NCBI RefSeq assembly: GCF_905475395.1
Contig: NC_058337.1
Location: forward strand, 83,260,368-83,324,367
DNA length: 64,000 nucleotides
From: Chrysoperla carnea
Taxonomy: Eukaryota; Arthropoda; Insecta; Neuroptera; Chrysopidae
Direction of reading: 5' to 3'
Both the position numbers and the translations under genes were made by a program. The notes under the pieces are model-generated. The model worked only from the letters and a program-made list of their open reading frames with translations, ran no database searches and was not told the origin of the DNA. Shown one piece after another: positions 1 to 64,000 of the stretch. Each line of letters opens with the position of its first letter. Position 1 is the stretch's first letter.

Positions 1-457
1 AAAAGAATTAATTTATAATCTAATATTAAGGATTATGACACATTCGTAAAAAAAACGGTTTAAGTGATAAGCGGCATTATTTTTACAATTTTAATCCTGT
101 ATATTTGAAAATTGTTAGAAATAATAAACTCAACCCTCATTCGCTCACTTGCTCGCTCTTCTCAGTGTGCGCAGTGTATTTGTGTGCACTGTTGTGTAAA
201 CTTTGGAAAGCACCCTTATACAATAAGTGTGTGTGGAATGACAACCTAAGATGGAGGATAAAGAGTGTTGTTAGTTTCTTAGTCATGAGATGACAGATTA
301 TTTTCTAATACAATTTATTATTAATTAATCAAATGTTCTGTTCAACTTGAGAATACAAAGTTATGTTATAATTTATGTAATTACATGTGTTCATTAAATA
401 CAATATTAAATAAAGAACTTGCGTCTTTATTTCACTAAAATTCTAATTACCATATTA
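1..457 (-). repeat. Truncated inverted copy of MITE-A
   Basis: Positions about 113-457 are the reverse complement of about 5510-5845, at roughly 90% identity by eye. The other copy sits in the first intron of the lipase gene and keeps both terminal inverted repeats. Here the outer arm (1-112) is badly diverged and the inner terminal repeat is missing beyond 457. The small open frame in this stretch is repeat sequence, not a gene. The two copies face each other across about 5 kb that contains the first zinc-finger gene. Confidence 0.75.
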
Positions 458-519
458 AAAACTTTAAGCCTGCGCCTGCTCATGAATAAATATAATTCAT
501 GATTGTACAAGATATAAAG

Positions 520-1252
520 CAGTGTTCCCAACTCTCAAAATTTTTTCTCCCTAGAGCTCCAACCAAAAACCCCTAAAATCCCTACAATTACGGCGAAATT
601 CCCCTAAAAAAAACATTATTGTAAAATACCTTTTTGGAACTTTATTGAAGAACAAATACGGCTGCAATTCTATGGTAAACGATTATAAATGTTGAGTTTA
701 ATGTTTTAAATTTAATATTTTTTATCGTTATTTATTATAAACAGGACCAGGAGGTTAAAAATAACGTATTTTCTGTTTGAATTCAAAGTTAAACATTTAA
801 GTGGTCATTCAACTAACTGCGAACATCCTAGTCCTTTCTATAAATTACAAAAATATAATAGAATAACTTTACCTTTCAAGTCTGAATCTGTTTCCCAAGC
901 TTTAGAGTATTTTTGTTTATATTTTTTCTTATCTGTAGTTTTAGACATTTTAATAAACAATAATGAATGACATTCCGCATAGATATGTTAATGTTCGTGG
1001 TAAACACCGGTAAACGCCATAATGACATTTGTGTTTTATTTAACTCGCACTCGCTATATCAAAAATAAATGTGATTAGCTAGATATAGTTAGTCCCGGGC
1101 TTATAACATCTCATCTTTATTTGTTTGATTTTTTAATCTATAAAAGTGAATATTCGAAGTTGAAAAAAAAAATCCCTAAAAATACCCCTAAAAATATAAC
1201 ACCCCTAAAAAAACCCCCTTCGACTTTAAAACCCCCTAAGTTGGTAGCCCTG
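520..1252 (-). mobile_element. Non-autonomous hAT-type transposon with 8-bp target duplication
   Basis: The left end reads CAGTGTTCCCAAC and the right end reads GTTGGTAGCCCTG, giving imperfect short inverted termini of hAT style (CAGxG...). Flanking octamers ATATAAAG (512-519) and ATAAAAAG (1253-1260) match at 7 of 8 positions, as expected for an old hAT target duplication. Both subterminal regions are rich in runs like CCCCTAAAA. The interior keeps only a small remnant of a coding exon on the minus strand, so the element could not mobilise itself. Confidence 0.7.
873..948 (-). pseudogene. Remnant first exon of a hAT-like transposase
   Basis: On the minus strand an ATG at 948 opens a 25-codon frame running into a splice-donor-like GTAAAG at 872-867. 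The peptide is Lys-rich with a KYKQKYSKAW core followed by acidic residues and LK. This resembles the extreme N-terminus of BED/hAT-type transposases, which often begin with a basic Lys/Tyr stretch and a Trp before the zinc finger. No zinc finger, catalytic core or dimerisation domain follows, so only the leader exon survived internal deletion. The family assignment rests on this short stretch and on its position inside a hAT-type element. Confidence 0.4.
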
Positions 1253-1258
1253 ATAAAA

Positions 1259-1482
1259 AGATATCTTTTCATGATGACGCTTGAAAATGAGTTTTAGCGT
1301 CAAATTAGGTCATGCGGTCAGTTTAGGCCGTGCTGCCATCTGGGTGAAAAAGAAGCAGCGTCAAGTCGTAAAAAGCTAAATAATGTTTGGGTTTTTACGA
1401 TTTGACGCTGCTAAAGAATTTATTTTTTTCATCCAGATGACAGAACGACCTAAACTAACTTTTTATCATAGAAAAGTATATC
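1259..1482. repeat. Foldback element (imperfect palindrome)
   Basis: Left arm 1259-1378 and right arm 1390-1482 are reverse complements, with the core GCAGCGTCAA..TCGTAAAAA on both sides of a spacer of about 11 bp. The left arm carries about 30 extra bases. Related fragments (GACGCTTGA, GTTTAGGC) recur near 49,676-49,742, so this is a dispersed family. Confidence 0.65.
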
Positions 1483-1662
1483 CTATTTTTGTTATCAGGA
1501 TTAATTTTGAGAGTATTTAATAAATAAATTTAAATTATATATTTTTTAATGTTTTAATAAAACGAGAATAAAGATTTAATTTAAAAAAAAATAATGTATT
1601 TTCATTTGATTGCCATTTCCAAAGTATTTTTTTTGAACAATTGATAATAATATTCACCACCT

Positions 1663-1790
1663 ATTGGGATCTGACATATGGGCGGAGCTAAAAAAACATG
1701 GCTGACATAAAGTGACAAATTTTAAAATTAACATAGCAATACATATTCTTTGTGCAATTTTTCAAGAAGATAATGATTAATATTAATGAA
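1663..1790 (+). repeat. Dispersed repeat, inverted copy at 10069-10197
   Basis: The stretch from TTGGGATCTGACATATGGGC to TTAATATTAATGAA is closely matched in reverse complement at 10069-10197. The two copies lie on opposite sides of the first zinc-finger gene and the lipase. The ends are not defined well enough to name a transposon class. Confidence 0.6.
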
Positions 1791-1817
1791 AGATTTTTTG
1801 CTCGGACCAATCTACAA

Positions 1818-2024
1818 CACACGCAGAATTCGCTACCCATTTAAATTTGCCCGCAATTGAGAGTGCGAATAGCCGCAGCCAATCAACAGCAGGCACATTG
1901 CTTGAGGCAATCTAAAACCATGGATATAGAAATATTAAAATCTAAAACACACGAAATATTATCGTTCTATTTGAATTTCCCGCAAATGAGACCCGCAGCC
2001 AATCAAAAGTAGGCACATTGCTTC
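1818..2024 (+). promoter_or_regulatory. Duplicated CCAAT-box module upstream of zinc-finger gene 1
   Basis: Two modules of about 80 bp (1818-1903 and 1945-2024) share the start AACACACG, a middle TTTGCCCGCAA/TTTCCCGCAA, and a near-identical end. In each end the sequence CAGCCAATCA lies at 1876-1885 and 1996-2005, followed by AGGCACATTGCTT. CAGCCAATCA fits the NF-Y CCAAT consensus. The second module ends about 170 bp before the first ATG of the downstream gene. Promoter function is inferred from motif and position; no TATA box is obvious. Confidence 0.45.
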
Positions 2025-2194
2025 CCCCCTGAGTGATACACCTCCCTCGTCTAAAGTAGAACTTTATACTACATCCCTACTATAATTACTAGATCCGTGA
2101 TATGAATCGAGCTATTTAGTATTATATGTCTATGATTCAAATGTTATCTTGAACATTGATAGACTGTCATAATTTGAGTGCATCGAATAAAAAA

Positions 2195-3696
2195 ATGGAA
2201 AATAATTTATTCAATGATATAAATAATCGTCTTTTAATCGATGAAGAAAACATTCAATTAAAAAAAGAATTCCATACTGAACTTATTATTAAAAACGAAA
2301 TATTTGATGAAAGTGATTCAATGGAACATGATTCAATTAAAGAAGAATATGATTCAATGGAGGACCATGAAGCAATTAAGAAGAGGGAAATATTAGAAGA
2401 AAATGTTACAACAAAACATGAACGGATTGATTTAAATGAAAAGTTTTCTTTGGAAAAATATAAAACAATAAAACTTGAACATGAATTAAATACAGAAATT
2501 ATTATAAAAGATGAATTATTTGATGGAAATGATTCAATGGAACATGAATCAATTCAAGACGAATATGATTCAATGGAGGACCATGAAGCAATTAAGAAGA
2601 GGGAAATATTAGAAGAAAATGTTACAACAAAACATGAACGGATTGATTTAAATCAAGAGGTTTCATTGGAAAAATATAAAACAATAAAACTTGAACATGA
2701 ATTAAATACAGAAATTATTATAAAAGATGAATTGTTTGATGGAAATGTTTTAGAACATGAATCAATTCAAAATGAAATCAAGAATATTTCATGTGACTTT
2801 TTAAAGTTTACTAAGCAAAGCAGTTTAATTGTCCATAAAAGAACTCATACTGGAAAAAAAGCTTTTTCTTGTGAACTTTGTGATAAATCATTTGCTCGGA
2901 AAAACGGTTTAGACTACCATAAACGGACTCATACTGGAGAAAATCTTTTTCCCTGTGAAATTTGTGATATATCATTTACGCTACGATCGAATTTAGTTCG
3001 ACATAAACGAACTCATACTGGAGAAAAACCATTTTTCTGTGAAATTTGTGATAAATCATTTACTCAGCGATCTATATTAGAAACACATAAACGGACTCAT
3101 ACTGGAGAAAAACCATTTTCATGTGAAATTTGTAATAAATCATTTACTCTTCGATCGAATTTCGAAATACATAAACGGACTCATACTGGAGAAAAACCTT
3201 TTTCGTGTGCAATTTGTGATAAATCATTTACTCGGCGATCTATATTAGAAACACATAAACGGACTCATACTGGAGAAAAACCATTTTCATGTGAAATTTG
3301 TAATAAATCATTTACTCATCAAAACGGTTTAGACTATCATAAACGGGCACATACTGGAGAAAAACTTTTTTCTGTGAACTTTGTGATAAATCATTTGCTC
3401 GGAAAAACGGTTTAGACCACCATAAACGGACTCATACTGGAGAAAATCTTTTTCCCTGTGAAATTTGTGATAAATCATTTACTCGGCGATCTATATTAGA
3501 AATACATAAACGGACTCATACTGGTGAAAAACCATTTTCCTGTGAAATTTGTGATAAATCATTTACTCAGCGATCTATATTAGAAACACATAAACGGACT
3601 CATACTGGACAAAAACCATTTTCCTGTGAAGTTTGTGAAAAAAAATTTACTCAGAATAGCATTTTAATTCACCATAAACGAACTCATACCAGATAA
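2195..3696 (+). pseudogene. C2H2 zinc-finger protein gene, frameshifted in the finger array
   Basis: The first ATG of the open frame is at 2195; the frame is open a little upstream but only from non-ATG codons. Residues 1 to about 190 are acidic, low in complexity and built from an internal duplication. They carry six I-K-x-E motifs (K33, K49, K93, K105, K165, K177) that fit the SUMO-acceptor consensus. A degenerate finger lacking its second Cys follows, then six good fingers (pattern [13 protein letters not shown] with TGEKPF linkers). Near 3373 one T appears to be missing relative to the equivalent finger at about 2866. The frame leaves the array and stops at 3413-3415. The other frame then carries four more intact fingers to TAA at 3694-3696, giving about eleven in all. 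Family members are usually nuclear DNA-binding regulators. No ZAD or KRAB domain is visible. It could be a recent pseudogene or an assembly base error. Confidence 0.8.
2351..2782 (+). repeat. 216-bp in-frame tandem duplication inside zinc-finger gene 1
   Basis: A unit beginning GATTCAATGGAGGACC at 2351 restarts at 2567, so the period is 216 bp (72 codons). The copies are nearly identical over the region encoding EAIKKREILEENVTTKHERI and the following IIIKDELFD segment. The second copy differs by a codon deletion near its end. The high identity implies a recent duplication that doubled the acidic SUMO-motif region. Confidence 0.85.
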
Positions 3697-4656
3697 ATTT
3701 AGTAAAGAAAAGTGAACTATTAAAAAAAAAAAAAAATGGTGGGAATTATGTATTATTTGAATTATTTCTATTCAGTTTATCATTTTTTGTCTTGTAATAA
3801 ATAAAATGACGTTTTTTTTTAAATAAAATAATAATTTATTGCAATATTTGAAACAAAATAGCATTTTCATTTTATTATTAACACATTTAAAATTATTATT
3901 TACTAGTTTGGTGTAAGTTAATAATAATTACAAATAAACACGACCTAAAGGTAATCAACACGATTTACAAGAATTAAACACTAAAATAAACTCAGTACAT
4001 ACCTTGGTAGAACTAGACAAGGTATGCTCTTTTGTAGGTAGGAGTAGGATGGGGACATTCTCTCACTCTCTTGCACGGTACCCAGCAGGCAGCGCCATAT
4101 TGCTTATTTATTTATAGTGTAGGCGCTGAGTATGTTTTGTATACAATTACAGGTCCTACCGAACAAGGAGTGTTTTGTATCAACGTATTTTGATCCACTA
4201 AATCTGAATTTTCTTTTGAAAAGTGATATTCTATCTCTTACTTTTTAAAATCTAAATTGACTAGTAAAGACCCGTCAAGAGTTTGACCCATCAAACACTT
4301 CTACTTTTTTGCTGTTTAAACTATTTTTTGATTGGTTACACGCACTGGTCAATATATTTCGGAACGATTCACCAGTATGGCGCCGGTTTATGACGTCATC
4401 AGCACTGGCCAGTGCACTGGTGAATATTAGGGAGTACACCCAATATTTCATCGTTTCAAGGACATTTAAAAATTGAGGCAATAATTACATTTTTTTTTTT
4501 ATTTTTTATCGTTTTATAGGCCTAATATTGTTTCATAATTTTATAATGTTTTTTAGGTCACTAAATAACTAATTTTTAAAATTTTTAAGTTTTAAAAAAA
4601 TAGTTTGAATAAAATTTTAAGTATTTATTTACAAAAAGTAGATAACTTTAATAACG
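3697..4656. other. Intergenic region between zinc-finger gene 1 and the lipase gene
   Basis: It holds an AATAAA at 3796-3801, about 100 bp after the zinc-finger stop, a plausible polyadenylation signal. Next comes a less AT-rich block at about 4000-4180. A block at about 4345-4440 has repeated CACTGG motifs, a TGACGTCA octamer (4391-4398) and resemblance to 55,790-55,835. The last 180 bp before the lipase ATG are very AT-rich. No further gene is supported. Confidence 0.5.
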
Positions 4657-4950
4657 ATGAAAGTGATTTACATGTTAATCCTAATTAATTTTAGTCTGAT
4701 TTGTTGGTTTACTTGTGTGAATAGTGCAGACTTGCAGCGCTTAGAATTGAAGACTTTCAGTCAATATATTGATACTCTCAATGAAACACTTCAATATGGT
4801 GATCTGCAAGAAATGACGAAGCATCTAAAATACTTTGTGTTCAGGTGATTTTTTAACGAATTTGAGATAAATAGAAGTCAGTATTTTTAGCCTGATCTGA
4901 AAAGTTTTTTAATGTTAATATGAGATTGGACCCCGCACAAATTAAATGTA

Positions 4951-5405
4951 AATTGGGTCCCGGTCGATTTGGTTGAAATTGTGAAATGTTATAGATATCG
5001 ATATTCTGATCAAAAGTTGTCATTGACTCAAAGTAGATCCTATGGACAGTTTCAGAGATATACGGGGAGAAAGTGTGTGATATTGGCTGTGTGCTTGAGT
5101 TACCGTTTCTGAGTCTCTGGTGTTAGTTAATGCCTTGAAATTATTTTGGGGTCAAGTTAAGGTCGTATCTATGTCAATCTAAAAAAGGCTTGTTATGCCA
5201 GTGAAAGTCTTGTCAAAAACCCAGAGTACTCGTACCAGAAACTCAGAAACGGTAACTCAAGCCTATAGCCAATATCACACACTTACTTTCCCCGTATATC
5301 TCAGAAATTATCCATAGGATCACTTTTGGCCAATAGCAACTTCTGATCAGAATGTCGAGAACTATAACATATCACAATTTCAGCCAAATCAAGCGAGACC
5401 CTAAA
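4951..5405. repeat. Long foldback repeat in lipase intron 1
   Basis: Left arm about 4951-5118 and right arm about 5222-5405 are reverse complements at about 80-85% identity, including GATATACGGGGA, GTGTGTGATATTGGCT and CTTGAGTTACCGTTTCTGAG. The loop is about 100 bp. There is no coding content. It has the structure of a foldback or MITE, and an intronic transcript would form a stem of some 170 bp. Confidence 0.75.
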
Positions 5406-5428
5406 AGTTACAGACAGTTTTCAAAGTT

Positions 5429-5942
5429 CTTTTCAAAAGAGAAACGAAAACACACGACAAAAAAATGGTCGTAAAACATCGCTGTGACGTAATAATGTTA
5501 ATTGAATAGTAATATGGTAATTAGAATTTTAGTGAAATAAAGATGCAAGTTCTTTATTTAATATTGTATTTAATGAACACATGTAATTACATAAATTATA
5601 ACATAACTTTGTATTCTCAAATTGAACAGAACATTTGATTAATTAATAATAAATTGTATAAGAAAATAATATGTCATCTCATGACTAAGAAACTAACAAC
5701 ACTCTTTATCCTCCATCTTAGGTTATCATTCCATACACACTTATTGTATAAGGGTGCTTTCCAAAGTTTACACAACAGTGCACATAAATACACTGCACAC
5801 ACTGAGCAGAGCGAGCGAGTGAGCGAATTTATTATTTCTAACAAATAGTATACACTGTATACAATTATTAATTAACATTATGACGTTACACGACCTTTAC
5901 GAATATTTTTTGTCGTGCGTTTTCGTTTCTCTTTCGAAAAGT
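5429..5942 (+). mobile_element. MITE-A, complete copy with terminal inverted repeats of about 80 bp
   Basis: The ends CTTTTCAAAAGAGAAACGAA (left) and TTCGTTTCTCTTTCGAAAAG (right) begin inverted repeats extending inward about 75-80 bp, including CACACGACAAAAAA and TAATGTTAATT. The internal 340 bp are shared in inverted orientation with 113-457. The element sits inside intron 1 of the lipase gene, next to the foldback at 4951-5405. A clean target-site duplication was not found. Confidence 0.7.
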
Positions 5943-6465
5943 TCTTTTAAAATTTCCTGTAACTTTAAAATTATTATGAAAAAATAAAAAATAAGAAACA
6001 GTTTTGTTATAAAACTTATAAATGATCTTTTTTTTTTATGTCGCTTTGTGTGTCGTCCTTTGAAAGCTGCAAATAAATTATATTCCCCAAAATTTTGTAT
6101 GAAATTTAGCATGTCTAATTTAAATTATTTATTTGTTTTAAGGACGCCCGATGATGTTGTGATCATAAATGCAACAACGCCAGAAGAAATATTAAAAATC
6201 GATTTTTTTGATTATTCAAAAAAAACAATAATTTGTGTTGGAGGTATTCTATCATGGAATACAAGCACTATCGTAGATTATTATAAAATGATGGCTACAA
6301 TCTATTTAAATTCAAAAAATTATAATTATATTATTTTATTTCATGATTATTATTGCTCGGTTCAGCCGCTAGCACCAACTTGCCCCCATTTAGTATGTAT
6401 CTACTTATTTTTTTTTTTTCTAAAAGAGAAATTCCCATTAAAATTAAGGTCCAATGTTAAATTTG

Positions 6466-6843
6466 ACAAAATTGCTATCAGAAAACAAAAATGCCTTGCT
6501 ATAGAAGAAACGTAGCTCTTTTTGTTTACGGCTATTACAAAATTAAATGGAAAAGTTCTTGATCTTAAAAAAACCTATCGATTGACTTCTGGTAAGTCCG
6601 ATTTGGATGCATGGGGGCCGAGAAAACTTGATAAAATGATAGAGCAGTTTTTCGGAGCTTAATTTCTTCATCTGTCTAGACTTCTTCGTTCATGATATTT
6701 TAGCAGCAAGTAAAATTTTTTAATTTTTGATGATGTATTGGTTAACTTAGCCATTGATTAGCCGTAAACAAAAAACGCTCTGTTTCTTGGCTTGTTTCCT
6801 TCTATAACAACGTATTTTTTGTTTTCTGATAGCAATTTGGGTA
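6466..6843. repeat. Foldback repeat in lipase intron 2
   Basis: TTGCTATCAGAAAACAAAAA at about 6472 and its reverse complement near 6835 bound arms of about 85 bp. Both also share GTTTACGGCTA. The spacer is about 200 bp and non-coding. The open frame extending from lipase exon 2 into this repeat is therefore intronic read-through, consistent with a donor at 6393. Confidence 0.65.
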
Positions 6844-8564
6844 AAAAATTGAAAATCCGTGAAAATTTTTTCAGGTTTTAGCGATTATAACTCTAAAGGA
6901 TTCGTTTTTGATGGTACCTAAATATTGTAGATTAAATTTGCTACAATATAAGACCATAACTATCTCTGTAGACCCAATAGTTTCCGAGATAAAGTCTTTC
7001 AAAGTTTATCATTTTTTCGAACTTCGCTATTTTTTGCATGATCCTTTTTGTTCAATCTAGGAAAAACTTGAGAAATTCTACAATTATTAATTATATTATT
7101 CGCAGATTGGTAAAGTGTTTGGACCTGGAATCGATAAACTTGTTTCGCTGGGTTTACCGGCGGAAAATTTAGAATTTGCGGGCCAATCAGCCGGAGCCCA
7201 TATAGTTGCGTCCGTAATTGAAAATATGGTAACACCTGTAAAACTATTAATTGGATTCGATCCAGGAACTGGACTTACAGATTTTCGACGTGGTCTTGCT
7301 CAATTCACTATAGCTCTACGAAGTGATTCCACTAACAGTGGAAATATTAATTGGAATGCCGATTTAGAGTTGATAGTAAATGGTGGAATACGCTATCAAC
7401 CGGGATGTGAAGAACTTGAGTCTTAAATGAGTTGCAGTCATTTATTCGTTGGGCCTGTTTGGAAGAGTATATTTAAAAATCAAGGTCAAGGATTATTTTA
7501 TGGCGTTCGATGTAATGAAATTGAATGCGATTATAGTGATATTAAGGAGATTACTCCAGATTTAAGGTATTCTGAAAAATAATTCTTAATATCAACCGAT
7601 ATGAGGTGGTCTCAACCTCATCGCGAAATCAAATATGGCGAATGGGGCCACGAATGTGATACAACTATCGTACGGGGTTGAGTGGTGAAGTTGACACAAC
7701 CACATGATTTTTTTGTATGAAACTAATATAATGTCTAACAAATTTCAAATATTGTTGTTTTGAAATGCAACATAGTTTTAAACAATCTTTTTTTGATTGG
7801 TTCTACCACTTATAAATATTATAACAAAATAGTGATGTGATTGGCACAATCACATGAGCAGATTTATTAGGTTTATTTAAAATAAAATTAGATTTCTTCG
7901 AGCCGCACTTGAAAAAGCGACCTATGGATGGATTATTATTGATTATAGTGTCTAAAGTCCATTTATTTCGACAATCTTCATGTAGTTGAGCCAATCACAT
8001 ATAGACTAAATATGACAGATATGTGTTCGTAGTAAACAAATAATATATTTAAAGCAAACGTTAAGATTTGTTCTTTTAATTCGTTTATTCGCTTCTTTAC
8101 ACGATTATATATTCCATCTAAGTACAATTTTATTTTCCCTCAAAATAAAATGCATGACTTTCAACTAAAATCAATCTCTTCTATAGAAGTAATGATTTTG
8201 TTTATTTAACTTCAATGATTTTGTATCAATGAAATCCTATTTTAAATTCAATCCTATTCTATTGTAAATATAAATATTTAGCTGTAGCTGTTAGCGACCA
8301 ACTTCGGCTTGGGGTTATTATTAACTCGTCAATCATCTTAGTATAAATTATTCATTAATAATCTGGAATTTATCTTTCAGAGAAAAAGGAACGTATTATT
8401 TCAAAAGATCAGATTCATATCCATTTGGTTTAGGATTAGATGGAATCAAGAATATAACACCTACGAAAAATAGCACTTTCAATTTTGACTGGGAATTCGC
8501 TTCAATATTTATGAAGCATACTCAAGAATCTTGGCTTTCGCAACTCATATTTCACTTTGATTAA

Positions 8565-10548
8565 TCGACTCAAGCATTCTTACACGATAAAGAGTGAATT
8601 TTTGATATACTTGGAATTTTGGCTACATATGGAAAAACTTTTTAATTAACGAAAATAAGTTAATCTTTATAAAAATCTCTGTTAAACCCCCTTCCCCTAA
8701 AATTTTCAGAATTGAATTAAACAGTCCAACTTCATATTTAAAAAAAATCAAGCTTTTTATTTAAAATTTCCTTGGTGCTCGTACATCATTCTTAAAAGCC
8801 TATAATTTTAAAAATTTGTTCCCGTCGCTTTTCCTCTGAATATTAGTAAGTACATAACATGTTGAAATAAAAAAAAGAGTGTGTGTACTTATGTACACGC
8901 GTTAGAAGTTATACTTCTTTCATTCAAAATTAATTATTCATATGAATACTATATTTCACAACCATCGACTTGAACTGGCTCAGGGATATAAGTACTATGT
9001 AGTGTATAGTATGAACACTCAGTACTGTAACTATATTCAGTGTTGAAAATATATTTTTTTATTATTTCAATTCTGTGGCTAACTTCATCATGTCGTTCGT
9101 GCGCGCGCAGCTCACAAATTCACTCTCATACAAACGCGCCAAAAGAAGTATAACTTCAAAAAAAAAAACTAAAAATAATAATTTTTAGTCAAAAATCCAA
9201 ATATTTTTGGTATAAAACTCCCCGTTTTACTGTAACGCCATCTGTTGAATAATTGTGGGAACAAAAAATTTGAAAATCCTTTGGGATGGGAATTCTGTAA
9301 AATTCGTTCTTAGCGGACGTCTATGTCACGAAAGAGGTAAGCATGAAAAATTTGAAGTTAATCGGGCAAATAGTTTCGGAGATTTCGTGATGAGTCAATC
9401 AGTGGTAAATCGCGATAATAATCGATAATTTTCCATACTTACCTCTTTCGTACAACTTATAAATAATTTATAGCAGCTCGATCCGTGAGGAATTCCGCTC
9501 CCGTAGTTAAAAATAACAAACAATAAATATGGTAGAAAAGTGGACAAAAAAGTCAAAAGTTTTTAAATTAATATTAGGAGAACATGTATTTAAAATTTTA
9601 AAATAGTAATTACATATATGTCTGGCGTATTAGGAGAGCATCTATAACAACTAACATGTTTGCCTAATAAACTTATTATTTAAATTTATGGATATTTTTT
9701 CGTTCAAATTATTTGTCTGTTTTTTCCTAAGCAGTACATTTTAAGATTGTGAGTATATTTTCACCAATCCTAAACCAAATAAGCTTGAAAATAAAGGGAA
9801 AATCATGAAATTTGATAAAGGAATAAGAAAGAAAAGGGTAGGACAGACGGAAAGAAGAGAAGGATAGGTAAAAGACAATTAAAAATCAGAAAAAATCAAT
9901 TCAATTTATTTAAATACTATTGTTTGTAAATAGTATGACGTTAAACTGAGCACATTCTCATCACCTTCGATTTGATTTTTCGACATTTAATCACATGACT
10001 TGCTTTCAAAAGTCTTTCATATTCAGTAAAATTACGATTACTCGGTTTTGTTTACCCCCAACAACAAATTTCATTAATATTAATCATTCTCTTCTTGAAA
10101 AATTGCATAAAGAATATGTATTGCTACGTTATTATTAAAATTTGTCACTTTATGTCAGCCATGTTTTTTTAGCCCCGCCCATATGTCAGATCCCAATAAT
10201 TGTACCATGATATAAACAGTATCAGTAGTACCAACTTGACATTCGTATTAATTTCATATTACAGTGTGTGCAAGATTTTTTTATCATAAAACTTCAACTT
10301 CAAGAAAATCAAATAAATATAAATCAATTTTATTATCGCGCAATATTTATTCACTTTTTTCATAATATTCAACGGTTTTTATGACAATAAATGTTAGTAT
10401 GACAATTATTATTAAAATTTGATTCGATGGAATTTCTATTCTTAAACCTCCATACATTTGGACCATTAAATACTTCGCCTCGCCCCAGCTTCCTCAAGTG
10501 TGCTTCCTCACGTTACTCCTTTAAATAAATTTTATACGTATTTTTATT
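8565..10548. other. Intergenic region between lipase and zinc-finger gene 2
   Basis: About 8685-8800 is a dispersed repeat matching 26,348-26,455 (TCCAACTTCATAT...). About 9318-9457 is an imperfect palindrome with CGAAAGAGGTAAGCATG near one end and its complement at the other. About 9600-9865 is directly repeated at 15,970-16,212. Positions 10069-10197 are the inverted copy of 1663-1790. No open frame here looks coding. Confidence 0.5.
9600..9865 (+). repeat. Direct repeat copy 1 (second copy 15970-16212)
   Basis: Shared blocks in the same order include AACTAACATGTTTGCCTAAT, GTGAGTATATTTT, TAAGCTTGAAAAT and TTTGATAAAGGAATA. They are separated by small indels. The copies bracket zinc-finger gene 2 and the 2.5-kb TIR element. 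Confidence 0.6.
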
Positions 10549-12405
10549 TTACAATTTAGATTTATCTTCGTTATGAGTTCGTTTATGTTTGATTAAATTA
10601 TTTTTCCGCGAAAATGTTTTATCACATATTTCACATTAAAATGGTTTTTCCCTGGTATGAATTCGTTTATGGGTAATTAAATTACTGTTCACCGTAAATG
10701 TTTTATCACATATTTCACATGAAAAAGGTTTTTGCCCAGTATGAATTCGTTCATGCCGAATTAAGTCGATTTTATTAATAAATGATTTATCACACATTTC
10801 ACATGAATAAGATTTTTCACCTGTATGAGTTCGTTTATGTTTTATTAAATTACTTTTTTGAGCAAATATTTTATCACACATTTCACATGAATAAGGTTTT
10901 TCCCCGGTATGAATTCGTTTATGAAGAATTAAAACATTTTTATAAGTAAATGATTTCTCACACACTTCACATGAAAAACGTTTTTCACCTTTATGAATCC
11001 GTTTATGTTTTATTAAATTACTTTTTTGAGTAAATGTTTTATCACACATGTCACATGAAAAAGGTTTTTCACCAGTATGACTTCGTTCATGCCGAATTAA
11101 AGCTTGTTTTCTTTTAAATGATTTATCACACAATTCACATGAAAAAGGTTTTTCACTTGTATGAATTCGTTTATGGGCAGTTAAATTACTGTTCACCGTA
11201 AATGTTTTATCACATATTTCACATGAATAAGGTCTTTCTCCAGTATGAATTCGTTCATGATGAATTAAAAGGTTTTTATAATTAAATGATTTATCACACA
11301 CTTCACATGAAAATGGTTGTTCCCTGGTATGAATTCGTTTATGTTGAACTAAGTTGTTTTTATAAGTAAATGATTTCTCACACACATTACATGAAAAACG
11401 TTTTTCACCACCTGTATGACTTTGTTTATGGGTAGTTAAATTACTGTTATGCGTAAATGTTTTATCACATATTTCACATGAATAAGGTTTTTCCCCAGTA
11501 TGAATTCGTTCATGTCGAATTAAATCGATTTTTCTATTAAATGATTTATCACACAATTCACATGGAAAAGGTTTTTCACCTGTATGAGTTCGTTCATGTT
11601 GAATTAATAAAGAATTCCGCGCAAATGTTTTATCACACATTTCACATGAAAAAGGTTTTTCACCTGTATGAATTCGTTTATGGGAAGTTAAAGTACTGTT
11701 ATGCGTAAATGTTTTATCACACATTTCACATGAATAAGGTTTTTCGCCTGTATGAATTCGTTCATGTACAATTAAATCGCTTTTTCTTTTAAATGATTTA
11801 TCACACACTTCACACGAAAAACATTTTTCGCTGGTATGAATTCGTTTATGGGTAGTTAAATTACTGTTCACCGTAAATGTTTTATCACATATTTCACATG
11901 AATAAGGTTTTTCCCCGGTATGAATTCGTTCATGCCGAATTAAACTGTTTTTTCTATTAAATGATTTATCACACACTTCACATGAAAAACGTTTTTTATC
12001 AGTATGAGTTCGTTTATGGCTAGTTAAATGGTGTTTTTTATTAAAAGTTTTATCACACACTTCACATGTCAAAGATGTTTCTTCATTTTCAATATTATGA
12101 AATTCTAAATCATTTTCATTAAATATTTCATCTTTAATAATTAATTCAGTATTTAATTGTTGTTCAAGTTTAATTCGTTCATTCTCCATTTTAATATCAG
12201 TTTCTGCAAGTATTCCCTCTTCTTTAATTCCTTCATGTCCACCTTTGAATGGTTCTTTAAAATCTATTGAATCACTTTCACTCACATCAAATATTTCATT
12301 TTTAATAATCACTTCTGTATTTAATTCGTTTAATTTGTTTCTATTTATTTGTTCTTCACTGACAAATAAATCAGTATTAACGTTTTGAAATGTATTACTC
12401 GCCAT
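10549..12405 (-). CDS. C2H2 zinc-finger protein with 17 fingers, plus one finger cut off by an in-frame stop
   Basis: The ATG at 12405 opens a 589-codon frame closed by TAA at 10638-10636. Residues 1 to about 112 are acidic and unstructured, with five I-K-x-E motifs (K35, K61, K72, K79, K91) and the phrase NTE-x-IIK-x-EIF also seen in zinc-finger gene 1. Seventeen C2H2 fingers follow (CEVCDKSF, CEICDKTF, CEMCDKTF types) joined by TGEKP-like linkers; one linker has an extra Gly (TGGEKR). The stop falls where Ser (TCA) is expected in the KPFS linker. The same frame then reads an intact eighteenth finger and a short tail to TAA at 10551-10549, with AATAAA immediately after it on the minus strand. 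Loss of the last finger may be tolerated, so the gene could still work. It is probably a nuclear DNA-binding factor; its targets are unknown. Confidence 0.85.
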
Positions 12406-12469
12406 TTTTAGAAGATTCTTAGATGTAACTGACTGATATAATAAAATGCAGTTCCGTATACTTAGCAGA

Positions 12470-12760
12470 TAAAATTGTTATTTTTCACTCAAACTATTTC
12501 CATTCATTTGGGAATCGTTTGGGAATATAATTTTAGAATTTGGGAATTATTAGTTTTCCTGTAATTAATGATTCTTTTTTCAGCGTATAGTTAGCAGGTA
12601 GAAAATTAAATCCAATTAATATTATGTTATTTGAAAGGAAATCATTTGGGAATTACGATAAAAGCGGTTTCAGAGTTTGGGAATGTATAATTAATTAATA
12701 AGAGTAAGACCTATTTTTTAGTTTATTTATAGGTTATGTTATTTAACCGTACACCAAAGA
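12470..12760 (+). repeat. Upstream flank of zinc-finger gene 2, diverged copy at 15620-15930
   Basis: Shared blocks include TTGGGAATCGTTTGGGAA, ATATAATTTTA, GTATAATTAATTAAT and TTATTTTTTAGTT. With the 9600/15970 repeat pair, this suggests that sequence flanking zinc-finger gene 2 was duplicated to its other side, without the gene. Confidence 0.45.
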
Positions 12761-12763
12761 GCA

Positions 12764-12993
12764 TAGGATAGAGGAGAAGCAGCCCATATGATGAGCTAAT
12801 GTAAAATCGTAGTATACGAGTTTCAGCGCCTCTACCGAGTCAGGCTTTCAAACTTAATAGTTAATAGTCACCCCCGCAAAGTAGTTAAACTTAATAGCCA
12901 TACCCGCAAAGGCCTACAAACTTAATAGTTGATCGCCTCAGACTCCAGATGTCACTTATAATTATACTTCTGCTTCTTGTCTATCCTATTAGT
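12764..12993. repeat. Short inverted-repeat unit with three internal tandem units
   Basis: GCATAGGATAGAGGAGAAGC near 12768 is matched in reverse complement by GCTTCTTGTCTATCCTAT near 12973, which bounds about 230 bp. Between them AAACTTAATAG recurs three times (about 12851, 12888 and 12919) with CCCGCAAAG between units, a small irregular minisatellite. It directly abuts the left end of the 2.5-kb TIR element. Confidence 0.5.
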
Positions 12994-13142
12994 CCAAGAG
13001 CCCGCTTCGGCCAGACGCACATCATTTCATAAAACCCTAAAGTTTATCTGCGCACGTCACCAACACAGGTAAGAACGATGAGCGACTATGTAGTTTAGGT
13101 AGTGGTTACCTTGGCAGGTAACAGGTAACAAAGGTGTAAAAA

Positions 13143-13722
13143 ACAGCACCTCAATTACATTAAGACATAAAGCTCTATTTTTTTACATTTTCTTCAGAAT
13201 AATATTTAAAATGACGTCATCCATTGCCAGACACTTAGTATAGTTTCAACCCCCTGCCAGACACCCCCAAACTCTAAAAAATTGTGATTACACTTACATT
13301 ATAGTATAAAAGCTGAATTTTATATATGTTTCTTGGGGGGCTATGAAAAGAAGTTACCTCAGTAGCCGGACAGTTTTCAAGGTTTTTTCCATCTTGCCAG
13401 AGGCCTTGAGAGTCCGCCGTCGGTGTAGCAGCACCTCAAGTACATTAAGATATAAAGCTCTATTTTTTTACATTTTCTTCAGAATAATATTTAAAATGAC
13501 GTCATCCATTGCCGGACACTTAGTATAGTTTCAACCCCCTGCCGGACACCCCCAAACTCTAAAAAATTGTGATTACACTTACATTATAGTATAAAAGCTG
13601 AATTTTATATATGTTTCTTGGGGGGCTATGAAAAGAAGTTACCCCAGTAGCCGGACAGTTTTCAAGGTTTTTTCCATCTTGCCAGAGGCCTTGAGAGTCC
13701 GCCGTCGGTGCGAGCGCGAGGC
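13143..13722 (+). repeat. Tandem 285-bp duplication of the promoter module in the left TIR
   Basis: The stretch starting CAGCACCTCAA near 13143 restarts near 13432, and CTATGAAAAGAAGTTACC occurs at 13341 and 13626, so the period is 285 bp. Each unit contains TGACGTCA (13212-13219, 13497-13504), TATAAAAG (13305-13312, 13590-13597) and the ATG-started frame. Only the second unit leads into the rest of the exon and an ATG|GTGAGT donor-like site at 13751-13759. The right TIR has a single unit. Confidence 0.85.
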
Positions 13723-13779
13723 AATATATATTCAGGCGGGTTTAAGTGAGATGGTGAGTTTAATAAAAAAACAAATCTA

Positions 13780-14325
13780 AACAAGTGAAAACAAACAATT
13801 GACTGAGTTAAGTGTTGAAATACCATGTATAGTCAGTGTTGATTTCTTTATCACATTACACATACAAACATGTGACACATACATAACTGATAATCAAGTA
13901 TAGTACATATTATAAAATTTTCGCCTAATTGGCGCCCTCACGGATAAACAGTGATGTTTACGAAAAAATGTTTCAAACAAAAGTTGTTTAATTTTTAATA
14001 AGGAACATTTTTTACTTTTAAACTTTTGTTCTATCTCTAACGGTTTACAAGACCCAATTGACCTATGATGCTCATTTACGAACTTGACCTCACTTTTTAC
14101 GTCCTGAGTACCCTGTAAAAATTTCAACTCGATATCTTTTTTCGTTTTTGAGTTATCGTGTCCACAGACGGACGGACGGACGGACGGACAACCGGAAATG
14201 GACTAATAAGGTGATTTTATGAATACCTATGACAAAATTTTTTTCCTAACATCATTATTTTTAAGCGTTACAAACTTGGGACTAAACTTAATATACTATG
14301 TATATTTCATACATGGTATAAAAAG
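13780..14325 (+). repeat. R1 dispersed repeat, full-length copy inside the TIR element
   Basis: It runs from AACAAGTGAAAACAAACAAT to ACATGGTATAAAAAG. Family landmarks in order are: ACCATGTATAG, GTGATGTTTACGAAAAAATG, AACTTTTGTTCTATCTCTAA, GACCTCACTTTTTACGTCCT, a (ACGG)n run, CCGGAAATGGACTAA, and AGGTGATTTTATGAA. There is no long ORF. The same family recurs at least eight more times in this window on both strands. Confidence 0.8.
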
Positions 14326-14535
14326 TAATCCATAAATTTTTCGAGTTTTGTTAAAATTTTTGAGAAATTCAAGTTTTGACTGTGTGAGGTAATAATATTG
14401 CTTATCGTATGAAATCCAATGAACAAATATTTTTATTATATTCATAGCCATATTATAGACAGTAAAAAAATTCTTATAATTATTACAGAGTTAAAAAAAA
14501 TATTATTGTCAATATTTTCATAATCATCGTCACTA

Positions 14536-15172
14536 CTACTCCGGTCCTTGATTGATGTCAATATCACCTTCTTCGTCAGTTTCTGTAAAAATTTAATCGA
14601 GTTAATACAATTATGAATAATAATAAAATCATGTACATAATATGATATAGTAATTACATACCTAATATAATTTCTAACGAATCACTGACATAATTTGGTA
14701 GCTGATCCCCTTCAAACCATTTGAAATGGTATTGGTTATTTTCTTGTACCCAACCATTATTTTCTGGCTTATATATGGTTGGACTCTTTAGGTGAGCATT
14801 GTTCCAAATACAACATATATGATTTGCTCGTAAAAATTGTTGTAACAGTTCGCTTTTACATGGTGGTAGATTGCTGGCGTCGAAATTCCGCAATTTTTTT
14901 CGATCAAAAGCTTCGTCCACATCAGAGACCGTATATGAATCAATGAACATTTGAAGGCGCGCAGCATCAACATCAATTATGCTACCGACATTGTATATGT
15001 TGCATATGAATTTCTGGACAATATTAAAAACGTTTCGTTGTCTCACCATCTCACTCAAACCCGCCTGAATATATATTGCCTCGCGCTCGCACCGACGGCG
15101 GACTCTCAAGGCCTCTAGCAAGATGTAAAAAACCTTGAAAACTGTCCGGCTACTGGGGTAACTTCTTTTCAT
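14536..15172 (-). CDS. Transposon-borne protein of unknown function, two exons
   Basis: The ATG at 15172 lies in the right TIR, and the frame continues into the unique interior to 14662, where TTAG|GTATGT is a good donor. An acceptor ending TTTTTACAG at 14583-14585 leads to a second exon, 14582-14536, adding an acidic tail (ETDEEGDIDINQ...) and TAG. The exons join in phase for 185 residues. A stretch at about residues 88-160 shows spaced conserved-looking residues: LPPC, then LRANHICCIWNNAH, a GW, and FKWFEGDQLP. I associate this LPPC-RA-W-GW-KWF-LP pattern with uncharacterised proteins multiplied in invertebrate genomes; that is recollection, not a search. No catalytic motif is seen. The first 35 residues may be untranslated leader, since a later Met (codon 42) could also start. 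Confidence 0.55.
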
Positions 15173-15520
15173 AGCCCCCCAAGAAACATATATAAAATTC
15201 AGCTTTTATACTATAATGTAAGTGTAATCACAATTTTTTAGAGTTTGGGGGTGTCTGGCAGGGGGTTGAAACTATACTAAGTGTCTGGCAATGGATGACG
15301 TCATTTTAAATATTATTCTGAAGAAAATGTAAAAAAATAGAGCTTTATGTCTTAATGTAATTGAGGTGCTGTTTTTTACACCTTTGTTACCTGTTACCTG
15401 CCAAGGTAACCACTACCTAAACTACATAGTCGCTCATCGTTCTTACCTGTGTTGGTGACGTGCGCAGATAAACTTTAGGGTTTTATGAAATGATGTGCGT
15501 CTGGCCGAAGCGGGCTCTTG

Positions 15521-16212
15521 CTCTATATAGTCTTTGCCGTACACCTGAACCATTAATTGTTATATGGCAGTATGGCGCCAATATTTAAATACTACTGAAT
15601 AATTTATTTTTTAATTTATGTAAATTTTAAGTTTTATTTTGCATAAAAACTGTTCTTATTCAATTGGGAATCGTTTGGGAAGATTTAGAAATATAATTTT
15701 ATTAATTAGGACTGATAAGTTTTCATTTAATTAATTAGTTTTTCAAAGCGCCAAAAATTAAATTTTCACCATTTTTAAGTTATTTGATAATAATTTACCC
15801 GGAGACTAATCTAATTTATTAGGGAATTACATTTAACATGGTTTCATTATTTGAGACAGTATAATTAATTAATTATTTACATTTATTTTTTAGTTGATTT
15901 TTTATGGTTATATGAATGGCGGCAATATTCAAATGTTACTTCATGCATTGTACTTACTTTAAATTATCTTTGTTATCTTTATTAGGAGATCATTTGTAAA
16001 AACTAACATGTTTGCCTAATAATGTTTCGAGTATTATATGTCTTCTAGAGTATTAGGAGAGTATTATTATTTAAATTTATTTAAATTTAATAAGCGGTAC
16101 ATTTTTAAACTGTGAGTATATTTTTCGTCAACCCTAGACATAATAAGCTTGAAAATGAGGTGTAAATCATGGAATTTGATAAAGGAATACGAAAGATAAG
16201 GGTAGGATAGAA
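15521..16212. other. Duplicated flank right of the TIR element
   Basis: It contains the second copies of the 12470-12760 sequence (about 15620-15930) and the 9600-9865 sequence (15970-16212). In the original locus these two blocks lie on opposite sides of zinc-finger gene 2; here they are adjacent. No gene is present. Confidence 0.5.
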
Positions 16213-18813
16213 AAAAACTTGCTAGAGTTATAATAAATTAGATTAAACAAATAAGTATTATTTCCGTCAAAATAATTAAGTACATCAAATTTATTGGTTA
16301 CCTTACATTGTAGACGAATCCACGTAAAACAATTGTGGCTTTATTCTTTGGCTGTATCAAGGAGATTATAGAGAATTGGACTATCAAGTACTTTTATTGG
16401 ATATATTGTAAAATAATTCTTAACATTTTTGGGCGATTCTACATTTTATAAAAATTTAAGTACATCATTTTGAATTGTACAAAGCGGTAGGGGATGATAA
16501 CATTTGTTTAGAAATGGATTCAAAAACTAGAAACTACAAGCTTTCAAATAAGATATATCGGAGATTCAGGTTCAATCATTTTTCGCAAAGAGGTATTTGA
16601 AATTTGGGTAAAGTTTGGAGTATTTAAAATTATCCTTTAATTGTTTTGTTGAGTATATGATCGATCAATTAATTATTTTTACTGCATACAATGTTGTGCA
16701 ATCATTAGCAATAATCATATATAAATCATTAATCATACTTAAATGTGTAATGAAAGTTGAAGAACTCGTAATTAAATAAACTTTTATTAACATTTATTAT
16801 AAATTATTGTTTCTGCTTTTTAATTTAAGGGAGTACTTAAGTTCTCAATTGCCTATCCTTAATCCTTAAGTAGGACAAATATTTCTTTTCTCGAGAGTGA
16901 TTATTGACTGCTATGGTAAGAGATAATCTAGAAACTTGCATCTCTCTAGAATGTGAAATTTATGTCCAAACATAAATTCATTAGAGTTTAGCCAAGTGGT
17001 TATCCTTCATAAAATATGACCATATACCTAAACTTACCGTTTAATTTCAATCTTTAAAAACTGTCTTATGGACGGATAGCTTCAGTAGGTAATAAATATT
17101 AGATCACCAAAATGATAATTTTGTAAACGAAATAATCCATGGATATATCGAGTGGAAGGAAGGGCACCCACTCTTCCCAAACAAAAATTACCATTGATTT
17201 GGATAGTTAAGTATGTGACTATGTTAAATTATTCTGTTTTGCCCATGAAAAAAATCTATAAGCTCTGTAATCCTTTTTTAATTCAAAAGCTGAATACATT
17301 GCCCCCCTTAACATTATGTAGGTATGCTATATATTTATATTATTTTTATTATTAAATTAATTATTAACAAGTCTTATTCTATTATTATGTTTATTTATTT
17401 ATTTATGGGATTATTTAACTAGTTATACTTGTAAATTAAGCCATTTTATGAATTTTAATTGATCAAAATAAACTTAAATGGATACAAAATATGGTAAAAT
17501 TATTCAAAAAGTCAATGTGATATCTTTTAAATCGAACGCAAGTTATATGATTTATCTATCTATCAAGTCATATTTATTTATCTTTGCAAATAAATACATT
17601 ACCAGAAACAATAAAAGGAACGCTTTCGAATAGCAAATTTGGTATGAAGAATTTTGGTTTGAATTTTCCAAAATAAAAAATATTTTTGTATTTTTTGATC
17701 AGTTTTTAGCATATAAGTACTCTTGTGGTTTTTTCTCTAGACGCTTAGTTTTTAAGAAAAATGTTTATTTTTTTTTGTTTCTGCAGGAATTCACTTAGCT
17801 AACGCAGCTTCTGGACCACGAATTGTTTTCTTTTAAATTTAGATTTAGAAAAAAAAAAATTTTTTAATTGGTTTTGGAGAAAGCTCGTGGCAAAATTCAA
17901 AAAAGTGATACTTATTCATTCTATTATCAAGCTTTTTACATTCGTCAAATTAGATGGTTCACTCAAAAAGAGAATTTTGGCATAAAAAGGAATATTGTCA
18001 TGAATATGCCACAAACCGTAACATGTATCTACAAAAATTTGATAAAAGACTAAAAAATTAAAATAGAAATATATACATTTCAAGTTAGGTACAACAAGCT
18101 TTTATTGTACTGATAAGATAAAATAAATTTTTTCCCTGAATCACCTTTATGAACGCTAAATAAAAGCTTGAATAACGTTTAGGTAGTATATGGCTAGTCA
18201 AGAATAGCATACGTAGATATAGTTCTACAAAATTTAAGGAATTTTCGGCGTCTGAGCTAAAATATCATGAAAAATGTGTTACAAACTAATTTATTTGTAT
18301 AACATACTCAGTTTTATTTTCACATTAAACCCTGAAAATAATTTTGAATTAATATCTATCGTTTATGTTCACATTTTAGAGACGTAGATAAAGTTTTGTA
18401 CGATGTACGTGTGAGAACGCATTATTAACGTACTTCTACGATTGTCCAAATTTCGCAGGCATACGTTAATAATGCTGTTAACCCAACAGTATCGTAAAAA
18501 TGCTTGCTATTTTAAAGCGTTCCTTTACTTGTTTCTGGGAGTGTATTATTACATAAATTAAATATTAGTTGTACTGTTTAAATATTTAATTTATAAATCA
18601 TGTGATTTTAATTGAAATTATGTGAAATAATTTTATAAATTATATTAACTCCATAGTGGACGCAAAATATACCAAAAACTTTTGTTGCGAATATTATGCA
18701 GAAATTTTGAATATTAAACATGTATCTGAAATTATATTGAAGAAGTGTTTGCATTCAATTTCTGATAATAGTAAGATGTAAAAAAAACTTTAAACTACTA
18801 AACTACCTTCAAA
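16213..18813. other. AT-rich region with one coding-like fragment
   Basis: No supported gene. At about 17786-18053 there is coding-like sequence on the plus strand. After a TTTCTGCAG acceptor-like site comes a 16-codon frame (GIHLANAASGPRIVFF, stop). About 70 bp further on, an open stretch changes frame near 17970, with the second frame ending in KEYCHEYATNRNMYLQKFDK. It may be a decayed exon or a retrocopy. The rest shows nothing beyond AT-rich sequence. Confidence 0.3.
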
Positions 18814-19230
18814 AACAAGTGAAAACAAACAATTGACTGAGTTAATTGTTGAAATACCATGTATAGTCAGTGTTGATTTCTTTATCACATTACATATACC
18901 AACATGTGACACATACATAACTGATAATCAAGTATAGTACATATTATAAAATTTCCGCCCTAATTGTCGCACTAACGGGTAAACAGTGATGTTTACGAAA
19001 AAATGTTTCAAAGTAAAGTTGTTTAATTTTTGATAAGGAACATTTTTTACATTTAAACTTTTGTTCTATCTCTAACGGTTTACGAGATGGGTCCTACGGA
19101 CCCAAGACCCAATTGACCTATGCTGCTCATTTACGAACTTGACCTCACTTTTTACGTCCTGAGTACGCTGTAAAAATTTCAGCTCGATATCTTTTTTCGT
19201 TTTTGAGTTATCGTGTCCACAGACGGATAC
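18814..19230 (+). repeat. R1 dispersed repeat, truncated copy
   Basis: It starts AACAAGTGAAAACAAACAAT like the full copy at 13780 and is colinear with it up to the point where the (ACGG)n run should be. There it ends at CACAGACGGATAC. Confidence 0.8.
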
Positions 19231-19354
19231 ACAAACAAATAATACAATCTTATAAGTGACGTATATGTTTGAAATAAACAATGTTGTTGCTATGCAAATA
19301 ATTGATACTATGTGTTATATATATATATATATATAACATATCAATTATGTTCTG

Positions 19355-19785
19355 AACTAATTTGCGCTGTCACGGGTAAACAATAATCTTTACAAAAAAA
19401 TGTTTCAAACAAAAGTTGTTTATTTTTTTGTAAGGAACATTTTTTACATTTAAACTTTTATTCTATCTCTAACGGTTTACAAGATGGGTACTACGGACCC
19501 ATGACCCAATTGACCCATGTTGCTCATTTACGAACTTGACCTCACTTTTTACGTCCTAAGCACGCTGTAAAAATTTCAGCTTGATATCTCTTTTCGTTTT
19601 TGAGTAATCGTGACCACAGACGGACGGACGGACGGACGGACGGACAACCGGAAATGGATTAATTAGGTGATTTTATGAACACCTATACCAATTTTTTTTT
19701 TGTAGCATCAATATTTTTAGGCGTTACAAACTTGGGACTAAACTTATAATACTATGTATATTTCATATATACATGGTATAAAAAG
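19355..19785 (+). repeat. R1 dispersed repeat, 5'-truncated copy
   Basis: It starts within the family at the CACGGGTAAACA landmark and runs to CATGGTATAAAAAG. It has a (GACG)n run of about six units at 19,617-19,645. A (TA)n tract (about 19,317-19,334) separates it from the preceding copy. Confidence 0.8.
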
Positions 19786-19979
19786 TAGACAAGTTTTGTT
19801 AAAATACTTACTGGCTACTGTTTCGAAAATTTACTTAACTCCCGAGTAATATATAAAACAAAGACAAAATTGGTACAATCGAATATGTAACAGAAAACAG
19901 AATACATGAAAATGAAATAAACCGCTCACTTTTTGATAGATTTGGAATGTGTTTCTTTGCGCCAATATTTGTTTCTGTT

Positions 19980-20560
19980 CAGTGGTGGATTTACACTAGG
20001 GGCGGTCGGGGCTAGTGCTCAGGGCGGCAAATTTTCTAGGGCGGCAAAATTTGGAATGTGAGAAAATATTTTCTATACAATATATAATTAACTAATTCTT
20101 TTAAATAAACATTTTATTTTTCAAGAAATATAATTTATGCATTATGTATCAAATAAAAATTTTGTATATTATAATATAGGAAATTTAACTATTAAAATAG
20201 TTTAATTAATTTATTTCCATAAAGGTTTGCAAAAATAAAATTTGATATTTTTATTTTCTGTAATTGATAAATTAATATAGTTTTTTTAAAGAATTAAAAA
20301 TATTTTCAAATTATGTATGTCTTTTTGATAACAGAAACTTTAATTGATCAATGAATTTTCCTAAAATTGGAGAGTTATCAAATCATACTAATTAATTTTA
20401 ATTTAAAAGAACAGTAATAATAATATGTAATACATAATATATTTTCTGCAATTAATTAGTTATTCTTATTTAAAAAAAATAAGATATCAAAACTATTAAA
20501 ATAAAATTTCAGTCATAGGGCGGCATTTTCTAAAGTGGCCGAAATTTAAATCCGGCCCTG
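19980..20560. mobile_element. Non-autonomous hAT-type transposon with perfect 8-bp target duplication
   Basis: The left end CAGTGGTGGATTTACA and the reverse complement of the right end, CAGGGCCGGATTTAAA, are imperfect hAT-style termini. The octamer TTTCTGTT flanks both sides exactly (19972-19979 and 20561-20568). The interior is AT-rich and non-coding, with GGGCGGCA motifs near both ends. Confidence 0.85.
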
Positions 20561-20634
20561 TTTCTGTTTGTTAATAAATAATAAATATTAAATTATTAAT
20601 TTATGAAATGGTCCAAAAAACAGTTAAAAATTAA

Positions 20635-20770
20635 TAAATAGGTAACTTTTATTACGTAAATGTTATACATGTATAAGATTGTGTTTTTCATGGCTGAGTG
20701 ATGGTCAAATAATCGAAAACTCTTATGCATGTATAGCATATACGTAATACAAGTTGCCTAGTTATTAACT
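20635..20770. repeat. Short foldback repeat
   Basis: The left arm (about 20635-20682, ATTACGTAAATG...ATACATGTATAAG) and right arm (about 20722-20770, CTTATGCATGTAT...ATACGTAAT) are reverse complements over about 45 bp with a 40-bp spacer. Confidence 0.6.
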
Positions 20771-23700
20771 ATTTAAGTCAACTTTATATGAAGTCAACTT
20801 TAAACTTGACTTCAAGCAGTTTATAATAATAGATAATAATAGATACATTAATATGCAAGACATTTTTCATGAGTTTGGTTTGTGATAGAGTTATTAAATC
20901 TTATTAAATTTCAAATTTTATTTATTTAATATCTAATATCAATAGACTAAATTTTTTAAGACGGCTAAGGCGTCCGACATAATGAATACAACAATAAATA
21001 CTTGAAATTAATCACAAAACTTTTATTAACAATTTTTTACACTTATACACAGAAATAAATCAGTTCAGAATCAGATAATAAGAAAACATACAAAACTTTT
21101 AAATGGCTGGATCTTGGATACTTCATTTCTTATTGAAATTAAGCAAGGATGAAGTCTATATGCCATCACGCCAGATATTAATTATTCTAATAATTAAAAA
21201 AATATATATATACATTCAAATCATTTTAAGTCTGTAGTTTTGATACGATTTAGTTTTATAATTAAATAAAGAGTTTAATTTAATTTTGCCAGGCAGAAAT
21301 TCCGTTGGTTTATTGGTGCGCATTCCACGTTAAATAACTCAACCGATCTCAGCTGCGAGACGTAGGTACTTCATCCCTATCCTGCGTTTAATTAGGAAAG
21401 AATTTCAGTTTCAGGAATTTTAATAAAGAAGGAATTTAATTTTTAATTCTCTTTATTGTCACAATAATGAATTAACGTATTTTCATCATGATATTTGCAG
21501 TTTCTATGCCAAAACTATGATAAAACCCAGTTTTCGACATAATTTAACGAATCTTTTTCACAGACTAAGAATAGAGTTTTCTATTATATTCCCAAGTCTC
21601 AGAAATTATTCGGTTCAATTGGTTGGTAGCAGCCTGTTACGTGAAAAAACCGCCCTCGAATTTGTATGTAGCTAGTTGGTAGTAATTATATCGTATGAGA
21701 TATATGCCAAGGTATACTAATGTTAGTCCCAAGTTTGTAATGCTTAGAAATATTGATGATGCGATCAAAGTTTTGAATAGGTGTTCATAAAATGACCTAA
21801 TTAGTCTGTCCGTCCGCATGTCCATCTATCAGCACGATAACGTAAATGAGAAACATAGGTCAATTGGGTCTTGGCTTTGTAGAACCCATTTTGAAAGTCG
21901 TAAAATTTGATGTTTATTTTCTCTAAAATCATAAAAGATAGGGAGTTGAAAACTTGTAGGTGTAGCTCAAATAGCGGTCTTGTGAAAGAATTTTGGGAAA
22001 AAATTCTAGAAATTACTCTTAAAAATTTTCGAAAACAAAACAAATGGCGGCCAAAAGGGCGCCATAATTGTGTTGGTATTTTAAACTTTTCTAATTTATT
22101 AAACTCAATGGTTTGTTTTCGTTTGTTTTTCATTAATTTAAAAAAAAAGTTACTCTGCTTATGAAAGAGCGTTACAAAATTAGTCATTCATGCATGTCAG
22201 CTGGGGATCTGCTAAAATATAATAATTATGGATTATCTAAAAAAAATTGTAGATAATCTATAAAAATTTAATATCATCACAATTTTTAATTAACATGGAT
22301 TAAAAATAATGTTTATAATAAAATACATTGTAAGCGGTAAAGCGATGACTCAATTTTAGAAAAACAATACATATTGTTTTGTTTGATTTTTCACACATTT
22401 GACACAATTTATGTAATTAGTCTAATTATTTGTGTTATGGATGGGCGCGTATCAATAGATTCGCGTGTTGATAAACAGATTAATGGGTATTAGAAAAAAA
22501 TCCATGGCCGTTTTATCTTCATAAACATATTTGTTTAATTTTTAAGCATTTTCAGTTCTTTTAGATCTAGTTTATCTTGTTTGTACAAGAAAATCGTTTT
22601 AGCTACTTCATTTGGTTATAAACAAACACAAAATTAAAAAATAAAAAGGATGCGGGGAAATTTACCCAAAGTCCACTTTGGGTAAATTTTACACCTGAAA
22701 CCATTTAGATATTTTTGAAATAACTGTTTCTACTGAATGCAAATATTGCAACACTCAAGACTAAAAAGTTATCAATTATTATTACAAATTACACACATAA
22801 TAATAGGTACAGTTTGATTTTCTAACTTAACATATCCTCGAAGCTCGAAAAATATGTTTATCGATAAAAATGATTGGAAATTCGACCTTGGCTTTCACGT
22901 TCAATGAAAATTCTCTGGTTTAAAATTGCTAAGAGAAAAAATAGACTTAAAAAGTTTTTCGTTTTGGCAATCGCTTACTGTATACAGAAATTGAATGCAA
23001 GTCTTTACCCAAAATTATTCTTTCGAATATTTTCAGCGGAATTTAGTATTTTCACTGCAAAGATACAACTTGAAGACTATTTTACACATACTCAGAGATA
23101 AAGCATTTATGAATCTATTAAATTCTAAATATGTAGACTGAATGCACACTTCTTTCAACGAATATTCGACCCTTCGACGAAAGATCGTGGTCGAATATTC
23201 GATTTTCGGCTATAAGGCTATTTCACTTTATCCGTTTCATCACTAGGAGATTCCTCAAAACGTTTACATTCATAAAGTTTGTGAGTTTAATAATTATTCG
23301 GGATAAAAACAATAACTTTCGCTAATGGATTTAAAAATTGTTATATTAAGATATTTGCACAAGAGTATTAAAAAATCGCATATAAATCAGTTACATAATC
23401 TGACATTTTTCTCAAAATAATTTTTTATTATTCATATGCAAATTTGGTTAAATTAATGTTTAACCTTGAATTAAAGATTTTTATGATTCAAGAGGTCAAA
23501 TCTAATTATTATTAATGGATTACGAAGAACTACACTTTAATCAAACGAAATCAAAAAAAAAAAATTGTTTTTGATTTGGCAGCTATATGCAAACATTTTT
23601 AAGACTGACAAATAAAATTAGGCTTTACAATGTTGATAGATTTTACAAGGTAAAGGCAATTTGGGCCTGTCCAGGATCTTTTGATACCTTGAATTGAAAT

Positions 23701-24753
23701 ACCTATCTAAAATCATTATAATATTTGAATAGCTTTATTCCTTTGCGTAGTAAGTATTTTAATAGCTCGCCAAAAAATGATACGCTGTGCCGAGTATCCT
23801 TGGAAGTCGTTCTTTACCTTATATAATACAAAATGTCGCTATCCTAAACATTTTCTCATAAAATACCTTAAAGCATTATTTATAAATTATATTAACTTAC
23901 GATAGGTTCAAAAAACTATAAAGAGAAAGGACACCAAAGAGCGCAGAAAATATTGATTAATTTCCTAATCTTTTTTTCTTCATATACCATTTACCTTCAT
24001 TTTTGTAAGAAAGTCAAAATTTGGAAATTTAGATTTCAAAAGATGTACAATTCGAAAATGCATGATACTTTTGCCTATCTGCCTACGTCGTACGTCGCAC
24101 AATGAAATTATCGCTATGAATTATCGTTTTTTCATCCAGTTTTTTTCCCGAATCTGTACCTAAAAGATAAAGAAAAACTTGACTTGCAAATTTATTGAAA
24201 GCTTGGAGTTGTTGATTGATTGATTCAAATTTCGCACCATTTCTATTGAAGGGCTAAAAACCAACACCAAAAATGGTATATTTTTGATAACATTCCGAAA
24301 TATTTCATGTTTCAATATTTTGAAGACTGACAAAGCTTTTTCTGAAACGAATAAAAGCAAAATTCGGTTTATTAGTTGTATTTTTCAACCGAACCCAACT
24401 CAATTCAATTCGGTAATATTAAGTGGGCTAAGCTATCTATTAAGAGCGCTAAACATTATTTTACTAAAACTTTAATTTTTAATTTTTCGTGAACAGGTCC
24501 ATTGACAACAAAAACACAATTATATAATTTGAGATCGTGAATAATGAATTGACGGGCGCTTTAGGCTGTGCTGTAATGAATAAGTACAAAATATTATAAT
24601 TAAATAAATAGACAAGAATATGGAATAGGTACAATTAATTTTTTTCAATTAAGGTAGTACGATGGCATGTGATGAGAATAGATGATTTCGTAGCGTTGAA
24701 TTCCGTGTAAAATTTATTTATTTCAACTCAAATTAGTTAGAATGACTTCAAAA
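20771..24753. other. Gene-free AT-rich region
   Basis: It contains a partial R1 copy (21690-22115) and a perfect short hairpin at 22658-22689 (14-bp stem around loop TCCA). The short open frames in this stretch (for example about 22,874-23,101) lack splice context or recognisable motifs, and I do not call them. Confidence 0.45.
21690..22115 (-). repeat. R1 repeat, subfamily b copy
   Basis: It has the R1 landmarks GGTATACTAATGTTAGTCCC and CACCTAATTAG-like sequence in reverse orientation. Then comes a distinct internal block (AAAGATAGGGAGTTGAAAAC ... AATTGTGTTGGT) shared with 39,840-40,010 but absent from the main R1 copies. This defines a second subfamily. Confidence 0.65.
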
Positions 24754-24755
24754 TA

Positions 24756-25081
24756 CAGTAGAATCTCGATAACTTAAACCTCGGTAACATAAAAACCTCT
24801 GTTACTTCAAAAAATACTATGTTCCCTTCCCACCAGAGCCCAAAACCTCTACAACTTAAAATACGCAACCTCTATAACTTAAATAAATAATCTCTGTATA
24901 GGCCCTCAGTAACTACATAGAAACAGGTATATACCTCTATATTAACTAGGGTACATAGAAACATGTACATACCTCTATATTAACCTTTACCTAACATACC
25001 TAGACACTTGATAACTTAAAACCTCTATAACTTAAAATATTTTGTGTTTCCCTTGGACTTTAACTTATCGAGATTCTACTG
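24756..25081. mobile_element. Pogo/Tigger-type MITE with TA target duplication
   Basis: The ends CAGTAGAATCTCGATAACTT and AACTTATCGAGATTCTACTG are near-perfect inverted repeats, flanked by TA on both sides (24754-24755 and 25082-25083). The terminal motif resembles Tigger/pogo elements (CAGTARAAxCTCGxTAA). The 326-bp interior repeats ACCTCTATAACTTAAA-like phrases and is non-coding. Confidence 0.85.
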
Positions 25082-26258
25082 TATTAATTAATGATGTGCT
25101 AGTCTGTTTATTAAACGATCAGCCTTTTTTATTGACTCATTGTAGGAAAATTTGACTCATTGTTCGCGAAGTTCGCGAACTAAAAGCTGGTGTGAAAGTA
25201 TTAATAGATGAATTGAATGACATAATCGACATTTTAGAGCGTTTTGCAGTATAAAAACAGTCAGTACGTCCGTCGCTGTGGATTACTTTGACTAAATTCT
25301 AAACAATTATCAATAATCAATCAAGCAAAATGTACCATCTCTAAATCTGTCAAATAAAATCACATGAGTAAGATAAGAGCAACAATACTGTTTGCTCTTT
25401 TTGGTAATTTTAGTAAGATGTCCACTAAAAATTTTTCTCTTATAATTCATATTATGTATCCTTCAGGTTCATACTGGACCTCCTCTGGCCTACTGGCTGG
25501 CGACGCCACTGGTATTATTTAGTGTCTTTTATAATATTTTTAATTTTGTCCGAGATGGTTAGATTAACTTGATATGAATCGACATTTCTATTAGAGAAAT
25601 TATTAAATTTTATTCTATACTAGAAATCAATCCTTTAACGGTTACAGTGATTGAACTGCTTTAATAGAATAATTGTATAAATTTTTATAGTTTTTTATTC
25701 AAGGTTTTTTTTTTTTAAATTTTTTATTTATTTATCGGTTTTAATTACTGATTATATAACAAAAGTTGTTTGCAATTAGACAACAAAAAATTAAACAAGT
25801 ATTAGTACACTCGCACTGAGACTCACACTCTCTATCATGTACCAAAAATATGATTCATCTACCTTAATTAATTAATATTTCCCGGCTTTTATTATGAGAT
25901 TGAGATTTGATGGTTATTTGGATCATTCCGAAAGAACAAACAATATAGATGAATTATAGAGTTTAGAAAATAGTTGGGTTAAAAATAAGAATATATTTTA
26001 CACAAATTCTTGTGAGTCTACATATAAAATTTTTTTTGCAGTTGTCTTTTAATTACTTTAATGTTAAAAATAACTTCATTTTTAGAGCATAGCACATTTG
26101 TACAAATCTTTGTATTCACCTAAAAATATCGGCTGTAATACACGATTCTAGGAAAGATTATTAAAATATAATTGACTAGTTGAAATCCGTTGAAAAATGA
26201 ACGGTATACACTCAGACCTTTTCTTTTCTTTTTTTTGCAGAACTCTGAATATCTTTCT

Positions 26259-26349
26259 GCACTTTTGTAAAGCACTAAATGTATCCCTTTTTCTGTTATA
26301 TATGCACTTTTGTAAAGCACTAAATGTATCCCTTTCGCTGCCAGCAACT
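26259..26349 (+). repeat. 45-bp tandem duplication
   Basis: GCACTTTTGTAAAGCACTAA begins at 26259 and again at 26304, each followed by ATGTATCCCTTT. Confidence 0.85.
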
Positions 26350-27245
26350 CCCCCCTCCTTAAAATTTTCACAATTGATTTAGACTTTGTCCAACTTCATA
26401 TAAAAAAATTCAAGCCTTTTATCCAAAATTGCCCAGGCGCTCGCACATCCTTAATAATTATGCTCCATATGCTGTCTAAAAGGCACTCGTAGGCAACATT
26501 CATTTTTATGTCTTTTGGAGCGTTGATTACGAATTTTTGTGTCCCCATATGTGTCTTCTGAATAGCGTTTTATGAAGTAAAGTTTAACTGATTATTTAAA
26601 TTAGTACGATGGGTAAGAAATTATAATAATAATTTACATATCATGCACGAGTAAAAACGCATGCATATAAAAAAGAACAGTCGACTTCACTCATTGACAT
26701 TGAAAATTACATTTTTAACAAAAGCTGCTAGTACACGGAGAAAATTTACTAGAAACAAATATTCTTTGTAACTTCTAATTAATTGGCATAATTAACTGAA
26801 TCATACAAAAACCTAACTTATTTAAAGTTTAACAAATTTTATACAAAATTTTAATAGATAGATATTGTTCTGTGCAAACATCTTTTGTGCGAAAAATATC
26901 GTATATACAGTACAATATTAATAATCGGGACTCAATAAAAATCAGGGGTGTTTCAATTCCTAGATTTGTTCCAATTACTGGGGCTGTATGGAAAAATTCA
27001 TTATAAATAAAATAAAGCATTGCAAAATCAGCATTGAAATGTATTAGAGATTAGACTGCTGATTTATTGTTGGAGGTTTTGAAAACAAAATAGCATCACA
27101 ATAAAACATGTTTAATGCTGTATGTAAAGTCTCGTTTAAATATATATAGACTACAAGCTCATGCTAAAATTTTTCGGGTGAAATGACAAATCAGGAGCCA
27201 TGTTGAAAAAGATGCTCCTATATGTAAAAGTAAGTTTAAGCACCA

Positions 27246-27362
27246 TGGCGTCAGTTTTGCGCTGTACAGGTGAGTACAGGTGAGAATATGAATATCAAAC
27301 CAGGATGAGACACCAAGAGGTGTGATATTCCTATTCTCACCTGTACCGCCCAAAACTTACGC
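27246..27362. repeat. Imperfect palindrome
   Basis: The left arm contains TACAGGTGAGAATATGAATATC and the right arm contains GATATTCCTATTCTCACCTG, with outer matches GCGTCAGTTTTGCG / CCAAAACTTACGC. A small duplication of ACAGGTGAG interrupts the left arm. Confidence 0.6.
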
Positions 27363-28387
27363 GAAAAAAACCAAAAATTTATTTTTTCAACTTTGGGATA
27401 ATTTTTGTATTTTATCTTTAAGTCTTACTGTAATTTGTTGGTAATGTTTTACATATTTATTTCCAACATTGTAAAAAATGTTTGTTATGTGTTATATGAA
27501 TAAATTTAGCTACTAACGATGGTTGCGTTGCAATTGAAATATCGATATTAAGTGAAATGTAAGCCTGTTGTATGTTTTTTAACTATATTTTTTTAAATAG
27601 AATTTCTTCATATACAATTTTATTTCAAGTATCGAGGTAGTATTTATTTCTATATATTTTTCAATAGTAAATATTCGGATAAGAAATTCTCCGTGTAGAA
27701 TAATTGATATAGATATTTTTTTCCCCACAGAATCATACATGAAATGTAAATAAAAATGATAAAATATGTATTTTAATGCAATATTGTAAAATATATTAAA
27801 TTCGATTAAAATCCAACGATGATTGTTAATTTAGTTTACATTTAACATTGTCATGTGTCATGGATTCATGATGTCATGATTCAGAAGGTGTTTTTTCATA
27901 GTGATGATGATGAAGTAACCTTTACCAAAAACAACCAATCAACCCTCTACACACCACTCACATATGAAGTTAACATACACAACCTACAAACATTTCATTA
28001 ACGCATGCTCTTCAAAAAATGATATGTATAAAATACCCCTTATTCAGTATTCACACATATCACAACACTAATACAAACAATCCTACACACGGTTTGTATG
28101 ATTGTTTCCCTATTTACAATCGAACATTTTATAATAACACATTGGCTTCAAAGTTATGCAAGACTTAGTTAAACGAGTGCTAAATTATGACAGGGAAGAG
28201 TAGGGATTTAAAACGCCCCGGGACAAATCAAATTTGGTGGCTCCATGAAAATTCATATGTAGAGGATTTTTGAGACGAAAAATCGATCTAGTTAGGTTTA
28301 ATTGTTAGAAAATTTCGTTTTATCCGTGTTTTCAGGAAAAAATGAAACACACTGCAAAATACGACTCTTCCTGAAATCTATTGATGT

Positions 28388-28797
28388 TTATCGTAGTTAA
28401 CGAAATAAAGTACATTGGCGGGACCCTCAAATTGGTATTTGTGTGGAGACATTTTAAACGGTTTTTTATATTATTGATGAAATTTGTGTCTTTTTAATTC
28501 AAAAAATACCGAGCAAAGCTCGGTCATTCACGTGCTTTACATCTTATACTAACATGTAAAAACTATAATACCACTCTCCGATGTTTTTAACTCTGTTCTC
28601 GGTGAGAATAGTAGTTCACACTCGAGGTTATGTTATTGTTATAAATATTTAGTACCTGGATGACACAGCGCTGCTCGGCATTTTATTAGTTAAAAAGACA
28701 CAAATTTTATCACTAAAATAAGAATCATTTAAAATGTCTCCACACAAATACCAATTTTAATGTCCCGGTAATGTACTTTATTACATTAACTACGATA
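28388..28797. repeat. Foldback repeat, arms of about 150 bp
   Basis: From TTATCGTAGTTAACG at 28388 the left arm (to about 28533) is matched in reverse complement by about 28641-28797. Shared landmarks are AATAAAGTACATT, ATTTGTGTGGAGACATTTTA and AAATTTGTGTCTTTTTAA. The right arm also carries the start of an R2 repeat. Confidence 0.75.
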
Positions 28798-29112
28798 TAC
28801 GTATATATCCCAACAGCTATTATCAACCAAAACTGAAAAAACCACACGGACTTCACACTATACAATGCATACGAAGCGAACCGCGTACAGTGTATATACT
28901 CGCCAATAGATATCAAAAGATTCGAAGACCCAATCGAAGAAACTAGAAAAGGGCCAATAGATGTCGAAGAGTCATACTTTACAGATGATTTTCCAAGTAT
29001 TTCCTAAAAACACAGATAAAACGACGTTTTCTAAAAATTAGCTAGATCAATTTTTTGAAATCTGAAACTCAGATTGTTGATATATGCAAGAATTACTTTA
29101 AAATATATAAGA
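28643..29112 (+). repeat. R2 dispersed repeat (LINE 3'-end-like)
   Basis: It begins near CCTGGATGACACAGCGCTGC and ends near GATATATGCAAGAATTACTT...ATATATAAGATT. A second copy at 58,788-59,172 has the same start (CTGGATGACCGAACTTTGCT) and end (ACAAGAATTGCTCGTTTAAA) with a (TA)n run before the end. The pattern resembles widespread RTE-type LINE tails; no ORF is present. Confidence 0.5.
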
Positions 29113-30099
29113 TTTAACAAACTTTACTTCCTTTTATATGTGCTTAGATTTAGATACATATTTGACGTATATAAATTGAGAGGAAGTTTGAAGTAATTGA
29201 TATAGCAAACGCTAGGGGCGCTAAATTTAAAATTAAACTACGGTATCGACAGCAAGTAATTTTGTGCGCCAAAATTTGCTGAAAAGACTGCCAAAGCATC
29301 ATGGGAAAATTGGGCCCCTTCAGGGGATAAGGGGAAAATAAACTTAAACTATTAATATTATGATAACTGCAGTATAATATGTATTTATAGAAATATTTAC
29401 GCTAATTAACTTTATGGACTGGGATAACATCAGTACTGAGTAGGGTCGGTGGGAGATAAAGTGTATTTTTTTCTCTTGTATTACGAGCACTAAATGAACT
29501 ACTTTTTAAAAAACCATCAAATTTCATAAATTTTCTGACTCTTTTCTAAGGGTCATCTGATTGTTGTTTCTGCGGCCTTTTATATTCCGTTCAAAATCAA
29601 ACTCATCCAATGATGAGGGTCAATAAATATTATTTTGTCTGGAATATTTTGCTATCATTTAATTAAAGCAATGATATAATCAAGAGAAAATAAGGACTAC
29701 ATCCAATGAAAAATGCACCCATATTGAATAAGTAATTTCATCATTTTCACGAAGGCATATGTCCGGTTAAAATTAGGCGATAGGCACAGTGAAGTAAAAA
29801 GTATTTTTAAGTTAATTATTAATTATTAAAAATTATTATTAAATTGTAATTAACATATTTAAAAGAAACCTTATTTTATAAGTTTACGTAAATATTTAGT
29901 TATTTTTACCTATATAAATTACATAAACTTTGATAGTTCACACTTATCATCAATAATTTAATATTTCTGTATTTATACTTTTAGCAAATTTGATTTATAC
30001 AGGGTTCTTGACACTGGCCAAATTTAAAGGTTTCAAATACCCACGGTTTTACTGCGAACGTTTCAACAATTGAATCCGTTGGGAAACCATCGATCTTAT

Positions 30100-31190
30100 C
30101 GATAGCAAGTTGATTCTTCTGACTGTTTATTTATAAGCTGACCATTGCATATTGAGAAAGAGAGAACACTGTCGAAACCCAGACCTCCAGTTTCAGCCAA
30201 CGGACTTATCTGATAGCAGAAAATAATCTAGAGGAGAGTGCCGATGTATACATACCCTCAAGAAAGGACTGGGAAAAAAACTCGATGTAGTAAGTAATCG
30301 ATAAACAGAAGCCTTAAATATACAACGATGCCTATGTAACTTCAACAGGAACTGATGTAGTTATATGCTCAGACGTACTTAACATTCAAAAATCTTTTAG
30401 ACTTGAGGGTGGTTACAGTATACTAGGCGAATATTTGGACTAATCAGGAATGTCACAATCTACTCAAATATTCAGACTGCAATTAAATAAATGCGATTTG
30501 AAGTATTGGTGATAAGATCAAAGATAGTGATGAGTTTTCGAGATTTGCCATCCTGGACACTCGGCAGGAAAATCTGTTTTCGTTGGGTTTCCGACCAGAG
30601 AGAAGTGGTGGGAAGTAGACAAGTTTGCAAGGCTTTAAGCTAAAAAGGACCACATAGGATTTTCGACTCACCGCAGTCACCGATAAAATCGCTTAATGAT
30701 AATACCGATGAAATTACAATGCAAAAACAAGGATGTATGTTCGAAACTTGTGACTCAAAAACGAGAACAGTAGAACAAACTACTGAACCATAAGAAGAAC
30801 CTTGCATGAATAACTACTGGAGTGGTGTGCCTAATAACTATTGGAGTAATGTAACTACTCGAGTTACCACGGGAAAATTTGCCGTCGTACCTTAAGAAAA
30901 GGGGGAACACAAATGACCATCTCTGGGCGGAATGCGTCGAGGAAGAAGAAACCCCAGATATCTGCTGTGTCCATGCTCAGCACTGGAAAACGGCTTTCTA
31001 AAATATTAGGGCAAGGTTTTCTAAATGATCTAGAGAAAGCGTAGGAAATATACATTGAGAAAATAATGAGCGTTGGTAAGGATTTGGATTGTTTCAAAGC
31101 AAAGGCTTAAGAGAGGTTACCTAATTTCTCAGCCTTTCGAGTAAGTGTCGATACTGCCGATCAAACTCTCCAACCTAACCTAAGTTGCTT
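30100..31190 (+). pseudogene. Decayed non-LTR retrotransposon, RNase H and C-terminal end
   Basis: The block is visibly richer in G+C than its flanks. In the plus-strand frame at about 30,449 the sequence reads RNVTIYSNIQTAIK, matching the RNase H signature VTIYSDSQAAIK with Asp changed to Asn. Near 30,573 another frame reads RWVSDQREVVGSRQ, like the WVPGHxxxxGNExAD motif. At about 30,930-31,110 comes ECVEEEETP, and in a shifted frame RYLLCPCSALE...LGQGFLNDLE, the Cys-containing C-terminus typical of RNase H-bearing LINEs (R1/I/LOA-like). Stops and frame changes show it is dead. Reverse transcriptase and endonuclease are absent. Confidence 0.65.
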
Positions 31191-34100
31191 ATTACTACAT
31201 CGGTACCTGCATTAGAATGGTACTGATGTAGATAATGTAGATAAGCGATGTAAGTTTTTCTTAACACAGATTCATTCAATAAAAAACAATTAATAAAATT
31301 ATAATATTGAATAGATAAAGAAAAAATTAAAATTAAATACCGATAAAAAAAATTAATTACTCATACTTAAAATGTAACCAATTAAAAAAATTATCATCTG
31401 CTTTATAAACGTGATTTCTGCAGAAATATTTGAATTCTTATTGTTTTTCCTGTATATAATGACTTAGTATTTTTCCAAAGACAATGTAAAAATTGGCCCA
31501 GGTCGGTACTGTTTTATAGAATTGATAAAGTAGGCGTTGCTTCAAATTTTTATTAATACACAAATAATGTTAAATTAAGGTAGTACCTACACGAAAGTGA
31601 TATTCCAAGAATTTCTCAAAACTCAGAATATAAAATATTTAATTCATAATACACTTGCTGTTAAAATTAGAAGATGATTTACCATGCCATACATGAGATA
31701 TTAGCAATTAAAAGTGACGCAATTTGTACGTGTACATGGGAGAAGTGTATAAAAATACACAAATTTACAAATATTATATTTATTTACCAATGAATGACGT
31801 CCACCATCTCTATGAAAAACTAATATAATGTAGAATACTATATTTAGAAAATATATAAATAAAAATAAAAATTATTTACCATATAGTTTCGATAAAAAAC
31901 TTAAATAAATAACTCGTTTTAGCGATGATTTTTGTGGAAAAGATATGAAGACTAATGTTAAAGGCATATGTCATAGTGTGTGTGCTTATATGTATACTAG
32001 AATCAGTAGTGAGGAACTACAGTCTTGTGAAAATAATATATGGTATATGTATAATAGTCATAGCACAGTTAATGCACTGAATGATAGTATTAGTCCAAAA
32101 CTTTTTGACTGGACGGTCGCGGAGGAACTACCTTAAGACATTAATTGATTTATTTATTTGAAACACTAATATTAAAAGCTAGAAGGCTATACATAAATTT
32201 TATGTAATAAAACTACAAAATATTAAACTTCTTTAAAACAGGGTGGTTCCAAATTAGAATCCAGGTAGCTTAGCAGTTTTAATTAAAAGGGCGATTGTAT
32301 CATATTTTAATCGTTTTATTTAAATAAGGCACCAGACAATATTGATGCCAACGCGCTAATAAAATTCATATTTGTATAAACGTACAATATTTGTTTCCGG
32401 AAAGCATTCGTGAGTATAAAATACCTTTTGTGGTATAAAATACCGTTTAGCATCTCGAATTTAAACCAATATGTTTTAAGCAATTTTTTGACCAGCACAA
32501 ATTGTTATATTTTTGTGCTAATTTATACGTGAACCTACTCAGAAAATTTTAAAGATGAGATAAAAACACGTAATTTTCAGGAATATGTTACCATAATAAA
32601 CAATTTTATACCAAAAAAATGAAAAGAGAATCAAATTTGAAAAAAAAAAATGGTTCGGTTGAGGACCACTACCTTGAAAGAAACTTATCAAATTTCTATT
32701 CTTGATAAAACAAGTTTCCAAAAACCACACTGACCTAACATAAACAATCAAACAATTTTAATGATTTTGTCATTGAATAAATTTATTGTACTTTGAGGCA
32801 AATTTTATCATACAATTAACCGACTTTAAAAAAAGGAAGGTACTGTTTTTATGTCTCTCACTGACAAATCTATAGACCTATAGAACTTGTATGTATGATT
32901 TTTAAGTACAAAATTTTTTGGACAGTAAAAAGTAATCTTCTTAATAAAAGAAGTAGTGTAGTGGGACACACGGCTGGAACTATGTTCTTTGCGCTAAAAA
33001 ATATGTATTATTGAATAATTAAAAGAATTTTTTTGCATCCGCGCTTGAATCTCCCATAAAAAATAATAATTCGAAGTGCGTATCAATGATACGGGGCCCC
33101 CGAGCTACAGAGGCCCCTTACATATGCAAGCAAAAATTAGTAAATGTTATCCACAATGTCACTTAAAGGGCCATTAATTAATTACGTAAGCATAGAAAAA
33201 CTGAAATCGTCTTCAGCTATACATGTTTCAATAAATCAATTTACCGAAAAAAGGCAAGAAAAGTGTATATTTAATTTGAATTGTTTGGCTAGGTCAATTT
33301 CTAGGAGGAAGTGATAACTTTTAATCAATCAATAAATATTTATTTTAATTTAATGCAAGCAATTTTGTTTCTTTTGTGAGAAATCTTCACCCTTCATTTG
33401 GGCCCCCCAAATAATTTTGATACGGTGCCCCTCCAAGGCGAGCTACGCCACTGGTGATTTCCTAAACAAATTTACATACTATACATATTAAAATAATTTA
33501 CATTTTACTTCCATGAGTACAATGAATGCAATTAATTAAATTAGTATTAATTAATTCATAATTCAATCACATATCTATCAATACAAAGAAAAACTATACA
33601 TAAATTGCGTAGAAAAAAAAATATAATACATAATTTGTACTCAATTGGTGGTATTTTCCAATGGAAATATAAAAGAATACTTCTGTTTGTATATTTGTGT
33701 ATTTTTCTTGTATGTCTTTTGTCTCATGTTTAATATCCTCTCGTTGTTTTAAAAGTGAAAAACAAAAAAAGTTGAAATAAATTGTATTAAATTTAATCAA
33801 AAATTAAGCTTTTCAAAATAATAAAATCAGATTATTTTATTAATTTCAACTGTAATTATAAAATTAAAAAATAATAATGGAGAGCTTATGAATCGAGTGA
33901 AAGAAAAATATAAAATATTCTGTAGAATTTGAAAATGCGAAAAATTTCTATTTGATGTACACAATTCTAGCAAATTTCACAGGTTTTCTCCAAAAATTAA
34001 AAAGGTTATTTTGATGTTCAAAGTTAGTTTCCAAACTTAAAACTTAGATAACAAAAAATAAAAAATTCCACTTGAAATTCCAAAAAAAATAATTTCTATT

Positions 34101-34826
34101 TGGAAAAAATTAATTTCTTAAAAATAATTTTCTCTGTCTACAAATTTTAAACCGAATTTTTATAAATAAATTGTTTGGTCAAAAAAAAAGTCTAAAAAAC
34201 TATATCAAAATGCATTTACCATTGATTTCGTTGAAATGCATATACATATAAATGGTTTGTTGATTTTTCAACGGATTTTCTGTGTCGTACCATACTAATG
34301 TTGCACAATTAAATAAATTATCAATATTAATATTTAAACTTATAATTTTATTGCGGCTAAAAAAATGCCATTGATGTAATATTAATTAAGAACCTTGTTA
34401 GGTAGTCAGCAAATAATCAGAATTTGGAAACGTGATAAAGCAAAAATGCGGAAATCTTTTATTATTTTGCTACGAAAATTTTTTATAAAAAGATACCATT
34501 AAAAGAAAGCTATGAGGCCAGAACGGATTTTCTGCAAGTCATACAAGTTATACAAGCGAAAATAAATGCGATATTTTTTGCTATTTTGTAAAATTTCGAA
34601 CGGATTTGAGTTTAGCTAATTTGATTTTGTTCTTTTTTTTTAGCTCCACAACTCTCTATTTTTTGTTTTTTATCAAAATCCTTTTTCCGTTTTTAATATT
34701 GAAAAACATCTGTTTATCGCAACTGTTCGATTTTTTACAAATTTCTTCACTCCGATACCTTTCCCAATTGGTATTTTAAAAACTACTATTTTTCTCCTAA
34801 CTATCCCTTTGGAAAACGGAACGGGA
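31191..34826. other. Gene-free AT-rich region
   Basis: About 33,085-33,455 contains GGGGCCCCCGAGCTAC and a right end reading CGAGCTACGCCACTGG. This looks like a transposon end (reverse complement CCAGTGGCGTAGCTCG), but no partner end or target duplication was found. Nothing else was recognised. Confidence 0.4.
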
Positions 34827-35395
34827 TTTTTATACTATGTATATATGAAATATTCTAAGGTATATTAAGTTTAGTCCCAAGTTTGTAACGGTTAAAAATA
34901 TTGATGCTATGAACAAAATTTTGGTATAGGTGTTCATAAAATCACCTAATTAGTTCATTTCTGGTTGTCTGCCTATCTGTCGTCTGTCTGTCATGACGAT
35001 TACTCAAAAACGAAAAGGAATATCAAGTTGAAAATTTTATAGCTTGCTGAGGACGTAAAAAGTGACGCCGAGTTGGTAAATGAGCAACATAGGTCAATTG
35101 GGTCTTGGGACCATAGGATCCATTGTGAACCGTTAGAGATAGAACTAAAGTTTAAATGTAAAAAATGTTTCTTATAAAAAATTAAACAACTTTTGTTTGA
35201 AACATTTTTTGGTAAACATCACTGTTTACCCGTGAGAGCGTATATTATACGCAAATTTTATTATTATATGGGTATATCAGTTATATGTGTATGACAAATT
35301 GACAAATATGTATGTGTAATGTGACAGAGTAATCAACACTATCTATACATGATATTTCAACAATTAACTCAGTCAATTGTTTGTTTTCACTTGTT
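34827..35395 (-). repeat. R1 dispersed repeat, full-length reverse copy
   Basis: It runs from TTTTTATACTATGTATATAT to TGTTTGTTTTCACTTGTT, with all family landmarks in reverse order and a degenerate CTGTCTGTC run at about 34,970-34,995. Confidence 0.8.
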
Positions 35396-35694
35396 TTTTT
35401 AAATCTGAGATATTTTCTTACGTATTTACTGCACTAACTCCATTTGTATATAGAAAATGTCATTGTTATATAGAAAATATCATTATTTAGGTGATATTGC
35501 ATTTTTTTTTTTTTTTTTTTTTAATATAATCTATTATAACAATTCTGAGAAGACGAAGTGGAATTCGAAAACGAGCAAGTTTTTTGCTATCAGCAATTTT
35601 GCATATGCCATTATTCTATAAGCGTTATGCTTGGTAAGTGTAAGTTCTATAATGTCACAGGTTGATGCAAGTTTCGAAACGAAATATAAATATA

Positions 35695-36150
35695 AACAAG
35701 AGAAAAAAAGCTATTGACTTACTTAATTGATGAAATTCCATGTATAGACAGTGTTAATTACACTGTCCCATTACACATACATACATGTCACACATAAATA
35801 ACTGATTTTCCCATATAATACATACTATACAATTTGCGCCTTCACGGGTAAACAGTGATGTTTACAAAGAAATGTTTCATATAAAAGTTTATTTTTTTAT
35901 AAGAAACATTTTTACATTTAAACTTTTGACATGTTTACAAGATGGGTCAAATCCCATCGGATCCCATAGGATTTACACAAATCCTAATTGACCTATGTTG
36001 CTCATTTATGAACTTGATCTCACTTTTTGAGTTATCGTGTTAACAGACGTACAGATGGACAGACAAACATACAGACAGACAATCGAGAATGGACTAATTA
36101 GGTGATTTTATGAACACCACAATTTTGTTCGTAGCATCAACAGGCCTTTT
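35695..36150 (+). repeat. R1 dispersed repeat, diverged forward copy
   Basis: It starts AACAAGAGAAAAAAAGCTAT, carries CCATGTATAGACAGTG and GTAAACAGTGATGTTTAC, and stops near TTCGTAGCATCAA. It faces the copy at 34,827-35,395 head to head with about 300 bp between. Confidence 0.75.
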
Positions 36151-37029
36151 ATTGTGTAAAATTACCGAAAAAGGCTAAAAAACTTTCAAATAGCTATAAA
36201 AAATCCGAAATTTTTTTCTGGGCAAAGATAAACTTTTGTACTTTTTTTAAATATTTTTTACGTGTATTTTATGAAAATTTCTTTGTATGAAATATCTGAT
36301 TTACCTAAAATTTTCTTCTTACTAGATAAATATATTTTAATTTTTTTTGTATTTCACAACTATAACAAATAAATATATTTGAAAACTAAATTAATGAATT
36401 TTTCCTTTAATTTATTATTGAAAGTACATTTTCAGGAGGTTTAAAACCCTTAATTGCAAATATAGCTCGCTGTGCTCTTCATCAATTTGAAACCATTTTC
36501 TCACTTCGCATCAAACTGAGATTTGGTACTAAAGGAAAAGATCTAAGTAATGATGACAAATGACTTTTTCAAATTATTTACTTTATTAATGATCTGTGAA
36601 ACATGATAACAAATTAACATTAGAGAATGAATTTTACTGTTCACATTAATGGGACAATTGATTCAAAATAATGCAGTAATTTTCAATGGTTTTATTATGT
36701 AATAAGACGTAGGTATTAGTGATGTACCGAATCAGCAAAAATAAAGATGCGTGGAAACGAGTCATCAGAGACTTCGGAGTCAAGATCCGTGAATTCGAAT
36801 ACGGTTAGTTATAACTGCAAATTTCGTTTAATGCGTTCTTAACCTAAGTCAGACAGAAATAAAATAAAAAATTGAGATTTTTTTAAATATCTATCAATGG
36901 TTAAACAAGAACATTATTCCATAATAAAAAATGATCCAAATTGAGTTTCCTAAATTTAATTTTTTTAAATACTCTAAAAATGTTATATTATTTTAGTAGT
37001 ACCTAATCGAATATTAAGTATACTTCATT
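36151..37029. other. AT-rich region, nothing recognised
   Basis: No open frame, repeat boundary or motif is supported here. Confidence 0.4.
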
Positions 37030-37382
37030 TAATATGAAAAATGATGCGAGCCAAATGACCGTCTCTTCACCTTCGGCAGCAGTTTATTCGTTCGAAATAA
37101 TTTTGTAAGACTTTCCACAAGTTTTGGGGGTTATTTCGGCTATAACTTAGTGGATTTTAGCATTTAGGAACTCCAACGTTGGATAGGTTTGTTGATATAG
37201 ACGCGACTCTTCAAAAAACCCCACAAAAAGAATTCCAATGGAGTATTTTTGGTTTAACTAATGCTACGATGATACACACGCTTTACCCTATCTCTAATGC
37301 TTATAATTTCCTCGTCTTGAACTTTTGCACACTGAATTGTTCGCTTACTAACCCGATTAAATTGGCCATAATCTTCCCGTAA
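37030..37382 (-). pseudogene. Internally deleted mariner/Tc1-like transposase relic
   Basis: On the minus strand the segment at about 37,243-37,187 reads PLEFFLWGFLKSRVYINKP, the conserved C-terminal signature of mariner-superfamily transposases (PLDFFLWGxLKxxVY). In a shifted frame it continues TLEFLNAKI and VIAEITPKTCGK, matching the usual downstream helix. Just upstream, at about 37,375-37,265, a frame reads REDYGQFNRVSKRTIQ, like an N-terminal helix-turn-helix region. The catalytic middle is missing and several stops interrupt the frames. It is a dead, internally deleted copy. Confidence 0.55.
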
Positions 37383-38839
37383 AGGTCTATACACAGTTCT
37401 TGCATAATTGTGTAAGCATATAATTTTTTTTCTTTAGAACAAATAAACATAGAAGACTTAAGATCACTCTTTATAATGAATTTCTCTCAAATTTACATTT
37501 TTTAAGTTAAATCATAATTGGAACATTAAACTGTGGATAGAATTAAGCATCCCACAAAATTTTTAATTTTAATAAGATCATGTGATGAAGTAACAAAACA
37601 AAATTATATGCAGTTATAATACAGACACTAAGTCATTTTTCGCAGTGTATTTATGAACATAAATTTGAAGTCTATTTACTTTCGAAGGTACAATTGATTT
37701 TATAATTCGCTGACTTTCATTTTTTCTTCTTCACAATATGCCGCCTGGCTGTGTAAAAAAATCAAACAGAACTGCATTGACTATAAATGAAAAAAGACGA
37801 ACTATGTTAAGTGAGGTCATTGAATAGGTTTTTGAAAATCCTAACTAAAAAGTGTAAAATAAAAAAATAAATCATAAAAGTCAAGACATCCGACTGCTTT
37901 AAATTTTAACTGAAAGGAAAAAAACAAATCCTGTAGATTACATAGCCACTACAGTCGGGACCCATTTTTGGGAAGATTTGTCCCGGTTAACTACTGAACT
38001 TGTTTTTTTCTTTTTAGTTTAAATTTAACGCAATCGGGTTTTTTAATGTTTTAAATTTATTTTTTTATACAATTAGTACATCCGACATTAATTGTATACA
38101 TGCAGATCCTTTCTTTATCAATATTTTATGTTATTGATTACATAAAATAATAAATTCATACTAAACAATTTTTTTTGAGTGAATATGAACATTGCTAAAA
38201 GTACAAAGGTCGGGTATTAATTATTATTTTTACATATTTAATATTTATTTTTATTATCGTTATAAAAATACACCATGTAAATGTTGCGATTATATAATTA
38301 TAAAAGATATTATGATTAGTCACTTTTATAAACAGCTATTGGCTTAGTCTGATATTAATTATTGGGGGAGTAAATAAAAATAGAGTAGCAACTACAGATT
38401 TACCAAAGAAACATTTAAGTTAATATTAATACCTTGATTTGCATTTCTGTGACTATTCTGTAATATGAAAAAAAATTTTTTAGTTTTTTATTAAAATTTT
38501 TTTTATTGTAAAACATTGGAAAAACTACATTTTATGTTAGTCCGTTTTCAGCATAAACGAAGGAAATTGAATTAATCTCCAATTTTTAAATTTAAAATGT
38601 GGAAAAAATCCAGGGACATCGAGTGAATTGAGATATTTCGATGAAAAATTCACTAATCCGCTCTGGCCTATAATCGAGTCGTGTACGTCAATTCATGGAC
38701 TATTTTTCGAGTTTTACAGCCACATACATACGGAAGCTAAATTTTTATATATAAAGATATATTTTATAATAAAAAATCTAGTTTTAAATATTAACCTTAC
38801 CTCTGTATATAAGTGTCCATTATGTATGATCTCTTGTCT
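37383..38839. other. AT-rich region, nothing recognised
   Basis: It has only short AT-rich open frames with no domain, splice or repeat support. Confidence 0.4.
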
Positions 38840-39305
38840 CTTGATATATTATAAATGTTTTGAAAGTAAGGATGTTTGTTTGTTTGTTTGTTACGCTTTC
38901 GCGCAAAAACTAACGAATGGATTTGAATGAAACTGTGCAACAATGTAGCTCATACATCAGAATAACACGTGAGCTATATAATTTATAAAGATATATTTAA
39001 AAAAAATTAAATTAATTTATTCTGACATTTTACTGCTATGATCATCATTTTAAACTATAAATTAAAGATTACTGTAAAAATTTATAATAGTAAATGTCAA
39101 ACAAATCATGACCTTCTTTTCTGATACACTCAATGAATTATGACTATTTTACACTTACAAAACGAAAATTGTGCAAATATTTTAGTTGTGTAAAACAATT
39201 CCTTTATGTGTTATGGAAGGGTGATAAGTGAGAGCAAGAGAGGTGGTGACTTTAAAGCGGTGGTTTTTACTTTGAAGCCCAGTGAAGCGGGCGGGTATCA
39301 AGCTA
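38840..39305 (+). repeat. Dispersed repeat with TTTGTTTGTTTGTTACGC start and CAAGCTAGT end
   Basis: It contains (TTTG)n followed by TTACGCTTTCGCGCAAAAAC and ATGGATTTGAATGAAAC. It ends AGCGGGCGGGTATCAAGCTAG. Similar start and end phrases are common in insect interspersed repeats of uncertain class. A fragment of the end occurs in reverse at about 52,100-52,135 (TAGCTCAATATCCGCCTGCT). Confidence 0.5.
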
Positions 39306-39671
39306 GTGCATTTTCGTAAAGTTTAACGTGATATGTTTATGCAACAATTTTTCACTTAAAAAATGCATACAGTTTCACATTAAAGTACAGCGTCTCTAAA
39401 GTGCAGAACTAACCGCATTGAATATTTAAAAGCCATCATTTTATGTCAATTTATTTAACATTACGTAAAATCCTATTATATGGCCTTCGTGTTCTGTACT
39501 ATTAATCTAAAAAATGAAGCCGGATAAAGGCCAGATGGTCGCAATTTTAAAGTACAATATAATTTTTTATGGAACCCGGTACAAAATGTGTGTATGAGTG
39601 TGTAAAACAGAATCATTGATTAGAAAGTTTGCTCTCCTACACGCGAGAAAATCATGAAATTTGTGAAAACA

Positions 39672-40090
39672 ACCGTCCGTAGAACCCATCTTGTAAGCCG
39701 TTAGAGATAAAACCAAAGTTTAAATGTAAAAAATGTTGCTTATAATAAAATAAACAACTTTAATTTGAAACATTTTTTCGTTAACTTACCCGTGTTTATC
39801 CGTTAGGGCGCAAATCAGAACAAAACTTTGATGTCCATTTTCTCCAAAACTATAAAAGATAGGGAGTTGAAAACTTGCAGACAGCTTCATCTAGTCTTGT
39901 GAAAAATTTTCGAAAAATCAAGAAAATACCTTTGAAAATTTTTGAAAACAAAATAAAATGGCTGCCGAAAGGTGGTATAATTCATAATTGTGTTGGTTTT
40001 TTAAACTTTCCTCATTTATTAAAAATGTATGCACTTTCTATACAGGATATTTCAACAATTTATCAATTGTTTGTTTTCACTTGTTATAAT
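39672..40090 (-). repeat. R1 repeat, subfamily b copy
   Basis: It starts at CCGTCCGTAGAACCCATCTT and includes the block AAAGATAGGGAGTTGAAAAC found also near 21,940. It ends TGTTTGTTTTCACTTGTT. Confidence 0.7.
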
Positions 40091-40280
40091 TTAAAAGTAA
40101 AGAATTAAAATAACTAACATTTTATCTAGGATATTTTAACTTTAATATGGTAAATATTGTACAACCCTACACTGCAATTACCCAAGGAACATAAATAAAA
40201 ATTTTTGAATTGTTGCAAATAATTTTTTGAATTGAATTGTGACACTAGACAGATTGTTGTGAAGCATATCATCAAAATTG

Positions 40281-40555
40281 TCGCCCTATTAGCTCAGTTG
40301 GTTAAGGCGTAACCAATTCCGTCCTCGGTATGCTTAGGGTAGCGGGTTCCATTCCTGCCGTAGCAACAAAATTAATTTAATTAATAGCTGTGATGGGCTG
40401 ATGTAGTGCATGGTATATGCAGCATCTAAAATTGAGGAGCTGATAAATGAAATAACAGCGGAAAGGTAGTAAAACACATATATGGTATCACAATGGCCTC
40501 TATAGCCTAAGTGTGTCCTTCGTGGGGAGCCAATATAATTTAATCTAACCTTACC
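40281..40555 (+). mobile_element. tRNA-derived SINE with perfect 14-bp target duplication
   Basis: The head carries an A box (TAGCTCAGTTGG, 40290-40301) and a B box (GGTTCCATTCC, 40345-40355) of a tRNA-type RNA polymerase III promoter. A tRNA-unrelated body follows, then a tail ending TAATCTAACCTTACC. TATCATCAAAATTG occurs exactly at both borders (40267-40280 and 40556-40569), as expected from LINE-driven insertion. The perfect duplication suggests a comparatively young insertion. Confidence 0.9.
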
Positions 40556-41173
40556 TATCATCAAAATTGCTCAGAATTACTTAATAATAGTTTTAAGTCG
40601 ATACTACAATTGGAAGTGGTTAAAAGATGTGTGAGAGCTTTACGTTTGTTTACAAAGTAAATTGTTTAGTCAGTGCATAATATTTGCTGACTAGTGACTT
40701 GTTGTTTTGTTGAATGCAATTTAAATTATAAATTCTATTAAAAGCACTTTTCTTATTCGCTAAGTAATTAAATAAAAACTAATCACGTTTAAAAACTATC
40801 GGAATAACCACTTACTTAATGAGTTAGGCTAATCGAACCCACTGCTAAGGTCATAAGGCCAGCATAAGTTTTTGGAAATTTATTTGTTAGTTGACGACTT
40901 ATGTATACATGATCCTTAGGTTAGTACGATAGGTTCGAGCGACTTCGCTTTAGAAAATATGTGCTTATTAGCTTATTAAATAATAAGCTTTTGAAGTTCG
41001 TCAACATATGAGTTGTTCTCAAAAACACAAGACCTTGCTCTCCATTTATATAAGAACTCTGCATGCCAAGTTTCATAACGTTTGTATAGGTAGTAATTTT
41101 TTAATTTATCGATACGCTAAAATTACTAACAATATTTTTATTTAGGTTATTTTAACTTGTATATACTAAAATA

Positions 41174-41303
41174 TTGTATACTCAATGTCACAAAAAATGC
41201 TCGTTTTAAAACATTCTAAGTGTTACTATTATAACATAACATATGATGAGTACGCTTAGAATGGTTTTAACTGTGGCACTTTTTCTGACAGTGAGTGTAC
41301 AAT
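41174..41303. repeat. Foldback MITE, about 130 bp
   Basis: The left arm GTATACTCAATGTCACAAAA...AAACATTCTAAG and the right arm, whose complement starts TGTACACTCACTGTCAGAAA...AAACCATTCTAAGC, are imperfect inverted repeats of about 54 bp around a short centre. They have the look of a short mariner-like MITE. Confidence 0.6.
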
Positions 41304-41805
41304 CCCACTCGACAAATTATCGACGCCTGTGAGGCATTTAAAACATTTTCAAAGCTCAGAACTCAAGAGCCATAACTTCATTAAAAACTGCTGAAGTTCC
41401 CCTATTTCAGAATTTTACTAAGCAATTTTTTAATAATTTCTTCCAAATATGAGGTAAGTTTTATTCTTCATTAGAATGAGTCGCCTAGGGCCGTAACGAG
41501 AGTACATAGCGCTGATGGCAAGTATTTAGGTTGCGCCTTATATATATAGGGATCATCTCTAACAATTTTGATGAAAATTTGTAAACTGATAGTATTCAAC
41601 ATAAGGTAAGGCAAAATGGGAGAGAGATGCCATAATCGTGTCATTTTACCTTAAAGAGTCTGTAAATTTAATTGATAAACTTTTTTAATTTATTCAAATG
41701 ATAGAGCATCAAATTAAAGTATTAATTTCTCTCTACGTTTCCGAGCAAAACAAGGAACTCATTACTCGCCTAAATGATACTAGGGTATTTTGCAAAAGGA
41801 ACTGA

Positions 41806-42300
41806 TTAACCTCCAAAATCGAAATATTTTTGATAATAAATAAAGTAAATAATACAGAGTAATACAAACAAAATTGGATTAAAATTGTAATTATTATTAA
41901 TATATTCGCAGTTCATTAAAGGTATTAAAAAGTACTATATTGGAAATTTTGATAAAAAAAGTATGTAATCCTACTAAATTTGGGTCATAATTTCCAAATT
42001 TGTGATCAAAATTAACCTAGCTCCAATAGGTTTCAAGAATGTGCAGTCCTGGTCCCGGAATTAAGCACATACGTGATAGCTAGCGAAAAATTGACACCAC
42101 AGCTGAAAAGGATAACCCAAAAATAATGGGTTTCAAAAAAAATTCTAAAGATTGGATCAAATTTGCCTGTGTTATCAAAAAAATCGAATTTTTTAACTTT
42201 ATGACGTCATCAAAATCAAAAAAATTTAATTTTCTCTATCACATCCAAATTTTATCCAATTTTGATAAACCAAGTATGTAATCCTACTAAATTTGTGTAT
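41806..42300 (+). repeat. Satellite-like monomers, locus 1
   Basis: About 1.6 units of the repeat also arrayed at 56,548-57,700. Landmarks are GTATGTAATCCTACTAAATT (about 41,961 and 42,271), AGGTTTCAAGAATGTGCAGT and TTTATGACGTCATCAAAATC. Identity between the two loci is high over the shared unit. Confidence 0.75.
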
Positions 42301-43650
42301 TAAAAAAAAAGGATTTGTAAATATTTAATGTAATGAAAAACATGATGTTTTTCTGTTGGGATATTTTGGTTTTGGAATAATAATTGTGGTGGGATATTTT
42401 TCCTTTTGTCAAGGCATATTTTAGTCTTTAGATACATTGGTTAAGGATAGTTTTGCATTATATATTTTTGGTTTTCTCTGATTTTAGTCGTCACCGATAA
42501 TATTAGTATAAATTATTGATTTAAAATACTGTGATTCGTATTGAAAGATCCTGTCTGCAATCAATTATTTAAAGTCACTGAAAATCAATCATTCTTCAGA
42601 GAGGGTATCCTTGTGTAAATACATGTAATGATATAAAACATAAATAAATAAAAATTGAAGTAATAATAATAAATTTGTTAAATTTATTAATTTATTGTAA
42701 ACATTATATTTTGTATACATAACATATATGTTACCGTTGAAACTGGATACATTATAATAAAGTCTTAAAGCTTAGTATTATACTTCAATAAAACATCCAT
42801 AATCCACTAGTACCTATCCTATGTGAACAGTTCAGTTGCAAGAATATGCTGTATATTTGTATATATGTGAGTCAAATACTGTAACAGTGTTAGTTAGCTG
42901 GCGAGCGCATGGTTTTTCGTTTTGATAGAAATTTTGCTTCCATGTGAAATGATATACAATAATGCATTTAATATTAGTTAAAATTTTCATAAAACAAAGC
43001 TATTAACCACAGCTTTTATTATTTTATATTAATGTTTATAACATTTTAGTTTTTATGTTTGTGTAAAAATAATATGAGTGCTAACAAATAAAATTGTTTA
43101 TTTTATAACAAATAATTTATTTAAACCAACAATATAACATACAAAAAATAGCCAATTATTTTTATTTAAACTAAGATGGTGACGTAAAAAAAATTTTTGT
43201 TACCTTTTTATTTTAATAAAACCATACAAAAGCAAAACCTTCTTAAATTTTGTGTTAAATTTATTCCATTTCGTAAATTGTTTTTCGTAAAAAAATTTTA
43301 AAAATTTTTTTGCTGATTGTTTTAATTTAAAACATAAAGCTTAAAATTTCATCAGAATTAATTTCTATCAATAATAATATATTCGTCAAACATTAAATTA
43401 TTCGACCAGCTGTTTTATCTTATAATCGATACTTTATTTAACAAGGCATTTAAAAAATTTATATGTTTATTTTAAAAAATATTTTTATTAAAAATTTATT
43501 AATATGTACCTTAATATACACAAAATTAACGCAGTTATGTTAATATAAAGAGTTTATTAGAAAAAAATAAGTATAAAAAATTGTTTTTTAATTTATAAAA
43601 AAGAATTATTTTAATTATATTTAATAATAATAATAAAAAATTGTTGAAAA
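42301..43650. other. Upstream region of the SLC17 gene
   Basis: Very AT-rich, especially 43,000-43,650, with no open frame of note. It presumably holds the promoter and 5' untranslated region of the transporter gene, but no TATA or initiator element stands out. Confidence 0.4.
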
Positions 43651-46600
43651 ATGATGGAGGAAAATAGTGTTTATGGTAATCCATTAGTATATAAAGTTGC
43701 TGATTCTGAAAAAAGCGTGGCGATTTGTTTGAGGGAGAGGTTATGTGGTAAGTTTTTTTTTGAGTGACTTATTAAATCAAATAATGTTTATTTATAAAAC
43801 TAACTTGATGATGTTAATGAATTAAAAATATTTTTAGTAATTATAAAAAATTTACTTACATAATAACTACGATTTTATATTTAGTTATTAAAATGATTTT
43901 GACATTTAGTAAAAGTGTACCTAGTACAATACGGCTTAGTATTGGTTTATCGTGCTTATAGATCTGTTAGACTGTGTCATAGTGGCGTAGTCATTTGCAA
44001 AACTATTATATTTTTTTATATTGCCAGAACAAAGGCGTATTTTAAAATATTCTAAGAGGGGATTCGAGCTTTAAAATATGATAATTAATAGTGACGATTT
44101 TCTTATTAATAAAATTAAGCATTTTACTCTAAAGTCTAATCGTTTGGTTTCCATTTAAGTTTGGGTACTAAAAATGGTTTCCATTTAAGTTTGGGTACTC
44201 TTTATATTTATTTAATATATTCTAAAAATTTTTTTTTTATTATTAGCAAAAAATTACAAAATTGTATGTGTCAATTTTAAAATATACGTAAAATTTTATT
44301 GTATTATTTGGACTTACCAATTTTTATTTTAGGGCTAAATTAAGAATAAAGATGAAGCAAATGACTTTGTGATTAATTAAGCAAAAAACTTTTCTTTTTT
44401 CTCATGTTACGATGTTAAGACAAAATTAACCTAATTCCTTCAAAGAGCTATTTGTTAAATCTAATTTTAACGTATCTTAACTAAACTGTCTTTCAAAAAA
44501 ATTCAGAAAAGTCACGGTTATCTGCATAAAGGAGAATATATTAGAATGTAACCCAAATAGGTCTACGTAGTTCATGAACTGTCCCTTTTAAGTTTTCTTT
44601 ACTATTGTGTCATTAGTTGACAAAATCATTAAAGAAAGCTAAGAAACTTGAAATGGGTGTAAATTATAACTTATATTTTTAGATATTTTTCTTAGAAGTA
44701 CGCACAATGATTTGGCTAGAAATTAAAATTTGTATAAATATTTAAAAATAGTGTTTAAGATTAAGTATTTAAAAAATTAGAATGCTAACCAATTACACTG
44801 TCAATAAAATCGGTTATTTAATAGAAACTATATTTTGCTTGTTATCATTGTAGTGTTAATTTGAAATTTCTTATGTTACAGAAGTAAGATTTTTTAATAA
44901 TATTTTTGTGTATTTTGCAACATTGGTTTAATTTGTAATTTATACATTTTACATAATCTTACATTTTATTTTCCCACTAATCAGTATTTTTTCTTTGCTC
45001 ATCATTTACCGTGAAGGTCAATGTTGTGAAGTATTAAAAGTGTTTATTATTTATTAGCTTTTTTGTAAAATTTAATTACATTTTTCAGTTTTAAACTTTG
45101 ACCACTTATAATTTTACGCCCCAAAAATAGAAGAAAAAAAAATTTCATGAAATAGTTTTGCAAATAGCTTCGCCAGTATACCCGGTTCTAATAATGATGC
45201 ACAAATGTGCTCGCCAAGTCAATAACATGTGGAAATTTCTCTATTACTGGTATACAAACTTTGTGTTTAGCATATATTTAATTTGAAATTGATTCCTGTT
45301 TCTGACAAAATAAATTTTGGTTTCGTAAAATTATGTTTTGGAGCAATTTTTAAAATTGCTATGTATTTGTATTATTGGAAACATTATATAATTTAAATTA
45401 TGGTTTTAAACAATAATTATAATGTCTTGAATGATAAAAATGACACGCGTGTTTGTGGTTTTTTCCTACCACCTTGAGAAAATAAAGTAAATATATCTTC
45501 TACATTCTCTTAATTAATAACGCACAGTCATTTGATTTTTCAAATTCAAAACTTCAGAAAACCAAATTTTATCAATTTGTTGTTCATTAAAAATTCAGAG
45601 CATAATTCCTCTTCGCATATCGCCCCTCTTCGCACCATCGCATTTTTATAAATTGTGGAGTCATTTTTTATGAAGGAAAATTTACATTTGGCAATCCTGG
45701 AGTAAAATTATATTTATTTTTTTTTTTTTTTCACTTTGTTCTGACGGTTGGCTAAAAAAAACTTATGTGGACAAATTTCTCAAAAAAATGACATCTGTAT
45801 TTTGTGAAAGTTCGCATTTGGAAATGATGATATCAAATTTGAATCTCCTCAAAATTTAAATTTAAAAAGTATACAAACCAATATTTTGGATGGACTGGTC
45901 ATGACTTTCAATTATAGAGTGGACAAACGAAAATTTTGAGTGGGCAAAAATGGACAAACGAATCCAATCAGCATTTTGTGAAAATAGCATTATCAAATGC
46001 GAATTTTCATAAAATGCTGATTGGATTCGTTTGTCCAGCTTTTGTTTGTTTAATAAGAAAAACTTTCTGCCAAACAAAAATTTATAGAAATCATAATACA
46101 AACCTGACAATATAGGTTCGTATACTTGGAAACACGAACGGAATGAACAGAGACGACTATAGTTAGAGTATTGGCAATTGAAGAGAGATATCTATATTAT
46201 CAAATTTATAAGCAGCACTTGCACACAATATATTATATATCTGCAGCTGCGTGGTATTGTAAAGCTTAAAATAACTCATGTTTTAACTACAAAGCATGTA
46301 ATTGGTTTACATGTATGTACCGTACAATAAACCAAAACTTTTTTACAATACTGTAAGGAAAAAAACATCTTAAGGAATCTTCGCTACTATTATCACTTAG
46401 TGATATGCATTCAATGGAAAGCTTGACTATGTACAGTAAACTCCATCAGTATGAACGGGATGCATTGTATCTGAATGAAAGGAGGTTAATAGCAATTTTC
46501 AGATTTTATACTTTTAATAAGTGGGAAAACAAAAAAATAAATGGCGAAAGGATACGTGTGGTGTGTAGAGCCATTAAGTCAGTTGAGTATTTGCTAGAGA

Positions 46601-49600
46601 AGTATACGGGCAGCCCTGCCGAGTATCTTAAGTTATTTTATCCAGGCCAACCTTGAGAACTTCAAAGTGTGTTTTCGAGCCTAATAGTACAATTTAATTG
46701 ATTCGAATTTATATTTTTGCTAAATATTCGCTCCGAGCGTGAATTTCGTTTCCATGACAACGATACACTACTTTAATTATAGAATTAATGGATGCATATA
46801 TAATTGTGTGGATTGCATTGAAAACTTACATTTAAAATTTAATATTATTGTTTCACAAATTTAAATAAATAATTACGATAATTAACATTTGAAAAATAAT
46901 ATTTGTACAATTTGATTTCTTATTTTCACAATTTTTAATGCATTAAGTTTAATTAATTAGTGTTTTTCAATCATTTTAATTTGACAGTTTCTATATCATT
47001 AACATGTAAATAATTGCAAATTAGTCATAACAGCCCACTTTATCTCCAAAATTTTTCACTTAAAGCGCTGGCATCGATTTTATTATCCCTACCATGACTA
47101 CGCACACAACGAATAAGTTATTTTAAAGCAGAATTAAAAGATCGAACCACTTAATTTTTATTTTTTATTAAAAGATCGAACCACTTAAACTAAGTATGTG
47201 CTTTTAAAACGTACTTTGTTTTTTTTCAAGGTTGGCCTCGGTAAAATAACTCAAGTATAGATGTGTTAATGAACCTAAACGTTAAATCTGCTAGCGATAT
47301 ATAACATAAAGAAAACAAATGTTGTTGAAAACATATGCTCTTGTCATTACGAAATATTCGATTTTTCGGACAATTATTTCCATTGTTGCTTTCTATTTTT
47401 GTTTTATTATTATTATTTTTTTTTTGTTATATTTGTTTGTTTGATTTTTTTTTCGAATTAATTTTTTTTTTGTTTCATCTTATTTTGTACACAAGTACGT
47501 CTAAATTATTGTTTTTATATCATGTATATCATATAGCACAGCGTGCGTGTCCGTAGAATAGTTAGATCGAAAATCGAAAATTTAATGTAATGTATATATA
47601 TATATATATATATATATACATTACATTAACGTTTGTTTGATTAACGTTTCTCACAAAAAATTCCTAGGCCACCGGGATTTTTATTATTATTTTATCAGTC
47701 ATAGTTATCTGAAAAAATGATGAATCATATAGGTTATCTTTTTCAATTGGATATTTCTATATCAAAAACTGTTTATACATGGTATTTAAACAATTGATGT
47801 AGTCGATTGTTTGATTTCTCTTGTTGATCTTGTAATATTTCAAATAAATAATAATTTCGCAAGTATTTCATTGAGTCATTGCTATGACTAACATTGAAAT
47901 GGCAACAGCTACTGCGGCTAGAACAATTAGCTTGTTTATTGCATTAAAAAATGTAATTTTTTTCATAATCTGAATGTGGAGATGCAGCTCGCCTGCACTC
48001 GCCTGGATAAATAGAGTTGCCTTTGACTCGGGAACAAAAGGCTAGACATTCCAAGTATCACCTTCACATTCTCGTTCTTTGTGCTACTTCCCGAGAGTGT
48101 GGAGAAGACTTTAGTCTCTATATATGGAAGTTACGTCGCGTTCACACTTTTTTTTTTGCTTTACTTTAACTTGTTTTTATTGTAATCATTTTTTTTTTTT
48201 TTCAAGGTTGTGTTAATAGTGTGACCTTGATTGCTTTGTCATAACAAGTTTGAAATACAAAAAAAAAAATATGTTTCATCGCATTGCATAATTCTTGAAG
48301 GCTCCCCCATACCTTAATAACGTATCATTTTAAAATGTAAATATTACGATTACGCAACTAATCGGTCGAGAGTGCGAGAATTTATGAGAGCATTATTCTT
48401 TCGAAAATCCATAGACTAAAAGCTAAGCGTCATTTTTATTTAAAAATCCGTCTGCCAGTAAGTAAATGAACAGTTAGTTACCCACTTACCAACTAGTTTT
48501 AAGAAAGATAATTTAGCACCCTGTTTTGCTATGTGCGTTCATTGGGAAACAGTATGAAAATTTGAAATGAATAGAAAAGGGAAAAAAAATTTAAATTCTG
48601 AAAATTTAGATAATAATTATTAATGTGTAAAAGTTTGAAGTATAGTTATCGATATTATTTTTTATAAATATCGACTTATATTTTCCATTTAGTTTCATTT
48701 ATAACCTTGCTTTTTGTCACTTTTTATACCCTGTATATATGTAAAATATATCAAGGTATATTAAGTTTAATCCCAAGTTTGTAACGCTTAAATATATTGA
48801 TGCTACGAATAAAATTTTTGCATAGGTGTTCATAGAATCACCTAATTAGTCCATTTCCAGTTGTCTGTCTGTCTGGAAGCACGATAACTCAAAAATAGAT
48901 GTCAAGCTGAAATTTTTATAGCGTGCTTAGGTTACTCAGGACTCAGGAATTAGGTTAGAACATTATATAATGTTCTAACCTAATTTGCGTCCTTTGTATG
49001 TATTATATGGGAATATCAGTTAGTAACACCACAGTCGTGTTAATATACATGACTGTCGCTATCTAAGAGTACTTTAGAGTACAGTGGTAAAGAAAGACTA
49101 TCTTTCTTTACCACTGTCTATACATGGTATTTCAACAATAACCTCAGGTAATTGTTTGTTTTCATCTTTATTTTAACATAAGGGATTTTTCGAAAGATGC
49201 TATGCTTTTGAAAGCAATATAGTTTTGAAATTAGAGGAAATCAAAAGTTTTTTTGAGATAAATACAATAATTTACTAACAGGAAGTCATTTTGAGATAAA
49301 TACAATAATTTACTAATAGTCAAAAGAAAGCCCTCCGGGATGTACAAACTCATAACCGTGTAGAGCCTTTATATGTATTTATTTGTTCTTTGTTTGAAAA
49401 ATAAATGTTCAACAGACGATAGGGAGTTGTCATGTAAACAATCGGAAACTACCTTTAAACATAGTTTCATAATATTGAACGAATGTGAAAGAGAAAACAA
49501 TTATTATATTTATAACGGAAATCAACCTTTTGAGATTTCAAAATAATTATAAATAGGTTGAAGATATCTTATCGTTTTACTATATGTATAAATAACAATC

Positions 49601-52600
49601 ATTATTCGGGATTCTTCAAATTGTGCTCATGGAATCTTACATTTCAACAATTTAGATATATTAAAAGACTTTAAGGCTGACGCTTGACGATGAATTTGTG
49701 CGTCAAAGTTACGTGGTTAGTTTAGGCTGTACTGCCATAAAGCTAAACATAAAATATAATTTAGCTTCTTATTATTTGGATTGATTTTTACAGTATTGGC
49801 AAAATAAATTTATATTCAACTCTCGATTAGATAACAAAGGAATGAATTTAAAATTTCTTTGGTGTATATTTTCTTTTACACCACTATACAGAATGTTCGA
49901 TTTACATCTAGGCATATAAATATCACGAGTATGATAGAGTACATGCGTTAAGCAATGCATCTAAGTAAGAGGTATTATAGGTGTTATATGAAATTGCAAA
50001 AGTAACTTGCATCGTGGCTTATCTGTTCTAGTTCATCTATTCAACTAAGAAACTCCCACTCTCCAAGGGTCTTACAACTATCTCAACGCATATCGAAGAT
50101 TCAACACATGTATATAATAGCTCTCACTTAGATGCATTGCTTAACGCATGTATTCTGTTATACTCGTGATATTTATATGCCTAGATGTAAATCGAACATT
50201 CTGTATAACCATTTCATTGTATAACAGAGCACATACAATAGGCTTTTATGCTAAATTTGAAAAATTGGATTAGACGTTACATTAGTAACTGATTTACGCC
50301 AAGATAGCATTATTTAAAAAGAAATACTATTTACCTTATATATTTTCCATTTTCAAAAACCAATTCAAAGTTACTTCTAAAATAGTGTAGAGTGTGATGG
50401 CGTCTGGAATGGCATCAAACCGTGACATACAAGCATTTTTGTATATGCAAGTTTACAACTATTTGCAAATTTACATGTTTTTGTATTTGTAAGCTTAAAT
50501 AGCCTTTCATAGTACCTTCAAAGTACATCTGATGTATAAACTTTAAAGAATTTATTATTTAAAAATAATAATAATCCTTATATTTTATAAAAATTAATTT
50601 TGTGTCTTTTTATCTACAAATTATGATTAATCATTTAAAAATTTTATCTAACCGATTTAATCTTAGTGAACAAAAGCCTATTCTTTTGTTGTTTAACTTT
50701 TTTGTTTTTATTTGCGCTTAACGAATTATTTTTTGGCACTGATAAACTCAAAATTGATAATCATATTCACCAGTTATTTTGGATATATGTAGTTGTTTAT
50801 TTATTTATCCTTACCATGTGTTTTAATGAAAATGAGGTTGGGAAATTACTTTTAGTGTGTACATCTCGAGAGATCGACATTCGATATTAATAAACTTTTT
50901 TGTCACTTGTTTTTACAATTGGACACTGGCATTGAACATTTGTTGGACCTAGGTCGGACTCTAATTTGACGCTCAAAGCCAGCGCCGCGTCATCGTGAGG
51001 TTACATGTTTATAGTCAACTTCTTCTTCGAAAATTATCGAGGTATATACGATAATAGTTCTTCGAAAATTTTCGAGGTATATAGGAAATTCTAAATTTTT
51101 AATAAACGCAAATTTTCACAGATTTTTTGGATTATTTCAAACAGGAAGGTCATTTTCTTGTAAAATTTTCCTAAAACATTTAATTTTTGCAGAAAAATTC
51201 GCAAGGTTAAAAATTTTGGATTTTTGCGTAGATATTTCAACCGAACATAGCACACTGTGCTTTAACAACGTTCACTGCATAGGATTACTTCGCCCCTTTC
51301 ACGTTGCGCATACAAAAGAATTTTTTTTTAAATATAGGCTATTGTAATTTAATAATTTTAATAATTCATTGTCACAAATTTTAACCTTCAAAACTTAATC
51401 TATAATAACAATAATAATAATGTGTGTGTAATAATATAGACTGTATTACTAATTATACCTGTGAACTTGGCACACCATACTTAAAATATAGAATTTTCTT
51501 TATTCCTTTCCCTAGAAACGTTTCCTCTCCCCCAATAATATACGATTTTTTTTTTTTTAAATCATGCAATATTGCACAAAACATTAGCATCTCAATAATG
51601 TATTAAAATTACCATAAACTGAATAATGGTAGAAAATTTTCTGATTTTTTGGAAACGTTGCGTTCGTCGCTCGAGATGGAAATTTGGATTCATCATATAG
51701 CCAACCAACATAATAAATAACTACCAGATTTAATGAGGTACACTCCGTTTCTGACAACAAGGTTACTTATTGTATTAAACATGCCAGTCAGCAACATAGT
51801 TGAAAGAGAGATAAGTTGTATTTGTTCCTGTCATATTTAAACAGGATAACCTAAGAATAGTTTACAAATATAACCACGATAATTGAACATATTTGCTTCG
51901 TTTTCAATATTGTGTTTATAAGATAACATACTTTTTTAACATAAATATTGATATTAAAAATACTAGAATGAATAGAGTTAGACAAGGTTACTCAAGGGTT
52001 GCTTAATTATCCAAGCTAAGTAATTCAACTAATTAATTTATTTCATTCATTTTATTAATAATTCATTTTAAGTTGACTAAATACATATTTATATATAAAC
52101 TAGCTCAATATCCGCCTGCTTTACTGGGCTTAAAAGTAAAAATCATCTCGTAAAAATGCTTAAAAGTAATTTTTTTAAATGTTTTTTCATGTAATTTTAC
52201 AATTGAAAACGGTTTTTCCAAAGTATAAATTCAAGCGCCAGTGATGTCAACACATCGTTTTTTAGCAACGCTACGGCATGGAAAAATGATAAAATAACAT
52301 ACAGAATGATAAATGGTTTGTTTCTAAACTTGCTTTCAATATATTATAATGTAATTTTCCATAGAAACAAGTTGAAAAATGTGAATTTAGCGTGATTCCA
52401 ATTGGCTCACTGCCTCAACGGGTGTAAATACGTCACTACGTTTCTTTTTTTATTCAAAAATATAACTTTTTTTATTAATAATTAATAAAAAAACGGAATT
52501 ATTAATTTTTAAAAAAAGTTACTTAAGTATACTTTAGATGAATTATTCTTAAGTTCTCTATTGTCTAATTATTTCCAATAAAAATTGCTAATTTTTTTTT

Positions 52601-55600
52601 TATACGGAACAAATTTTTCCTGCATCTTTGAAAGGTGCTTTTTGAAACCCTGTTTATATCTATAGATGCTATTTTATTTACTTTGCAGTAATAGCCGAAC
52701 TAATTCGAGCAAACGAAGCACCAAAGATAAAACTTCAAAATTTGCTTTTCTGTATTGATATAATCATTCATGTTTTGTTATTAATAATAACTTATTATTT
52801 ATTTATTCATAAATGATAATATTATTTGATGTTAAATAAATAATGAGAATACTTCAATATAATTATGTAAAAGTAAATGTCAAAGTTAAAAAGTTAGAAT
52901 AGTTTATTGTAGGTAATATAAAAACTACACGTTTATATGTTAAAAAAAAAAGCTAATCAATAAATACTTCGAATTATATTTCTATATGTTATAGCTTTTG
53001 TTTATACAATTTGTTTTTTCGAGAAAAAAATATCGATTATGATAAGAAAAAATCTGAGATAAGCTAAATGGATTCGATACATTTCGATTGTAAAACTAGT
53101 GAAAGTAAAAAGTAACTAAATTTATTGTTTAAATACCTTGTATTTGTTTGGGTATCAGTGTTTGAACTATTTATAATTTATACAATTGTTAAATTACACA
53201 AAGAAAATAATATATGAGTCTTTATATATACTTACAAGGTGGTGCAAAAGCCACGGACACATTTAAAACTGAAATAACTTTCTACAATTGATTATAATTT
53301 AATTTTTTGACATCAGATGCTTAAAGTGTAAATCATCACTCTTTCTTTACATTTACACTTTAGTTTAGACCGTAACGTCTACGGTTTAGTTTAGACCGTA
53401 ATAAATAAACGGATATTGCTTTTCATGACATAAATTATCGTAATAAAAATTACCATCTGACTAAAACTTGATGTCGTTAGCTAAGCAAGCTTAATGATAA
53501 CGACGAGTGTCGTTAAATAGAAATAAAATCTTATTTTATATTAAGTTCTAAAATTTCTTCATTTTGGTATTTTCATATTTGGAATTCAAGAGGGCTACGA
53601 GGGTTTGTGCCCCTAAGAGAAATTGCGTTTAATAGTGCGATTCCCGGATAAAAGCTACGAAAATTTCTGATTTAAAATCATTTTAGATTATTTCCATGCT
53701 TTTTTAGCAATTCGTAAATTATAATTGCGTGACTTTTTGCCGTTGCTAATTTTATATTAAGTTCGATCTACAATATGTCGTATGTCGCAGATATTGTCAA
53801 TTGATAAAAGTATCGTTCTACCCAGTTCATTTTTTACGTTAATGATTATAATGGAATTTTCTTATCATTGACTCTTAATACCGTCTTTATAATACAATCA
53901 CTCTGTCTACATTTACGATATGGCGCCTTTACGGCAATAACATATATATAATGATAATTCGAATAGAAAACCATATGATTCGAAGGAATGTTTTGACGTC
54001 ATCCTATTATTTAAAAAAAATCGTGAACGACAGAGCTCTTTTATTAAAGTCATATTTCCCCCTCATTTAATGTTTCTCCATATGAGATGCTTTTAACTCA
54101 AAATTCTTGTCTTTTGCTAAAACTAAGAAGTTTCTGCACATAATACTGCTGAGCAACATGATTTTGTTGTATAAAAAACGGGGAATGTCGCTCAGAGTTG
54201 CCACCCCCAAAACGCACATACGTGGCACTAACTCATCTTATATAACAATTTGTAACCCTTTAGCTTAGTTCGGAGAGGTTATGAAGGTGTAAAACCGCAA
54301 AATAATCATAATTTGATAGTCAAAAAAGGTAGGGGAGCTGGGAAGTTGATACTCCAAAAGGCACATTCTTGGCACTAACGAAAGTTATAAGCCAGTTTTC
54401 TACCTTCTAGCATCCTTGACACTTACCAAACGCCAGCCTACATACCAAAATTAATTTTTTTAACTCATTTTGGAAAAGCCTGTGCAAATGTCCATAACCA
54501 AAAAAAAAAAATCGAAAAAAGCGGTTTTTTCCCTGGGAGTTCTCTCCGTGTTCCTACGTACCAAATTTCAAGAGGCTACATTTGAAGATTCCTAAATGTA
54601 GTGATAATATTTGTGACAAGCCTAGTAGGTATCGTGGGTGGTTGTGAGGGGCGTTTCTAAAAAAGTTTTATTAAGGTTGACATTTAAGGTAGCTGTGCGA
54701 ACAACAAAAATAGAACGTGGTTTCTACGGGATCGATATAAATGAAAATGTATAGTTTTGGGTTCTGTAGAAGTATATTTGGAGATCCATATTGTAAATTG
54801 ATTTTGTGTGTTGTGGAATGATTAATGTACCTCTGCAATACATATTAAAGTATATCAAATTTTTCAGAAGAATTTACCTAGTGATATTTATATTGTATCG
54901 AACCTACAGAGCGAAACATTACTATATCTTGGGCATCTCCAAAACCACAAAAATTGTGTTCTTGGAGCAATGAAACGGATTTATAACATCCCCACCCTCT
55001 CACATTGGCCTTCGATACAGTGCATAAGTCTATATTTTCTGGGGAAACGTTACTAAAAATTTTATATATAAGACTGCATAAGTATGTCACATTATACCTT
55101 GTTCATCGAAAGGTTTTCTGCTTATCATTCTTCGAAGTATGAAGGTTAGCTGAGAGCAATGGAATGTCTTTCTTAGAGCTAAGCGTCTTACAACAGTAAG
55201 ATTAAAAATATAATAGTAAAATAAAATACTTTAAACAGTGATTGTTTACAAGCAGTATTTTTAAGAATTTCTACTTAAAAAATATTTGGTACTTAACAAA
55301 ATTCAAAAATTTTCTGAAGTGAAGGGCTCCTGCCCAAAGTTAGTGATGGGCTGGGTCTTGGTCTTTTTGTCAAAATGTGCAGAACATCAAGTGTTGGTCT
55401 AATTCTAAGCAGTACAAATTTTATGATTAAATGAAACTGCTAAATCATCATCTATCTAACATATATTACCATACTTTTGGAATTATCAAATAATGTATTT
55501 ATCAATTCATTTGGTGCAGGTCCGAATTTAACGCCGCGCACTGAAATATTAACTTGTTTATATTTTGTGTATTCCGAAATATACATCAGAATAATAGCCA

Positions 55601-58600
55601 GTGTTAATAACGTCATGAATCCAACGTCATCCTGCCATATTGACGTAAAGGATAATTTAGCCGAGCGTGTATACACTAAAGTTTGTGGAATTTTTTTTTT
55701 TATATTATTAAAAATTTATAATAATGATATCTCAACAAATGAAACAATTTAACAATTAGGTTTGATAGAAAAAGAAATAACAATGGAGTCATTACCACTG
55801 GCCAGTAAACTGATGTATATTTCGGTATACACCCTTTATAATTCATTAAAATATTAAAATGAGTTTTCACACAATGATTTCATCATAAATGTAACAATAT
55901 TGTCTATATGTTAAAATAAGTAATATGATTTACTACTACTTATAGACAATATTTTTATACCATGTATATATGAAATATACATAGTATATTAAGTTTAGTC
56001 CCAAATTTGTAACGCTTAAAAATAATGATGCTAGGAAAAAAATTTTGTCATAGGTGTTCATAAAAGCACCTAATTAGTCCATTTCCGGTTGTCCGTCTGT
56101 GGACACGATAACTCAAAAACGAAAAAAGATATCGAGCTGAAATTTTTACAGCGTACTCAGGACGTAAAAAGTGAGGTCAAGTTCGTAAATGAGCATCATA
56201 GGTCAATTGGGTCTTGGGTCCGTAAGACCCATCTTGTAAACCGTTAGAGATAAAACAAAAGTTTAAATGTAAAAAATGTTTCTTATCAAAAATTAAACAA
56301 CTTTTGTTTGAAACATTTTTTCGTAAACATCACTGTTTACCCGTGAGGGAGCCAATTAGGCGGAAATTTTATAATATGTACTATAATTGATTATCAGTTA
56401 TGTATGTGTCACATGTTTGTATGTGTAATGTGATAAAGAAATCAACACTAACTATGCATGGTATTTCAACAATTAACTCAGTCAATTGTTTGTTTTCACT
56501 TGTTACATTAAAGATGAAGTAAAATTGTGATAAAACTCATCTAGTTGATTAACCTCCAAAATCGAAATTTTGTTTGATATAAATTGAGTAGGTAAATAAT
56601 ACAGAGTAACACAAACCTAATTGGATTAACATTATAATTATTATTAATATATTCGCTGTTCATTAAAAGGTATCAAAGAGTACCATATTGGCAATTTAGA
56701 TAAACCAAGTATGTAGTTCTACTGTATTTAGGTCATACTTTGTGATTAAAAGTTAACTTAACTCTAATAGGTCAATAATTTGGAGTCCTGGTCCCAGAAT
56801 TAAGCATATAAAAGATAGCTAGTGATCACAGCTGAAAATCTGACAAGAATGAGCCAAAATTACTGGGTTTAAAAAAACTTCCAATAAGATCGGATCAAAT
56901 TTCCCTGTTATAAAAAACATCGAATTTATTAACTTCATAACGTCATCAGAAAATCACATCCAAATTTTATCCAATTTTGATAAACTAAGTATGCAATCCT
57001 ACTAAACTTGGGTCATACTTTTCAAATTTGTGATTAAAATTAGCCTAACTCTAATAGATTTTATGAATATGAGAGAGACAAAATTAGAGAGTTTCAAAAA
57101 AAATTCTAATAAGATCGGATCAAATTTGTCTGTGTTATCAAAAAAATCGTATTTTTTAACTTTATGACGTCATCAAAATCCAAAAAATTTAATTTTGCTC
57201 TATTACATCAAAATTTTATCCAATTTTGATAAACCAAGTATGTAATCCTACTAAATTTGGGTCATTGTTTTCAAATTTGCGATCAAAATTAACCTAGCTC
57301 TAATAGGTTTCAAGAATGTGCAGTCCTGGTTCCGGAATTGAGCACATACGTGATACCTAGATAAAAATTGACATAACAGCTGAAAAGAATGACCCAAATT
57401 TAGACTGTTTCAAAAAAAATTCCAATAAGATCGGATCAAATTTCCCTGTTATCAAAAAAAGTTGAATTTTTTTACTTTATGACGTCATCAGAATCCAAAA
57501 AGGCTTCTAATAGGTTTCAAAAACGTGGAGTCGTAGTCCCGAAATTAAGCACATAAGTGATCGCTAGCGAAAAATTGATATCACAGCTGAAAAGAATGAC
57601 CCAAAATTAGTGAGTTTAAAAAAAATTCCAATTATATCAGATCAAATTTGCCTGTGTTATCAAAAAAATCGAATTTTTTAACTTTATGACTTTATGTAAA
57701 TTAATGAGCGCCTTTTATATAATTCTTTACTAACTTTTTGTTTTACGTATAAAACATACTTTTTGTTTTGCCCCTCTTTTCCTTATGCGCCGGTGGTGGG
57801 TGCCTCCTTTCCCAAGCACTAGTTACGGTCCTAAGTGGGTTGACTACTAAATCAGAAAAATGTTTTTTTTAAACTAATATTACAATTAATTCTTGAAGAA
57901 TAGCTTTTCGGGTTAATTGCATCAGAAAAATATTTATTTATTGGATTAACGATTTAATGTTCTGTATTTAGTATAAAAATGAGAACATAACAATAAATGT
58001 ATGGGTGCATGACATTTCAATCATAGTTTTTGTTAATTTATCGCATAAATTTATTAAAATTGAAAAATTAAATTTTGTGGACAAGCTGATTAAAGTTTAA
58101 GAATAATACATATGAAGTTTTCATTTTTAAAATTTTAATTACCTCTCTAAACTTACTTCGAACTACGATTATACTATTTCTAAAACACGTGGTATTATTA
58201 TTAAAACCTTGGTACCAGTTCTTAGTATTAAATATTATCATTTACATAATTCACATAATTATTAAGTAGTTATCCAGTATTGAAAGTTGCAATACATATA
58301 AGTATTCATTAAATTGAGTGACGGTGACTATTTAATTTGTAACTTATGTAACTTAAAACTTTATATACATTAAACCAGGCATCTTTTTTGTAACTTATGT
58401 CCGAAAGTTTGCTTAAATATTTCAGCTTTTCCATAATATAAAGAACGAAAGAGAAACATTTCACTGAATATTTCCTTTGAATTAAAACAAAATGTTGTTA
58501 GATCAAATCGCCTTACTTTAAGCTGCGTTATTCGTTGGTTGTTGAAGTGAGCTTACGCCATAGGTGGCACTTTTAACTTCACACTACAAAATTTAATTTT

Positions 58601-59071
58601 GATTTATTAATAAATACAGACAATCTTCCGTCCCCTTCTGTTATGGCTATAATAGCTCGTTTTGTAGTTTTTCAATTAAATATAAACAGGCAGTCGTAGG
58701 GACTGTCGATAGAAGTGAAAACGGAACTATTAAATTAAGACTAATTGAAATTATATGCAATTTTTTATGTTTTATTTATTAGTTACAATATCTGGATGAC
58801 CGAACTTTGCTCGGTTATTCGCCAATAGATGTCAGCAAGAGTCATATTTTTCACTTTAGACTACTCAAACGCCTCCTTTTTGTTATGTTATAATTTGCAT
58901 TGTATTTCATTAACTACGTTATACACCAATACATGTCTGATGAATTTTTCATGAAAAGACGGATAAAAGGACATTTCTGATAAATGAAACCTAGCTAGAT
59001 CGACTTATCGCCCCAAAAAACCCCTACATACTCATTTTCATGAAAATCGTTGGAGCCATTTCCAAGATCGT

Positions 59072-59148
<77 letters not shown>

Positions 59149-62100
59149 AGAATTGCTCGTTTAAATATATAAGATATGATCCAGTACACACAAGTTGAAC
59201 TTTCCACGTGGTCAATTTAACCTTACTTATGTAGATAACCACACTCTGATACTTAATGTACAACGCGTCACATTTACAATTACAGATGTAGTGATGTACT
59301 GCTACTATAACGTGTTGGTGACGTGAACTCACAAAATTATACCTGTCCAAAAAGCGTCCAACGCGCACATAATACAGTCAGAAATAGTCGATGTATTAGT
59401 GTATACGTGTACACAGGCTACTGCGCGTGCGCTAGTCTGGCTCCCCATAGCTATAGATATACTATTATCATTAGGGTGTCGGTGACGCCAACCGATGATT
59501 TTACCCTCTACCAAAACGCTCAACGCGCCTAAAGAAGTTTTCACTTCAAAAATACCTTCAACAAAGGTTGCAGATTTTGACAGGACATCATGTTCTGACA
59601 TCAGATTAGATCTACTGCTCCAGGTTGCAATAATAGCCTATTTAGATCCTAAAAAATAAGAGATATAATAACACTTTAAATTAGCCTTTTTCCTGGGAAG
59701 ATTAAAAATAAATCCTCTAGATGGCAGGATATATTTGTAGCCCCCCAAGTGTTGCCATCTAGCGGATCTTTTTTTAATCTTCAGAGAAAAAAGGCCTGGA
59801 ATTATTAATTATTGTATTTCCGAATTTTATAATAACATGGTAATGTTTATAATTTGTCTTATGTAGTTAGTTAAAAATTTTTATCAGTATTATTTAAAAA
59901 AAATGCTTTAATTAGCTTTTTTCCTGGGAAGATTAAAAAAAGATCCGCTAGATAAAAATTAGGGGGGGTACAAATATATCCTGCCATCTAGAGGATCTTT
60001 TTTTAATCTTCCCTGAAAAAGGCTTATTAGAATGTTGATCCTCATAAAAAAACAAACATTTTTTCGCAAATCGTTAGCTTCGGAGGGTCAACTTTCTAAT
60101 TTAAAGTGTTCTTCTTTCTCTTACCTTTTAGAATCTAAATGGACCATTAAGGCAACCCGGAGAACTACTCTACTTAATTACAAAACGAGCTCTGTTAAAC
60201 CCGTAAACATTTGCATGTGGATTATTTGACATTGTAGATAAGCACTTAGAAACAATTTTAAGAAATTGAAATCCTAAGGAGGTGAAAAAAGTTATCTATT
60301 TGTTATTTTAGAAAAAAATTAGGATTCCGCACCGAAAACTTAATAACCATGAACAGACATTTGACCCTAAATAATCTTCTAAAAAAAAACCAACTCTAAA
60401 ATTAAAAAATTTGTTTCAGGTAACATTCCAGCCCGTGTAGTATTATACTTTTTATCATGGTCTGGATTTTTAGTATCGTTTATGTTACGTACGGATATAA
60501 ATTTGGCTATAGTGGCTATGGTTAAATTTCGTCCACCTACTGACAATGATACAAGTCCTGACACTTGTATTGATCCAGACTTAATCATCACAAATAATGG
60601 TTCTGTAAGTAACAAAGTTTTCATTAATTTATCTTTGAATATTTTCAAACATTTTTTGAAAATTTTCACAATATTAGCTACCAACTGATGGTGAATTTGA
60701 TTGGTCTAGTAGTATACAATCTTCAATACTTGGATCATTTTATTGGGCGTATATAATATCACAAGTGATTGGTGGATTAGCTACTCAAAAATTGGGAACT
60801 AAACGTGTTTTTGGATATGCTCAATTATGTACAGCGTTTGGAAGTTTGTTAATGCCATTAGCAGCGGATACACATTATGGTGCCGTAATTGCTTTACGAT
60901 TTCTACAAGGATTTGCTTCTGTAAGTATATAATAAAGAATAATATATATTTTATCTGGAAACTCTAAAAATTAGTCGAGGAAATAATGCATTTTACCCAG
61001 GAATCAACTCCTCGACAGTAGATTCTTATGGAAACCGGTGGAAAATGTTTTTCTGAGTGTACTCATTAAAATAAAATTCATGCGAACTTGCGCTTTTTTC
61101 GATTTACGCAAATAAAGTGAGATAGAAGTACTCTACTTCCGGACACCACATTCTCATTTAACATTTAAAAAAAATATTGAATGTTATATTTTGGACGATT
61201 CTATGAATTTTTGGGTCATTGACATTTTTTACCTAACCTCACAATTTCGATAAATAAGCATTTGACAAAAAAGCGAATTTTCATCGAAAAATATACATGA
61301 ATTATTTATTATTACTTCAAAATTGCTATCGCAATGTATACTCCAAATAAAATTTCTTGAAAAATCATATTTCATTAACTTTGTTGTTTCTAAAGGGTTT
61401 AACTTGGCCAGCAATGTATGCTGTCGTAGGACATTGGATACCAACAGCAGAACGAAGCCGCTTCATGTCATCATTCCAAGGTAATAATTTTCACTTATTA
61501 CACGTAATTCTAATTGAAATTGGTTCAAAATTTGGAAGCTTTGCATACATGTCACACTATAACAGTTTATTGCAATCACGCTACTATCATTACAAGATAC
61601 TCATTTTATACTTCGGGGAGGGGGAGGGTTGTTCACTACATATTCGTTACACTCTTTTCGACCCAAGCGTTTTTTACATACACGTAAACCATATTTACAC
61701 GGGTAAACTGACATCGTGTTAATTAGTCTTAAACTTCCACACACACACACAAAAGCTTTTCATAAAAATTTTTGGTATAAGGTCTCCCGTGTGGGGTCCC
61801 TGGTAGTTTCTCGAGGACTCAAAAAAGTGAAGTCCGCCTCTGCTTAAGTGTGCACCAAAATCAGCCTGCGGTCCACAAACTTTGGAAATGCGGCACTGGA
61901 CTAGTATAAAGTTTCGATTTCCATATATAAATATTTAATGTACATAAATATTTATTTAAAATTTATTATTGAATAAATTGTTTGTATGTACTTTTCAATA
62001 AATGTTTTAATAATAATAAATACTTTATATTAAAACTTCGAACGTAATTATACACACGACAAATACAGGATGTCCCAAAATATAATGCCTAAACTAATTA

Positions 62101-63299
62101 TTTTATATTAAATGAAAAATAGTTTTCGAAACTGAACTATACTACTCGAAACAAAATACGGCCCATCTGAATTTGATTGATTTTTTCATTCGCCTGTACC
62201 TGAATTTTAAAATAACCCATTTAATACAACTTAAACCAAAATTACTAGAAACATTTGCACGATTAAAAAAAAAAAACAATAAAATTTAGGTGGTCCTCAT
62301 TTTGTTTTGAGTCACAAAAGTAACGCGACGACCCAAGAGCTTCAGAGAATAATTTTAAAAAAAATCTATTTAGTACCTATTAGTGTCCGACCGAAGCTTC
62401 GGCTTCGGCTTCGGTCACCTTCGGCCAAAAAAACCACCTTCAGTCAAACATTCGACTTCGGCCGAAGCTTTGGCCGAAGGTTCTTAGCAAACGTTGGAAT
62501 TGAACGAATTGTTCTAAATGTTATTATTTTGAAATAAATTTCAAGGTAATGTTTTTAATCATCTTTAGATTGACTTCTAGATCAACTTCTCAAGATCATA
62601 ACCTCTAAATCAAGTTCTAGAGATCAACTTTAATATTAAAGTTTTAAAATCATGTTTTTAAACGTTCGGCTTAAGCCGAAGGTTGTGGCGATAGCCGATT
62701 AATCGGCTTCGGTCAAAAATCGACCTTCGGTCGGACACTAGTACCTATGCATATAAGTGTGATTTTGAAATTACCATTGAAGGCCCTATGAAGATCACTT
62801 TCAAATGGCAACTCCCATATTTTGCTGTAAATTTGTGTAAAAGATAGGGAAACATATTTTATTCGAAACATTTTTTTCGAATACCAAATTTTATCTATAA
62901 AGTAACGGAACAAATAAAGGTCCAAACCGAAAAAGATCTTAAGTTGTTTAAAAAAAAATAATTCTTCGTTGGAAAGATCTTGGACCGCCCCGTTACTTTT
63001 GATACACAGGATATATTGAATTGAATTTAAAATATTAACTGAAATTTAATCCGAGATAAAAAATTTATTTTTTCACAGGATTTAGCATTGGTATTGGCTT
63101 AACATACCCATTATGTGGATTTTTGATTGCACACTTTGGATGGCGATCAGTATTTTATACCACAGGCAGTATAGGAATAGCATGGTGTTTTATTTGGTAC
63201 ATGTTAGCTTTTGATAGCCCTGAAACTCATCCAAGAATTTCAACAAGTGAACGACAATATATTGCTGATAATACAGTTCAAACTTTAGCATCTAGCCGA
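43651..63299 (+). CDS. SLC17-family MFS transporter (putative inorganic phosphate/sialin-like), 5' part
   Basis: Five exons join in exact phase: 43651-43747, 60420-60604, 60678-60920, 61396-61480 and 63079-63299, for 277 codons with GT..AG at every junction seen. Exon 1 ends TGT-G|GTAAGT, and exon 2 starts GT-AAC, rebuilding Gly33. Exon 2 encodes helix 1 followed by RTDINLAIVAMV, the SLC17 signature after the transport Arg, then a polar loop with N-glycosylation sequons (NDT, NGS). Exon 3 gives FDWSSSIQSSILGSFYWAY, then the loop motif GGLATQKLGTKRVFG and the following helices. Exon 4 gives the GLTWPAMYAVVGHWIP..ERSR motif. Exon 5 gives a helix pair with GW..VFY and ISTSERQYI. Relatives use ion gradients to move phosphate, glutamate, sialate or other anions; the substrate is unknown here. 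The C-terminal half (about 200 residues) lies beyond the window. Intron 1 is 16.7 kb. Confidence 0.88.
45951..46037. repeat. 87-nt near-perfect hairpin
   Basis: Arms 45951-45985 and 46003-46037 are reverse complements at 34 of 35 positions, starting TGGACAAACGAATCCAATCA, with a 17-nt loop. GTGGACAAACGAAAATTTT at about 45,919 repeats the arm start, which suggests a local origin. The size fits a pre-miRNA or small-RNA hairpin, but no mature product can be shown. Confidence 0.8.
46401..46656 (+). CDS. Coding-like terminal exon of unknown identity within SLC17 intron 1
   Basis: An acceptor-like CTACTATTATCACTTAG precedes an 83-codon frame (first ATG 46405) ending TGA at 46654-46656. Composition is richer in G+C than the flanks. 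The peptide is rich in charged and aromatic residues, with NERRLIAIFRFYTFNKW and a tail TGSPAEYLKLFYPGQP. The last nine codons recur in diverged form on the opposite strand at about 47,228-47,258 (LFYRGQP, stop), so it may belong to a dispersed coding family or transposon. I do not recognise it. It could be the last exon of a nested gene or a fossil fragment. Confidence 0.35.
47582..47629. repeat. 48-bp palindrome with (TA)n core
   Basis: TTAATGTAATG and CATTACATTAA flank a (TA)n tract of about 13 units, so the whole block is self-complementary. Confidence 0.85.
47773..47825 (-). repeat. R1 terminal fragment
   Basis: TATACATGGTATTTAAACAA...TGTTTGATTTCTCTTGTT is the terminal 50 bp of the R1 family, with nothing else attached. 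Confidence 0.6.
48721..49175 (-). repeat. R1 dispersed repeat, rearranged reverse copy with two palindromes
   Basis: It begins TTTTTATACCCTGTATATAT and ends near GTTTGTTTTCATC. The central R1 block is missing. At the deletion point lies a perfect 38-bp palindrome (48948-48985). A second hairpin (49081-49117) interrupts the 3' part, just before the CTATACATGG landmark. Confidence 0.8.
49249..49320 (+). repeat. Tandem duplication of about 39 bp
   Basis: TTTTGAGATAAATACAATAA followed by TTTACTAA occurs twice in a row, separated by CAGGAAGTCA. Confidence 0.85.
49878..50209. repeat. Foldback repeat with highly identical 85-bp arms
   Basis: TATACAGAATGTTCGATTTA at about 49,885 is mirrored by its reverse complement ending at about 50,209. 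Arms 49,878-49,970 and 50,123-50,209 differ at only a few positions. The spacer is about 150 bp. High arm identity implies a recent origin or gene conversion between arms. Confidence 0.8.
55470..55675 (-). CDS. Coding-like exon of unknown identity, opposite strand of SLC17 intron 1
   Basis: On the minus strand a 206-bp stretch is open throughout, bounded by an acceptor-like ACTTTAG and a donor-like ATG|GTAATA. Its composition is richer in G+C than its flanks. It encodes about 68 residues: a polar start (SFTSIWQDDVGF), a hydrophobic segment able to span a membrane (MTLLTLAIILMYI), then SEYTKYKQVNISV and KFGPAPNELINTLFDNSK. The overlapping plus-strand frame is its shadow. The acceptor lacks a good pyrimidine tract. 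I do not recognise the family; it may be one exon of a nested membrane-protein gene or a relic. Confidence 0.35.
55952..56505 (-). repeat. R1 dispersed repeat, full-length reverse copy
   Basis: It runs from TTTTTATACCATGTATATAT to TGTTTTCACTTGTT and is nearly complete. It is the clearest copy for deriving a consensus together with 13,780-14,325. Here the (GTCC)n run is reduced to a single CCGTCTGTGG. Confidence 0.85.
56548..57700 (+). repeat. Satellite-like tandem array, about four diverged monomers, locus 2
   Basis: GATAAACCAAGTATGTA-type starts occur at 56699, 56979 and 57228. TAATAGGTTTCAA-type landmarks occur at about 57,303 and 57,508. Unit spacing is 205-280 bp, with internal deletions. 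Most units end with an A-rich phrase around TATGACGTCATCA. The same monomer occurs 15 kb away at 41,806-42,300. Confidence 0.8.
57701..58787. other. Intron stretch without supported features
   Basis: AT-rich sequence; no repeat boundary, motif or coding-like frame could be defined. Confidence 0.4.
58788..59172 (+). repeat. R2 dispersed repeat with 72-bp (TA)n tract
   Basis: It starts CTGGATGACCGAACTTTGCT and contains TTTTCATGAAAATCGTTGGA and CCATTTCCAAGATCGTTGAT. A (TA)n run follows at about 59,074-59,147, then ACAAGAATTGCTCGTTTAAA. It resembles a LINE 3' end. The open frames reading through the TA run are artefacts. Confidence 0.6.
59683..59800. mobile_element. Compact palindromic MITE, copy 1
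   Basis: The ends AGCCTTTTTCCTGGGAAGAT and ATCTTCAGAGAAAAAAGGCC are inverted repeats. They extend inward through CTCTAGATGGCA / TGCCATCTAGCGG, leaving a centre of about 30 bp. The element is about 118 bp. Confidence 0.75.
59909..60027. mobile_element. Compact palindromic MITE, copy 2 in opposite orientation
   Basis: It has the same termini as copy 1, but the asymmetric centre (TACAAATATATCCTGCC against GGCAGGATATATTTGTA) is reversed. The two copies therefore face each other 108 bp apart. One inner arm is eroded (CTAGATAAAAATTAGG). Confidence 0.75.
62066..63012 (+). repeat. Possible mariner-like termini around a nested insertion, SLC17 intron 4
   Basis: ACAGGATGTCCCAAAATATA at 62,066 resembles a terminus common in insect mariner-like repeats. 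CGTTACTTTTGATACACAGG near 63,010 may be the opposite end. The pairing is weak. The 62,381-62,740 hAT element lies inside. Confidence 0.3.
62381..62740. mobile_element. hAT-type MITE with perfect 8-bp target duplication
   Basis: The termini TAGTGTCCGACCGAAG and CTTCGGTCGGACACTA (the latter with a small indel) are inverted repeats. The flanking octamers GTACCTAT (62373-62380 and 62741-62748) are identical. The subterminal regions repeat CTTCGGC and GCCGAAG. The interior is non-coding. It lies in intron 4 of the SLC17 gene. Confidence 0.9.
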
Positions 63300-64000
63300 G
63301 TAATTGTTTATTATTTTTATTGAATTTTTATGGTAGCCACCACTACTAGGAAAAGCATGAAAATTTCTGTGAATGTTTATGTGCTTTTAAATTATTCTGA
63401 AAATTATTTCAGGGTATTTTCGTAATATGTATAAATATATTAAAGAAATCTTTGGCCACAGTGTAGAGAGCACGGTCACATTGTCGTCTTTTGCAAATTA
63501 GTACATTTACAAGTAAAATTATCTCACATTACTTCATTGCTCGTTTTCTCACATTAAATAAAAGTTGAGAGAACTCTTTCGTATAGAAGTAGAAAATAAT
63601 TACATCTTAACTGTAGAAATGAAAGAATATGCCCCCTCTCTGTATCGAGACAGTTTAATATTTGAATGGCCTATGTGATGCGTCTGCTTCTGGAAATATC
63701 GAAATTGTTAACTAACATTCACAAAAAGAAGTGGTACATCCATCAATTATATAAACTAAGTTGTCAGAGAAATTTTTCAGCAAAGTCGTGGCCACCATGT
63801 ATCAAATGATTTGAAAGTCCCCAAGACTGATTGTTATATCCAAAAAAATTTTAGTTAGTATCAACATTTTAACCCTAAGCTCTTGAAATAGTGAAGATAT
63901 CTTAACTAGAATTGCTCTTTGCTTGCGCATCTACTGAATACATTGAATTGCTTTTCCATCCAACAGATTTGTCTGGGGTCTATTACTTGATACTAACTAA
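63300..64000. other. Start of SLC17 intron 5
   Basis: The exon 5 donor GTAATT is at 63300. No further transporter exon was recognised before the window ends. Confidence 0.5.

Follow-up and report, generated by a model that had tools for sequence, protein, structure and literature searches.

The window, by which is meant the whole 64,000-nucleotide stretch of Chrysoperla carnea contig NC_058337.1 that was analysed, holds a 2,536-bp element (12990-15525) that has long inverted arms and TAT on both flanks (Table 1). The original prediction had bounded the element at 12995..15520, five bases short at either side, as the ends lie at 12990 and 15525 with the TAT duplications immediately outside them. 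Upstream of the element are two long C2H2 zinc-finger-like ORFs, at 2153-3415 (+) and 10636-12477 (-), both of which contain tandem 84-bp finger repeats. A search of the window against Rfam at gathering score gave no match.

Table 1. Positions in the window of the element's parts, its insertion site and the repeat nested within it
Feature	Position	Strand	Remarks
Target-site duplication of the MITE, CCGTACACC	12747..12755	.	Second copy at 15537-15545
hAT-like MITE, left and main part	12755..12989	+	Other piece at 15526-15536; older than the element
Left target-site duplication, TAT	12987..12989	.	Same as 15526-15528; rule kept in 29/29 paired copies
Left arm	12990..13758	+	769 bp; 3' end in gene sense; terminus TAGTCC
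Left arm, composition			Outer 154 bp, then tandem units 13144-13425 and 13429-13710
TGACGTCA	13212..13219	.	Further copies at 13497 and 15296; motif search
TATAAAAG	13305..13312	+	Further copies at 13590 (+) and 15203-15210 (-); motif search
Nested dispersed repeat	13779..14324	+	Bounds approximate; about 550 bp; unrelated to the element
Exon 2 remnant, ETDEEGDIDINQGPE	14536..14582	-	Frame shifted by the loss of 2 bp that are present in L026 and L028
Intron, predicted GT-AG	14583..14661	-	79 bp; splice sites identical in L026, L028, L011 and L020
Exon 1	14662..15172	-	Arm frame from the ATG at 15172 fused to a C-terminal piece of the transposase-like frame
Right arm	15042..15525	-	484 bp; 5' end in gene sense; terminus TAGAGC; single unit
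Right target-site duplication, TAT	15526..15528	.	Equal to the left copy

The element sits within the right terminal repeat of the hAT-like MITE, and only this end of the MITE is interrupted. Once the element is removed, 24 of the first 28 positions agree between the two ends of the MITE. The MITE, which is separate from the Academ-like element that it hosts, resembles hAT elements in its CAAAGA termini and its 8-9 bp duplication. The 9-bp CCGTACACC has just two occurrences in the window when both strands are searched, and the duplication is 8 bp if the MITE start is set at CAAAGA. The possibility that CCGTACACC was the element's own MULE-like duplication and that a Tc1-like insertion occupied the left end was considered and rejected, because the MITE ends together with the 3-bp rule described below account for this direct repeat. 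The dispersed repeat nested within the element aligns with 17 more pieces of the window (E<=0.01) and is missing at the equivalent site of a longer copy of the element (L026), which runs straight through. This repeat starts with AACAAGTGAAAACAAAC, ends with GGTATAAAAA and contains an internal GACG run; its many copies in the window include 55952-56504, 18813-19787, 34827-35396, 35682-36139, 48719-49164 and 39689-40085, among others.

The inverted arms are real, as 428 of 431 bases are identical between 12995-13425 and 15090-15520, and they are beyond chance because near-identical copies were found on several contigs of the genome. They had been put at about 476 bp each; the right arm in fact measures 484 bp and the left 769 bp, the difference arising because the left arm has a 282-285-bp unit twice. 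Within the window the sequence GCCRGACAC is confined to these arms, where it occurs twice per unit, and it may be regarded as a candidate binding motif for the transposase-like protein of the family. The TATA, the CRE-like motif and the inward ATG that had been predicted in each arm were confirmed in all three arm units, each of which carries TGACGTCA, TATAAAAG and an inward ATG 38 bases past the TATA start (13343 and 13628 on the plus strand, 15172 on the minus strand). The left arm has two TATA/ATG sets, from its doubled unit, and its frame does extend to ATG/GTGAGT, the donor noted earlier. These motifs alone are not rare, as the 64 kb contain TGACGTCA at 8 and TATAAAAG at 16 positions. A tandem repeat at 57299-57690 (period 207, 1.9 copies) has TGACGTCA inside it at 57480, and another lies nearby at 57165. 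The inward TATA and ATG of both arms are copies of one arm sequence and do not represent separate promoters designed for a pair of genes. The original prediction had seen in them a candidate for an undescribed type of element, built for convergent transcription that would yield double-stranded RNA over its full length; the inward TATAAAAG and ATG in every arm unit of the window are consistent with such a design, and so are the arms of other copies, which reach four units.

When the genome (559 Mb, 337 contigs) was searched with the arm, near-identical copies were recovered across several contigs. A 22-base end pattern, allowing up to two mismatches, gave 31 forward and 33 reverse matches, a genome-wide total of 64, and a reversed control pattern gave none. 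Paired by position, the 64 matches resolve into 29 elements and 6 single ends. All but one of the pairs (28/29) span at most 3.5 kb, and the remaining pair spans 7.5 kb. The smallest, of about 0.6 kb, is at G000:C2:75172108-75172707, where arm ends some 600 bp apart delimit a MITE-sized member of the family.

The 3-bp duplication rule was discovered in a set of 20 copies that consisted of 19 fetched loci and the window, and within that set all 20 copies have it, against 38 of 380 crossed pairs. In the nine pairs that were fetched afterwards, which include the ends (L067/L068) of a copy outside the set of 20 (L021), it was again present in every one (9/9), with 20 of 72 crossed pairs agreeing. 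The duplicated targets are mostly A/T-rich. The two ends of a copy are always one TAGAGC and one TAGTCC or TAGTCT (20/20 and 9/9), and each arm has between one and four units among the 20 copies. Over bases 7-150 the two arms of a copy are 98.6-100% identical in 19 of the 20 copies, the remaining one (L022) scoring 0.375 owing to a one-base indel shift in what was an ungapped comparison. The terminal hexamers differ in all 29 pairs although the inner arm bases are nearly identical, and from this pattern conversion between the arms seems to halt before the extreme ends. Longer, variable-length duplications with filler were also sought in 45-bp flanks; words of at least 8 bases were shared by the two flanks in 4 of 20 copies versus 17 of 380 crossed pairs, which was too weak to be retained.

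The 7.5-kb pair corresponds to L026, a copy of 7,513 bp that has arms of two and three units and one large gene. A search with the arm for longer copies was what the original prediction had proposed, with the provision that it would fall if these belonged to a known superfamily, and this has largely come about with the finding of this relative. From its ATG the L026 frame runs for 1,581 codons without a stop, after which come an intron and a second exon that encodes an acidic stretch. This frame does not start at the arm ATG but at position 1,320 of L026, beyond the arm, the inner limit of which is at 766. With one large gene and no antisense frame of at least 80 amino acids listed, L026 argues against an element organised around convergent transcription.

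The long copy also accounts for the ‘spliced gene’ into which the right-arm frame had been said to run. The intron is plausible, having GT-AG borders and a length of 79 bp, and it is followed by a short second exon; the junction between the arm and this gene, on the other hand, is an internal deletion. Comparison with L026 indicates that the ‘spliced gene’ represents the tail of the transposase-like frame, which that deletion has brought into frame with a short reading frame in the arm. Within the core of L026 (positions 1,000-6,441), all 19 short copies examined retain pieces of the 3' part only; in the window, L011, L020 and L028 what is left aligns with L026 from about 5,673-5,687 to 6,441, and the other 15 have lost more. 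Between the window and L026 the tail piece shows five synonymous changes and one non-synonymous change (67 and 281 sites, respectively); the substitutions are few, yet they point towards past constraint on the full gene. The tail protein had no relatives among prokaryote contigs, and viral contigs yielded none by the tail protein, by a 20-base arm pattern or by the full protein. In the PDB the tail protein matched designed proteins along stretches of 17-19 residues, and these matches were judged to be chance.

The fused frame could itself encode a working short protein, of about 42 arm-coded residues and the transposase tail, that acts for example as a repressor in competition with the full-length protein. 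It is open in all four copies in which the whole tail piece is visible (the window, L011, L020 and L028), three of which are identical over 348 nt. The copies are young, however, and because of this an open fused frame is expected even without selection. Moreover, a 2-bp deletion in exon 2 shortens the acidic tail in the window, L011 and L020, leaving 15 residues of it in the window as compared with 34 in L026, and in the remaining 15 of the short copies examined the tail piece is partly or mostly gone. A functional short protein is therefore very unlikely, and the fused frame is better read as a product of internal deletion.

A search of the genome with the long frame of L026 gave 672 first-look candidates, 30 of which were scored, and relatives were found at 38-79% identity. 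The protein alignment was built from L026 and eight relatives with long open frames, including L040 and L046, which are nearly alike; L034, open for 1,241 codons and then interrupted by a stop, was excluded. Between residues 1185 and 1412 the acidic residues of five motifs (DG, FD, HEEAD, DTD and G-x-D) are invariant in all nine members. D701, D943 and E947, outside this region, are likewise invariant in all nine and could conceivably belong to a DDD/E transposase core. By comparison with three archaeal FEN1 proteins, the order of the motifs is that of the FEN1/XPG nucleases. A pattern describing this order, which was written after the motifs had been seen, matched 9/9 members, 3/3 archaeal FEN1 proteins and 2 of 36,000 shuffles, and it matched 0/9 members once their last 480 residues had been removed.

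None of the formal homology tests recovered this resemblance. An hhalign comparison of the family profile, made against three close archaeal FEN1 proteins only, gave a probability of 0.5%; a PDB profile search returned no relevant match; no XPG model in Pfam matched any of the nine members; and FEN1 and the family proteins scored no better than shuffles when compared in either direction. A search of the genome with XPG_I recovered none of the listed transposase-like relatives, the matches that it did find being presumably exons of host nucleases. One sub-threshold XPG_I match (G000:C5:73962209-73962376, E 6.6) lies about 50 kb from transposase-like relatives and might be due to chance. The Pfam model DUF6589 matched the middle region of five of the nine members, with a best E of 2.4e-4 that is under the curated score; in the genome the same model gave no match at E 0.001, a threshold at which the controls were also silent. 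When the whole L026 frame and pieces of it were run against Pfam, there was no transposase family even weakly matched among the hits listed, no MULE transposase and no THAP domain.

A second, related family is represented by four copies (L053-L056, with L061-L064) of 8,141 bp each on contigs C3 and C6, which are 99.95-100% identical to one another and look recently active. Their open frame of 1,533 codons encodes a protein that is 38-39% identical to that of L026; a 150-bp tandem repeat lies within their terminal inverted repeats, which measure about 642 bp (98%) and have the termini TAGTCTAAGATCCCGCTGC, and all four copies have 3-bp duplications. The two families thus have in common the protein type, TAG...CTA ends, a duplication of 3 bp and tandem repeats in the arms. 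No TATAAA is present in the first 900 bp of the left end of the second family, however, and TGACGTCA is found nowhere in its element; therefore the promoter-like motifs are not a shared design. That a family with similar ends and 3-bp duplications should do without these motifs is difficult to reconcile with an element type built for convergent transcription. The organisation had also been thought to belong to no standard class, but maize MuDR provides a precedent, with two convergent genes that are transcribed from promoters in both of its terminal repeats (PMC3310237). Indeed, two inward promoters are what one would expect of any long-armed element whose arm holds a promoter. An undescribed, convergently transcribed type thus appears extremely improbable.

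We consider it probable instead that the element arose by internal deletion from a long-armed cut-and-paste transposon and is non-autonomous; its most likely place is in the AcademX lineage of the Academ superfamily. The hallmark of AcademX is a large protein that includes an XPG-type nuclease; 3-bp duplications are not confined to this lineage, as Harbinger and CACTA also have them. AcademX is the best fit because of the 3-bp duplications and the nuclease-like motif order; together with the 1,581-codon frame of L026, these features bring what had been proposed as an undescribed type within the range of a described lineage. In the account given in PMC10045372, AcademX elements have 3- or 4-bp duplications and a nuclease and AcademH elements have 9- or 10-bp duplications and a helicase, and the family described here resembles the former in its 3-bp duplications, its terminal inverted repeats and its large protein with nuclease-like motifs. 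Membership in Academ is accordingly likely, the likeness to AcademX being drawn from the published description of that lineage.

The transposon might alternatively belong to another or an unnamed superfamily that makes 3-bp duplications, whether Zator-, Harbinger- or CACTA-like or new, in which case the resemblance to XPG would be one of motif order only. No formal homology was detected, whether to XPG or to a Pfam transposase, which is what such a reading would predict, and Zator, too, makes 3-bp duplications (PMC10045372). Yet the long frame and its pieces had no Pfam transposase listed among their matches, even weakly, and it is AcademX that combines 3-4 bp duplications with a nuclease (PMC10045372). 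Another superfamily is, on balance, rather unlikely, and assignment to an AcademX-like lineage is preferred.

Where the family departs from AcademX is in its arms, which are about 0.5-1.3 kb long and are built of one to four tandem units. Tandem arm units in Academ were not reported in any of the literature matches listed, and in an Academ-like element they may be unreported, which would be a modest novelty. P elements encode a THAP-domain transposase and make a duplication of 7-8 bp; the present family differs in having no P-type protein or THAP match and a 3-bp duplication. The Drosophila foldback elements Galileo and Tetris have long terminal repeats with variable numbers of internal tandem repeats of about 140 and 220 bp (PMC4168063, PMC4079207), and Galileo has absorbed part of its gene into the terminal repeat (PMC4168063). 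The likeness to Galileo, which belongs to the P superfamily, and to Tetris, the transposase of which is not known, is one of arm architecture and not of kinship.

Had the full copies been Polintons or MULEs, as the original prediction allowed, other features would have been expected. The typical MULE duplication is about 8-11 bp, and Polinton/Maverick elements carry integrase, polymerase and capsid genes. Here, by contrast, a 3-bp duplication is found in 29/29 paired copies, a single long gene is seen and there is no match to a MULE transposase. Long terminal repeats with inward promoters (putative in this family) and tandem terminal repeats are nevertheless shared with MuDR and with the tandem-TIR MULEs, whose tandem terminal repeats multiply (PMC3310237). 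Duplications are given as 4-10 bp for MuDR/IS256 and as 6 bp for Polinton/Maverick (PMC10045372). Academ elements of the whitefly have been reported as homogeneous copies (PMC9143410).

If the AcademX-like assignment is correct, the protein of about 1,600 residues encoded by the long copy would bind the arms of short copies in trans, the arms serving as recognition sites. It would then cut at the TAG...CTA termini, assuming that the nuclease-like motifs reflect function, and reinsert the element to give the 3-bp duplications. The number of units per arm would vary through unequal exchange, as was suggested for repeat-number variation in Tetris (PMC4079207).

Among the paired copies, short derivatives stand to the long copy as 28 to 1. 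One could imagine that the arms at both ends have become arrays of repeated promoter-start units and that the short copies spread as suppressors as well as passengers, feeding convergent or fold-back RNA, or a short fusion protein of arm and tail, into the silencing of their parent; this we regard as very improbable. What was a candidate for a new type of element has now become a resolved case, with a long copy, deletion derivatives, exact ends, duplications and a related 8.1-kb family. The sets of long and short copies should be useful for testing how an Academ-like transposase chooses its ends and how arm repeats multiply and, should the arms prove to be promoters, the short copies would offer a ready-made case in which to test whether a DNA transposon silences itself.
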